From Bacteroidales bacterium (GTDB taxonomy: Bacteria > Bacteroidota > Bacteroidia > Bacteroidales > UBA932), in contig JAFUGJ010000097.1 of the NCBI GenBank assembly GCA_017469425.1, positions 1-47,418 of the forward strand: DNA of 47,418 nt, written 5' to 3'. Below, piece after piece: positions 1 to 47,418 of the stretch (positions are counted from its first letter, which is position 1; every line of letters starts with the position of its first letter). The notes beneath the pieces are model-generated. The model did no database searches. It was not told where the DNA came from and saw nothing but the letters and a program-made list of their open reading frames with translations. Both the position numbers and the translations under genes were made by a program.

Positions 1-1284
1 AGGCTTGATGGCGGGATAATCCTTCATTGCAGGGATGAGCCAGGGTTCGCTGCCGTTGCCAAGGAACCCTTCGGAAAGCAGCAGCACCGGAGTCATGTGC
101 TCCAGGGCTATCTTGGCTGCGTTGAAAGCAGCATCGAAGCAGTTCGAAGGGCTGTGCGCCGCCACCACGGGAATGGGGCACTCGCCGTTTCGCCCGTAAA
201 GGGCCTGGTTCAGGTCGGTCTGCTCCGTCTTGGTAGGGATGCCCGTGGAAGGGCCTGCGCGCTGCACATCCACCACCACAAGGGGAAGTTCAGCCATGAC
301 CGCAAGTCCGAGGGCTTCGCTCTTGAGCGAAAGGCCGGGTCCGGAAGTAGTGGTGACGGCAAGGTTTCCGGCGTATGAAGCGCCTATCGCGGTACAGATT
401 CCGGCAATCTCGTCCTCCGCCTGCAAGGTTTTGGCGCCCAGGCTCTTATGAATTGCGAGTTCTTCCAGGATACTGGTGGCCGGAGTAATGGGATAGGAAC
501 CGCAGAAAAGGGGAAGTCCGCTCTTTTCGGAAGCCGCGAGCAGGCCCCAGGCCGTAGCCTGGTTGCCGGTGATGTTGCGATAGGTTCCCTTTTTGGGCTT
601 TGCAGGCGCGATATGATAGGTATCGGCAATCACCTGCAGGTTGGCCGCATAGTTGAATCCGTCCTTAAGAACCTTCTTGTTGGGCTCTATCACTTCGGGA
701 TGCTTCTTTGCGAACTTGCGCTCCAGATAAGTGAAGATATAGTCCAGCGGACGGTCGTAGATGAAGCAGGCCATGCCGAGGGTGAACATGTTCTTGCACT
801 TGCGTATGGCCTTGGGGTCCATGCCGCTGTCCTTCAGGCTCTCTTCGGTGAGAGTGGTGATGGGAGCCACCACCAGGGTGCGGTCGTCCACGCCCAGCTC
901 GGCAAAAGGGTTGTCAGTCTTGAAACCGGCTCGGGCCATGCCGGCAGCATCGAAAGCGTCGGAATCCACGAGTATCATCGCATTGCGCTTGCACCATTTG
1001 GCATTGGCAAAAAGCGCGGCGGGATTCATTGCAACCAGCAGGTCGCAGAGGTCGCCGGGGGTTGCCACCTCGCGGCTTCCTATGTGCACTTGAAAACCGG
1101 AAACGCCGGACACGGTGCCGTGAGGGGCGCGTATCTCGGCCGGATAATCCGGGAATGTGGCCAGCGAATTGCCGTAGATGGCCGACATATCTGCAAAAAG
1201 AGACCCGGTGAGCTGCATGCCATCACCGGAATCTCCTGCAAATCTGATTACAACATCATTTAAATCAATGACTTTATGTTGCAT
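1..1284 (-). CDS. korA: 2-oxoacid:ferredoxin oxidoreductase, alpha (gamma-alpha fused) subunit, 3' end missing
   Basis: The reading frame opens at ATG 1284 and stays open for 428 codons to the window's left edge, so the C-terminus is missing. The first ~190 residues look like the gamma domain of pyruvate/2-oxoglutarate:ferredoxin oxidoreductases, with the motif FAGDSGDGMQLTG near residue 14. The following part is the thiamine-enzyme alpha domain, with SYPITPATSILEELA and TTTSGPGLSLKSEA segments. Such enzymes convert a 2-oxoacid and CoA to acyl-CoA, CO2 and reduced ferredoxin in the cytoplasm of anaerobes; a beta subunit gene is expected just beyond the edge. The fused gamma-alpha layout favours a 2-oxoglutarate enzyme, but the substrate is not proven. 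It follows ompH by 24 bases on the same strand and may be cotranscribed. Confidence 0.9.
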   Translation of the reverse strand, partial: MQHKVIDLNDVVIRFAGDSGDGMQLTGSLFADMSAIYGNSLATFPDYPAEIRAPHGTVSGVSGFQVHIGSREVATPGDLCDLLVAMNPAALFANAKWCKRNAMILVDSDAFDAAGMARAGFKTDNPFAELGVDDRTLVVAPITTLTEESLKDSGMDPKAIRKCKNMFTLGMACFIYDRPLDYIFTYLERKFAKKHPEVIEPNKKVLKDGFNYAANLQVIADTYHIAPAKPKKGTYRNITGNQATAWGLLAASEKSGLPLFCGSYPITPATSILEELAIHKSLGAKTLQAEDEIAGICTAIGASYAGNLAVTTTSGPGLSLKSEALGLAVMAELPLVVVDVQRAGPSTGIPTKTEQTDLNQALYGRNGECPIPVVAAHSPSNCFDAAFNAAKIALEHMTPVLLLSEGFLGNGSEPWLIPAMKDYPAIKP

Positions 1285-1308
1285 ATCAAAGTATGTTATC
1301 GCTCTTCA

Positions 1309-1869
1309 CTATTCCTGCTGTGCCTGTGCTTGGGCCTGAAGTTCTGCCTGGAGGCTTTCGAGTGTACGGTCTGCGGGGATGCCGAGGGCCTTGCGGGCAT
1401 CAGGGGTAAGGTCAACGCTCTGGGTATCATCAAGATAAAGCATGGCGCTGCGGTCGAAGACATAAATGAATCCGCCCTTCTTGGCAAGCTCGTTCAGGGT
1501 TTCCTGGGCCTTCTGGTAAATGGGGGCCATCAGTTCGTCCTGCTGCTGCTGGAGTTCCTGCTGCACATTCTGGCTGAATTCCTGGATGCGCTGCTGAATC
1601 TGGGTCAGCTCATCCTCCTTTGCCTTGCGGGTGGCGGGAGTATAGGAATTCACATTCTGCTGATACTTGCTATACTTGTCGTTGAATTCATTCATCATCG
1701 CCTGGTAAGTCTCCTGGGCGTTCTTGCTCGACTCCTGAATGGTAGCACGGGCCTGATCCGACTCGGGCATGAGCTGAACGAGTTCCTGGAAGTTCACATG
1801 GGCGAACTTCTGTGCCGAAGCACAAATGCTGATGAGCGATACCGCTGCAATCAAAAGAATCTTTTTCAT
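1309..1869 (-). CDS. ompH: OmpH/Skp family periplasmic chaperone
   Basis: This 186-residue protein starts with a signal peptide (MKKILLIAAVSLISICASAQ, cleavage after about residue 20). It continues with KFAHVNFQELVQLMPE, the usual opening of OmpH/Skp proteins, then a long Gln/Glu/Lys-rich helical stretch (about residues 40-120) that forms the coiled-coil tentacles. The tail after about residue 160 is Gln/Ala-rich. Skp-type chaperones hold unfolded outer-membrane proteins in the periplasm and pass them to the BAM complex. Its place 11 bases downstream of bamA fits that role and is a common Bacteroidota arrangement. A lipoprotein paralogue lies at 6808-7422. Confidence 0.92.
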   Translation of the reverse strand: MKKILLIAAVSLISICASAQKFAHVNFQELVQLMPESDQARATIQESSKNAQETYQAMMNEFNDKYSKYQQNVNSYTPATRKAKEDELTQIQQRIQEFSQNVQQELQQQQDELMAPIYQKAQETLNELAKKGGFIYVFDRSAMLYLDDTQSVDLTPDARKALGIPADRTLESLQAELQAQAQAQQE

Positions 1870-1880
1870 ATTAGTGTCTG

Positions 1881-4451
1881 TTAAAATTGTTGTCCAATAA
1901 TAAAGTGGAACTGGCTTCCGCCGATTGAGCTGCTGTCGAAACCGTAGCCCCAGTCGATACCCAGAAGGCCAATCATCGGTAAATAGATGCGCGCACCCAC
2001 TCCGGCGCTGCGTTTAATCTGGAAAGGATTGAAATTCTTTATGTCCGACCAGCAGTTGCCGCCCTCCAGGAAGGCCAGCACGAAGATGGTGCTGGAAGGC
2101 TGGAGAATCACGGGATAGCGCAGCTCAACGGTGAATTTGTCGAACACATTTCCGGCATAATACTGGCCGTTGGAGTTGTATGTGGTGGTCTCGTACGGGG
2201 TGAGAGAGTAGTTCTCGTAACCGCGCAGAGGGATGATGTCGGAGCCATAGGTGCTGTAGCCGCTCATGCCGTCACCGCCGACCAGGAAGCCCTCGAAAGG
2301 CGAATAACCCCAGTTGCGGTTATAATAGCCGAGATAGCCGAACTGCGCCTTGGTCATGAGGACAAGGTCCTTCCAGAGCGTGAGATAGCTGGAAGCGGAG
2401 AGTTTCCATTTATGATACTCAATCCACTTGAAGCGCTGGTCGGAAGTCCAGTTGGAGTAGTCGATGTCGCGCCAGCTCTTTACCTTATATTTATTGCCTT
2501 CGTCGTCGTAGTCGTGCTTGCGGAGGAGCGAGAACGGAGGAGTCAGCTGGAGGCTGAAATTGAACTCGGAACCCTGGCGGGGATAAATCTGCTGGTCGGT
2601 GGAGTTGCGCACGAGGTTGAGCGAGTAGCTGAGGTTGTGCGAAAGGCCGTCGTCGAAGAAGAAGTATCCGGAATACCAGTTGGTGAGCTTGTAGGTCTGC
2701 CAGCTGAGTCCGTTGTAAAGGACAAAATAGTTGTCCGGCCACTTGAGGCGGTTACCCAGCGATGCGGAGAAACCGTAGATTTCCATCATGCGGTCGTGGC
2801 TGAGTATCTGCAGATAGGTGTTGGAGTTGGTCTGGCGGGTATAGTATGCACCCAGGTTGAGCGAAGTAGGTTTTTTGCCGAAGAGCCAGGGCTCGGTGAA
2901 GCTCGCCGAGAGGGCCGTGTAATAGGTGCCGTTGGTCTGGAAACGGAACGCGAGATTCTGCGCATCGCCGAGAGGAACGGGCCTCCATGCGCCCTTTTCA
3001 AACATGCGGTGGGTGGAGAAGTTGTTGAATGACACGCCGGCGGTGGCGACGAAGGTCCTTCCTCCCCATCCTCCGGAAAGTTCCAGCTGGCTGGAAGGCT
3101 TTTCGGTCACATTATAGACCAGGTCCACGGTGTTGTTCATCTCGTTGGGCACCATGGAGTATCCTTCGGAGCTCATGATGGACTCCGGGTCGAACTGGCC
3201 CAGCGAGGCGATTTCGCGTATGGAACGCTCGAAGGTAGTCTGGCTGAAAAGGTCGCCGGGACGGGTGAATATCTGGCGGCGGACCACCTTTTCGCTGGTG
3301 AGGTCGTTGCCGTTGATGATGATGTTGTTGAGCGTTGCCTGCTTGCCTTCGGAGATGCGCATCTCAACATCGACGGAATCGTTCTGGATGTTGGTTTCCA
3401 CAGGATTGATGCGGAAGAAGAGGTAGCCGTTGTCGCGGTACATCTTGGAAACATCGTAGTCGGTCTGCTTGCCGCCGCCGAAAAGGCGCTTCTGCATCGT
3501 GACTACATCGTAAGTGTCGCCCGGCTTTATCGCCAGCACGCGGTTGAGCGCCTCCGAACTGTATACGGAGTTGCCGGTCCAGCTGATGTCGCGGAAATAG
3601 TATTTGTCACCTTCTTCAACGGTGATGTCGATACCCAGGCGCCCTGGCTCGATTTCATACAGCGAATCCTTCACGATACGCGCGTCGCGATAACCCGCTT
3701 CGTTGAAGGCGCTGATGAGGAGCTTTTTGTCGTTGGGATACTCCTTAGGGTCGAACTTCTTGGATTTGAAGAAGTTGTATAGCTTGGCGGACTTCGTCTT
3801 CTTCATACTCTTGGCAAGCTTGAAGTCGCTCACATGGTCGTTTCCGATAAAATTGATTTCGCGCACCTTCACCTTCTGCCCCTTGTCAACCGCAAAATTC
3901 ACGCGGATGGCCTGGCGTATCACCGTATCTTTCTGCACTTCCGCCGTCACCTTGCAGTTCAGGAAGCCCTTTTCCGCAAAATATTTCTTTATGATGTCGG
4001 AAGAAGTCTTCTCCACATAATCGGAGAATTCGCCGCCGCGCCTGAGGCTCAGACGCTCCTGAAGGTCCTTGCGTTCGCCTGTCTTGACACCGGAGAAACT
4101 CCAGCGCGAAACCCTGGGGCGCTCTATGATGACTATCTTCAGATAAGCCGAGTCGCGGGCCGGGCTGAGATGGTCGATTTCCATGGACACATCCTCGAAA
4201 TAGCGCTGCATCCACAACCTGCGCACGATACCGGACAATTCGTCGCCGGGAACGGTGATTTCCATCCCTTTCTGAAGGCCGGTAAGCTGGATTATCTGGC
4301 TCTCGCTGAAATAATTGTTTCCCTCGACGCTAAGTCCTCCGACTATATATTTCTGAGGGCGGGTATAGTCCACTTCCACTCCGCTTTCCTGCGCGAAAGA
4401 ACTCAGGGCGCCGAGCATCAGGGCCGATATCAGGATTATCTTCTTTAGCAT
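1881..4451 (-). CDS. bamA: Outer membrane protein assembly factor BamA
   Basis: The protein inserts beta-barrel proteins into the outer membrane. I choose ATG 4451 rather than an upstream in-frame start at 4502, because the protein then begins with a clean signal peptide (MLKKIILISALMLGALSSFAQ) and the gene starts 5 bases after uppS instead of overlapping it. The mature ~835 residues carry successive POTRA repeats (about residues 35-440, for example the GLSVEGNNYFSES and INFIGNDHVSDFKL segments). A C-terminal 16-strand barrel rich in aromatic residues follows, ending in FHFIIGQQF with the terminal Phe typical of barrel proteins. The length is normal for the phylum. It lies between uppS and ompH in a conserved envelope operon. 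Confidence 0.95.
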   Translation of the reverse strand: MLKKIILISALMLGALSSFAQESGVEVDYTRPQKYIVGGLSVEGNNYFSESQIIQLTGLQKGMEITVPGDELSGIVRRLWMQRYFEDVSMEIDHLSPARDSAYLKIVIIERPRVSRWSFSGVKTGERKDLQERLSLRRGGEFSDYVEKTSSDIIKKYFAEKGFLNCKVTAEVQKDTVIRQAIRVNFAVDKGQKVKVREINFIGNDHVSDFKLAKSMKKTKSAKLYNFFKSKKFDPKEYPNDKKLLISAFNEAGYRDARIVKDSLYEIEPGRLGIDITVEEGDKYYFRDISWTGNSVYSSEALNRVLAIKPGDTYDVVTMQKRLFGGGKQTDYDVSKMYRDNGYLFFRINPVETNIQNDSVDVEMRISEGKQATLNNIIINGNDLTSEKVVRRQIFTRPGDLFSQTTFERSIREIASLGQFDPESIMSSEGYSMVPNEMNNTVDLVYNVTEKPSSQLELSGGWGGRTFVATAGVSFNNFSTHRMFEKGAWRPVPLGDAQNLAFRFQTNGTYYTALSASFTEPWLFGKKPTSLNLGAYYTRQTNSNTYLQILSHDRMMEIYGFSASLGNRLKWPDNYFVLYNGLSWQTYKLTNWYSGYFFFDDGLSHNLSYSLNLVRNSTDQQIYPRQGSEFNFSLQLTPPFSLLRKHDYDDEGNKYKVKSWRDIDYSNWTSDQRFKWIEYHKWKLSASSYLTLWKDLVLMTKAQFGYLGYYNRNWGYSPFEGFLVGGDGMSGYSTYGSDIIPLRGYENYSLTPYETTTYNSNGQYYAGNVFDKFTVELRYPVILQPSSTIFVLAFLEGGNCWSDIKNFNPFQIKRSAGVGARIYLPMIGLLGIDWGYGFDSSSIGGSQFHFIIGQQF

Positions 4452-4456
4452 TTCTG

Positions 4457-5137
4457 TCACTTGACTTTTCCATAACGCCTGTCGCGGGAGGCGTATTCCC
4501 ACAAGGCATCGCGGAAGCTATCCTTTCTAAAATCGGGCCAAAGCGTGTCGGTAAAGATAAATTCGCTGTATGCGGCCTGCCAGAGCAGATAGTTGCTGAT
4601 GCGTTTTTCTCCCGAAGTGCGGATTACAAGGTCGGGATCGGGATACCCGGCGGTGATGAGATAAGGCTCCAGGTCGTCTCCCCCTTCGGCTGCCATGCGG
4701 CCTGCCGCCTGCTGAATGTCCCACTTGCCGCTGTAGCTCATGAACACTATCAAGGTGAGCCCGGTGTTGGCAGAGGTCTGCCCCATGAGGGTGTCGATGG
4801 CTTCATTGAGCGTTGCGCTCAGCCTTGCACGGTTGCCCAGCACCACGAAGCGCACATTGTTGCGCATCATAGTCTCATATTCCGCGGCTATGGATTTGAA
4901 CATCAGCTTCATGAGCGTATCCACCTCTTCCTGGGGGCGGGCCCAGTTCTCTTCCGAGAATGCGAAGAGCGACAGGTACTTGATTCCCCACTCCGAACAT
5001 GCCTCGGTGATGGCGCGGACGCTTTCGATGCCTTCCGCATGGCCGAAAGTCCTTTCACGGCCATGCTCCCTGGCCCAGCGGCCATTGCCGTCCATTATGA
5101 TTGAAACATGAGTGGGTAATTTATCGGGAAGATCCAT
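4457..5137 (-). CDS. uppS: Isoprenyl transferase (undecaprenyl diphosphate synthase)
   Basis: This 226-residue cytoplasmic enzyme adds isopentenyl units in cis to farnesyl diphosphate, giving the C55 lipid carrier for peptidoglycan and surface glycans. Visible hallmarks are IIMDGNGRWA (catalytic Asp16), GHAEG near residue 33, FAFSEENWARP in the substrate region, and RTSGEKRISNYLLWQ near the C-terminus. Length is slightly short but complete for the family. It lies 5 bases after nadK and 5 bases before bamA, so the three are probably cotranscribed. Confidence 0.95.
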   Translation of the reverse strand: MDLPDKLPTHVSIIMDGNGRWAREHGRERTFGHAEGIESVRAITEACSEWGIKYLSLFAFSEENWARPQEEVDTLMKLMFKSIAAEYETMMRNNVRFVVLGNRARLSATLNEAIDTLMGQTSANTGLTLIVFMSYSGKWDIQQAAGRMAAEGGDDLEPYLITAGYPDPDLVIRTSGEKRISNYLLWQAAYSEFIFTDTLWPDFRKDSFRDALWEYASRDRRYGKVK

Positions 5138-5142
5138 AATCT

Positions 5143-5964
5143 CTAAAGTTCTGTTGAATTACGCACATCCTGCCCCCAGAAAAAACGGCTGCGGAGCGCA
5201 TCTATGAAATTGGATTTGGCGAGCTTGACTTTCTTGAGCACGAAGGCGGCTTTGCCAACTTTCACACGGGCGCCGCAGGGGATGGTGTAGCTGCGATTGT
5301 CCAGGGTGAGCAGCACCTCGCCGCTGCGGGCACGGGCCGACATGCAGACCACCGAATCAGATGGAGCCACCAAAGGGCGGAGGTTCAGGTTGTGCGGAGC
5401 GACAGGGGTGATGAGGCGCACATCGGCGCTGGGAATGCAGATGGGTCCGCCTGCGCTGAGGCTGTAGGCGGTGGAGCCGGTGCTGGTGGCGACCAGCACA
5501 CCGTCGGCCCAATATGTGGGGAGTTCTTCCCCGTCCAGGCTTACATCCACCCCTACCATTTCGGCATTCACGCGGTGGATGCACACTTCGTTCACGGCAT
5601 AGGGCCAGAAACCCGCCGGCCGGGCGTCTCCGCAATCCACCTCAAGAATGTCTTGATTTTCTATTGTGTAGCTTCCGGAAAGCACCGCGTCGGCAACATC
5701 TTCCGGACGGTTGCCGGAAAGGAAACCCATGCGGCCGAAGTTCACTCCGAGAATCGGAAGTTCCGCCTCGGCCACGCGGTGGGCGGCGCTGAGGAAAGTG
5801 CCGTCGCCCCCGAAACTCAGGACGAGCGCGGTATCGGGCCGTATATCGGCGGCGGAAGATATGGCATAAAGTTCCGCTCCGCCTTCTGAAAGACGGCCCA
5901 GAAGCCCTTCTATGCGGGAATCTCCCTTGAGGGATTGCTTCTTGATGTAATACCCTATCTTCAT
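5143..5964 (-). CDS. nadK: NAD kinase
   Basis: The 273-residue protein phosphorylates NAD to NADP. It shows the family signature [14 protein letters not shown] with GGDG at residues 52-55 (catalytic Asp54), NEVCIHR in the middle, and [21 protein letters not shown], which binds NAD. The start ATG 5964 gives the usual MKIGYYIK beginning. It is the first gene of the minus-strand operon nadK-uppS-bamA-ompH and is divergent from pdxJ. A TAnnTTTG promoter box lies 10 bases upstream of the start codon, so the transcript leader would be very short. Confidence 0.94.
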
Positions 5965-5974
5965 TTCAAGACTA

Positions 5975-5982
5975 CAAATTTA
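5975..5982 (-). promoter_or_regulatory. Bacteroidota -7 box for nadK operon
   Basis: The minus strand reads TAAATTTG, an exact match to the Bacteroidota -7 consensus TAnnTTTG, ending 10 bases before the nadK ATG. No convincing -33 element is seen. If used, transcription would start only a few bases before the start codon. Confidence 0.6.
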
Positions 5983-6013
5983 ATATTTATTTACGATTTT
6001 CGGCGGATTTTGC

Positions 6014-6021
6014 TACTTTTG
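6014..6021 (+). promoter_or_regulatory. Bacteroidota -7 box for pdxJ
   Basis: The plus strand reads TACTTTTG, an exact TAnnTTTG match, ending 8 bases before the preferred GTG start of pdxJ at 6030. This predicts a nearly leaderless transcript, divergent from nadK. The -33 element is not evident. Confidence 0.5.
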
Positions 6022-6029
6022 TGTTTATT

Positions 6030-6743
6030 GTGACCAAGCTAAGCGTAAACATCAACAAAATCGCGACACTGCGCAACGCCCGCGGCGGGAATGTTCCCGA
6101 TGTGGCGATGGCCGCCATGTATTGCGAAAAGTACGGTGCCCAGGGCATTACAGTACATCCCAGGCCGGACGAGAGACACATCCGCTACAGCGATGTGCGG
6201 CAAATCCGACCTCTGCTCAAAACAGAATTCAACATTGAAGGCAATCCCACCCCGCAGAGTTTCCGCGACCTCGTGCTGGAAGTGGTGCCGGACCAGGTGA
6301 CGCTGGTGCCGGACGCCCACGACGCCATCACCTCCAACGCCGGATGGAACACTCTGGCGAACCGCGAGTTCCTCACGCAGATGTGCAGCCTCTTCCACAC
6401 GAAAGGCATCAGGGTTTCAATCTTCATAGACCCCGACCCGGAAATGGCCCGCGGCGCAAAACTCTGCGGAGCCGACCGCGTGGAGCTTTACACCGAAGGC
6501 TACGCCGCCCGCTTCGCAGACGGGCCCGGGAAGGCAATCGAGCCGTATCTTCGCACCGCCGAAGCCGCCCGCGAAGCCGGGCTGGGGCTGAACGCAGGGC
6601 ACGACCTCAACCTCGACAACCTCAGCTTCTTCATCCGCACCATACCCTGGACCGACGAGGTTTCCATAGGCCACGCCATCATCAGCGATGCCATATATCT
6701 CGGCCTGGAGAACACCATCAAGGCATACTTGGCACAGATTTAG
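6030..6743 (+). CDS. pdxJ: Pyridoxine 5'-phosphate synthase
   Basis: PdxJ condenses 3-amino-2-oxopropyl phosphate with 1-deoxyxylulose 5-phosphate to form the vitamin B6 ring. Family hallmarks are SVNINKIATLRNARG at the start, GITVHPRPDERHIR (catalytic His and phosphate loop), FNIEGNPT, VTLVPDA and LNAGHDLNLDNL. The TIM-barrel length (~237 residues) is complete. Two in-frame GTG codons occur at 6021 and 6030. I prefer 6030 because it gives the short N-terminus normal for PdxJ and because the promoter box overlaps 6021. The gene is divergent from nadK and followed by a separate promoter for the next gene. Confidence 0.93.
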   Translation: MTKLSVNINKIATLRNARGGNVPDVAMAAMYCEKYGAQGITVHPRPDERHIRYSDVRQIRPLLKTEFNIEGNPTPQSFRDLVLEVVPDQVTLVPDAHDAITSNAGWNTLANREFLTQMCSLFHTKGIRVSIFIDPDPEMARGAKLCGADRVELYTEGYAARFADGPGKAIEPYLRTAEAAREAGLGLNAGHDLNLDNLSFFIRTIPWTDEVSIGHAIISDAIYLGLENTIKAYLAQI

Positions 6744-6754
6744 AATTATTTGAT

Positions 6755-6762
6755 TACATTTG
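6755..6762 (+). promoter_or_regulatory. Bacteroidota -7 box upstream of OmpH-like lipoprotein gene
   Basis: TACATTTG is an exact TAnnTTTG match 45 bases upstream of the ATG at 6808. A TTGG at 6730-6733 lies about 21 bases upstream and could serve as a weak -33 element. This may drive the operon 6808-11117. Confidence 0.5.
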
Positions 6763-6807
6763 CAGTCTGTAAACCCGATTCAAGAAAACAGTAAAGACAA
6801 AAACAAT

Positions 6808-7422
6808 ATGAAAAAAATCGCTACTATCCTGAGCATCCTCGCTCTTACCCTGATGGCTGCATCCTGCAACAACGCGAACAAATCCGAAGCAGGCTCCGCC
6901 GAAACCGCAGTCAGCGCCCAAGGCCCTGCCGCAGGCGCCATCGTTTACTTCAATCTCGACCGCGTGCTCGAGGAGTACGACATGGCAAACGACCTGCGTT
7001 CCGTGGTTGAAACCAAGGTGAGCAGCATCCAGCAGGAACTCACCCGCCGCAGCAACAAGCTCGAGAAGGATGTGAAGGCTTTTCAGGACAAGATTGACAA
7101 GGGCCTTCTCACCCGCAGCGTAGCCGAAGTGCAGGGCCAGAAACTTCAGGAGCAGCAGGCGAACTTCCAGAACTACTACAATCAGAAGCAGGCCGAGATG
7201 GCAGAAGAGCAGCAGGTAATGCTCAACCAGATTGCCGACGCCATCAAGAGTTTCCTTGAAGAGTTCAATGCCGAAAAGAACTACGCCATGATTCTCTCCA
7301 CCCAGGGTTCCGTGCTTCCCGCTCCCGTTGCAGTGGCAAATGAGGAGCTCGACATTACCGACGCCGTCCTGGAGGGTCTCAACGCAGCTTATGTAAAGAC
7401 CAAGGCGAAAGAACAGAAATAA
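6808..7422 (+). CDS. OmpH/Skp-like periplasmic lipoprotein
   Basis: ATG 6808 is chosen over an upstream in-frame start at 6760 because it gives a classic lipoprotein signal (MKKIATILSILALTLMAASC, lipid-modified Cys20). After a short Ala/Ser linker comes IVYFNLDRVLEEYDMA, then a long charged helical region with KLEKDVKAFQDKID and QKLQEQQANFQNYYNQKQ. This matches the OmpH/Skp layout of a small beta body and coiled-coil arms. It is a second member of the family besides ompH at 1309-1869, but membrane-anchored. It probably helps envelope protein traffic; the client is unknown. Its stop codon directly abuts the ATG of the glycosyltransferase gene. Confidence 0.85.
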   Translation: MKKIATILSILALTLMAASCNNANKSEAGSAETAVSAQGPAAGAIVYFNLDRVLEEYDMANDLRSVVETKVSSIQQELTRRSNKLEKDVKAFQDKIDKGLLTRSVAEVQGQKLQEQQANFQNYYNQKQAEMAEEQQVMLNQIADAIKSFLEEFNAEKNYAMILSTQGSVLPAPVAVANEELDITDAVLEGLNAAYVKTKAKEQK

Positions 7423-8547
7423 ATGAGGATTGCCATCCTATCTGCCTTCCACCCCTACAGGGGCGGCATCGCTCAGTTCAATGGGAATCTCTTCACCGAA
7501 CTGGGCAAGGCACATACGGTCAAGGCTTTCAATTATTCCCGGCAGTATCCGGGAATTCTTTTCCCCGGCAAAACCCAGTTCGTGGCTGCCGGGGATGATT
7601 CTTTTCCCATCGGGAGCGAAGCCGTGCTGGACACCGCAAATCCTCTCAGCTGGGGCAGGACCGCCCGACGCATAAAGGAATGGGAGCCCGATGTGCTGCT
7701 GATGCGATATGTCATGCCCTGGTTCGCCCCGTCGCTTGGCTATGTGGCTGACCATATAGGGGAGAAAACCGTAAAAGCTGCCATCATCGACAATGCCATT
7801 CCCCACGAAAGGCACTTTTTCGACAAGCCCCTGGCAAAGTATTTCTTCGGGAAGCTGGACGGCTGCGTGGCACTATGCGATGCAGTGGCGAAGGACATTG
7901 CCGAACTTTATCCCGGGATTCCCACCACCGTCATCTTTCATCCGCTGTATTCCCATTTCGGGCAGAAACTGCCGAGGGAAGAGGCCGAAGCCAGGCTTGG
8001 GCTGCAACCGGGAAAGAAGAACCTGCTCTTCTTCGGGCTGATACGCGAGTACAAGGGGCTGGACATATTGCTGGAGGCTTTCCGCGAACTGCCGGACGAC
8101 TACCAGCTGATAATCGCAGGAGAGTGCTACGGTTCGTTCAGCAAATACCAGGCAATTATCGATTCGCTGCCGGGGAAGGAGCGCGTGCATCTTTTCCGGC
8201 ATTACATTGCCGACAGCGAAGTGAAGGATTATTTTTCGGCTGCCGACCTTACCGTGCTGCCATACAGGAGCGCCACGCAGAGCGGTGTAAGCTCCACTTC
8301 ATATCACTTTGAAGTGCCCATGCTGGTAACCGATGTGGGAGGTCTGCGCGAAACCATAGGCGAAACGGGCACGGGTATTGTTGCAGATGCACCGGAGCCC
8401 GGGGCAATACGGAGCAAAATCCTGGATTATTTCGGAGATGCCTCCGTCCGGGAGGGCTGCGTGGCTGCAATACATTCCGAAAAAAGCCGCCTGAGCTGGG
8501 CCTCCTTTTCGGACAAACTGACTGATTTTTTATACGGATGCTTATAA
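7423..8547 (+). CDS. Family-4-type glycosyltransferase
   Basis: This 374-residue cytoplasmic protein has the GT-B layout. An N-terminal half starts MRIAILSAFHPYRGGIAQF (acceptor side). The C-terminal nucleotide-sugar half carries LLFFGLIREYKGLDILLEAF, the usual GT4 opening of the donor domain, and YHFEVPMLVTDVGGLRETIG, which contains the conserved Glu of the EX7E-like motif. It should move a sugar from a nucleotide donor to a glycan or lipid acceptor. Neither can be named from sequence. It starts right after the OmpH-like lipoprotein stop and overlaps the LysM gene by 10 bases, so it belongs to the same transcript. Confidence 0.85.
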   Translation: MRIAILSAFHPYRGGIAQFNGNLFTELGKAHTVKAFNYSRQYPGILFPGKTQFVAAGDDSFPIGSEAVLDTANPLSWGRTARRIKEWEPDVLLMRYVMPWFAPSLGYVADHIGEKTVKAAIIDNAIPHERHFFDKPLAKYFFGKLDGCVALCDAVAKDIAELYPGIPTTVIFHPLYSHFGQKLPREEAEARLGLQPGKKNLLFFGLIREYKGLDILLEAFRELPDDYQLIIAGECYGSFSKYQAIIDSLPGKERVHLFRHYIADSEVKDYFSAADLTVLPYRSATQSGVSSTSYHFEVPMLVTDVGGLRETIGETGTGIVADAPEPGAIRSKILDYFGDASVREGCVAAIHSEKSRLSWASFSDKLTDFLYGCL

Positions 8548-10007
8548 GAAAGATACTTGCATCGGCACTGATTGCCATGTGTGCGTTTGCTTCGGCGGCT
8601 GCACAGGGGTATGATGTGCCGGAGGTGAAAATATCCAAGGACAAGGTAAAGGTGAACGGGCGCAGCTGCTATGCCCATGTGGTAACGGAGAAACAGACGC
8701 TGTATTCCATCTGCAAGGCATACGAGGTGAGTGCTGAAGACATATACGCCGCGAATGCGAATCTGAAGCTGAAGGAGGAAGGTCTCAAGGTCGGGCAGGT
8801 GCTTCTCATTCCCGTTCAAGAAACCGTGCAGGAAAGCGTGCCTGCAGAAAGCCGGGAGGTGCCTGCGGCTGACACCGTAAGCGACACTTCGCGGCGTGCA
8901 AAATCCGTCCTCAGCCGATGGCTCTTCCCCGGGAAGGCCCGCCAGCGCGACACTACCGCATTCGAGTTCGATGTTCCCTCCCGCATAAAAGTGGCTCTGA
9001 TGCTTCCCTTCTCCAACAGCCGCACCGGTGACAACGCCGCCGACTTCTACGCCGGCGCCCTGCTCGCGGCTCGCGACCTCGGAAAATCCGGCATCGACCT
9101 GGACATCAACGCCGTCGACATACGCGACAGCGCAACCATATCATCTTTCGTGCTGTCGGCTTATGATGTCATCATAGGACCCATCGCCACAAAGGACATG
9201 AAGCAGATGCTCGCCAAATGCCCCGAAGACAAATTCATCATCTCACCTCTCGACCCGCAGGCGGCTCCGCTTGCCGAAGAGTATCCTTCCATCCAAGCTC
9301 CCACTCCGGTGCAGATACAGAATGAAGAGGTCGTGGAGTGGGCGCTCCGCGACATGGCTCCCGCCGACAGCCTGGTGCTTCTCACTTCACGCGGAAGCAG
9401 GAAGCCCTCTGCCGGAGCCACGGCCCTGATTGAAACCCTCAAGGCATCCGGGCGGCACTACCACCGCATCAGCTACGACATCCACGACGGAGCATCCATA
9501 CAGCGCGCTTTCATGGCGCATGCAAGCGCCCACGGCACCACCCGATACATCATCGCCGACGATGAAGAGTCTTTCGTGAGCGATGCCATCCGCAACATAA
9601 ACCTGATGGTGTTCAAGAAATACGATGTGGCGCTTTATGCACCCTCGCGCGTGCGTTCCTTTTCCTACATCGAAGCCGAAAACCTGCACAACATCAGCAC
9701 CCATGTGTGCACCGCATACTTTACCGACTACTCCAACAACACCGTAACCGACTTCGTGATGGCCTACCGCGCCCTCTTCGGGGCGGAACCAAACTCCTTT
9801 GCCTTCCACGGCTACGATGTGCTGCACTATTTTGCCAATATCTGCCGCCTGTATGGGCGCCAGTGGCCGAAGCAGCTGGAGAATTACAGGGAAAACGGAC
9901 TGCAGACCAACTTCAGTTTCGCCCGCGACGAGGAAGGGGTGGGATTCGTAAACCACGCCGTGCGGCGCATCGTTTACACCCCCGACTTCCAGCTTCAACT
10001 CAGGTAG
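8538..10007 (+). CDS. LysM-domain protein with periplasmic-binding-protein fold
   Basis: This 489-residue exported protein has a signal peptide (MLIRKILASALIAMCAFASAAAQ). A LysM domain follows at about residues 43-93 (HVVTEKQTLYSICKAYEVS ... LKVGQVLLIP), then a basic linker. A region from about residue 150 begins RIKVALMLPFSNSRTGDNAA and resembles the type-1 periplasmic binding fold of ABC-transporter receptors. LysM suggests attachment to peptidoglycan; the second domain may bind a ligand or act structurally. Proteins of this layout are common in Bacteroidota and are not well characterised. It overlaps the glycosyltransferase gene and is followed by alr after 3 bases. Confidence 0.82.
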   Translation: MLIRKILASALIAMCAFASAAAQGYDVPEVKISKDKVKVNGRSCYAHVVTEKQTLYSICKAYEVSAEDIYAANANLKLKEEGLKVGQVLLIPVQETVQESVPAESREVPAADTVSDTSRRAKSVLSRWLFPGKARQRDTTAFEFDVPSRIKVALMLPFSNSRTGDNAADFYAGALLAARDLGKSGIDLDINAVDIRDSATISSFVLSAYDVIIGPIATKDMKQMLAKCPEDKFIISPLDPQAAPLAEEYPSIQAPTPVQIQNEEVVEWALRDMAPADSLVLLTSRGSRKPSAGATALIETLKASGRHYHRISYDIHDGASIQRAFMAHASAHGTTRYIIADDEESFVSDAIRNINLMVFKKYDVALYAPSRVRSFSYIEAENLHNISTHVCTAYFTDYSNNTVTDFVMAYRALFGAEPNSFAFHGYDVLHYFANICRLYGRQWPKQLENYRENGLQTNFSFARDEEGVGFVNHAVRRIVYTPDFQLQLR

Positions 10008-10010
10008 GGG

Positions 10011-11117
10011 ATGAATCCGGCAAGCGACTTCTCTCGGCTTGAACTCCGGCTTGAAGGATGCCGGAGGAACTATCGTTATTTCCGTTCGCTGCTGGAACAG
10101 GAAACCAAGCTGCTGGTGCTCGTGAAAGCCAACGCCTACGGGCACGGGGCGGTGGAATTTGCCAGCATGATGCAGGCGGAAGGAGCCAATTACCTTGCGG
10201 TCGCACTCCCCCTCGAAGGGGTCGAACTGCGCCGCGCAGGTATCTCGCTTCCAGTGCTGGTGCTCACTGCCGGAACCGACTTTTTCGAGGAGATGATACA
10301 GTACAGGCTGGAGCCGTCCATCCCCAATATCGAGACCCTTAAAGCCCTGGTGGAGCTGCTGCAGAAGCGCGGCATCAGCGGCTTTCCCATCCACATAAAA
10401 CTCGACACCGGCATGCACCGTCTGGGCTTCATGCCCGACGAACTTCCCGCCCTGTTCGATTTTCTGAAGAACTGCAGCGCAGTGCGGGTGGTGTCGGTTT
10501 TCTCGCATCTCGCCGTAGCGGAGGACCCTTCGCAGGACGACTTCACCCTGGGGCAGATTGAGCTTTTCAGGCAGGGCGCCACGGCGCTTGGCGAAGCGCT
10601 CGGATATAAACCCATGTGGCACATACTGAATTCGGCAGGCATCGAACGCTTCCCGAAGTTCCAGTTCGACATGGTGCGCCTCGGAATAGGCATCTACGGC
10701 GTGAGCGCTCTTCCGGATGTGCATCTCAGCCCGGTGGCATCGCTCAAGGTCAAAATCCTGCAAATCAAGCATCTGAAGCCCTCCGACGGCACCATAGGCT
10801 ACGGGCGCCGGGGGCATATCGCTCCGGAAGGAACGGTTATCGCCACCATCCCCTGCGGCTATGCCGACGGGCTCGACAGGCATCTCGGACGCGGCAATGC
10901 CTCATTCAGCGTGAACGGGCACCGCGCCCCCACCATTGGCAATATCTGCATGGACATGTGCATGCTGGATGTTACCGGGATAGACTGCGCCGTGGGCGAC
11001 ACCGTCACCATCTTCGGCGACGACCCCACCATAGGCGAACTCGCCGGTCGCCTCGGCACCATCCCCTACGAGATTCTCACCTCGGTTCCGAGGAGGATTG
11101 AGAGGATTATCGTGTAG
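10011..11117 (+). CDS. alr: Alanine racemase
   Basis: This 368-residue PLP enzyme converts L- to D-alanine for peptidoglycan. Lys39 in LVLVKANAYGHGA is the PLP lysine. HIKLDTGMHRLGF, the serine-to-glycine region NSAGIERF, DMVRLGIGIYG and CGYADGLDR follow in the family order, and NICMDMCMLDVT sits in the C-terminal beta domain. Many Bacteroidota carry Alr fused to MurF; here it stands alone at normal length. It ends the tightly spaced run that includes the LysM protein, which fits a cell-wall theme. The next gene (integrase) starts 54 bases later. Confidence 0.95.
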   Translation: MNPASDFSRLELRLEGCRRNYRYFRSLLEQETKLLVLVKANAYGHGAVEFASMMQAEGANYLAVALPLEGVELRRAGISLPVLVLTAGTDFFEEMIQYRLEPSIPNIETLKALVELLQKRGISGFPIHIKLDTGMHRLGFMPDELPALFDFLKNCSAVRVVSVFSHLAVAEDPSQDDFTLGQIELFRQGATALGEALGYKPMWHILNSAGIERFPKFQFDMVRLGIGIYGVSALPDVHLSPVASLKVKILQIKHLKPSDGTIGYGRRGHIAPEGTVIATIPCGYADGLDRHLGRGNASFSVNGHRAPTIGNICMDMCMLDVTGIDCAVGDTVTIFGDDPTIGELAGRLGTIPYEILTSVPRRIERIIV

Positions 11118-11171
11118 CAAAAAAACGGAGCATTATTAAACTTTCGGCAATGCCGTGCGTCATATCATCTA

Positions 11172-12089
11172 ATGACCTTCGGCGAAATTGCTCTCCTTTG
11201 GAGAGATGAGAAAAAAGCTTACGTGAAACCCGCGAGCTATTCCTCGTACATGCTCCTGCTAAACAAGCATCTGCTCCCCGCATTCGAAAAAAATACGCAC
11301 ATTGAAGAATCGGATGTCCAGAGGTACATCCTCGGCAAATTCGACGAAGGGCTGAGCAAAAACAGCATACAGCACACTATTTCCGTACTCAGGATGGTTC
11401 TTCATTTCGGGGCACGGAACAAGCTGTGCGAGAGTCCGGTATGGACGGTGCGATACCCCGTGAGCACGGACAGGACAGGCCCCGAGGTGATGGCCATCAA
11501 AGACCAGCGCAAGCTCATGAAATATGTGCGCGACAACCGCACGCCAAATAATTTCGGAATACTTCTGTGCCTGTACACCGGGCTTCGCATCGGAGAACTG
11601 TGCGCCCTCCAGTGGAAAGACCTGGACATGAAGAACGGAACGATTTCCGTAACCAAGACGATACAGCGGATATACGATTCCAATGGCGGAAAAGGAAGTT
11701 CCGCAATCGTGATAGGAGCACCCAAGACCCGCACTTCATGGCGCGAAATCCCCATGCCCAACGAACTGATTGCCATTATAAAAAGTATAAACACGCCCCA
11801 CGCTCCCGACAACTACATCATCAGTAACAGTTCCTTTCCGGTAGAGCCCCGTACCTACCGCATTTTCTTCCACCGGCTCATCCGGCGGATTGGAATGCCG
11901 GACATGAAGTTCCACTGCCTCAGGCACAGTTTTGCCACCCGCTGCATCGAAAGCGGCTGCGACTACAAGACAGTGAGCGTGCTGCTCGGGCACTCAACCA
12001 TTGCCACCACCCTGAACCTGTATGTGCATCCCGGCCTGGAGCAGAAAAAGAAGTGCATGGACAAAATGAGCCAGTCGCTTAAATTGTGA
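11172..12089 (+). CDS. Tyrosine-type site-specific recombinase
   Basis: The 305-residue protein has an N-terminal core-binding region (MTFGEIALLWRDEKKAYVKP, about residues 1-90) and a C-terminal catalytic domain. Catalytic residues can be read as Arg in TGLRIGELCALQW, Lys near PKTRTSWREIPM, HCLRHSFATRC (His/Arg), LLGHSTIATT (second His) and the nucleophile Tyr in LNLYVHPG. It therefore looks active. It breaks, exchanges and rejoins DNA, either as an element integrase or as an invertase for phase variation. No other mobile-element genes are adjacent, and I could not identify att sites or a flanking invertible repeat. The GH31 promoter starts within its last codons. Confidence 0.9.
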   Translation: MTFGEIALLWRDEKKAYVKPASYSSYMLLLNKHLLPAFEKNTHIEESDVQRYILGKFDEGLSKNSIQHTISVLRMVLHFGARNKLCESPVWTVRYPVSTDRTGPEVMAIKDQRKLMKYVRDNRTPNNFGILLCLYTGLRIGELCALQWKDLDMKNGTISVTKTIQRIYDSNGGKGSSAIVIGAPKTRTSWREIPMPNELIAIIKSINTPHAPDNYIISNSSFPVEPRTYRIFFHRLIRRIGMPDMKFHCLRHSFATRCIESGCDYKTVSVLLGHSTIATTLNLYVHPGLEQKKKCMDKMSQSLKL

Positions 12090-12114
12090 CAAAGAAAATA
12101 TTTACTTAAATTTG
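12084..12114 (+). promoter_or_regulatory. Promoter for the GH31-GH78 operon
   Basis: TAAATTTG at 12107-12114 is an exact Bacteroidota -7 box. TTG at 12084-12086 lies about 20 bases upstream, at -33 position. The -33 part overlaps the end of the recombinase gene. The start codon of the GH31 gene follows 19 bases after the box. Confidence 0.6.
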
Positions 12115-12133
12115 TAGGAAATAGACTACAGAT

Positions 12134-14536
12134 ATGAGAAAACAATTCTTGTCCGCCTTTGTCCTGCTCTTTGCCGTGGCTGCATACGCCAATCCCGTGC
12201 ACAAGCTCAAGCTGGATAACGGGCTGACTGTCGGCGTGGAAGTATGCGCCGATGGCATTTATCATGTAAACATCTCGCCAAGAGGCACTTTCAGCGAATC
12301 GCTCATGAACCGCTACGGCATTGTGAAGACCGACTGGACACCGGTCGGAAGCAGCTGCAGGCTCGACGAAGGGCAGCCTGCCGGGCTGAATGAAAGCTAT
12401 ATTGTGAGCACCGCCTGCGGGTCGATTACGATAAGCAAGGCCACGGGCTCAATCAGCGTGAAAGATGCCGATGGGAAAGAAATAATCAGGGAGATAGCCT
12501 TCCGCAAGGCAGGAAGCAGGGAAGTCGGGGCTCTTGCCACCGTCATCAACGATAAATTCGGCAGCATGCATGTGGTGAGCAACGGAGGCATCATCGGCGA
12601 CGACAACGGCCGTTTCAGCGAACGCGACAAAGCCGAGAGCGGCGACCCCGACAAAGCCAGCATCATAGCCGTCAGCATGGAAGAGGGTGAGCGCTTCTAT
12701 GGAGGCGGCAGCACCAGCCGCGAGCACATCCAGCACCGCGGAGAACTGCTGCGCATGTGGACCACATACCAGCACACCGAAATCCCCATGCCTTTCATGA
12801 TGAGCTCCCGGGGATGGGGCATCTTCAACAACACCACGCGCAAGAATTACTTCGATGTGGGCAGCACCAACGACGGGGTTTTCAACATCTACAACACCTT
12901 CGACGAAGCCGATTTCTACATCCTGGCAGGAAAAGACATGCCGGATGTGCTGAACCTTTACACATCGGTGACCGGACGCAACTATGTGCTTCCCAAATGG
13001 GCTTACGGCTTTGCCTTCGGTCCCAACATGAGGGAGGACCAGTGGGCAATCATGAACGACGCCGCCAACTTCCGGCAGATGGATGTGCCGGTGGACATCT
13101 TCTGGCTCGAACCGCAGTGGATGGAAAAACGCTACGATTTCTCCACCGAAAAGAAATGGAACTACGACCGCTTCTCCCCCGAACCCTACTGGACCCAGGA
13201 GCAGTACCCCAAGAAGTACTATCCACGCCTGTTCGTGGGCAAGCTCAACAGCATGGGCATTCATCTCGGGCTCTGGCTCTGCGAAGAGTATGACCACAGC
13301 ATCATTGAAGAAGACCTGATTGCAGAGCGCGAGGGGCGCCCCGTTTCCGGACTGGAGCACTGGCCGGAGCATCTCACCACTTTCATGGACATGGGAGTGG
13401 AAGGATTCAAGCTCGACCCCGCACGCACAATAGACGAGCATACATTCTGGACCTACCACAACGGCTATACCGACAAGGAGATGCACAACCTCAACCAGGT
13501 GCTTCTCACCAAGCAGATAGCTTCCATGACCCGCAGGCACACCGGCAAGCGCAGCTGGCACCACTACTGCGGCGGATGGGCAGGCACCCAGCACTGGACG
13601 GCAGCCAACAGCGGCGACAACGGCGGAGGCATCATTGCGCTGTTCGACCAGCACAACCTCGGCAACTCCGGTTTTATGAACCTCAGCTGCGATGTGATGA
13701 GCGTTCCGCGCGAGCAGGAGATGCAGGGTCTGCATTTCGGAGTATTCCTTCCCTGGCTCCAGGTCAACAGCTGGTTCAGCATGATGCAGCCTTTCTACTA
13801 TTCCGGCGTGGAGAAGGAGATGTACCGCTTCTATATCAAGCTGCGTTATTCATTCATCCCTTATATATATTCCAACGCACTGGAAGGGATGCTCACCGGA
13901 ATGCCCATGGTGCGTTCCATGCCGCTGGAATTCCCCGACGACCGCAACTGCGACGACATGGTGTTCCAGTACATGTTCGGAAAGAACTACGCGGTGAGCG
14001 CTTTCAGCAACGACATCTATCTGCCCGCAGGCGAATGGATAAATGTCTGGACCGGAGAGCTCGTGAACAGCAAGGGAGAAACCATCACCCGGGAACTCCC
14101 CCGCAACCGCGCCGGGCAGTTCTTCGTGCGCAACGGAGCCATTGTTCCCACTCAGCCGGATGTGGAATTCATAGGAACTGAACCACAGACCGATTTCATC
14201 ATCAAGGTCTATCCCAGCGGAAACAGCAGCTTTACCATGTACGAAGACGACGGGGAGAGCTACGAATACGAGAACGGCGCCGTCAGTTCCACCCTGTTCG
14301 AGAGCCATGCTTCCGCAAAAAGCATCGAGATTGTGGCGAACCCCGTTCAGGGAAGCTACAAGGGAATGCCTTCGGCGAGGAACTACAGTTTCGATGTCCG
14401 CTGCACGACCAGACCCAAGTCCGTGAGCATCAACGGCGTCAAAGTTGACGGATGGCAGTATGAAGGCGACGCCCTGCACATCGACGCCGGGAAATGCCCC
14501 GTAAGCGAAACAACCAGAGTTAAGATACAGCTATAA
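12134..14536 (+). CDS. Glycoside hydrolase family 31 (alpha-glucosidase/alpha-xylosidase type)
   Basis: This 800-residue exported enzyme has a signal peptide (MRKQFLSAFVLLFAVAAYA) and an N-terminal beta domain. The catalytic barrel includes WAYGFAFGPNMREDQW and MGVEGFKLDPARTID, where Asp428 is the expected nucleophile of GH31. C-terminal beta domains begin around LPAGEWINVWTGE. GH31 enzymes release alpha-linked glucose, xylose or galactose by a retaining mechanism; the exact sugar is not predictable here. It is the first gene of a six-gene operon with GH3, GH28 and GH78, so a role in trimming plant polysaccharide side chains is likely. Its stop overlaps the GH3 start by one base (TAATG). Confidence 0.9.
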   Translation: MRKQFLSAFVLLFAVAAYANPVHKLKLDNGLTVGVEVCADGIYHVNISPRGTFSESLMNRYGIVKTDWTPVGSSCRLDEGQPAGLNESYIVSTACGSITISKATGSISVKDADGKEIIREIAFRKAGSREVGALATVINDKFGSMHVVSNGGIIGDDNGRFSERDKAESGDPDKASIIAVSMEEGERFYGGGSTSREHIQHRGELLRMWTTYQHTEIPMPFMMSSRGWGIFNNTTRKNYFDVGSTNDGVFNIYNTFDEADFYILAGKDMPDVLNLYTSVTGRNYVLPKWAYGFAFGPNMREDQWAIMNDAANFRQMDVPVDIFWLEPQWMEKRYDFSTEKKWNYDRFSPEPYWTQEQYPKKYYPRLFVGKLNSMGIHLGLWLCEEYDHSIIEEDLIAEREGRPVSGLEHWPEHLTTFMDMGVEGFKLDPARTIDEHTFWTYHNGYTDKEMHNLNQVLLTKQIASMTRRHTGKRSWHHYCGGWAGTQHWTAANSGDNGGGIIALFDQHNLGNSGFMNLSCDVMSVPREQEMQGLHFGVFLPWLQVNSWFSMMQPFYYSGVEKEMYRFYIKLRYSFIPYIYSNALEGMLTGMPMVRSMPLEFPDDRNCDDMVFQYMFGKNYAVSAFSNDIYLPAGEWINVWTGELVNSKGETITRELPRNRAGQFFVRNGAIVPTQPDVEFIGTEPQTDFIIKVYPSGNSSFTMYEDDGESYEYENGAVSSTLFESHASAKSIEIVANPVQGSYKGMPSARNYSFDVRCTTRPKSVSINGVKVDGWQYEGDALHIDAGKCPVSETTRVKIQL

Positions 14537-16815
14537 TGAAAAAGGTCCTTATACTCGCCGCGCTGGTGTTCGCGGCTTCATGCTCCTCCGCCGACTGGAA
14601 GGATGCCTCGCTTTCGCCCGAAAAGCGTGCCGCCCTGCTGCTCAAGGAAATGACCCTGGAGGAAAAGATAGGGCAGATGTGCCAGTATGTAGGCCCCTGC
14701 TATGTTCCGCCCGACCAGGGTTCACCCTACAAGAATATCGATGCATCGGACGAGAACCTTGGCGACCCCGACCTGGCCGACCGCGTCCGGGAGGGAAAGG
14801 TTGGTTCTTTCATGCATGTGCTCACCGGTGAGGAAGCTCATCAGCTGCAGCTACTTGCGAGCGAATCGCGCCTCGGCATTCCCCTGCTCTTCGGCATCGA
14901 CGCCATCCACGGCAACGGTCTCAGGGCAGGATGCACGGTGTATCCCAGCAATATCAACCTCGCCTCCACCTTCCATCCTGAAATAATGGAAGAAATTGGC
15001 GCGCAGACCGCCGAGGAAATGCGCATGACGGGAATGGCGTGGACCTTCGCCCCCAACCTGGATGTTGCACGCGACGCCCGTTGGGGCCGCATGGGAGAGA
15101 CTTTCGGCGAAGACCCCTGGCTGGTATCGCAGATGGGAAAATATGAGATTTGGGGTCTTCAGGGCCGCGACCGCAACTATTCCGAGGGGAAGGTGATGGC
15201 CTGCGCAAAGCATCTTATCGGAGGCGGCGAGCCTTTCGGCGGACTGAACGCATCCCCCATGGACATGAGCGAAAGGAAGATGCGCGAAATCCACCTGCCG
15301 CCCTTCAAGGTTGCGGTGGAAGAAGCAAAGGTGGCGACGGTGATGACCGCCCACAATGAGCTCAACGGCATTCCCTGCCACGGAAATTCCTGGCTGATAG
15401 GCGGTGTGCTCCGGGGAGAGCTCGGTTTCGACGGCTTCATCGTGAGCGACTGGATGGACATCGAGCGCCTGCACAGCATGCACCACTGGGTGCCGAGCGA
15501 GGACGAAGCCTTCAAGGTGTCGGTGGAAGCAGGCATCGACATGCACATGCAGGGCCCGAACTACTTTGAGTCGGTGCTCGACGGCGTGAAAAGCGGGCGC
15601 ATCCCTGAGAAGCGCATCGACGAGGCAGCAGGCAAGATACTGAAAGCCAAGTTCGAACTCGGACTTTTCGAGAATCCCATCCCCGAACTCCCTTCCACGA
15701 GAGGCTTCGCCGCCATTCCGGAGCACAGGCAGACTTCGCTCGAGGCGGCACGCGAAGGAATCGTGCTGCTCAAGAACGACGGCACGCTTCCGCTCGAAAA
15801 GGCTTCCAGGATTTTCCTCTGCGGACCCAACATCGACAGCCAGACGATTCTCGGCGACTGGGTTGTGCCACAGGACGACGATGATGTAATCACGGTGTTC
15901 GAGGGCCTGAAAGCACAGTTCCCTGCAGCAAAGATAGATACCATGACTTTCCGGGGCCGCGTGACGGCGGTGGATGATGCCGGCATACGCCAGGCAGCCG
16001 CCAAGGCCCGGGGAGCCGATGTCAACATACTCGTGCTGGGCGAGAACTCCCAGCGCTATTCCGCTTTCGGACGCACCTGCGGAGAAAACTGCGACCGCGA
16101 CAATATCGACCTGCCCGGCCGCCAGCAGGAACTGCTGGAAGCGGTGGCCGCCTCCGGCAGGCCCACCGTGCTCATCTTGATGAGCGGCCGGGCCCTGGGA
16201 GTGACCTGGGCGGCTGAAAGCGCTTCCGTCAGCGCAATCGTAAATGCATGGGAACCCGGCATGATGGGAGGGCAGGCCATTGCGGAAATCCTTGCAGGAG
16301 TGGTAAATCCTTCCGGCAAGCTGCCTGTTACCATCCCCCGAAACGCAGGGCAGATACAGTGCGTATACAACCACAAGCACTCGCAGTACTCCCGCCAGTT
16401 CGCCCTCGCGGTGTCGGCACCTCTCTATCCCTTCGGCCATGGCCTGAGCTATACCACTTTCGAGTATTCGCAGCCCGTGCTCTCCAAAGCTGAAATCCGG
16501 AAGGATGAAAGCGTGCGGGTGAGCGTCCGGCTTGCCAACACCGGGGAACGCGACGGCGCCGAAGCGGTGCAGCTTTACATCCGCGACGAATACGGTTCGG
16601 TCACCCGTCCGGTGAAGGAGCTGAAAGCCGTCAGGAAACTCTCCATACCTGCAGGAGGCAGCGAAGAAGTGGAATTTGAAGTCACCCCCTCCATGCTCGC
16701 CTGCTGGGGAGCATCGCAAAAATGGGAAGTCGAACCCGGGGATTTCACGATAATGGTGGGTTCTTCATCCGCTGATTCCGATTTGAAGTCCGTTTCACTG
16801 AAAGTAATTGAATAG
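14536..16815 (+). CDS. Glycoside hydrolase family 3 beta-glycosidase lipoprotein
   Basis: The 759-residue protein starts with a lipoprotein signal (MKKVLILAALVFAASC), so it is anchored in a membrane facing the periplasm or surface. The GH3 barrel shows LLFGIDAIHGNG, DVARDARWGRMGETFGEDP and GFIVSDWMDIERL, where Asp305 is the predicted nucleophile. The alpha/beta sandwich carries VLLKNDGTLPL, and a C-terminal fibronectin-III-like domain includes FGHGLSYTTFEYS. The layout matches BglX-type beta-glucosidases, though GH3 also includes xylosidases. It overlaps GH31 by one base and ends 4 bases before the first GH28 gene. Confidence 0.92.
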   Translation: MKKVLILAALVFAASCSSADWKDASLSPEKRAALLLKEMTLEEKIGQMCQYVGPCYVPPDQGSPYKNIDASDENLGDPDLADRVREGKVGSFMHVLTGEEAHQLQLLASESRLGIPLLFGIDAIHGNGLRAGCTVYPSNINLASTFHPEIMEEIGAQTAEEMRMTGMAWTFAPNLDVARDARWGRMGETFGEDPWLVSQMGKYEIWGLQGRDRNYSEGKVMACAKHLIGGGEPFGGLNASPMDMSERKMREIHLPPFKVAVEEAKVATVMTAHNELNGIPCHGNSWLIGGVLRGELGFDGFIVSDWMDIERLHSMHHWVPSEDEAFKVSVEAGIDMHMQGPNYFESVLDGVKSGRIPEKRIDEAAGKILKAKFELGLFENPIPELPSTRGFAAIPEHRQTSLEAAREGIVLLKNDGTLPLEKASRIFLCGPNIDSQTILGDWVVPQDDDDVITVFEGLKAQFPAAKIDTMTFRGRVTAVDDAGIRQAAAKARGADVNILVLGENSQRYSAFGRTCGENCDRDNIDLPGRQQELLEAVAASGRPTVLILMSGRALGVTWAAESASVSAIVNAWEPGMMGGQAIAEILAGVVNPSGKLPVTIPRNAGQIQCVYNHKHSQYSRQFALAVSAPLYPFGHGLSYTTFEYSQPVLSKAEIRKDESVRVSVRLANTGERDGAEAVQLYIRDEYGSVTRPVKELKAVRKLSIPAGGSEEVEFEVTPSMLACWGASQKWEVEPGDFTIMVGSSSADSDLKSVSLKVIE

Positions 16816-16819
16816 AAGC

Positions 16820-18301
16820 ATGAAAAAGTTACTTGCACTTTCCGCACTCTTGATTCTGGCCGCACAACTAAGGGCCGGAGATTACAGGGCCGATGATTTC
16901 GGGGCGAGGGCCGACGGAGTTACGCTCAACACCGACATCCTGCAGGCCGCCATCGACCACATCAGCGCCGAAGGAGGCGGAAGGCTCATCCTGGACGGAG
17001 GGGCCTATGTATCCGGCAGCATATACCTCAAAACGGGAGTCACCCTGCACATCGAGGAAGGCTCCACACTGCTTGGCTCGCTGAACACCTGGGACTACAT
17101 AAAAGACCCCCAGGCGGGCTGGATGGCCCTTATCCTTGCGGTGGGGCAGAAAAACATAGGCATTACCGGAAAAGGAGTTATCGACGGAAGGGGCTTTCTG
17201 GTCGGCAACCGTGCCGTTGAAACCGTGCATCTCGGCCTTGTCAGCGACAGACTGGGGCTCGACCGGGTGGAAGCTACCCTGCGCCCGGAAAACATTCATT
17301 TCTACCGCTGCGAAAACATAGTCATACGCGATGTATCCATCAACAATCCCGCATGCTGGAACCAGCAGTACGACCAGTGCCGGAACCTCCTCATAGAAGG
17401 TGCCAAGGCTGATTCCAAATGCTACTGGAACAACGACGGGCTGGATGTGGTGGACTGCTCCGATGTGGTTATCCGCAACTGCGACTTCGACGCGTCCGAC
17501 GATGTGTTCTGCTTCAAGAGCCATGTTCCATACGGAGTGAGTGAAAATGTGCTCGTGGAGAACTGCCGCGGACGCAGCAGCGCCAACGGCATCAAGTTCG
17601 GCACGGTCACGCGCGGAACTTTCCGCAATTTCACTTTCCGCAACATCGAAATTTACGACACCTTCCGCTCCGCAATTACCATTGCAAGCGTGGATGGCGC
17701 CACCATCGAGGACATCACCGTCGACGGGCTCCGCAGCATCAATACCGGAAACCCCATATTCCTGCGCCTCGGCACCCGCAATTCCGGCGAAAACCCCTGT
17801 CTGAAGAACATAGTCATAAAGAATGTTTATGCCGAAGTTCCCTTCGACAAGCCAGATGCAGGCTACATGTACGAAGGCCCGGTGGAGGACCTGCCGCGAA
17901 ATATCTGCCCCAGCGGCATTCAGGGAACTCCCGGCCTGCCGATACAGAATGTACTTCTCGAAAATGTGGAAATAGTGTATCCCGGCAAGGCGGATCCGGA
18001 ATACGCTTACCGCGGCAGCTCTAGGGCTGAACTCGAGGCGATTCCCGAACTGGAAAAGAGCTATCCCGAATTTTCCAACTGGAAAGAGCTTCCCGCATGG
18101 GGATTCTACATCCGTCACGCCGAAGGGCTCACTTTCAAAAATGTAAGAATTTCCGTTGCCGGGGAAGACTACCGCCCCGCCATAGTGGCAGACGATGTTA
18201 ACGGGCTCACCCTGCAAGGTCTTCAAATCGAGCAGGCAACCGCGCCAAAAGGCAAAAAACAGATTGTCACCAACAATGTCCGCAAATACAAACTCAAATA
18301 A
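16820..18301 (+). CDS. Glycoside hydrolase family 28 protein (polygalacturonase-like), copy 1
   Basis: I use ATG 16820, which gives a signal peptide (MKKLLALSALLILAAQLRA), not the in-frame TTG at 16808 that overlaps GH3. The 493-residue right-handed beta-helix begins DYRADDFGARADGVTLNTD, the usual GH28 opening. Catalytic acids are visible as NNDGLD (Asp206) and SDD (Asp227/228). The usual GHG motif is not seen; the matching region reads CRGRSSANGIKFGT, so this is a divergent subgroup and its substrate may not be plain polygalacturonan. The family hydrolyses galacturonic acid linkages in pectin, including rhamnogalacturonan. It is closely similar to the next gene and likely arose with it by tandem duplication. 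Confidence 0.88.
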   Translation: MKKLLALSALLILAAQLRAGDYRADDFGARADGVTLNTDILQAAIDHISAEGGGRLILDGGAYVSGSIYLKTGVTLHIEEGSTLLGSLNTWDYIKDPQAGWMALILAVGQKNIGITGKGVIDGRGFLVGNRAVETVHLGLVSDRLGLDRVEATLRPENIHFYRCENIVIRDVSINNPACWNQQYDQCRNLLIEGAKADSKCYWNNDGLDVVDCSDVVIRNCDFDASDDVFCFKSHVPYGVSENVLVENCRGRSSANGIKFGTVTRGTFRNFTFRNIEIYDTFRSAITIASVDGATIEDITVDGLRSINTGNPIFLRLGTRNSGENPCLKNIVIKNVYAEVPFDKPDAGYMYEGPVEDLPRNICPSGIQGTPGLPIQNVLLENVEIVYPGKADPEYAYRGSSRAELEAIPELEKSYPEFSNWKELPAWGFYIRHAEGLTFKNVRISVAGEDYRPAIVADDVNGLTLQGLQIEQATAPKGKKQIVTNNVRKYKLK

Positions 18302-18313
18302 TACGACTGAAAA

Positions 18314-19807
18314 ATGAAGCGTTTACTTAACATCCTGGCCCTTGCGGCGCTGCTTGCCGTACCTGCCCAGCTGAGTGCCAAAGACTATCTGGCCACCGAC
18401 TTCGGGGCCAAGGCCGACGGCGAGACCCTCAACACTGCCATCCTCCAGGCTGCCATCGACTATGCATCCGCTAACGGCGGAGGCCGTGTGATTCTCAGCG
18501 GAGGCGACTTCGTATCCGGAACCATCTACCTCAAGTCCGGCGTCACCCTTCATATCGAAAAGGGCGCCCGCCTGCTCGGTTCGCTCAACCCCTGGGACTA
18601 TGTGCGCGATCCCGATGCCAAATGGACAGCATTCGTATTCAGCATCGCCCAAAAGAACATAGGCATCACCGGCGAAGGCGAAATCAACTGCCGTGGATTC
18701 CTGGTTGCCACCAAGGGCGTCGACTATGCTCATCTCGGCCTCATCGACGACCCCCTGCGCCTGGACCGTCTGCAGGAAGGCAAGCGCCCCGAGAACATCC
18801 ACTTCTTCAAGTGCGAGAACATCATAATGAAGGACATCACCCTGCGCGACCCCGCCAGCTGGAACCAGCAGTACGACAAGTGCCGCAACATCCTTGTGGA
18901 CGGGCTCAAGGTTGACGCGAAATCCTACTGGAACAACGACGGCATCGACATCGTGGACTGCTCCGATGTGATTATCCGCAACTGCGACTTCGACGCAGCC
19001 GACGATGTATATTGCTTCAAGAGCCACAGCAAGGACGGCGTAAGCGAGAACATCCTCGTGGAGAACTGCCGCGGACGCAGCAGCGCCAACGGCATCAAGT
19101 TCGGCACCTACACCCTCGGAAAGTTCAAGCACTTCCGCTTCAGGAACATGTACATCTACGACACCTACCGTTCCGCTATCACCATCGCAACGGTTGACGG
19201 CGCATCCATCGAAGATGTGGAAATCGACGGACTGAAGAGCATCCACACGGGAAATCCCATCTTCATCCGCACCGGTTCCCGCCGCCCCGGCGACAACCCT
19301 TACATGAAGGACATCGTCATCAAGAATGTGTATGCCGAAGTACCGCTCGACAAGCCTGATGCCGGTTACAGCTATGAAGGCCCGGTGGAAGACCTGCCCC
19401 GCAATGTATGCCCCAGCGGCATCCAGGGAATCCCCGGAATGCCCATACAGAATATCACCCTCGAGAACATTGAAATCGTGTATCCCGGGGAGGCAGACCC
19501 CAACTATGCATACCGCGGTTCCTCCAAGGCTGACCTGGAAGCCATCCCCGAACTCGAGAAAAGCTATCCCGAATTCTCCAACTGGAAAGAGCTCCCTGCA
19601 TGGGGATTCTACATCCGCCATGCCGAAGGCGTGACCCTGAAGAATGTGAAAATCACCGTTGCAGGTGAAGACTACCGCCCTGCCATCGTTGCCGACGATG
19701 TGAACGGCATGAACTTCAAGGGCGTGCAGATTATCCAGAACACTGCCGACAAGAAAAAGAAGCAGATTGTCACCAACAATGTCAAGAACTATAAGAACAA
19801 GAAATAA
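18314..19807 (+). CDS. Glycoside hydrolase family 28 protein (polygalacturonase-like), copy 2
   Basis: This 497-residue paralogue of the preceding gene keeps the same layout: signal peptide (MKRLLNILALAALLAVPAQLSA), DYLATDFGAKADGETLNT opening, NNDGID and AADD acidic motifs, then the same CRGRSSANGIKFGT in place of GHG. Long blocks such as YPEFSNWKELPAWGFYIRHA are identical in both copies. The active-site acids are retained, so both are probably enzymes with related but perhaps different substrate choice. It starts 12 bases after copy 1 and its stop overlaps the next start by one base. Confidence 0.88.
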   Translation: MKRLLNILALAALLAVPAQLSAKDYLATDFGAKADGETLNTAILQAAIDYASANGGGRVILSGGDFVSGTIYLKSGVTLHIEKGARLLGSLNPWDYVRDPDAKWTAFVFSIAQKNIGITGEGEINCRGFLVATKGVDYAHLGLIDDPLRLDRLQEGKRPENIHFFKCENIIMKDITLRDPASWNQQYDKCRNILVDGLKVDAKSYWNNDGIDIVDCSDVIIRNCDFDAADDVYCFKSHSKDGVSENILVENCRGRSSANGIKFGTYTLGKFKHFRFRNMYIYDTYRSAITIATVDGASIEDVEIDGLKSIHTGNPIFIRTGSRRPGDNPYMKDIVIKNVYAEVPLDKPDAGYSYEGPVEDLPRNVCPSGIQGIPGMPIQNITLENIEIVYPGEADPNYAYRGSSKADLEAIPELEKSYPEFSNWKELPAWGFYIRHAEGVTLKNVKITVAGEDYRPAIVADDVNGMNFKGVQIIQNTADKKKKQIVTNNVKNYKNKK

Positions 19808-20388
19808 TGAAAAAGATTATTGCAATAGCAGCAGCGGCCCTTCTCTGCATCGGCAGCTTCGCACAGGGAAAAGAGTATCTTGCCTCCTACTTCGGAATCA
19901 AGAGCAACGGTGTGATTGACAACACCACAAGCATCCAGAAAGCAATCGACTACATTGCTGAAAAAGGCGGCGGCACCCTGACCTTCTCGGTGGGCCGTTA
20001 TGTCACCGGAGCCGTATATCTCAGGAGCGGCGTGAACATCCGCCTGGATGCCGCATCCGACATCATCGGAACCGACAGCATCTATGGCTACAAGGGGCAG
20101 AAAGCCATCTTCAACGGCATAGGAGTGGAGAATGTAAGGATTTTCGCCACCCGAGGCAACGGCGTTGTAGACGGTCGCGCTGAACTCGTCCGGGCAAGCT
20201 ACGACGACCAAAAGGCAAAGGGATACCTTGACCCGGCCACTCCCCTTCCCACCTTGTTCTATTTCGAGAACTGCAAGGGTATCAAACTGCAGAAGTTCCT
20301 CTATCGCAACCCTGCCACTCCCGGCAAGTATTACGAAGCCGTGAACAGCGAGGTGAGCGTGGACGGATGCTTTACCGACACGAAATAA
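19807..20388 (+). CDS. Short GH28-like beta-helix protein, lacks the catalytic half
   Basis: This 193-residue exported protein (signal MKKIIAIAAAALLCIGSFAQ) resembles the first ~40% of the two GH28 neighbours: EYLASYFGIKSNGVIDNTTS, YVTGAVYLRSGVNIRLD, NGVVDGRAEL. It stops before the region holding the catalytic Asp residues, after a segment ending CFTDTK. The stop codon overlaps the start of GH78 by one base, so no lost C-terminal half lies downstream. It could be a truncated remnant or a small binding or accessory protein. A functional small protein is favoured by its clean signal peptide and tight coupling on both sides. Confidence 0.7.
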   Translation: MKKIIAIAAAALLCIGSFAQGKEYLASYFGIKSNGVIDNTTSIQKAIDYIAEKGGGTLTFSVGRYVTGAVYLRSGVNIRLDAASDIIGTDSIYGYKGQKAIFNGIGVENVRIFATRGNGVVDGRAELVRASYDDQKAKGYLDPATPLPTLFYFENCKGIKLQKFLYRNPATPGKYYEAVNSEVSVDGCFTDTK

Positions 20389-22556
20389 TGAAAAGAATTA
20401 CGGTATTCGTTGCAGCGCTGCTCTTAACAGCGCTGCAAGTTTTTGCAGAGGGATGGCAGGCCAAATGGATTTCGCGCGCCCACTGCGCAAGCGGCACCAA
20501 CACCTGGGTGGCGTTCCGCAAATCCGTGGATCTGGCATCGGTTCCCGAAAAACTTGACGCAAAGATTGCAGCAGATTCCAAGTATTGGCTCTGGATAAAT
20601 GGCGAGATGGTTGTTACCGACGGAGGGCTGAAACGCGGGCCCGAACCCGGAAGCGGCTACTACGACACTGTCGACATAGCGCCTTATCTTACAAACGGCA
20701 CAAACTGGATAGCCATACTTGTCAACTATTTCGGCAAAAACGGCTTCTCGCACCAGAACAGCGGAACGGTGGCACTGCTTTTCGAGGCCGTCGGGAACGG
20801 CGTGAGCATCATCTCCGACGAAAGCTGGGATGCCTGCGAACATTTCGCCTACGGCATCGCATCCGGCAAGCAGACCAATTACAGGTTGAGTGAAAGCAAT
20901 GTCCGCTACGACGCCCGTCTGTTCGACAACAACTGGGAAAAAGGCGGCTCCAAAAAGATGGGCTCGGCTTTCGAAATCGGCGTGAAACCAGGCAATGCGC
21001 CCCTCGGAAAACTTATCCCCAGGCCCATTCCCATGTGGAAGAATCATGGACTGAGGAACTACGAGAGCGTCCGCCGCAGCGGCGACACCCTGATTTGCAC
21101 CCTCCCCTACAATGCCCAGTTCTCCCCCTACATGGAACTGAATGCCCAGGAAGGGAAAACCATACGCCTTGTTACCGACCACGATATTGTGGGCGGCGAG
21201 AAATGCGTAAGCGGCGAATACATCACCACGAACGGCTCCCAAGTCTACGAACACCTTCCCTGGATGAACGGCCAGTACATGTACTACATTGTTCCGGAGG
21301 GGGTTGAAATCAGCAAGGTCCAGTTCCGCGAGACTTCCTACGATACGGAATTTTCCGGCTACTTCCGCTGCGACGACGAAATTCTCAACAGCTATTGGCA
21401 GAAAGCGCAGCGCACTCTTCTCGTGTGCATGCGCGACACTTATATGGACTGCCCCGACCGTGAGCGGGCGCAATGGTGGGGCGACGAAGTGCATGAACTT
21501 ACCGAAGCGTTCTACGCCCTGAGCCCTTCCTCCCGGGCCCTGGCCCGAAAGGGGATGCTCGAAATGTGCAGCTGGGCAAAGCCGGACGGGGCCATGTATG
21601 CTCCGGTTCCCTGCTCCAACTGGTACAGGGAGCTCGCACAGCAAAGCCTCGCATCCGTAGGCTGGTTCGGATTTCACAACTACTGGTTCTACAGCGGCGA
21701 CAGTTCCGTCATTCCCGAAGTATATCCAGCCGTTCACAAATATCTGCACGAATGCTGGCAGATTGATGCGGACGACCTTCCCACCGAGCGTACCAAGGGA
21801 TGGAATTGGGCGGATGCCGGAGAAGGGATAGACAGGCCCGCCCTGCTGCATCCGTGGTATTACCTCGCGCTAAAGGGAGAACAGGCCCTTGCACAGCAAC
21901 TCGACAAGATGGACGATGTGGGGCAGGACGAGGGGATGATGGATAGGCTCAGGGAATCTTACAACCGCCTCTACTGGGATGGAGACTGCTACAGGACTCC
22001 CGGTTACGAAGGCCCCGCCGACGACCGCGTGCAGGCAATGGCGGTGGTTGCCGGACTGGCATCACCGGACAAATATCCTGCGATTGCAAAGATTCTTGAC
22101 AGCAGATGGAATGCCGAGACTTACATGATGCGATATGTGATAGATGCTTACTTCATCATGGGCATGCCCGAAAAAGCCATCTCCCGCATGAAAGCATACG
22201 CTCTCAGGGTAATGAAAGACGATTACAGCACCCTGTGGGAGCATCTTGACCATAAGAATTCAAGCAATCATGCCTGGAGCGGACACGGCATCATCCACAT
22301 GGGCCAGAGGATAGCCGGAATCGAGCCGACAAAGCCCGCCTTCCGCGAATTCAGCATCAAGCCTCAGATGGGCAGCCTGAAGCATGTTGAAGCGGGGCTG
22401 GAGACTTCTTTCGGAATGATTGAAGTAACCCTCGACCGCAAGGGCAAGCGCATCAATGCAACCATAAGCGTTCCCGAAGGCACGAATGCCGTTTATACCG
22501 ACTCCCGCGGCAGGAAAGAGACCCTTCCCGCCGGGAAGCACAGAATAACTTTATAG
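20388..22556 (+). CDS. Glycoside hydrolase family 78 alpha-L-rhamnosidase
   Basis: ATG 20388 is chosen because it gives a signal peptide (MKRITVFVAALLLTALQVFA) and a one-base overlap with the preceding stop; an earlier in-frame start at 20367 lies inside that gene. The 722-residue protein has N-terminal beta domains (WQAKWISRA, ADSKYWLWINGE) and an (alpha/alpha)6 barrel with DCPDRERAQWWGDEVHE from residue 354, the GH78 acid motif. TLWEHLDHKNSSNHAWSG lies near the C-terminus, followed by a beta-sandwich. GH78 enzymes remove terminal alpha-L-rhamnose by an inverting mechanism. It closes the plus-strand operon and faces the GH106 gene, another rhamnosidase family, only 19 bases away. Confidence 0.9.
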   Translation: MKRITVFVAALLLTALQVFAEGWQAKWISRAHCASGTNTWVAFRKSVDLASVPEKLDAKIAADSKYWLWINGEMVVTDGGLKRGPEPGSGYYDTVDIAPYLTNGTNWIAILVNYFGKNGFSHQNSGTVALLFEAVGNGVSIISDESWDACEHFAYGIASGKQTNYRLSESNVRYDARLFDNNWEKGGSKKMGSAFEIGVKPGNAPLGKLIPRPIPMWKNHGLRNYESVRRSGDTLICTLPYNAQFSPYMELNAQEGKTIRLVTDHDIVGGEKCVSGEYITTNGSQVYEHLPWMNGQYMYYIVPEGVEISKVQFRETSYDTEFSGYFRCDDEILNSYWQKAQRTLLVCMRDTYMDCPDRERAQWWGDEVHELTEAFYALSPSSRALARKGMLEMCSWAKPDGAMYAPVPCSNWYRELAQQSLASVGWFGFHNYWFYSGDSSVIPEVYPAVHKYLHECWQIDADDLPTERTKGWNWADAGEGIDRPALLHPWYYLALKGEQALAQQLDKMDDVGQDEGMMDRLRESYNRLYWDGDCYRTPGYEGPADDRVQAMAVVAGLASPDKYPAIAKILDSRWNAETYMMRYVIDAYFIMGMPEKAISRMKAYALRVMKDDYSTLWEHLDHKNSSNHAWSGHGIIHMGQRIAGIEPTKPAFREFSIKPQMGSLKHVEAGLETSFGMIEVTLDRKGKRINATISVPEGTNAVYTDSRGRKETLPAGKHRITL

Positions 22557-22575
22557 CAATTTAGCAACAGGAACG

Positions 22576-25398
22576 CTAATACACCGTAACGGGGCCGATG
22601 AGCCCTGAGGGCTTGAGGGGCGTGTTGCGGCGGATTACGAAGCGCTGGGCGTTGCGGTTGTCCTTCAGTGTCAGCATGTAATTGCTCATGAGCGTCGTCA
22701 CCTTCACCTCGACGGTGTTGTCGCCAGCCTTGAACAGCCCTGCCACATCAATTACGGGCTCGCCATACCAGTGAAGGCCTGCAGCCTTTCCATTCACGGA
22801 AACCTCGGCAATGTATCCCACATTTCCGAGGTTTATGTATTTCGGAAGGGTGCTGCCTGCAGGAATGCTGACCACGGCGGTATAGGTGGCCGTACCCATG
22901 AAGTTCTTGTAGCTGTCCGTATCTTTCAGGTCAACCAAATCCTTCATCTGTGTTGAAGGCACATCGGGAACTTCGGGATTGACAAAGCTGACGCTCCAGT
23001 CCTTGACTTCGATGGCGTTTTCACCCGAAACAGGCTTGCGGCTGAATGCAGGAGCGGAGCCGGAAAGCTTGTTGAACATGAATACGAAACTTTCCGAAGG
23101 GCCGAAATCGAAATGTACCTTTCCGGATGCATCAAGCTTGAGGGCATAGCGCTTTCCACTTGCAGGATCGTAAATCCACGCCTTCCTGCCTTTGGTAACT
23201 GAAGCGGGGAAAACGATGTCGGTGGACTTGCCTTCCAGACGGCTGGCATTCACAAAGAGGAAGAAGTCGCTGCCGTCGTCCATGGTATAGCGGTTCTGGA
23301 GCAGGAAACGGTCGGGATTGCTGATTTCAACCGAATGGGGCAGATTGTATTTGTGCATTACATCGGTGTACCACTCAAGGAAATGATCGCCCTCCGGCTT
23401 GGGCAGAAGGATGAAGCGGCCTGTAGCTGCAAGCTCGTTCACAATAGCCTTGATACGGGCATCGCGGGCTTCGAAATCGCTCATTCCCACCGACTTATCC
23501 GGATACTTCTCGATGCAGAACACCCGTCCGCCGCCAAGCACGAACTCGCGTATCTTTTCCATGGCTTCAACCGTGGTGCCTCCGACCTCGACAAGGAAGA
23601 GTTCGCCATACTTCTTGGGGCCGTAGCAGAGTTTGCCGTTCTTTACGGTGGAACCTGCAAGTATGTTTTCCGACACATAGTCGGCTCCGCCTCCGTTTTT
23701 GTGGATGGCTTCCCATACCAGCGAGGTATAGGGAACATTCAGCTTGACGGGGAAAGGCTCGGTCTGCACGCCCATCGTGGACCAGAGGTCGGCATTGGCG
23801 GGGAGGATTGCGATGTCGGTATACATGTCGGCATTGCGCACAAGGGCGCCGAGGCGGGCACGATACTCGTTCAGCAGATGCCAGTAAGGCCACCAGGTGT
23901 TCTTCTCGTTATAGTAACTGCCGTACTGCACCCATCCGGGGAAGGGGGCATCCTTGGGGGAATAGTTGAATCCGTGCCACACCGAATGGGTGATGCCCGA
24001 AATGCAGCTCATGTCGGAACCAACCTTCAGGTACTCCAGCGAAGTGGAGAAGACATTGTAGGTATTCGTCATTTCCTCGCAGCTCACCAGGCGCTTTCCC
24101 GTAAGATGGGCGGCGGAAGAAACATATTTGTCTATCATAGTATATGCGCGGCCGCGGCGGTAGTCCTCGTCACCCATTTCTTCTCCTACCACATGGCGCA
24201 GCCAGTTGGTGGTCCAGGACTCCCCTTCCGGGATGTCGAGCCCCATGGAGGTTTCCTCGATGAAGAATCCGCATCCGTAAGCCTGGGCGCGGGATTTCAC
24301 CCCGTGTTCGCGGGCCCACTGCTCGTAAACTTTGAAGAACCGCTCTTCCAGAAGTTCGGCCTTGGTAAGTTCAAAGTCGTAACGCGCACGGTTCACCTGG
24401 TTCTGGAACTTTTCGCCTTTGGCGCACCCGTAATTGAAGTCCTCCACCTCTCCGAGCCTGCGGAGCTTGAACATGGTGAAAGGGAGCCACGGAAGGATGT
24501 CGTAGCCCCTGCGGGCTTTGAACTCCTCGGCGAAGTCCGCAGTCCAGTTGGCGCCTTCAAGTTCCATGCTGTCTACGAAGAAAGCCCTGAGATACTGGTT
24601 GAGAGGGCCGAGCTTGGCTTCAATCCGGTCCGACATGCGGTCGAGGTACTTTCTCACAGCCACGGCATTCATGTGGTCCAGGATAGGACCTGCCGCACCA
24701 GGGGCACCGTTGATTACGCTGGCGAAGGACTCGTATTTTACCATATAATACACCTGCCACTTCCCTGAAGGGATTTTTGTGCGGAGCACCCCGTCCTTGA
24801 CGCGGTCGGTAATGTCCATGGCCTCGGAAAGGTCGTTTACGGGATCGGGAACAAGGAGGGCCTTGAGCAGCTGGGGCTGGCGGCTCGGATTGGGAATCGA
24901 CACCTTGGGATCCAGTTCCTTGAACACATGGAAGAGCGATTTGTCGTAAAGGGCGCCTCCGGTTGCCTTGTCGCAATATGTCAGGATTACGGAAGCCCGT
25001 TCGTCGCGCGGCAGGGTTTCAGCGCCGAAAGGCCAGCCGGAACCTACGATAAGATCGCAGGTCATTCCAATCTTCTTCGCTTCGTCGAACGCTACGGCAA
25101 GCATGTCAATCCACGCATCGCTCAGCCACACCAGCGACTTGCGCCCGACGGCATCCTCGGCCCTGCCGGGAAAGGAAATGGGGTTTATCTCAACGCCTGC
25201 GATGCCTGCATCTTTGAGCAGATTCATTTCGCGGCGGATTTCAGCCTCATCCACACGATCACCGTTCCACCACCAGCGCACATAGGGCCTGTATGCATCG
25301 GAAGGGTTCTGGAAAGCCTGCCAAACAGCCTTTGAAGAAGTGGCTCCAAGGGGCAGGATGAAAAGCAGGGAGGCAATCAGGGCAAAAAGCTTTTTCAT
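22576..25398 (-). CDS. Glycoside hydrolase family 106 alpha-L-rhamnosidase
   Basis: This 940-residue exported protein has a signal peptide (MKKLFALIASLLFILPLGA). The GH106 hallmark RPYVRWWWNGDRVDEAEIRR is followed by LLKDAGIAGVEINP, then CDLIVGSGWPFG, FFVDSMELEGANW and later beta-rich domains ending in GLIGPVTVY. Known GH106 members are calcium-dependent, inverting alpha-L-rhamnosidases, often acting on rhamnogalacturonans. Length is within the family's wide range. Its ATG overlaps the stop of the ADP-ribosylglycohydrolase-like gene (ATGA), so the two are translationally coupled. It converges on the GH78 gene. Confidence 0.88.
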   Translation of the reverse strand: MKKLFALIASLLFILPLGATSSKAVWQAFQNPSDAYRPYVRWWWNGDRVDEAEIRREMNLLKDAGIAGVEINPISFPGRAEDAVGRKSLVWLSDAWIDMLAVAFDEAKKIGMTCDLIVGSGWPFGAETLPRDERASVILTYCDKATGGALYDKSLFHVFKELDPKVSIPNPSRQPQLLKALLVPDPVNDLSEAMDITDRVKDGVLRTKIPSGKWQVYYMVKYESFASVINGAPGAAGPILDHMNAVAVRKYLDRMSDRIEAKLGPLNQYLRAFFVDSMELEGANWTADFAEEFKARRGYDILPWLPFTMFKLRRLGEVEDFNYGCAKGEKFQNQVNRARYDFELTKAELLEERFFKVYEQWAREHGVKSRAQAYGCGFFIEETSMGLDIPEGESWTTNWLRHVVGEEMGDEDYRRGRAYTMIDKYVSSAAHLTGKRLVSCEEMTNTYNVFSTSLEYLKVGSDMSCISGITHSVWHGFNYSPKDAPFPGWVQYGSYYNEKNTWWPYWHLLNEYRARLGALVRNADMYTDIAILPANADLWSTMGVQTEPFPVKLNVPYTSLVWEAIHKNGGGADYVSENILAGSTVKNGKLCYGPKKYGELFLVEVGGTTVEAMEKIREFVLGGGRVFCIEKYPDKSVGMSDFEARDARIKAIVNELAATGRFILLPKPEGDHFLEWYTDVMHKYNLPHSVEISNPDRFLLQNRYTMDDGSDFFLFVNASRLEGKSTDIVFPASVTKGRKAWIYDPASGKRYALKLDASGKVHFDFGPSESFVFMFNKLSGSAPAFSRKPVSGENAIEVKDWSVSFVNPEVPDVPSTQMKDLVDLKDTDSYKNFMGTATYTAVVSIPAGSTLPKYINLGNVGYIAEVSVNGKAAGLHWYGEPVIDVAGLFKAGDNTVEVKVTTLMSNYMLTLKDNRNAQRFVIRRNTPLKPSGLIGPVTVY

Positions 25399-26975
25399 TC
25401 GTCAATGTGTTTTACGGGTGCGGGTTTGTCGGAGAAGATGTTGATATAGTCAACCACCATGTTGATGTCGCCGGGTTTGTTCGTCCAGTTCAGCGCAACC
25501 TTGTGCCGGCCGAGAGGGAGGTCCCAGATGCCGCAGATTTCGCGCGACTGTCCGTTCCCGGCAGTGGGAAGCTGGACGGTCTTTGCAAGTTTGCCGTCGA
25601 CCCAGACTTCAATATTGGCTTCATAATCCTTCACATTGTAAGGCTTGGGCAGGTTGAAGTGATAGGTCAGCACAAAGCCCTTGCCCTCGAATGAATATTC
25701 GCCCATCTGCCAGGGGGTTTTCTTTATATCCTTCTTTGCAACGGGCCAGTGGCCTTCGAATCCCTGTTCCAGACGCACGGCCTGGGGCTTCTGCGTCTTG
25801 ATTGTCACGGAAGGGCCGTCGGTGCTGCCGCCGTTCTTTTCAATCACCTGAAGGGCCTGCTTGAAACTCATCTTGCAGGCGCGGTTGAGCGAAATGTCCG
25901 TATACGCGAAATCACGGTCTTCCACCTCATATATGGGGAGCTTCCAGTATTCGGGAATCCTGTTGAAACCGAGGATGGTGCCGAGGATGCCGCCAGCCGA
26001 AGCGGGATTGCAGTCGGAGTCGTATGCGCAGCGGGTGGAGATGTCAATGGTGCGGTAGAAATTGCCTTTGCCGTAGAGCAGGCCGATGACTATGTAGGCG
26101 CTGTTGATTACGGCATCGATGTTGAATGCGGAGTTGAACCCCGAAGGGCAGCCGATGTCGAAACCGTATTTCTCGTTGGCAAGAGCCCAGGTAATGTGCC
26201 AGTTGTCGGGATACTGCTCCCACCATTTGATGACATCGGTGATGCATTTGTAGTAGCGGCTCTGCGCAGGAACGGTCTTGATGGCTTCCTTCACGATGAA
26301 GGGGATGTCGTCGGTCACGAAAGCCAGGGCATACATTGCAGCCACATACACGCCGCCGTACCATCCGTCGCCATAGTTCATGATATGGCCGATTTCATCG
26401 GTATAGCCCACAGCGGAATTCACCATGCCCGGAGCCATGATTCCGGCGTAGTCGGCCTCTATCTGGAAGTCGATGTCGTCGGAATGTGCATTATTGCGCC
26501 AGTCGCCCGATGCGGGAGGCATGATGCCGTGAAGGATGTTATAGCGTGCCTGCAGGTTAGCGTGCCAGAGAGGATATCCGGCATTGGCGAAAGCCTTGGC
26601 AAAACTCTCCACGGGAGCGTCCAGCCCTTCCCTGTCGAACACTTCTACGAAGGTAAGGTCCATATAGACATCGTCATAGAGCCCGGGAGCATGGTCGTAC
26701 CACCATTTTATCTTGTGCTCATCCCACTCTATTACATATTCGTCCGGAATGAAGTTGGAGAACTTGAACTCGGTGGGACCTCCGTAGGTGCAGCCTATCA
26801 CCTGCCCCGCCCAGGCACCGCGGATTTTGTCCTGGAGAGCCTGCTTGCTGATGGTAACCTCGGAAGGGAGCACCGTTGTTTTTGCTTTCTTGGATTTCGC
26901 TTGGGCGGAACTGCCTGCGGCTCCGGCAAGAATCATGCTTCCTGCCACCAGAGCAAATATGACGCGTAATTTCAT
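25395..26975 (-). CDS. Secreted ADP-ribosylglycohydrolase-fold protein of a polysaccharide locus
   Basis: The 526-residue protein has a signal peptide (MKLRVIFALVAGSMILAGAA) and an ADP-ribosylglycohydrolase-type helical domain. IRGAWAGQVIGCTYGGP is followed by a first acidic pair Asp101-Asp102 in LYDDVYMDL and a second metal motif DSDCN at residues 319-323 in AYDSDCNPASAGGILG. In classical members the second motif is DxDT; here Cys replaces Thr. A C-terminal beta-sandwich (about residues 390-520, VKDYEANIEVWVDG) resembles a carbohydrate-binding module. Export and coupling to GH106 argue against intracellular de-ADP-ribosylation and suggest a sugar substrate. That role is inferred. Confidence 0.8.
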   Translation of the reverse strand: MKLRVIFALVAGSMILAGAAGSSAQAKSKKAKTTVLPSEVTISKQALQDKIRGAWAGQVIGCTYGGPTEFKFSNFIPDEYVIEWDEHKIKWWYDHAPGLYDDVYMDLTFVEVFDREGLDAPVESFAKAFANAGYPLWHANLQARYNILHGIMPPASGDWRNNAHSDDIDFQIEADYAGIMAPGMVNSAVGYTDEIGHIMNYGDGWYGGVYVAAMYALAFVTDDIPFIVKEAIKTVPAQSRYYKCITDVIKWWEQYPDNWHITWALANEKYGFDIGCPSGFNSAFNIDAVINSAYIVIGLLYGKGNFYRTIDISTRCAYDSDCNPASAGGILGTILGFNRIPEYWKLPIYEVEDRDFAYTDISLNRACKMSFKQALQVIEKNGGSTDGPSVTIKTQKPQAVRLEQGFEGHWPVAKKDIKKTPWQMGEYSFEGKGFVLTYHFNLPKPYNVKDYEANIEVWVDGKLAKTVQLPTAGNGQSREICGIWDLPLGRHKVALNWTNKPGDINMVVDYINIFSDKPAPVKHIDE

Positions 26976-26997
26976 AATGGTTGAAAAGATTAACTTT

Positions 26998-27005
26998 CAA
27001 ATTTA
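26998..27005 (-). promoter_or_regulatory. Bacteroidota -7 box for the ADP-ribosylglycohydrolase-like/GH106 operon
   Basis: The minus strand reads TAAATTTG, an exact TAnnTTTG match, 22 bases upstream of the ATG at 26975. It sits directly downstream of the hairpin at 27019-27048, which would separate this operon from mltD. Confidence 0.6.
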
Positions 27006-27018
27006 GCAAATAAAAACA

Positions 27019-27048
27019 TTGAAGGCAACACCTGTGTGCTGCCTTCAA
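27019..27048 (-). terminator. Rho-independent-type terminator after mltD
   Basis: A perfect 9-bp inverted repeat (TTGAAGGCA / TGCCTTCAA) with a 12-base loop is followed on the minus strand by a T-rich stretch (TGTTTTTATTT). This orientation would end transcripts coming from mltD at 27194, about 150 bases downstream of its stop, just before the promoter of the next operon. Confidence 0.65.
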
Positions 27049-27193
27049 GTCATTTTCTCAAATCTGCAAGTTTACAGAACTGCCGAGAACACCGTTGCTA
27101 AAAAAATCTGGAACCTTTTCATAACTGCACCATTAAATAACCTCTTATAAGATGCAGGCAGCATGGCTTTCGTTGCGCGGAAGCGAAAAAAAA

Positions 27194-28558
27194 CTATCGC
27201 CTGTAGATGTAGAGAATCTGCCCCACGCGAAGCTTGTCGCTTCGCAGATGGTTCCACTTTTTGAGCTGGGCCACCGTGCAGTGGTTGCGCTGGGCTATTT
27301 TACCGAGATAATCGCCGTTTCTGACCTTATACGCGATTCGGGTTTCATTTCCGCTTTCGGCCACATTCTTGAGGACCTGTGCGTTAAGCAGTTCACCGGC
27401 CCTGTGGGTATAGAGCGAATCGGTGTTTGCGTCTATGAACGGCCCGGTCCATGAATAGGGCAGGTTCAGCACATAAGTTCCCTCGCTGCCCGGTATGATG
27501 TCATGGGTATATTGCGGATTGAGCAGCCTCAAGGTTTCTTCCGGCACGCCAACTACTTCACTAATCTGCCTGAAATGGAGGTTGCGGCGGATTTCGAAGG
27601 TATCCACCTTTGCAGGCATCCCCACATCCTCGGCAACAATCCCATACTCTTTCGCATAGGCAAAAGCATACATCACTCCGATGAAAGCAGGCATGTAGCC
27701 CCTCGTTTCCCTTGGAAGATAAGGATATATGCTCCAGAAATCCATCTTTCCCCCGGCGCGCCTGATGGCCTTGTACACATTGCCGGAGCCGCAGTTGTAC
27801 GAACTGATGGCAAGACACCAGTCACCGAACACATTGTATGCATCGCGCAGATACCTCGCAGCGGCATCGGCAGCCTTGTCCACATCCAGGCGCTCGTCGA
27901 CGAAAGAATTGATTCTCAAATCATACGACCTGCCGGTGCGGTACATGAACTGCCACATTCCCATGGCACCGGCCCTGGACTCGGCAAGCGGATTGAAGCC
28001 GGATTCGACCACGGCCATATACTTCAGTTCGAGCGGGAGTCCGTATTTCGCGAACTTTTCCTCGAAAATCGGGAAATAATACAGGCTTTTTCCGAGCATC
28101 GCCCCCATGTGGCGCGGCATCTTTTCAGAGTACAGCACCATGTAATTCTTCACCGTTTCGTTGAAGGGCAGCGAAATGTACGAATTCATGGCTGCGAGAC
28201 GGCGCATCATTTCCTCGTCGGATACATCGGAAGTGAAATGAACCGCGTCCATGTCATAGCCCGAGTATTTTTCAAAATCCGAACTCTTGCGCTGACGGTA
28301 CCACACATCCATGAGACTGTCGGCAAGCTGAATGCTGGCGAAACTGCCGGTATCGGGTGCTTCCTCCCGGTTTTCGGAAGGAGCAGGTTCCGGAATGCTC
28401 AGGCTGTCCAGGGCGGCGCGCAGGGAATCGAGCTGCCTGAGAAGTTCGGCATTCTGCCTGCGGAGCATGTTGAGTTCACGCTTCGTCTTCGAGCCCTGAG
28501 CCGACGCGAAGCACTCAAGACCGAGGATGCACAGAAGTATGAGCAGAGCTTTTTTCAT
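27194..28558 (-). CDS. mltD: Lytic transglycosylase with LysM domain (MltD type)
   Basis: This 454-residue exported enzyme starts with a signal peptide (MKKALLILLCILGLECFASA) and a coiled-coil-like stretch (residues 25-55). The SLT catalytic domain at about residues 150-330 carries Glu185 in MAVVESGFNP, AGAMGMWQFM and SYNCGSGNV. One LysM domain closes the protein (residues 404-453, YKVRNGDYLGKIAQRN). It cleaves the MurNAc-GlcNAc bond in peptidoglycan, giving anhydro ends. It follows DUF5683 by 4 bases in the parA-parB operon, and a terminator hairpin lies downstream. Confidence 0.92.
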   Translation of the reverse strand: MKKALLILLCILGLECFASAQGSKTKRELNMLRRQNAELLRQLDSLRAALDSLSIPEPAPSENREEAPDTGSFASIQLADSLMDVWYRQRKSSDFEKYSGYDMDAVHFTSDVSDEEMMRRLAAMNSYISLPFNETVKNYMVLYSEKMPRHMGAMLGKSLYYFPIFEEKFAKYGLPLELKYMAVVESGFNPLAESRAGAMGMWQFMYRTGRSYDLRINSFVDERLDVDKAADAAARYLRDAYNVFGDWCLAISSYNCGSGNVYKAIRRAGGKMDFWSIYPYLPRETRGYMPAFIGVMYAFAYAKEYGIVAEDVGMPAKVDTFEIRRNLHFRQISEVVGVPEETLRLLNPQYTHDIIPGSEGTYVLNLPYSWTGPFIDANTDSLYTHRAGELLNAQVLKNVAESGNETRIAYKVRNGDYLGKIAQRNHCTVAQLKKWNHLRSDKLRVGQILYIYRR

Positions 28559-28562
28559 CGCG

Positions 28563-29441
28563 TCAGAATGTAAAGCCGAAACGCACGCCGAAAGCGGAAT
28601 CGCCCGGGGCCATGGCTATCGCGTTTCCGGGAGTGATTACGGCAGGGTCGATGGAAAGGGAAAGGTCGTCGGCGATATTGAAGTCATGCATATATGAAAA
28701 CACATTGGCGTCAATCACCTGCAAAAGATAGAAACTCGCTATGGCGAGTATGGAATAGTCGCGGTAACGGCGGTAGAGGTTGCGGTAATAAAGCGCCGTC
28801 TGCGCCGAAATCGGCCCGGTGTAGGGGTTTGCCGTGTCGGTAGCTTCCCGGTAAATCCTCCGGAAGCGTTTGTACTGGGTACGGTTGAGCGAATAAAAGT
28901 GCACCGAGCCCATCAGGCCGCCCCAATAGATGGGAAGTTTCCAGGTTTCGCCATTGTATATCTGCCCAAGGCCGGGAACGAGCAGCGAATACAGCGTAGC
29001 CCTTCCGGCAAGCGGATGCTGGTCGCTCTCATAGCACATCACTTCGTCCATCAGCGTTGCCCAATATGCAACCCCCGCCGCGGCAAAGCAATATTTGGCA
29101 GCCGTCGGATGCTCCTTCCTGAGGATGAAGCCAGCAGTGGCTCCACCGGCTATCCCCCCGTATACAAAGGGCAGTTTCCAGTAATCCCTGTTGTAAATCT
29201 GTCCGGCGCCTATAAACACCGCAGAACCTGCGGTCATGGTGCCTATCTTCAGGGGATTCTTGTGGGCCAGCCCGCCAAAGAACTCCCTGAACGAGAACAT
29301 CGTGTCGGTAGAGTCCTTGGGAGAGGCAGGGTCGTCGTTATAACTCTGGCTGAACGCTTCGGAACGGAACTGCGCATGAGCCGTGCCGCCAAAGGCCAGG
29401 GCCAGCGGCAGCAGCAGCAATATGAACAGGTATTTCCGCAT
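28563..29441 (-). CDS. DUF5683 family envelope protein
   Basis: The 292-residue protein has a signal peptide (MRKYLFILLLLPLALAFGGTAHA) and several hydrophobic stretches of membrane-segment character (about residues 65-85, 95-110 and 225-240). Repeated GLGQIYNGETWKLPIYWGG-type segments match DUF5683, a Bacteroidota family usually found beside parAB and mltD. Its function is unknown. The TGATG junction with parB indicates coupled translation, and mltD follows after 4 bases. Confidence 0.82.
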   Translation of the reverse strand: MRKYLFILLLLPLALAFGGTAHAQFRSEAFSQSYNDDPASPKDSTDTMFSFREFFGGLAHKNPLKIGTMTAGSAVFIGAGQIYNRDYWKLPFVYGGIAGGATAGFILRKEHPTAAKYCFAAAGVAYWATLMDEVMCYESDQHPLAGRATLYSLLVPGLGQIYNGETWKLPIYWGGLMGSVHFYSLNRTQYKRFRRIYREATDTANPYTGPISAQTALYYRNLYRRYRDYSILAIASFYLLQVIDANVFSYMHDFNIADDLSLSIDPAVITPGNAIAMAPGDSAFGVRFGFTF

Positions 29442-30376
29442 CAGATGTCCGCCTTGTCAAGAGCTTCGAGGAAGGCGCGCACTTCGTCGTCGGAATTGAA
29501 ACGGACCGTCATGGTACCTTTTCCGGAGGAACTGCGCCTGACGGATATGTCGCTTGCAAAGAACTTGCCTATGTGGGAAAGCATGCGGGTGTATTCCGAG
29601 GGCAATTCCCGTGGAGCCGCAGGCTTTTTAGCCGCTGAAGGATTGCGGAGATACCTGCGCACCAGCTCTTCGAGTTCGCGTACGCTGAGTCCGTCCTTGA
29701 TGACAAGGTCGCAGAATTTTTCCTGCGCATCGGTATCCGGGAGGGAAAGCAGCACCTTGGCATGCCCTACGCTCAGCAGCCCCACTTTGAGGTCATGCTG
29801 CACCTTGACGGGAAGTTTGAGCAGACGGAGGGTGTTTGCCACGCTGGCGCGTTTCTTTCCCACGCGGTCGGCCATTTCCTCCTGGGTAAGGCTGCATTCG
29901 TCAATGAGGCGCTGGAAACTGAGGGCCGTTTCTATCGGGTCGAGATTCTCCCTCTGGATATTCTCCACTATTGCCATCTCCAGCATTCCGCGGTCGTCGG
30001 CATCGCGCACATAAGCCGGAATCATGGTCATTCCCGCCATGTTGCAAGCCTTGAAACGGCGCTCGCCGCTGATAATCTGGTATCTGCCCTCCCCTATCTT
30101 GCGCACGGTAATGGGCTGGATGAGGCCGAGGGTGCGTATGGATGCGGCGAGTTCTTCAAGACTTTCCTGGTCGAAAGCCATACGGGGCTGGAAGGGGTTG
30201 GCTTCCACCTGGCTCACAGGTATGCGGAGGATGTCGGAAGCATCCTGGCGCGGCCTGGCTCCTGCAATCTCCTTGTTCACATACCCTACCGGCTTGCGGA
30301 ACGACTCCACATTGACATCTTCGCCGAGCAGGGCGCTGAGCCCCCTGCCGAGTCCCCTGGGTTCCTTATTGCTCAT
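29441..30376 (-). CDS. parB: Chromosome partitioning protein ParB
   Basis: ATG 30376 gives the normal start MSNKEPRGLGRGLSALLGED (the LGRGLxALL box that contacts ParA); an earlier in-frame start at 30415 would lie deeper within parA. The 311-residue protein has the N-terminal CTP-binding module with GERRFKA at residues 104-110 and ENIQRENL. A helix-turn-helix around LTQEEMADRVGKKRASVAN recognises parS, and the C-terminal dimer domain follows. ParB loads at parS and spreads as a clamp. Its start overlaps the parA stop. I did not find a clear parS site in the window. Confidence 0.94.
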   Translation of the reverse strand: MSNKEPRGLGRGLSALLGEDVNVESFRKPVGYVNKEIAGARPRQDASDILRIPVSQVEANPFQPRMAFDQESLEELAASIRTLGLIQPITVRKIGEGRYQIISGERRFKACNMAGMTMIPAYVRDADDRGMLEMAIVENIQRENLDPIETALSFQRLIDECSLTQEEMADRVGKKRASVANTLRLLKLPVKVQHDLKVGLLSVGHAKVLLSLPDTDAQEKFCDLVIKDGLSVRELEELVRRYLRNPSAAKKPAAPRELPSEYTRMLSHIGKFFASDISVRRSSSGKGTMTVRFNSDDEVRAFLEALDKADI

Positions 30377-31151
30377 TTCGTTTTTCTCCGTTTCGTTCCA
30401 GCAATTCGGCGGCAAGGCTCATGTAATTGCCTGCACCATTGCTCATTATATCATACAAGATTATGGGTTTTCCGTGACTCGGCGCTTCGCTGAGGCGGAT
30501 GTTCCTCTGGATGATGGTGCGGAACACCATCTCCTTGAAATGCTCGCGGAGTTCGGCCACCACCTGGGTATGGACCTTCGTACGCCCGTCAAACATCGTT
30601 ACCAGAAAACCCTCGATGCTGAGGGCCGGATTCACTTCCCCTTGCACGAGGCGTATGGTCTGCAGGAGCTTGCCCAAGCCTTCAAGCGCGAAAAATTCGG
30701 GCTGCACGGGGATGATGACCGAGTCGGCCGCAGTGAGGCAGTTGACGGTTATGAGCCCGAGCGAAGGGGAACAGTCGATAACGATATAGTCATAGTTGTC
30801 GCGGATGGGCTCCAGGACTTTGCGCAGCACGCTTTCCCGCTGCTCAATGTCCAGCATTTCGATTTCCGCGCCTACCAGATTGATGTGGGAAGGCACCAGA
30901 TGCAGATTGCTCATCTCGGTCTGAATCAAGGCGTCCTCGATGCCGATTTCGCCAATCATCACCTCGTACAAGGTCCGCTTGGAACCGTCGTCGGGCGAGA
31001 AGTTGAGTCCGGATGTGGAATTGGCCTGGGGGTCGGCGTCGATGATGAGCACTTTCTTTTCAAGCACGGCAAGCGAAGCCGAGAGATTGATGGCCGTTGT
31101 GGTTTTGCCCACGCCACCTTTCTGGTTTGCTATTGCTATGATTTTTCCCAT
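30366..31151 (-). CDS. parA: Chromosome partitioning ATPase ParA
   Basis: This 261-residue ATPase begins MGKIIAIANQKGGVGKTTTA, with the deviant Walker A motif at residues 11-18. VLIIDADPQANST and YDYIVIDCSPSLGLIT follow as the Walker A' and B regions. It is the chromosomal (Soj) type by length and lack of an N-terminal DNA-binding domain. With ParB it segregates the replicated origin region. The gene overlaps parB by 11 bases. Its probable promoter lies at the end of the upstream phosphatase gene. Confidence 0.95.
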   Translation of the reverse strand: MGKIIAIANQKGGVGKTTTAINLSASLAVLEKKVLIIDADPQANSTSGLNFSPDDGSKRTLYEVMIGEIGIEDALIQTEMSNLHLVPSHINLVGAEIEMLDIEQRESVLRKVLEPIRDNYDYIVIDCSPSLGLITVNCLTAADSVIIPVQPEFFALEGLGKLLQTIRLVQGEVNPALSIEGFLVTMFDGRTKVHTQVVAELREHFKEMVFRTIIQRNIRLSEAPSHGKPIILYDIMSNGAGNYMSLAAELLERNGEKRNEQ

Positions 31152-31168
31152 ATATCGTCGAGTCTGTG

Positions 31169-31792
31169 TCAGTTTACAAATTTAACAAAATATTTGTTAA
31201 TGAGCAGACGCACCGCCCACGAAATGACACGAGCAATAATTATTCCGGCAAAAGCCCCGGCAATGATGTCGCCGAGAAAATGTTTGCCCACATAGATGCG
31301 GCTGATGCTGATTGCAGCCACCCACAAGGCGAAAATCCATGCAAGTGTCCTGCGGCGGGAAGGTGTACTCCAGTGCTTCAGGAAATAGAGCACGGCCGTT
31401 GCGACTCCCGCAGTGGTGGCGGCATGGGCGGAGAAAAAGCCGAAACGGCTGCCCCGCTTTTCCAGAAGCCTGAGTCCGTTGTCGGTCATGAAACTGTCCC
31501 AGCATGGGCGCAGGCGGTGCACCGCCACTTTCACCAGGTTCGCAATCTGGTCGATGGCCCCGACGCTCAACGCTACCACGATGATGACGACGAGCGCCTT
31601 GCGCCATCCAAGGCGCAGGATGAGCCACACGGCGAGCAGCAGATACAGCGGAATCCACACGAAACGGTTGCTGAGCAACGGCATGACTGCATCCGTAAAC
31701 GGACCGTCGAAGTCGTTGATGGCAAGCGTAGCATACTTGTCGGCATATTTGAGGGCGTCCACCAAGGACGCGGTGTCGGCCAGGGCTGTCAT
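31169..31792 (-). CDS. PAP2-family membrane phosphatase
   Basis: ATG 31792 (MTALADTASLVDALKYADK) is preferred; it overlaps the obgE stop as ATGA, while the longer in-frame start at 31930 would lie deep inside obgE. The ~207-residue protein has about five hydrophobic membrane spans. It carries the acid-phosphatase signature: KVAVHRLRP, then FSAHAATTAG (in place of PSGH) and SRIYVGKHFLGD. Such enzymes dephosphorylate lipid phosphates, for example undecaprenyl diphosphate or phosphatidylglycerol phosphate. With uppS elsewhere in the window a role in carrier-lipid recycling is possible but not shown. Confidence 0.88.
   Translation of the reverse strand: MTALADTASLVDALKYADKYATLAINDFDGPFTDAVMPLLSNRFVWIPLYLLLAVWLILRLGWRKALVVIIVVALSVGAIDQIANLVKVAVHRLRPCWDSFMTDNGLRLLEKRGSRFGFFSAHAATTAGVATAVLYFLKHWSTPSRRRTLAWIFALWVAAISISRIYVGKHFLGDIIAGAFAGIIIARVISWAVRLLINKYFVKFVN
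31177..31200 (-). promoter_or_regulatory. Promoter box and adjoining palindrome upstream of parA
   Basis: The minus strand reads TAAATTTG (31177-31184), an exact -7 box 25 bases before the parA ATG. It overlaps an 8-bp inverted repeat at 31182-31200 (TTAACAAA / TTTGTTAA, 3-base spacer), which could be an operator. Both lie inside the end of the PAP2 gene, whose stop codon is at 31169-31171. Confidence 0.45.
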
Positions 31793-32781
31793 TTCTGCAG
31801 GGCTTTCCAGAGTGTGTCGGTAAGTTCCTTGATTCCTTCGCCGCTGACGGAAGAAATGAATACATGCGGAATGTCGGCAGGAAGGGAAGGCTCTATCTCC
31901 TTTTCTATCTGGGCGTCGGCCATGTCGCATTTTGTGATTGCGAGCACGCGCTCTTTCACGAGCAGTTCGGGATTGTAGAGCCGGAGTTCGTTCAGCAGGG
32001 TTTCGTAGGTGCCGGGGATGTCGTCTTCATCGACCGACACCATGAACAGCAGCACGGAATTGCGCTCTATGTGGCGCAGGAACCTGTCGCCTATGCCGCG
32101 GCCTTCATGCGCACCTTCGATGATTCCCGGAATGTCGGCCATCACGAAGGAACGGCCATCGTAGTATTTCACTATCCCGAGATTGGGTTCGAGGGTAGTG
32201 AATGCGTAATTTGCGATTTTGGGTTTCGCAGAAGTGACGGTGGAGAGCAGGGTGGATTTACCGGCATTGGGAAAGCCTACCAGACCAACATCGGCAAGGA
32301 GCTTCAGTTCAAGGATGAACCATCCGTCCTCCCCTTCTTCGCCGGGCTGGGCAAAACGGGGAGTCTGAAGGGTGGCGGTCTTGAAATTGTCGTTGCCAAG
32401 TCCGCCACGGCCGCCTTTGCAGAGGATGCGTTCTTCGCCCGGCTCGGTAAGGTCCATGACCACTTCATCCGTTTCGGCATCCTTCACGATAGTGCCCACA
32501 GGCACATCAAGATAGATGTCTGCGCCGTTCTTTCCGTGACGAAGGGCAGCTCCGCCCTTTTCCCCGTCGTCGGCCTTCACATATTTGCGGTATTTCAGGT
32601 GGATGAGGGTCCAGAACTGAGGATTGGCGCGCAGGATGACATGGCCTCCGCGTCCGCCATCGCCCCCGTCCGGCCCGCCCTTGGGCACATACTTGGCCCT
32701 CAACAGGTGCGCACTTCCCGCTCCCCCGTGCCCGGACTCGCAGTGAATCTTTACAAAATCGATGAAATTGCTCTCTGCCAT
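31789..32781 (-). CDS. obgE: GTPase ObgE/CgtA
   Basis: The start ATG 32781 gives MAESNFIDFVKIHCESGHGG, the normal Obg opening; the longer in-frame start at 32823 would lie upstream of the promoter box. The 330-residue protein has the glycine-rich Obg fold (residues 1-158, GGPDGGDGGRGGHV). The GTPase domain follows with GFPNAGKST (P-loop), DIPGIIEGAHEG (switch II) and TKCD. Obg proteins bind the large ribosomal subunit and link GTP level to growth. It is the first gene of a short operon with the PAP2 phosphatase and marks the end of the core region before the accessory island. Confidence 0.95.
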   Translation of the reverse strand: MAESNFIDFVKIHCESGHGGAGSAHLLRAKYVPKGGPDGGDGGRGGHVILRANPQFWTLIHLKYRKYVKADDGEKGGAALRHGKNGADIYLDVPVGTIVKDAETDEVVMDLTEPGEERILCKGGRGGLGNDNFKTATLQTPRFAQPGEEGEDGWFILELKLLADVGLVGFPNAGKSTLLSTVTSAKPKIANYAFTTLEPNLGIVKYYDGRSFVMADIPGIIEGAHEGRGIGDRFLRHIERNSVLLFMVSVDEDDIPGTYETLLNELRLYNPELLVKERVLAITKCDMADAQIEKEIEPSLPADIPHVFISSVSGEGIKELTDTLWKALQK

Positions 32782-32800
32782 ACTATTGTCATTATACCTG

Positions 32801-32808
32801 CAAAGGTA
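32801..32808 (-). promoter_or_regulatory. Bacteroidota -7 box for obgE
   Basis: TACCTTTG on the minus strand matches TAnnTTTG exactly and ends 19 bases before the obgE ATG at 32781. Confidence 0.6.
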
Positions 32809-33129
32809 ATGATTCTTTTGCAATTCGCCTCTTGTTCAGCTCTTTTACCCGTTGCCGGAGGTGGCAAGGCCTCGTCTCTTTCGATAAAAAAGAGAAGGTA
32901 AAATCAAGTCAATTCATCGGAACGAGTTCTTTAATATCAGGGCACCCTCCTCACCACTTCCAGACGCCCTTAACCTCTCAATGTTCTCAATATTAGAGCC
33001 ACATTCCCGGCAAGCACATACACGAACTCTGCCGACAACGGTCGCTCAAGTCAGCGCAAATAGCTATCGGAGCGACACGCATGATACTTCCGCAGCCTTT
33101 ACTTGATGGGGGCTGAAAGTTTATTTCGG
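32809..33129. other. Intergenic stretch between obgE and the accessory island
   Basis: No gene is supported here. The only structure I see is a short AT-rich inverted repeat at 32875-32895 (TCTCTTT / AAAGAGA, 7-base loop) without a following T run. This is the left boundary of the accessory region; no tRNA or recognisable attachment site was seen. Confidence 0.5.
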
Positions 33130-34635
33130 CTATATGAGAATGATCCAACGACCGCCTTTATCGCCGCCTTCACGGGTCAATGCGCCTTTCTCGCGGAGGG
33201 CTGCGATGTCGCGGTAGATGGTGGCAATGGAAACGCCCAGTTTCTCTTTCATTTCCTCTGTCGTTTCTCTATCATTCTGTCTTATGATAGAGATGAGCTT
33301 TTCTTGCCTAGAGGTAAGCACAACGGGGTTTTCTCTATCATTTTCTCTATCATCAACCTTCTTGTTTCCAGTAGTACTGCCCAGCAGTAGGGTCAATTCT
33401 ACGCGGTCATCGTTGGCTCCAAAATATTCTTTCAATTCCGGTTTGGGCCATTTGTTCTCGCTCCATCCCTGCTCAATGATATCAGCTCCACTGCCGAGGT
33501 GCTCGCCACGGCCAACGGCGATGAACATGTCTTGGAGATACGGATTCCGACAGATGCTCCGACCTCCTTTGAAGAAGTCTTCCACAGAAACAAGCATAGT
33601 TCCCGGGTTGATAAAGACAAATCGGTCCGGATAGCGTTCGATAACGACGCCCGACATCATGGCCCAGTTGCAGTGGATGAGTGTATTGCAAATGGCTTCG
33701 CGTAAGGACTCGTCGGCAGCAGTCTCATCTACGCGCTGCATATTGGCATCCAGCTTGAAGGGGTGTGGAATTCCCTGGTCCATGTTCTTGTAGACACGGT
33801 TATAGAACTGGAACAAGTTTGGTTCCCACATTCCGTCCGGATAATAACGGTCCGTATAACGAATTCTTGGATTCGTGCTGAGCTTCTCCCGATAATCCAC
33901 AAAGAAATAAGGCGCAGCCTTGTGCATGGAATCGTGTTTGCCGAACATCAGGATAGCGGCACCCGTGATACCGACTGCCTTGGTCTGTGGATCTTCTGCA
34001 ATACCTTTTATTTTGGAGAGGAAATCAGCATCGGAAAGATCATTCCAAGGGTGTCCGTCGTGACGGGCGCGGAAAGCGTTTCTATACTGACGGATGGTGT
34101 CTGCATCGAGATCATTTTCGATGGTTGCTCCTTCGATAACACGCCGGTCCAAACCATACTGAAGGACAATTGAATCGGCCATCATCCGGCGAACTTCATC
34201 ATCGGAACATTGGTAATCACCTTCGTGGTTACGGCGGAAAGTATGACCATGAAACGGGTCTCCTTTGATGTATATGGGCTTTTGGGCATGGGCGGCGCGT
34301 GGAATATTGATGATGAGGTAATATGAGCTGCCGTCAGATTCCTCCATGACATCTTCCTCCTGAAGCAGGCAGAGGTTCACGGTCTGAGGATTATGAACTC
34401 CATCCCAGAAAATTTTCTTGTAGTGATACATCTGCTCCTCAGTCAGGCCATCCAAGAAGAACTGCCGGCTCTTTTCCTTGATGCCAAGCACAATGATTCC
34501 ACCAGAAGTATTGGCGAACGAGGAATAGGTATCCCAAAAGGTGCCGGGGAAACCGCCTTTCGCACTCTTGAATTCAACGGTATATCCTTCTTTCTTACCG
34601 CAAAGATCAAGAATATAATCTCTAAAATTCTTCAT
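33130..34635 (-). CDS. AlbA_2/Schlafen-type ATP-binding protein with C-terminal winged helix
   Basis: The 501-residue protein opens with an AlbA_2 (Schlafen-like) domain at about residues 15-150 (YTVEFKSAKGG ... SSFANTSGGIIVLGI). A GHKL-like ATP-binding region follows around residues 300-400 (DESLREAICNTLIHCNW, VIERYPDRFVFINPG). The C-terminus is a winged helix (SRQEKLISIIRQNDRETTEE ... ATIYRDIAALREKGAL). Such proteins are often annotated as RecG-like or transcriptional regulators and are frequent in defence islands; their biochemical role is mostly unknown. The linker before the winged helix contains a tandem DREN repeat. It is the leftmost island gene. Confidence 0.82.
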   Translation of the reverse strand: MKNFRDYILDLCGKKEGYTVEFKSAKGGFPGTFWDTYSSFANTSGGIIVLGIKEKSRQFFLDGLTEEQMYHYKKIFWDGVHNPQTVNLCLLQEEDVMEESDGSSYYLIINIPRAAHAQKPIYIKGDPFHGHTFRRNHEGDYQCSDDEVRRMMADSIVLQYGLDRRVIEGATIENDLDADTIRQYRNAFRARHDGHPWNDLSDADFLSKIKGIAEDPQTKAVGITGAAILMFGKHDSMHKAAPYFFVDYREKLSTNPRIRYTDRYYPDGMWEPNLFQFYNRVYKNMDQGIPHPFKLDANMQRVDETAADESLREAICNTLIHCNWAMMSGVVIERYPDRFVFINPGTMLVSVEDFFKGGRSICRNPYLQDMFIAVGRGEHLGSGADIIEQGWSENKWPKPELKEYFGANDDRVELTLLLGSTTGNKKVDDRENDRENPVVLTSRQEKLISIIRQNDRETTEEMKEKLGVSIATIYRDIAALREKGALTREGGDKGGRWIILI

Positions 34636-34662
34636 ATCGCGAAGTTACTACTTTTTTACGAA

Positions 34663-35331
34663 CTATCCGTCAAGTTCCTCTTGCTTCATTTCCGCTGCAT
34701 ATCGTGAGATAAAATCTGCACCCATCGTCTCCTTAAGTCGTGCCTGACCATTATTAAGGAAAGCGAAGTTCTTTCCATCGAATTGTAGGTCATAAAAGCT
34801 CCAATCTATCCGGACTGACCAGTTATTAGCAATAACCTCCCACAATTCTCCCTCCCCAAAGGAAAGTTCTTTTTTAATCAATTTCCCCCATAAATCATAA
34901 CGAGCTTTTGGCATTTCTTCTTTAACATAGTATCGAAGAATTTCAAATAATGCAATTGTCTTGATATACCTACACAAATAAGTATTTGTAACACTACCTA
35001 AATAGCCAAGTTCTCTTGAAAACCCAAAATCGTAATATTCTCCAGTATCAGGAAACGGAAAAAAACCTTCTCTTGCTAATGGGGCATAAACACTGGCATT
35101 CCACATTAATGCTGCATTAATCAAATTTGAAACCGCTTGTTTGGTATCATATTTCACCTTGATATTGCATGATGTTAAAACTGCAGACAACATTTTTTCC
35201 CATAAGAAAGGAACAATACACTCATCCAATGCCGTTATCTCAGCAATGCCCTTGACACATTCTCTATAAGCCTGATAGTTCTCAATATCAATATTATTGA
35301 TAAGTTCTGTTATTTCAGGGTATCTTTTCAT
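34663..35331 (-). CDS. Uncharacterised protein (222 aa)
   Basis: I do not recognise a family. The 222-residue sequence has no signal peptide or clear membrane span and looks mostly helical. Aromatic-rich segments include GEYYDFGFSRELGYLG and WSVRIDWSFYDLQFDGKN near the C-terminus. The start ATG 35331 (MKRYPEITELINNID) is the natural one. Base composition is clearly AT-rich compared with the core genes, which suggests later acquisition. It lies 27 bases before the AlbA_2 gene and 62 bases after kptA on the same strand. Confidence 0.7.
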   Translation of the reverse strand: MKRYPEITELINNIDIENYQAYRECVKGIAEITALDECIVPFLWEKMLSAVLTSCNIKVKYDTKQAVSNLINAALMWNASVYAPLAREGFFPFPDTGEYYDFGFSRELGYLGSVTNTYLCRYIKTIALFEILRYYVKEEMPKARYDLWGKLIKKELSFGEGELWEVIANNWSVRIDWSFYDLQFDGKNFAFLNNGQARLKETMGADFISRYAAEMKQEELDG

Positions 35332-35393
35332 ACTGTATCTTTTCTCCTTGTATATTTCTTTTCATGCTCTCGATTGTATACTCTCAAGTGTTG

Positions 35394-35954
35394 TCAAATA
35401 TTGCTATTCCTTTGCTCCTCCAACTTTGAATGTTCTTTTATGTATATCACATCTACATAGTCTGTCAGCCACACGCCATTCCTGCTGAGGAAGAATTTGT
35501 GACCGTCTTCAGCCATCTTCTTGGCATCAATGACCAACACAATAGGCTTCCCATGTCGCCTTCCAACATTTACAGCTGTCTCGCTGGTCTGTGACAGATG
35601 CACATATAGGCGATTCCCCTTGTTGATGCCCTGTTTTAGGATGGAAGCAAGAGATTGTTCTCCAGTCCCATGATACAGAACTTCTGGCGGTAACTTTTCT
35701 TCCAGTTCCACATCTACATAAACACTGTGTCCCTGTCTTGCCCTGATATGGGTGATATCTTCTGAGAACTCATACCGTTGCTTATTGTTAGTCTCGACAA
35801 TCTCCTTCAACTCGTCCATCGTATAGCCATGATTTGTTATCAGGTCGCTGATTTCTCGCCACCCATGTTCATCAAACGGGTAATTCTTATCATGACGGAG
35901 CAAGAACGCCAGGCGCTTGCCACGATGTATTATGTTATGTCCTTTATATACCAT
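35394..35954 (-). CDS. kptA: RNA 2'-phosphotransferase (KptA/Tpt1)
   Basis: This 186-residue enzyme removes an internal RNA 2'-phosphate by transferring it to NAD+, releasing nicotinamide and ADP-ribose cyclic phosphate. The family motifs are present in order: RLAFLLRHD (Arg20-His21), DEHGWREISDL, ITHIRARQGHSV (Arg71, QGHS), VLYHGT, RLYVHLSQT and NGVWLTD. Length is full. In bacteria the natural target is unclear; roles in RNA repair after ribonuclease attack, or in ADP-ribose capping, have been considered. Its place in a defence-like island favours RNA repair or conflict, but this is inference. It starts 2 bases after the broken DUF1016 gene. Confidence 0.9.
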   Translation of the reverse strand: MVYKGHNIIHRGKRLAFLLRHDKNYPFDEHGWREISDLITNHGYTMDELKEIVETNNKQRYEFSEDITHIRARQGHSVYVDVELEEKLPPEVLYHGTGEQSLASILKQGINKGNRLYVHLSQTSETAVNVGRRHGKPIVLVIDAKKMAEDGHKFFLSRNGVWLTDYVDVIYIKEHSKLEEQRNSNI

Positions 35955-35956
35955 TG

Positions 35957-36301
35957 CTATTTTGCAATCTCATTCTTATCTTTGTTAATATCGAGCAGAA
36001 TTCCTTCCTTGTCCTTGGACAGGGCGAAGCGCTGGAAAAGAGCCGTGCTTTTCTGGCGCTTGAGTTCCCGGACACTCCACTTCTGGGCTTCGCATTCCTT
36101 CGCGTAGAAACTGATTTCCAGAGGATCATCGGATTTGAGAATCTCGAAATAATGACTCCAGCTCAAAATGTGAGACACTGTCTCACTTTTCGGAAAGGAG
36201 CAATAGAATTTTCTCATATAGATGATATTGCTTCGGCTGAAACCCTTTCCGAATCGGTGGGTGAGGTCAGCGGAAAGTAACCATGAATCTATCGCCGTTA
36301 T
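35957..36301 (-). pseudogene. Remnant of a DUF1016/YhcG-type PD-(D/E)XK nuclease gene (N-terminal domain only)
   Basis: The open frame from 36301 to a stop at 35957 encodes SADLTHRFGKGFSRSNIIYM, then LSWSHYFEILK, EAQKWSVRELKRQ and FALSKDKEGIL. This is the core of the DUF1016 N-terminal domain. No start codon is present upstream in this frame; a TGA lies at 36302-36304, and the first ATG (36217) is inside the domain. The C-terminal nuclease domain is absent, since the frame ends after about 20 further residues, right before kptA. The gene has therefore lost both ends. Intact relatives act as nucleases, often near restriction-modification genes. An 86-residue protein from ATG 36217 could still be made. 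Confidence 0.75.
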
Positions 36302-36426
36302 TCAAGTAAATCAGCATAGTTTTCAAATTCTATACATTCTTCATCCCATTGCATTATTGCGTCAAACTCTTCTTGGGTAAATAACTGAATATCCCTTATT
36401 GTTTCTACTCCCTCTCCGGAAAGCAT
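36298..36426 (-). CDS. Possible small acidic protein or gene fragment (42 aa)
   Basis: A short frame from ATG 36426 encodes an acidic peptide (MLSGEGVETIRDIQLF ... MQWDEECIEFENYADLLE). The frame stays open for 10 codons upstream of the ATG. It ends exactly where the DUF1016 remnant begins. It may be a genuine small protein or the tail of a lost gene; there is no family match I can name. Confidence 0.3.
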   Translation of the reverse strand: MLSGEGVETIRDIQLFTQEEFDAIMQWDEECIEFENYADLLE

Positions 36427-36491
36427 TATGTCAAGTAATTCTTGAGGATGATGCTTTCATATGGTGTGCAAGTTACGAAGAAAAGATGAAA

Positions 36492-37025
36492 TCAGGTCTT
36501 CCGAAGGGTGAATCTCTTTACAATCTTTCCTGTGCGGTCAATGGCGCCCACCAGTTCAATCTCCTCGTCATCCGTCATGCCGTAGCCGTCTTCGTCCATG
36601 TAGTAGTAGCCGTCGGGGTTGATTTGCCACCTGACCTCGGCAATTCCGTCCTCAAATCTGCATACAATAGTTGGGAAACCGGCGTTCCCGTCTTTAGCGC
36701 GGGAATAGGCGTCAGCAGGAACATCACGGATGGATTCCCAGTCAACATCTTCTTCTGAAAACCGGATGAAGCGTTCTTTCCGGTCGAGAAATTCAATGGC
36801 CTCCTTGCTCCTGTGATCCAGCAGGAAGCGTGGTTTCCACCAGCCGTAGATAGATTCTTTGACAAGGGCCATATCTTCTCCCAGGTCTTCGGTGCAGAAA
36901 TCAGTGCTGCTCTCGTATTCGGGTTTTGTCAATTCTTCGTACAAGGACTGAACCGGGCTCATGACTTGAGTCGAAGCGGCTTCAGGTGCCGCAGTTTTCT
37001 TCCTGAATAAATCTCTTAGTTTCAT
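36492..37025 (-). CDS. Uncharacterised acidic protein (177 aa)
   Basis: No family is recognised. The basic start MKLRDLFRKKTAAPEAAS is not a signal peptide. The rest is acidic and aromatic, with YGWWKPRFLLDHRSKEAIEF in the middle and a beta-rich C-terminal part (IVCRFEDGIAEVRWQINPDG, then a YYYMDEDGYG turn). It starts 4 bases after the lipoprotein gene at 37030, so the two are likely cotranscribed. It may belong to the same unit as the large operon upstream, but a 101-base gap separates the lipoprotein gene from that operon. Confidence 0.7.
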   Translation of the reverse strand: MKLRDLFRKKTAAPEAASTQVMSPVQSLYEELTKPEYESSTDFCTEDLGEDMALVKESIYGWWKPRFLLDHRSKEAIEFLDRKERFIRFSEEDVDWESIRDVPADAYSRAKDGNAGFPTIVCRFEDGIAEVRWQINPDGYYYMDEDGYGMTDDEEIELVGAIDRTGKIVKRFTLRKT

Positions 37026-37029
37026 GGCG

Positions 37030-37401
37030 TCAGTATTTTTGATTCATTAACTCGTCAAGTCGTGTTGCATAGGGATAAAGATGCGCACTTATTTTCTTTT
37101 GGGCAAGCGTATCCGCCACATGATTACAAAGCTCCTCGAGCTGCCGGATTCTAACCCAGAACAGCTCGATATTATCCCGATGGCCGATGCTGTCGTAAAA
37201 CCTAACCGCCGCCTCAGTACCCTGCGTAAGCGCCACATTCTCAATCAATTCCTTTTCCGAGACAATCTTTTCGCCGAGCTCGATGGCCTGCTCCATTGCG
37301 CGGGAAATGGCAATCTCCTCGGCTTTATAATGCCTGGCATTTTGATGACAAGCGCACAGCGAAAGCGTGGTAAAGATGATTAGGATGATGGTTCTTTTCA
37401 T
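37030..37401 (-). CDS. Small predicted lipoprotein (123 aa)
   Basis: The N-terminus MKRTIILIIFTTLSLCAC is a lipoprotein signal with a LCAC lipobox, so the mature protein would be membrane-anchored on the periplasmic side. The remaining ~105 residues are predicted helical and charged (EEIAISRAMEQAIELGEKIV, FWVRIRQLEELCNHVADTLA). No family is recognised. The gene begins 101 bases after the preceding gene, with no TAnnTTTG box seen in the gap. Confidence 0.7.
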   Translation of the reverse strand: MKRTIILIIFTTLSLCACHQNARHYKAEEIAISRAMEQAIELGEKIVSEKELIENVALTQGTEAAVRFYDSIGHRDNIELFWVRIRQLEELCNHVADTLAQKKISAHLYPYATRLDELMNQKY

Positions 37402-37502
37402 GATAAATCTCGTTCTAAAACATTTATTGATATAGATGTTTTTAGAATCCGATTTCTATCATGCTTTGTTCTTTATTTAACCGTCCTTGTGTTCCTGGAG
37501 AA

Positions 37503-37760
37503 TTACTCACTCTGCTTCTCAAAAAGACTCCGCGCGGCAATCAAGACACAAATCTCTGCAAGTAGCTTGCGAACTTTCTCAATTTGTTCATCCGAAGCGG
37601 TTCTCTCAAAATCTTTTAAAGAATTGATTACGGTGCAAGACTGTTCCCTGAGTTCATCTTCTGTTACGATACCATCCTCTATGATTTTCATGAAAGAATG
37701 TTGATTCATGATAAGGTCATCTATGTTGAGAATGCCTTCTCCTTCAAAAAAAGTATTCAT
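37503..37760 (-). CDS. Uncharacterised small helical protein (85 aa), last gene of the conflict operon
   Basis: ATG 37760 (MNTFFEGEGILNIDD) is preferred because it starts 17 bases after the preceding gene; a longer frame from 37811 would overlap that gene by 34 bases. The 85-residue product is acidic and helical (VTEDELREQSCTVINSLKDF, KVRKLLAEICVLIAARSLFE). No family is recognised. It could be an adaptor or regulator of the membrane protein encoded just upstream. Confidence 0.6.
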   Translation of the reverse strand: MNTFFEGEGILNIDDLIMNQHSFMKIIEDGIVTEDELREQSCTVINSLKDFERTASDEQIEKVRKLLAEICVLIAARSLFEKQSE

Positions 37761-37777
37761 ACCTATCGTTTTGAATT

Positions 37778-38476
37778 TTACTTGGTAAGGTCTTTTCCAC
37801 ATACGGAACAAAAATGGTCCCCGGGATTGAAAGGACTCCCGCAGTCAGGGCAGTTGTGCGCTTTCATAGCTCGGTCCAAAGCCCCGCTGGTGCGGGCTTC
37901 TTTGAATTGCTTGGCACCTTCTCTAAATAATCCACCCATATCTTCACGATTCATGATTTCCTCAATAATCTTCTTGGTGCTGTCATCTTCCGCTACTTGT
38001 ATAGAGCCATCCGGCTTGATTACCCTGGAAATCAATTTAAGATAAACATATGCCGCGGCATAAATGAGACCATATCCAATAGCCCCTTCCGCAAGTGCAG
38101 CACCGGCACTTCCAAAGAGAGGGATGAAGGACAGCACTCCAGCCACAAAATGACCTGCCATCAAAGCTCCATACTGAGTGATGATATTGGTTGCGATGGC
38201 ATTCGCCAGAAACTTGGCTGTTTCCGTGGTCATTGACAACCCAACGGTCTTATTGATTTTAACATAGGTCGCCCAGACAAATCCTGCTTGAGCAATCGCC
38301 GCCATGGCGCCACCGGCCCCGGGGATAACGGCTGCTGCCATGCTGGCTACAGCAGAAGCGAGGGCAAAATGGCTGATTGTCTCAGCGATTCCTTCTATCT
38401 TCGTTCCGTTCAGCGTTCCCTGCATGGCTTTGTCAAGTTCTACCAGAACCTTGGCAAAAAAAGGTGCGATTTTCAT
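37778..38476 (-). CDS. Glycine-rich membrane protein (DUF697-like) with C-terminal zinc ribbon
   Basis: The 232-residue protein has hydrophobic glycine/alanine-rich helices at about residues 38-70 (AVASMAAAVIPGAGGAM) and 98-145 (VAGVLSFIPLFGSAGAALAE). The pattern resembles DUF697/YcjF-type regions and some membrane-inserting domains. Its C-terminus is a four-cysteine zinc ribbon (CPDCGSPFNPGDHFCSVCG). A short conserved-looking amphipathic start precedes the helices. It lies 8 bases after the M48 gene, which carries a similar ribbon, so the two proteins may share a partner or regulation. A role as membrane effector is inferred, not shown. Confidence 0.72.
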   Translation of the reverse strand: MKIAPFFAKVLVELDKAMQGTLNGTKIEGIAETISHFALASAVASMAAAVIPGAGGAMAAIAQAGFVWATYVKINKTVGLSMTTETAKFLANAIATNIITQYGALMAGHFVAGVLSFIPLFGSAGAALAEGAIGYGLIYAAAYVYLKLISRVIKPDGSIQVAEDDSTKKIIEEIMNREDMGGLFREGAKQFKEARTSGALDRAMKAHNCPDCGSPFNPGDHFCSVCGKDLTK

Positions 38477-38484
38477 AATATATT

Positions 38485-39345
38485 CTATTTTAGCTTGTTA
38501 CCGCAATGTTTGCAGAATGTGTCTTCGGAACGGATAGCCCTGTAACAATTAGGGCAGTAAGGGTATTTGGCTCTCAAATCCTTATACTCCGGTGTTGTCA
38601 CCCATCTCAAAGTCTCCCGGATGCGAACAGAAGTGAAAGGATGGCTATTGCCCAGAACCGCATATGTCTGAAGAGTCTTATTCCAGGCTCCATCTTTGCG
38701 TATTGCATCGTATTTGTCGGCTTGCTCTGCCAACTCAATCAAATTAATATCATCTGTGATTGACTTGGGGCCTCCGGCAAGTCGCGACATAACGCGGATA
38801 GTTGCATCCGGGCCGCAATGGAAAGTAGCCACACGGTCGCAGCTAAGCTCACTCTTCCTGCTCCAATACTGGAGGGCAATCATTACAGGGTCTGTAACAA
38901 AACCAAAGAGATTGAACTTTGGTGCATAATCTGTAAGAGACAAAACAATCGTATGATACAACAGGTGCCGACATAAAATATGGCCACATTCATGCGCCAC
39001 CACAGCAGAAAGTTCATCCTCGGTGAGCATCTCTACAAGCCCTGATGTGATGGTAATTGCCGTATAGGTATCTCCAAAAGCATACGCGTTTGGCATAGGA
39101 TCCATCTCCAGATAAAAGGCCGGCTCCCGAATGTCAAGTCTCTGGCAGATTGGTGGCAAAATGTTGTACAGTTTAGGCAACTGCGTTGGCGAAAGAAGAA
39201 TCTTGGAAGCCATATTGGTTCCATAGGTCATCTGTTCAACGCCAAAATCCATAATCTTCTTCACGACAGACGGAAGGATTGGGATTGATTCAAGGGCCTT
39301 CAGCGCAGCCGCATCCTCCGGGTGGGTAAACTCTTGCGGGGTCAT
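38485..39345 (-). CDS. M48-family zinc metallopeptidase with C-terminal zinc ribbon
   Basis: This 286-residue protein carries the gluzincin motif HECGH at residues 118-122 (AVVAHECGHILCRHL), with the third ligand Glu in SRKSELSCDRVA, and PNAYAFGDTYTAITITSGL upstream, as in M48 peptidases (HtpX/Ste24 group). One or two hydrophobic stretches near the active site suggest membrane association. The C-terminus is a zinc ribbon (CPNCYRAIRSEDTFCKHCG). It overlaps the stop of the nSTAND gene by 4 bases (ATGA), so its translation is coupled. M48 enzymes cut membrane or membrane-near proteins; here it may process or activate another component of the operon. Confidence 0.85.
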   Translation of the reverse strand: MTPQEFTHPEDAAALKALESIPILPSVVKKIMDFGVEQMTYGTNMASKILLSPTQLPKLYNILPPICQRLDIREPAFYLEMDPMPNAYAFGDTYTAITITSGLVEMLTEDELSAVVAHECGHILCRHLLYHTIVLSLTDYAPKFNLFGFVTDPVMIALQYWSRKSELSCDRVATFHCGPDATIRVMSRLAGGPKSITDDINLIELAEQADKYDAIRKDGAWNKTLQTYAVLGNSHPFTSVRIRETLRWVTTPEYKDLRAKYPYCPNCYRAIRSEDTFCKHCGNKLK

Positions 39346-42300
39346 TTGCTCAAATGTTGTTTATAACAATCGATTATCTTTTGCCATTGCTCTTTGGTTG
39401 GAGAAAGCAGCAGAAGAACATCCTCTCTACTGTCATATAAATAATTATCAAACAAAGCGCAAGACGAACTATATAACTTAAGTGTTCCGATTCTCCGTAA
39501 TCGGGAATCCAAAATATCATAACCATCTCTTTCGACCACAAAAAAAGCTCCATTATCACTGACAAAGGCATCTCCTTTCGAAAAGAGGGTCTTAATCATA
39601 TGATACTGTGAATCATAAACATTCACGCGCTTTTTCTTTCCGTCGTTATCGATGTCGGTGCTGATAATCAGATAATCTTTATTCTGACTTAAATATGGTT
39701 TAGAGTCAGAATGAAGTGTCTTTATAACTCTCAAACTCGCATCCCTAATCTCTACAAGGTCAGGTTTCTTATAACAAACAAGACTCTCTTCTCTTGGGCC
39801 GAAAGAGACATAGTCATATCCACGAAGAGTATCCTGAACAGAAAGGTCTGCAGCTCGGACCTCATAGTCGTAATCAGCGTACTTGTTTTTATTTATATAG
39901 AATCTTCCATTGGAGGAATAACGCAATCCTTTTCGCGTGAGTACTGCTACACTATCTGCTTTTTCGTCATACACGACACTCTGACTGCTGCGATTAACGA
40001 AAAAGTAATTATCACTACAATAGAAACTGACATCATAGTAAGATGTATTCATCAGCGTATCTATCACATTCATTTCAGAATCTCTAATCTCAACAACATG
40101 CTCATCAACTTCCCGCTCGAGATACTTTCCAGACTTGCTGAAACTGAAAGAACTGGTCGGGTAATTACTAATTAAAGTGTCTATCACTGAAAAAAGGCTA
40201 TCTCTTACTTCTATCCTATAACTACTAAGTGGATTAAGAAGTATGCCATTGACAGGATTGAATTCAATACGATTCGGCAAAAAACCACTTTGGAAACTTG
40301 CAAGCAAAACAGAATCTCTGTCATATACTTCCAACCATCCATCTCTCTCAACAGAAGAAAGGATAAACCGTTGCCCATCAATAGATTTTATGTATCTCGA
40401 AGAGGTTAAAAGAGGTTTCAAGCTCTTCGCATCAAGGATATAATTACAATTATTATTATAAGCTATATAATAGCCATCCTTTCGACAATCAGAATAAAAA
40501 ATTAAAAAATGATATGGATAATTCTCCTGTTCAAGAGAATTCAATACTTGCTGGAACAGCAGTCTGGCTTGAAGCTTGACTGTATCCCTTTTATTTACCC
40601 GCCCATCCTCTGGAATAAGATCAAATAATGTTCTTGCCGCTTCTTCCTTATTACCACTCTCAAGTAACTCTTTTGCATAGCTAAGTTGTTGAATCCTAAC
40701 GATTGCTTTATTCTTTGTAGAATTGTAAACAATTGAGCCTATTATTAACAAGAGAATTATTACCCAGACAATTGGATTATGGAGTTGCTTTTTCATCCAG
40801 CTCCAGAATCTTCTACAATTTGGCTTGAATTCTTTGTTCCAGAACTCCGGCAAATCTGATTTGAACAATTTGCGAATTCCACGAATCAAATCCCGCCACG
40901 ACAGAAGTTGGCTCATCCCAGTCATGAAAACAGCTAAAGCAAGAGGAACAGCCACTAAATTCGCAAATACTATTTCCTCGGCTGGCGACTCTGGAATTGT
41001 AATATTAAGCCAACCATAAACCAACCAGTAAACAGTAAACCAGGCCAATAGAGAAACCGCAAATAACAGTAATCCAAAGAATAAATCCCTGGCAGCTTGA
41101 GGACTCTTCCTCGCCTTGAACAAAAGAACTACTGCGATAAAAACAAGAAGCAGGACAAACAGGGGATAAAAGACATACCCAAATTCGGAAATAAACGGAA
41201 GACTATGAACGAAATAGAGTTTATATCTATAAAAAATGAATTTGTATAACGGCTCAATCTCTATAGCCTTATAATCCATAACAATATCCTTAGCAAGGAC
41301 AGAACCAAGGAATGGTTTTGGAGCAAAGACTGTAATCTTGCTACGATACTGCTTAGGAACGAGGTCTAAACACCGTTGGGAGGGATTATCTGTAAGAACA
41401 TGTAATTCTTTAAGAAATGCAAAACCATCTTCAGAAAGGTAATTAAACAATCCGGCATTATTCGACCCATATGAATAATCCAAAAACAGGGCTGAAGACT
41501 TACTATTATATTCATATACCGGCAATCCCGAAAATGAATCATAATTAAAGTATACATACCTGTTATCAAAGAAAGAAGGATTACCATAATGGCTGGCGAT
41601 AGTGCTTCCCAGGAAATCTGACAGTTGCTTCACATTAGTACCTGCCGGAATATCAACAATCTCATATTCGCAATTCTCATTCGACAACTCATCCTTCTTG
41701 ACAAGAGCACCCCCTATAGAACAGAATTGACCATTGACATAGGTATGATAATCAGTAGTTGCAGCTATCGGTATATTATCTATCGTATTGAATATGACTC
41801 CTTCTTGTTCTCTATAAAGACTGTCATTCGAGAAAGAAATATCGCAATGAAGTATTTTGCCAGGTGAAGGTTTAAAACTGCTTTTAATTCTTATGGAGTC
41901 CGGGAGCTCCAAATATTTAATACCGGAACATCCGACAAAAGAATCAGGGGAAATGCTTCCTACTCCGCGAAGCAAAAGTGTATCTATGGACTTACAATCT
42001 TCAAACGCCCAATTATCAATTACTACGCCATCGCAAAAACGCACTAGTTCCAAATTACTGCACCCAGCAAAACTAGAACTGCCTATTTGCTTAATGCTTT
42101 TTGAAAATAACACAGCTTTTAGGTCTTTTCGTCCTTTAGCAGCAAGACCAAGAACTTTAGTAACACTATTTAAAGGTGGAACATTAAAGTTTAGGATTGA
42201 ATCCGGAACATAACGGACTTTTTCCAACGCCTTCCCAGAATATGAGAATTTATATCGGTTCTCTTCCAATTTACTGTTCTTAAAAACAATTCTATCGAAA

Positions 42301-44204
42301 GCCACCTCTTTTTCTGTTACATCATCTGGGAATGGAGTATAAGATACATACCTCTTAACTATTTCGCCAGTCGATAGAATAAGTGATTCTTCCTCAACAG
42401 AAAGGGCCTTATCACAGTGAACTATATGTGAACCATTCTTCTCCCAGATAACACCATCAATATCTTGATAATAAGAATTATCCGAAGAAACCGACAACTC
42501 AAGTTTAGAGTTATTACCGGACTTGAATGCTTGATATAGCTTTGTTACACTTGCCGGAATGTTTAGCCTCTTTAACTGTGGGCAATCGATTATGTTGTTT
42601 AAATCAACATCTTCCACCCCCTCTGGTAATACTATCTCCCGTAGATTTTCACATTTGATAAAGTATGGAATGCGTTTTTCTGTCCCGTCGCAATTCTTGA
42701 TTACAACTTTTTGAAGATTAGGACAATTGTAAAAGACATAACGAGAAGGTTTTTTCTTCCCATTGACTTCAACCGTTTCATATGTATCATCAAGTTCAAA
42801 ATAGGTCCAATTGTACCCGGTTACAGTCGGATGCTTTTCTTTTTCATTATTGATAGATACCATACTTGAAGAACTTGCATGGAAGATACCTCTGACATGC
42901 AAGAAAACAGAAACAAAAATAATAGCCAAAGCTGCACCAAAAGCCACTTTTAGAGCACGCTTCCGTGAACGGAAAGCATTAACCTTTTTGTTGCCTAAAG
43001 CTACCACCTCCGCAACTTTGTCGTGGACCAGTTCTACATATTCAACCTCATTGATTTCAGTGGTTTTAATGAGATGCCTCTTGTCCAGGGCATCAAGATA
43101 ATCTTCCTTGAAATAAATCTTCTTTAATTGAGGGTCGGTCAGCGGTACACGCAAGCGTTTTCCCTCCATAGAAACCAGTGCACTCTCAATTGCTTTCCTT
43201 ATCTTTTTAGAAATATGAAGCTCTTGAAAAATCTCATTGTAATACTGCCCGATAATTGCAGTGGTAGAAGGCGGTAATTCATCCTCTGAATAAGGAAGCT
43301 TATTTCCAGCTTCATCCTCTTCTGCCATTTCATACAGCTTACTGCAAAGGACGGATAGGATAAGCGTAGAAATATGTTCCTTTCCTTTCTCCTTAGATTG
43401 TTCAATGATTTTATCGGCAATCAAGTCCAGCGTATCAACTCCTTGCTGCGTAACAATTTCCCTGGCCTGTTCGTTGGTAAGAGGCTGAAGTGAGTACCGG
43501 TTGTTTTTAAGCGCAGGCACATTATACCGCTGGATGCCCCAATAATCCAACTGCCCTATATACTCTTCTCGCAGTGAAAAAAGGATTTTATAGCTCTGGG
43601 CTGGGATGGATTCTAAAGTCATCCCGTTCTTGCCCATCTCATCAATCAACGGCTCAGGAATATGCGAAAGGCTTAGTTCGTGGAGTAAATCAAAGAACGC
43701 ATCAGTGTACTCAACCGGCAGCTTGAAGATTTCCTCGAACTGGTCGAACACAATGACTGGAATCACCTCGAATCCCAAACTGGTAATCCTGTTAGAGCGA
43801 AGGAACCACCACAAAGAATTGTCGAAAGCCTCGGAATGATTATCGGGATAATCATCCGTTATATTATACTTTGCATTGTTCGGGAGCTCTTTGTTTAAAA
43901 CCGATATCTCCGATAGAATCTGGGCCCGAATATTATTCTCAAAGGCAGCACGAGGATTTCCTATACTAAGTTGCTCTTCTGCCAGGACAAAAGGGATGGG
44001 CAGATACATATTCCCCCGAAGGTTAGGCACGAGGCCTGCCTTTACGAGAGAACTTTTGCCAATACCGGATTCTGCATACAACACACAAATATCCGACCCT
44101 TCCACTAGATGGAAAAGATTCTTGATGTCGGCATCGCGCCCTTTGAAACGCTGCGCATCTTTTTCTTCGTACTGGCGGAAGCTGAGCCAAGGATTACTAA
44201 TCAT
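39342..44204 (-). CDS. Giant membrane STAND NTPase with leucine-rich repeats and propeller-like tail (1620 aa)
   Basis: Residues 1-410 form a STAND-type NTPase module of the novel-STAND-1 kind. It opens NPWLSFRQYEEKDAQRFKGR, with Walker A AESGIGKSS (44-52), Walker B VIVFDQFEE (152-160 region) and a helical/winged-helix part ending ELVHDKVAEV. A membrane span follows (about 417-438). BspA-like leucine-rich repeats occupy about 485-780 (CPNLQKVVIKNC, SSFAGCSNLELVRF). Four more spans lie at about 1008-1030, 1040-1066, 1078-1098 and 1144-1161. A TPR-like helical stretch (1165-1225) and a repetitive beta-rich C-terminus (about 1230-1600, recurring VEIRDSxxxVIDTL units) suggest a propeller. STAND proteins are ligand-triggered switches in immunity. 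This combination with five membrane spans is unusual. Confidence 0.82.
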   Translation of the reverse strand: MISNPWLSFRQYEEKDAQRFKGRDADIKNLFHLVEGSDICVLYAESGIGKSSLVKAGLVPNLRGNMYLPIPFVLAEEQLSIGNPRAAFENNIRAQILSEISVLNKELPNNAKYNITDDYPDNHSEAFDNSLWWFLRSNRITSLGFEVIPVIVFDQFEEIFKLPVEYTDAFFDLLHELSLSHIPEPLIDEMGKNGMTLESIPAQSYKILFSLREEYIGQLDYWGIQRYNVPALKNNRYSLQPLTNEQAREIVTQQGVDTLDLIADKIIEQSKEKGKEHISTLILSVLCSKLYEMAEEDEAGNKLPYSEDELPPSTTAIIGQYYNEIFQELHISKKIRKAIESALVSMEGKRLRVPLTDPQLKKIYFKEDYLDALDKRHLIKTTEINEVEYVELVHDKVAEVVALGNKKVNAFRSRKRALKVAFGAALAIIFVSVFLHVRGIFHASSSSMVSINNEKEKHPTVTGYNWTYFELDDTYETVEVNGKKKPSRYVFYNCPNLQKVVIKNCDGTEKRIPYFIKCENLREIVLPEGVEDVDLNNIIDCPQLKRLNIPASVTKLYQAFKSGNNSKLELSVSSDNSYYQDIDGVIWEKNGSHIVHCDKALSVEEESLILSTGEIVKRYVSYTPFPDDVTEKEVAFDRIVFKNSKLEENRYKFSYSGKALEKVRYVPDSILNFNVPPLNSVTKVLGLAAKGRKDLKAVLFSKSIKQIGSSSFAGCSNLELVRFCDGVVIDNWAFEDCKSIDTLLLRGVGSISPDSFVGCSGIKYLELPDSIRIKSSFKPSPGKILHCDISFSNDSLYREQEGVIFNTIDNIPIAATTDYHTYVNGQFCSIGGALVKKDELSNENCEYEIVDIPAGTNVKQLSDFLGSTIASHYGNPSFFDNRYVYFNYDSFSGLPVYEYNSKSSALFLDYSYGSNNAGLFNYLSEDGFAFLKELHVLTDNPSQRCLDLVPKQYRSKITVFAPKPFLGSVLAKDIVMDYKAIEIEPLYKFIFYRYKLYFVHSLPFISEFGYVFYPLFVLLLVFIAVVLLFKARKSPQAARDLFFGLLLFAVSLLAWFTVYWLVYGWLNITIPESPAEEIVFANLVAVPLALAVFMTGMSQLLSWRDLIRGIRKLFKSDLPEFWNKEFKPNCRRFWSWMKKQLHNPIVWVIILLLIIGSIVYNSTKNKAIVRIQQLSYAKELLESGNKEEAARTLFDLIPEDGRVNKRDTVKLQARLLFQQVLNSLEQENYPYHFLIFYSDCRKDGYYIAYNNNCNYILDAKSLKPLLTSSRYIKSIDGQRFILSSVERDGWLEVYDRDSVLLASFQSGFLPNRIEFNPVNGILLNPLSSYRIEVRDSLFSVIDTLISNYPTSSFSFSKSGKYLEREVDEHVVEIRDSEMNVIDTLMNTSYYDVSFYCSDNYFFVNRSSQSVVYDEKADSVAVLTRKGLRYSSNGRFYINKNKYADYDYEVRAADLSVQDTLRGYDYVSFGPREESLVCYKKPDLVEIRDASLRVIKTLHSDSKPYLSQNKDYLIISTDIDNDGKKKRVNVYDSQYHMIKTLFSKGDAFVSDNGAFFVVERDGYDILDSRLRRIGTLKLYSSSCALFDNYLYDSREDVLLLLSPTKEQWQKIIDCYKQHLSK

Positions 44205-44209
44205 GATTT

Positions 44210-45604
44210 CTATTTTGGGTTAGGGTTGTATTTCGACCAATTGTACTGATGGAAAGTGTCTTTGGAACAGTCTTCATCATTCCAGAAAAAGAACTGGATA
44301 TGATAGAACAGTTCGCCGGGAAGTATGGGAGACGGTCCGCTGGAAAACCTTTTCTCCAAGTTAATTGCATTGAGTTCGAAGTTGTACATCCTGTCTCCGG
44401 ATTTCACAACAGGCAGCGAATATGTAAGACCAGAATATCTCTTTTTTTGATTTTCAACCGCAAAACGGGTCTCTTCTACAAGGCCGGCGATATCCCCTCC
44501 GAGTTTTGCCTCCATAAATTTAATCATGTAATGCTCCGTAACTATTGGCATAAAATAACGGCTCTCTTCAATACCCTTTTTGAAAGTTTCGAAATAGTTG
44601 CCATCTTCAATTTGCCCGCCATCGTACCACACACGAAGTTTTGCTTTTTCCAGCTCATCTTTTATCTTCTCACATAATTCGTCGTCCTCACTGGCATGCG
44701 AGATAAAAATGTCGTAAGGGAGGTTGTGGGCATGCTCATCCGACTGCCCTTTGTCGGACACTCTCTCCGCCACGGTTTCCAAAATATGGTTAACATCTTT
44801 CTGGGGCCGGTAGCTTATTTCATTCAGGAAGTGGTTGAAGGCAATGTCACTGGATTCTGTGCTGAACCAATACCCTGCTGTCAGTTTGGGTTTGAACTGC
44901 GGGGTGCGCTTGATGGATATCGAATACCAAAGGAAGCGGAAAAGCCAGTCAGGAAAGTCGCAGCCAAGAAACAAAGTACCCCTGTCTTTCAGGTAATCTG
45001 CAAGATTCGACGGGCTGGTGTCATTATCATGCAGGCAGTGCAGGAATTGAAGGAGACTGGTTTCGTCATATACCCAATTGTCGGAGAATTGCTGAGCCCT
45101 GCCAAAGAGGTGGTAAATAATATAGTCATTACCATGAGTGTCGGCATCGCGATCTCCTTCACATCCATAATAATAAGAAGAATACTCGGGGAAATGCTTT
45201 TCGAGGATACCGAATGGGCTGGTTGTGATGATAAGCCTGGGGCGAACGGCCTTAAGGAACTTAAGGACAGAAGGAGAAATAGTAATTCTGTCGATTGCCT
45301 CCGCAACAAAGCTCCGGTAATTCTCAGCGAAATATGAGCTGAACCTACCCTGAAGTAAGGAGAGACCAAAATACCCGGAATGGCTCATCCTGTCACATTC
45401 TTCCTGAGTCATCACCTGACCTGCAGCAGCCAGGGAATCTTCATTCTCGCCAATAAACCTCTCGACAATGAATTCCTGAAGTGGCACATGGTTGCCGCGC
45501 TCGTCCTCGTAAAAAAACTCTTTTTCGCCTACCACGGGTACAATGCGGTTCAAACCATGAATTAACTCATTGATAATTCTTTCCTGCATAAATACTGATG
45601 ACAT
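44210..45604 (-). CDS. SIR2-like and TIR domain protein
   Basis: The 464-residue protein has an N-terminal SIR2-like region (about 10-265): RIVPVVGEKEFFYEDERG, then RLIITTSPFGILEKHFP and IYHLFGRAQ. In active SIR2 proteins the middle motif reads T-N-[FY]-D; here Asn and Asp are replaced (TSPFG), so NAD hydrolysis by this domain may be lost while ligand binding could remain. A TIR domain fills about 296-430 (PYDIFISHASEDDELCEKI, LRVWYDGGQIEDG). Glu377/378 in LVEETRFAVEN is a candidate catalytic position. TIR domains of defence systems cleave NAD+ or make cyclic ADP-ribose signals. It lies 5 bases before the nSTAND gene. Confidence 0.85.
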   Translation of the reverse strand: MSSVFMQERIINELIHGLNRIVPVVGEKEFFYEDERGNHVPLQEFIVERFIGENEDSLAAAGQVMTQEECDRMSHSGYFGLSLLQGRFSSYFAENYRSFVAEAIDRITISPSVLKFLKAVRPRLIITTSPFGILEKHFPEYSSYYYGCEGDRDADTHGNDYIIYHLFGRAQQFSDNWVYDETSLLQFLHCLHDNDTSPSNLADYLKDRGTLFLGCDFPDWLFRFLWYSISIKRTPQFKPKLTAGYWFSTESSDIAFNHFLNEISYRPQKDVNHILETVAERVSDKGQSDEHAHNLPYDIFISHASEDDELCEKIKDELEKAKLRVWYDGGQIEDGNYFETFKKGIEESRYFMPIVTEHYMIKFMEAKLGGDIAGLVEETRFAVENQKKRYSGLTYSLPVVKSGDRMYNFELNAINLEKRFSSGPSPILPGELFYHIQFFFWNDEDCSKDTFHQYNWSKYNPNPK

Positions 45605-45615
45605 AATGCTATTGG

Positions 45616-46059
45616 TTACTCTTCAGAAATATCCCCTACAAAGTCCTTAATCATAACTCTCAACAATTCCTCGGTGTATTGTTTCAAAAGACCTTTATAA
45701 TACGACACATCTTCATGGTTGGTTTTAGTAAGCTTTTCCCAGAGAGTGATTTGTTCTGCGTCTTTCCGGGCATCATTAAGATACGGAGCATAACTGGCGT
45801 CCGTAACCTCAATACTTTTTTTGAGATTCATGATTTCATCGAAGGGCTTTGCGCCTTCCGGAGCCAGTTCCGCCCACAATCTGGAAAGCCAAACGCGAAA
45901 CTCCGAAGCAATCTTGTGAGGGAGTTCGTCATTGTACTCCCCGGCAAGCCTTTCAGGTTTCTTAATTGCAGCCTCATGGATAAAATTCGGAAAGTACTTA
46001 TCTATCAATCCGTTTGCCTTATCAAGACATTGCAGTTCAACCTTATGAGCTTTTTCCAT
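45616..46059 (-). CDS. Uncharacterised helical protein (147 aa) of the conflict operon
   Basis: The protein has no recognised domain. It lacks a signal peptide and membrane span and is predicted mostly helical, with charged amphipathic segments (KVELQCLDKANGLIDKYFPN, KIASEFRVWLSRLWAELAP, SYYKGLLKQYTEELLRVMIK). It lies 5 bases after the RyR gene and 11 bases before the SIR2-TIR gene, so it belongs to the unit. It could be an adaptor between the sensor and effector proteins. Confidence 0.7.
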   Translation of the reverse strand: MEKAHKVELQCLDKANGLIDKYFPNFIHEAAIKKPERLAGEYNDELPHKIASEFRVWLSRLWAELAPEGAKPFDEIMNLKKSIEVTDASYAPYLNDARKDAEQITLWEKLTKTNHEDVSYYKGLLKQYTEELLRVMIKDFVGDISEE

Positions 46060-46064
46060 TCTTA

Positions 46065-47006
46065 TTATCGTTTTTCAATCTTATATCCAAGTTTCACAAT
46101 AAGTTTGATGGCGTTTATTGCCGTAGCACGGTCGTATTCTTTTTCGCCTTCTGTCAAATCTGAATAAGGAAGAAGGTCGGGATGCTTAAGCTGCGCATCA
46201 TCCCGTTCCGTTCCGTAGGACCAGCCTTCGTTCAAGCGGTTCCGCGACCATATCTCATGAGTGTTCTCTGCAATGGCCTCAGTAAGTTCCATAAGAGAAT
46301 CAGGCAGTCGAACATCTGACAAATCAAGGGGAGCAGGTCTGTAGAGTTTAGCAACCGCATCCTTAGTGTTTATTTTTACCATATAATAATCCGAATCGTT
46401 CCATGCATCCATGAACTTGTCCTCTGGAACCACCTGTGGAACATCGCCATGGAAAGGATCATAGCATACGACTTCACCCTCGCAAGAGAGAACGACAAGA
46501 GAATGGTCCGGAATCTTGCCGATGAATTGATCCTCCAAAGATTCGGCTTCAGCATCTCCGTCAATTTCTCCACCATCAACGGCAACTATCACCTGATAGC
46601 CTTCCGACAGAGCGACACGGATATCATCTAAAGAGGAATGATACTTTCGAGCAACGGAAAGTCCATGAAGAGAGCATAGGGAGCCCATCCGGAATAAAGG
46701 AGTTCCGCCATCCTTGAGCCAATCACTCTCCAGCGCTTCTTCCGTGAGCGCTTCTTCGCTGACTGTGATTCCGAAACACTGCAGGATGTATTGCTCACAC
46801 CGGACATTACAAAGGTTGTCCTGTTGTCCGGATGCTGCTTGTGCTAACATAGGCAATATCCTTTCCTTGGGTGCTGCAAGCGAAAGATACTCCCGAAGGC
46901 GGGAATCCTTCCTTGCTTCCAGCAGGATAGCCTCTGTCTCCTGGGCAGTGGCATTTCCTTCAAGAAAGGCGGCAATCATCTCGTCTGTGAGTCTCAGTTT
47001 ATTCAT
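46065..47006 (-). CDS. Three-part protein: anti-sigma-like start, papain/C39-like domain, RyR domain
   Basis: ATG 47006 (MNKLRLTDEMIAAFLEGN) is chosen; ATG 47012 would add two residues. The first ~45 residues resemble the short N-terminus of Bacteroidota anti-sigma/FecR-like proteins (FLEGNATAQETEAILLEA). Residues ~60-215 look like a papain/C39-type peptidase fold: Cys66 or Cys70 in CNVRCEQYILQCFG, His168 in PDHSLVVL, Asp183 in YDPFHGD; activity is uncertain. Residues ~238-312 match the RyR domain (ENTHEIWSRNRLNEGWSYG, LLPYSDLTEGEKEYDRAT). RyR domains in bacteria occur in conflict systems and are thought to bind a small ligand. The start lies within the end of the sigma factor gene, so the two are translationally coupled. 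Confidence 0.78.
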   Translation of the reverse strand: MNKLRLTDEMIAAFLEGNATAQETEAILLEARKDSRLREYLSLAAPKERILPMLAQAASGQQDNLCNVRCEQYILQCFGITVSEEALTEEALESDWLKDGGTPLFRMGSLCSLHGLSVARKYHSSLDDIRVALSEGYQVIVAVDGGEIDGDAEAESLEDQFIGKIPDHSLVVLSCEGEVVCYDPFHGDVPQVVPEDKFMDAWNDSDYYMVKINTKDAVAKLYRPAPLDLSDVRLPDSLMELTEAIAENTHEIWSRNRLNEGWSYGTERDDAQLKHPDLLPYSDLTEGEKEYDRATAINAIKLIVKLGYKIEKR

Positions 47007-47418
47007 TTCCATATTCTTTGAGCACAATGGCGGTAAACTCTGTCATCGCCCTTTTCTTGATGTTATACAAGTTTGCGACCGAGGTATCCAATTCTTCTGC
47101 CAACTCCTTATATTCATAACCATCCAGAAGGAGACGCTGTATGACCAGCCTATGACGGGGATTTTTCATCAGGGAAAGCATCTTCCGAACATCTTGCTGG
47201 ACCTCATCCAACTCATCGGGCTCAAAGTGTGGTTCATCTGTAGGATAAAGAGGTTCGGACGAGGCGTCTTCTATCAAGACGCGACCATCACGTTTTTCCA
47301 AAAAGAATCTCGTTGCAACACATTTGAGCCATTGATAGATACTGCTGCGCCCCTGAAAGGTCTTCAAGCGACGGCCATCATCGGCCATCAAGTAGAGGTA
47401 CAATTCATTGACCAGTTC
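46999..47418 (-). CDS. Sigma-70-family (ECF-like) RNA polymerase sigma factor, 5' end missing
   Basis: The frame is open to the right edge, so the N-terminus lies outside the window; an internal TTG at 47403 is unlikely to be the start. The visible part has the end of the sigma-2 region (ELYLYLMADDGRRLKTFQG, SSIYQWLKCVATRFFLEK), an acidic linker, and a sigma-4 helix-turn-helix (LLLDGYEYKELAEELDTSVA). ECF factors direct RNA polymerase to specific promoters and are usually held by a partner encoded next door. Here that partner would be the overlapping gene with an anti-sigma-like start. Its targets may include this operon itself. Confidence 0.85.
   Translation of the reverse strand, partial: ELVNELYLYLMADDGRRLKTFQGRSSIYQWLKCVATRFFLEKRDGRVLIEDASSEPLYPTDEPHFEPDELDEVQQDVRKMLSLMKNPRHRLVIQRLLLDGYEYKELAEELDTSVANLYNIKKRAMTEFTAIVLKEYGNE

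Follow-up and report, generated by a model that had tools for sequence, protein, structure and literature searches.

The eight-gene operon described here, from a gut-type bacterium, is formed of three exchangeable blocks and is not one fixed system. The first block pairs an ECF sigma factor with AC39-RyR, a putative anti-sigma/peptidase/RyR fusion; the second, which probably senses viruses and consumes NAD, pairs a SIR2-like–TIR protein with a membrane-anchored nSTAND1 protein; and the third joins an M48 protease, a small protein and a zinc-ribbon membrane protein. We read the whole, at a probability of about 0.4, as an inducible immune (conflict) island in which a TIR-made signal would act through the RyR domain to release the sigma factor. 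Comparison among relatives documents, at the level of sequence, the gene set, its domains, the sigma/anti-sigma pairing, the conserved residues and the recombination of blocks.

Operon layout and base composition

The window (the whole stretch of DNA analysed, 47,418 nucleotides) is the entire contig G000:C47, and the operon abuts its end. Eight ORFs run in the same direction on the minus strand, from 47418 to 37503, and their coordinates confirm the packed layout of overlaps and short gaps that the original prediction had described. The sigma gene (46999..47418) is truncated by the contig edge, its start absent, leaving the C-terminal 139 aa; it overlaps the AC39-RyR gene (46065..47006) by 8 bases with the ATG at 47006, or by 29 with the TTG at 47027. 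Spacers of 5, 11 and 5 bases separate, in order, AC39-RyR from p147 (45616..46059), p147 from the SIR2-TIR gene (44210..45604) and the latter from nSTAND (39342..44204). The nSTAND and M48 (38485..39345) ORFs share 4 bases, DUFZR (37778..38476) follows M48 after 8 bases, and p102 (37503..37760) follows DUFZR after 17, given a p102 start at 37760.

In a scan of the first 44 kb, GC content is 0.385–0.47 at 32–44 kb against 0.54–0.57 in the 32 kb before, and the low GC of the former stretch fits acquired DNA. Rfam and tRNA scans of the whole window gave no match. Pfam matches to RyR, TIR_2, SIR2_2 and nSTAND1 bear out the immune-type domains proposed for the operon, and within the window's draft genome TIR_2 and RyR matches at E ≤ 1e-5 are confined to it.

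A likely sigma/anti-sigma pair

The sigma ORF matches NCBIfam TIGR02937 (E = 1.1e-8) and Pfam Sigma70_r4 (0.00045), both under the cut-off, and phmmer relates it to the complete sigma gene of locus L035 at E = 8e-40; sigma relatives in the fetched loci mostly span 182–229 aa. Its neighbour, originally described as an RyR-peptidase, we read as a fusion of an anti-sigma-like N terminus (residues 1 to ~48), a putative C39-like cysteine peptidase (C66, H168 and D183) and an RyR domain (H250, W253, H275 and D292; alignment A5). The RyR part of that description stands (PF02026, E = 1.4e-32) and conserved catalytic residues speak for the peptidase part; the N-terminal domain had been overlooked, and it is the central clue to the control of the operon. 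The C39_2 match of the window protein lies below threshold (E = 0.092, 13.8 bits, cut-off 24), as does that of the L119 relative (22.5 bits), while relatives in L035 (1.9e-5, 25.7 bits) and L120 (7.6e-6, 27.0 bits) score above it. Among aligned AC39 proteins, the peptidase Cys and His are kept in 39/39 and the Asp in 33/39 (N in four, E in two).

When searched alone, the N-terminal part of the profile finds proteins adjoining ECF sigma genes in L135, L137 and L139, two of which carry HxxxCxxC, which we take to be a zinc anti-sigma motif; the AC39 protein of L121 itself bears it, and zf-HC2 matches in L119 and L121 are weak and under the cut-off. Of the 42 C39 ORFs, 40, among them that of the window, are immediately preceded by a sigma gene (−120 to +60 bases); as L114 and L215 represent a single contig, 41 of the ORFs are distinct. 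The operon likely begins with an ECF sigma/anti-sigma pair, sigma gene then anti-sigma domain protein, and the sigma-factor control proposed at the outset is likely. No shared ECF promoter motif emerged from 16 stretches 5' of sigma genes (best dyad in 3/16; 15 shuffled sets gave 3–4). A phage origin for AC39-RyR was considered and rejected: a search of viral contigs for close relatives yielded none that was confirmed, and two phage records match it over the RyR domain only.

The RyR domain and its candidate ligand site

A 2026 preprint (PMC13232231) describes phage RyR domains that bind or cleave TIR-made 2'/3'cADPR and contact ADPR via H, W, H and D; it presents these domains as attackers of immune signals and points to animal RyRs. 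All four ligand residues are present in the window protein, their positions being assigned from residue spacing and not from an alignment with RyDEP. Across 34 AC39-RyR proteins the first His and the Trp are kept in 34 and the Asp in 33; the second His of the predicted site is kept in 16 and replaced by T or N in 17. Given the phage activities, the earlier idea that RyR senses a nucleotide is plausible. Sister islands also carry RyR domains on channel-like membrane proteins. Presence of TIR and of RyR showed no association among 63 M48 loci of at least 12 kb (p = 1.0).

The TIR and nSTAND1 payload

The SIR2-TIR protein matches Pfam TIR_2 (1.5e-11) and SIR2_2 (4.9e-7). Its TIR Glu378 is invariant (15/15 rows of alignment A3), and each of the 14 proteins with a SIR2 part has F or L at the position that we take, from the sirtuin motif, to be that of the catalytic His. 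Because of this replacement, SIR2 enzyme activity is doubtful, and the SIR2-like part is probably non-catalytic. PADLOC ThsB models cover part of the TIR protein only (best E = 8e-6). In L162 and L180, two sister loci, the payload TIRs score above the cut-off for Pfam ThsB_TIR. A profile-drift check of the TIR labels (counted at a score of at least 25, one domain per ORF) confirmed all six of the labelled payload proteins submitted to Pfam; in addition, a TIR had been overlooked in an unlabelled protein at L180:15705-18932.

The partner protein has an nSTAND1 NTPase (PF20703, E = 4.3e-24, 86.3 bits against a cut-off of 27.1) at residues 5–397, then BspA-type LRR (LRR_5, 1.1e-20) and a C terminus judged by eye to be repetitive. 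Hydropathy predicts five membrane segments, one at ~residue 417 and four within 1011–1159. PADLOC models, Avs included, returned 0 families for it at E ≤ 0.1. Of 14 other genomes, 12 have the SIR2-TIR and nSTAND genes side by side. A first scan of named genomes with SIR2-TIR gave no confirmed match.

The M48 cassette and small proteins

The M48 protein (Pfam Peptidase_M48, E = 2.4e-18) ends in a zinc ribbon marginally under the cut-off, and HExxH is kept in 86/86 M48 ORFs; relatives at 49–57% occur in three other genomes of 247. The peptidase had been called a membrane-type protein, but it has no hydropathic membrane segment; the nSTAND protein has such segments instead. Nor did the DUF697-like label survive comparison with Pfam, which gave no DUF697 match. 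DUFZR, a hydrophobic-helix protein with a C-terminal zinc ribbon (alignment A9, five relatives), occupies the place held in most relatives by zr175; among the 247 genomes it matches only its own, plus one match limited to the ribbon. In zr175, the zinc ribbon alone matches solved structures, none strongly.

p102 is 85 aa long from its likely true start at 37760, taken because the nearest relatives start there (listed ORF start, 37811; alignment A7); in 59 of 76 loci it is encoded no more than 4 kb past M48. Its top PDB match, entry D_3_633 (2.8e-4), is uninformative as to identity. p147 aligns with 10 relatives of similar length (A8) and has no Pfam match; a role as CARD adaptor is no more than a lead, as the APAF1 CARD match (E = 0.42) falls below the best, HP0721 (0.16), and both PDB matches are sub-significant. 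On plasmids, M48 appears in 33 records (the 20 listed at 23–33% identity) and zr175 in none, and none of three M48 plasmid neighbourhoods inspected resembles the operon.

Modularity

The M48 cassette is present at most of 80 named loci, with varying neighbours (TIR, STAND, CHAT or RyR genes). These loci (1.31 Mb) hold 82 TIR and 86 RyR ORFs; by comparison, 119 whole genomes gave 118 TIR and 12 RyR matches. AC39 lies within 2.6 kb upstream of M48 in 21/70, and the control pair is usually absent close by. All eight families co-occur in one M48 locus of the 80 (L220, in a different order), and the exact gene order in none, many loci being cut by contig ends. The original prediction of recurrence in other islands holds for partial sets and not for the exact order; a single new eight-gene system is rejected because the blocks are distributed, and move, separately. 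Recurrence goes far beyond chance.

Proposed mechanism and alternatives

We infer the causal steps as follows, and this applies most of all to which signal is made, to RyR as its binder and to the cutting of the anti-sigma domain. The membrane-anchored nSTAND1 protein would detect an invader or envelope damage via its large variable C-terminal region and turn on its SIR2-like–TIR partner, whose TIR domain would use up NAD+ and produce a signal of ADP-ribose type. Through its RyR domain the anti-sigma protein would bind this signal, and the fused C39-type peptidase would remove or unlock the anti-sigma domain, freeing the sigma factor to transcribe the operon, such that the response would be self-amplifying. 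The M48 protease and zinc-ribbon membrane protein may form a membrane arm, the least certain part of the model. It is possible, if somewhat doubtful, that the control pair is a portable second-messenger-gated switch, its RyR-bearing anti-sigma protein reading a TIR ADP-ribose signal and its own peptidase freeing the ECF sigma, with channel-like RyR proteins reading the same signal.

RyR might instead be an off-switch that hydrolyses or sequesters the TIR signal, with the anti-sigma protein resetting or restraining the system. According to the preprint (PMC13232231), cADPR is cleaved by phage RyDEP and sequestered by two relatives of the sponge type; H75 and D117, the catalytic dyad of RyDEP, correspond by spacing to H250 and D292 of the window protein, and degrading or mopping up the signal is equally possible for RyR. 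That RyR is part of one protein with an anti-sigma domain and a peptidase favours a sensor, however, and eight further phage RyR homologues in the preprint bound signals in 6/8 cases and cleaved them in 0/8. We consider an off-switch improbable. Slightly less so, but still unlikely, is that the sigma/AC39 pair answers general stress (envelope damage, misfolding), the immune genes being ordinary passengers in its regulon and RyR sensing a common adenine nucleotide, for example ATP or NAD+. The preprint also reports adenine ligands bound by animal RyR domains, and RyR-less C39-family members adjoin dynamin-like GTPases, mostly with Hsp70 (L119, L120, L123 and one Anabaena and one Rhodococcus plasmid). 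Against this, RyR-bearing AC39 proteins accompany TIR, RyR or Trk genes in 24/30 loci versus 2/6 for RyR-less ones (p = 0.039, weak, with kinship not removed; for TIR alone, 20/30 versus 1/6, p = 0.063, likewise uncorrected for kinship).

The eight genes might also belong to two or three unrelated systems that met by chance in a defence island and are co-transcribed by accident. This would account for an M48 relative adjoining the SIR2-TIR/nSTAND pair in only 1 of the 12 other genomes that have the pair (G208), and for the 10 switches of payload state on an M48 tree with 11 payload-bearing rows. Yet the genes overlap; SIR2 and nSTAND genes are both present in 11/80 M48 loci (10 on the M48 strand), while the pair occurs in only 13/247 genomes; and control pair, cassette and payload are joined again in L164, L211 and L220, with a sigma gene of full length in L164 and L220. 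We judge such an accident hardly probable, and retain the inducible island of exchangeable blocks as our reading.

Within that reading, the same RyR domain that phages use to attack signals occurs in TIR-rich bacterial islands, carried by an anti-sigma factor as well as by channel-like proteins, which bears on a possible host-side part for RyR domains in nucleotide immune signalling. If true, sigma-factor release would join the few known modes of switching on immune operons, and a bacterial parallel would exist to cADPR acting on an RyR-bearing channel. The sigma + AC39 and M48 + p102 + zr175 profiles offer search tools for further uncharacterised immune genes.

Relation to known systems

Thoeris uses a TIR-made cADPR signal and SIR2 or other effectors. 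The operon resembles it in its TIR enzyme, NAD-type domains and probable signal of ADP-ribose type, for which a second protein serves as reader, but its TIR shares one protein with a SIR2-like part that lacks the sirtuin His and has nSTAND1 as partner, its eight proteins have no ThsA or SLOG match in Pfam or PADLOC, and the candidate for reading the signal is an anti-sigma protein. Phage RyDEP shares the RyR domain (PF02026) with H, W, H and D at equal spacing, and is an anti-defence enzyme or sponge, whereas the operon's is a host protein with putative anti-sigma and peptidase domains (PMC13232231). EACC2-caspase ECF systems (PMC8195603) carry caspase and EACC2 domains; the operon has a C39-like peptidase and RyR, and its proteins gave no caspase match in Pfam. 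CapW, CapH+CapP and CapK+CapS (PMC13373217) are likewise portable regulatory units beside diverse immune operons, CapP being a protease that cleaves a repressor. These Cap controllers are DNA-binding repressors responding to DNA damage, in contrast to an ECF sigma factor with an RyR-bearing putative anti-sigma/cysteine peptidase. Pfam found in the eight proteins no Cap-type HTH/wHTH repressor with WYL, peptidase partner or GHKL kinase, and the operon's HTH matches fall in the sigma factor only.

Operon and surroundings

The operon comprises eight minus-strand ORFs running from the right edge of the contig, all of which the window spans, down to position 37503, and its tight, co-directional packing, as in the original prediction, is real, with overlaps or gaps of ≤17 bases throughout; the sigma gene lacks its start, as the operon reaches the contig edge. 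Gene order is sigma, AC39–RyR (anti-sigma-like N terminus, C39-like cysteine peptidase and RyR domain), p147, SIR2–TIR, nSTAND, M48 (a zinc-ribbon metalloprotease), DUFZR (a zinc-ribbon membrane protein) and p102 (a small protein). Pfam matches over cut-off are RyR, SIR2_2 with TIR_2, nSTAND1 with LRR_5, and M48; sigma region 4, the zinc ribbons and C39_2 fall below it. GC content drops from 0.54–0.57 in the first 32 kb to 0.385–0.47 over 32–44 kb, suggesting acquired DNA (source draft genome 94% complete, 6% contamination). Adjoining the operon on this low-GC stretch (33130–36217) are genes for a Schlafen/AlbA-type protein, a KptA/Tpt1 RNA 2'-phosphotransferase and a DUF1016 N-terminal fragment. 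Two small minus-strand genes (36492–37401) follow 101 bases past the operon, encoding 123 aa (lipoprotein-like by eye) and 177 aa; among the M48 runs the former has no relatives and the latter only one (L163; L-numbers denote loci fetched from other genomes or plasmids).

Probable exchange of blocks between loci

SIR2–TIR relatives occur in 25 of 247 genomes of the order, the window's own included. Regions were fetched for 18 of the other 24 genomes (the remaining six match in the TIR part only), and 14 of these 18 hold SIR2-spanning relatives, with nSTAND as the next gene in 12 of the 14 (after a gap of ~0.4 kb in two), which makes SIR2–TIR plus nSTAND a unit of its own. When named genomes were searched by M48 alignment, 94 relatives came up, of which 80 were kept, the loci being selected by M48 alone. 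SIR2 and nSTAND genes are present in 11 of these 80 (in L188 on the strand opposite M48), and mapping this state onto the M48 tree takes 10 changes for 11 carrying rows, window included, so the payload has probably been swapped many times; the tree is a quick one, with 27 of 78 inner branches weak.

Block order varies accordingly. L164 reads sigma, AC39–RyR, M48, p102, zr175 (a zinc-ribbon membrane protein), SIR2–TIR, nSTAND; L211 begins with M48, p102, zr175, TIR and a Trk–RyR gene (Trk being the profile label of large, channel-like membrane proteins), then sigma, AC39–RyR, SIR2–TIR, nSTAND; L197 and L209 place SIR2–TIR and nSTAND before the M48 cassette, in window-like order; and L153, whose M48 is nearest to that of the window (64% identity), has M48, DUFZR, p102, SIR2 and TIR as two ORFs, and nSTAND. 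L220 alone was noted with all eight families, in a different order and with two extra genes. One single eight-gene system, as first proposed, is therefore not upheld. The best-supported reading is of a TIR/STAND immune payload joined to two further blocks, one a sigma/anti-sigma-protease switch and the other a protease/membrane cassette, and we put the probability that such islands serve immunity or conflict at about 0.8.

We counted 82 TIR and 86 RyR ORFs in the 80 M48 loci (1.31 Mb), against 118 TIR_2 and 12 RyR matches (E ≤ 1e-5) in 119 whole genomes of the order. With genomes of a few Mb each, the background is ~1 TIR per genome and ~1 RyR in every ten. Enrichment is very roughly 200-fold (TIR) and 2000-fold (RyR), with models and thresholds differing between the sets. 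The window's draft genome has a single TIR_2 and a single RyR match (E ≤ 1e-5), both inside the operon.

Conflict systems linking an ECF sigma factor with a caspase, and portable controllers of immune operons, have been described (PMC8195603 and PMC13373217, respectively). We recognised no description of the anti-sigma–C39–RyR protein or of the M48–p102–zr175 cassette in literature judged mostly on titles and abstract openings, with few subscription papers covered.

Payload and M48 cassette

PADLOC matched the TIR protein best to PDC-S66 (E = 7.7e-16, residues 270–362); beyond the matches to this protein it returned just two for the operon, both at E > 0.05. All 15 alignment rows keep TIR Glu378, which we take to be the NADase residue. 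The presumed sirtuin His position is F or L in all 14 rows holding the SIR2 part, which we therefore read as non-catalytic. A hydrophobic segment lies behind the NTPase domain (aa 405–490) in 21 of 25 nSTAND proteins examined, including the window's, which has four more at 1011–1159; these segments mark it as a membrane protein, unlike the M48 protein.

All 86 M48 ORFs contain HExxH, and 80 have the zinc ribbon. Within 4 kb after M48, the 76 loci with >1.5 kb to the right hold zr175 (65), p102 (59) and DUFZR (6), with zr175 or DUFZR in 69. The records are mostly Bacteroidales drafts; a few are labelled Clostridia, Ruminococcus, Pelotomaculum, Planctomycetota, Lentisphaeria, Kiritimatiellae, Nitrospirales or Gammaproteobacteria, where binning errors are possible. 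Pfam-tested neighbours include TIR, the caspase-like CHAT (L190, L203), PrsW (L156), trypsin (L204), vWA (L163) and nSTAND1 (L214, L224). No M48 gene was found in the sigma/C39/TIR/nSTAND locus L121, where a 71-aa ORF (13461–13676) resembles, by eye, the start of an M48 protein.

Probable sigma/anti-sigma control pair

The AC39 profile A1, searched against 395 genomes of the class, matched the window in full and five others in part. Three N-terminal matches (L135, L137, L139) are encoded directly adjoining an ECF sigma gene; a fourth (L136) lies in a protein looking FecR-like by eye, with no sigma gene found within its short locus, and L138 matches across the profile middle in an apparently unrelated enzyme. 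HxxxCxxC is present in L135, L139 and the AC39 of L121. For the C39-like middle, relatives in L035 and L120 exceed the Pfam cut-off, and the catalytic residues are retained (Cys 39/39, His 39/39, Asp 33/39). A sigma gene directly precedes 40 of the 42 C39 ORFs in the loci studied, the others being at a contig edge (L158) or without the anti-sigma part (L123). The pair is very probably sigma/anti-sigma; action of the peptidase on the anti-sigma domain is a tentative proposal, somewhat short of even odds. Strong-score AC39 or C39 matches occur in 10 of 247 genomes of the order, nine full length. At L118 (G135:C40), three M48 genes without zinc ribbon belong to a long gene run that is preceded by a sigma gene and by the gene of a short, anti-sigma-like protein.

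RyR-less AC39/C39 proteins in L119, L120 and L123 neighbour dynamin-like GTPases, as do the C39 genes on plasmids Anabaena pANA01 (L236) and Rhodococcus pLPS8 (L237), which suggests a control part accepting different sensors. Hsp70 is present in four of these five (L120, L123 and both plasmids), and the Bacteroidales loci and pLPS8 (the one examined of seven Rhodococcus records) also have a sigma gene close by, annotated as such on pLPS8.

RyR domains and a possible TIR-made signal

The window has a typical RyR domain, matched best in the PDB by animal RyRs and 3nrt ('Putative ryanodine receptor'). According to a preprint (PMC13232231), phage RyDEP cleaves TIR-made 2'/3'cADPR, H75, W78, H100 and D117 contact the ligand, and 6 of 8 further phage RyR proteins bind it without cleavage. 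By spacing alone, these contacts map to H250, W253, H275 and D292 of the window AC39–RyR. Across 34 AC39–RyR proteins the positions hold H in 34, W in 34, H in 16 (T 11, N 6, gap 1) and D in 33 (gap 1); in 18 Trk–RyR proteins the counts are 18, 18, 17 and 16.

RyR-bearing AC39/C39 genes lie near TIR, RyR or Trk genes in 24 of 30 cases versus 2 of 6 for RyR-less ones (P = 0.039), and near TIR alone in 20 of 30 versus 1 of 6 (P = 0.063), kinship not removed in either. Counting against the link, TIR and RyR presence show no association in the M48 loci (P = 1.0). A role of RyR as reader of a TIR-made signal is possible, at a little under even odds.

Large membrane proteins labelled Trk by profile often accompany the M48 cassette, occurring in 20 of 83 runs, and 15 of 22 ORFs of the Trk cluster carry a RyR domain by profile. 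One protein, from a second large cluster (L162:5306–8281), matches Slo-like_RCK over cut-off (25.1 vs 24), and L115:10350–12329 matches TrkA_N below it (21.3 vs 23.8); Pfam returned no match at E ≤ 0.001 for the large membrane proteins of L189 (5266–8145) and L165. A putative channel nature is weakly supported by these profiles, and the two matches make these large membrane proteins, many of them with RyR, leads for nucleotide-gated channels. A Priestia aryabhattai plasmid (L238) is another immune setting for RyR: there a RyR gene adjoins one annotated as a nucleotide cyclase, and genes for a Pycsar effector and a TIR protein lie close by.
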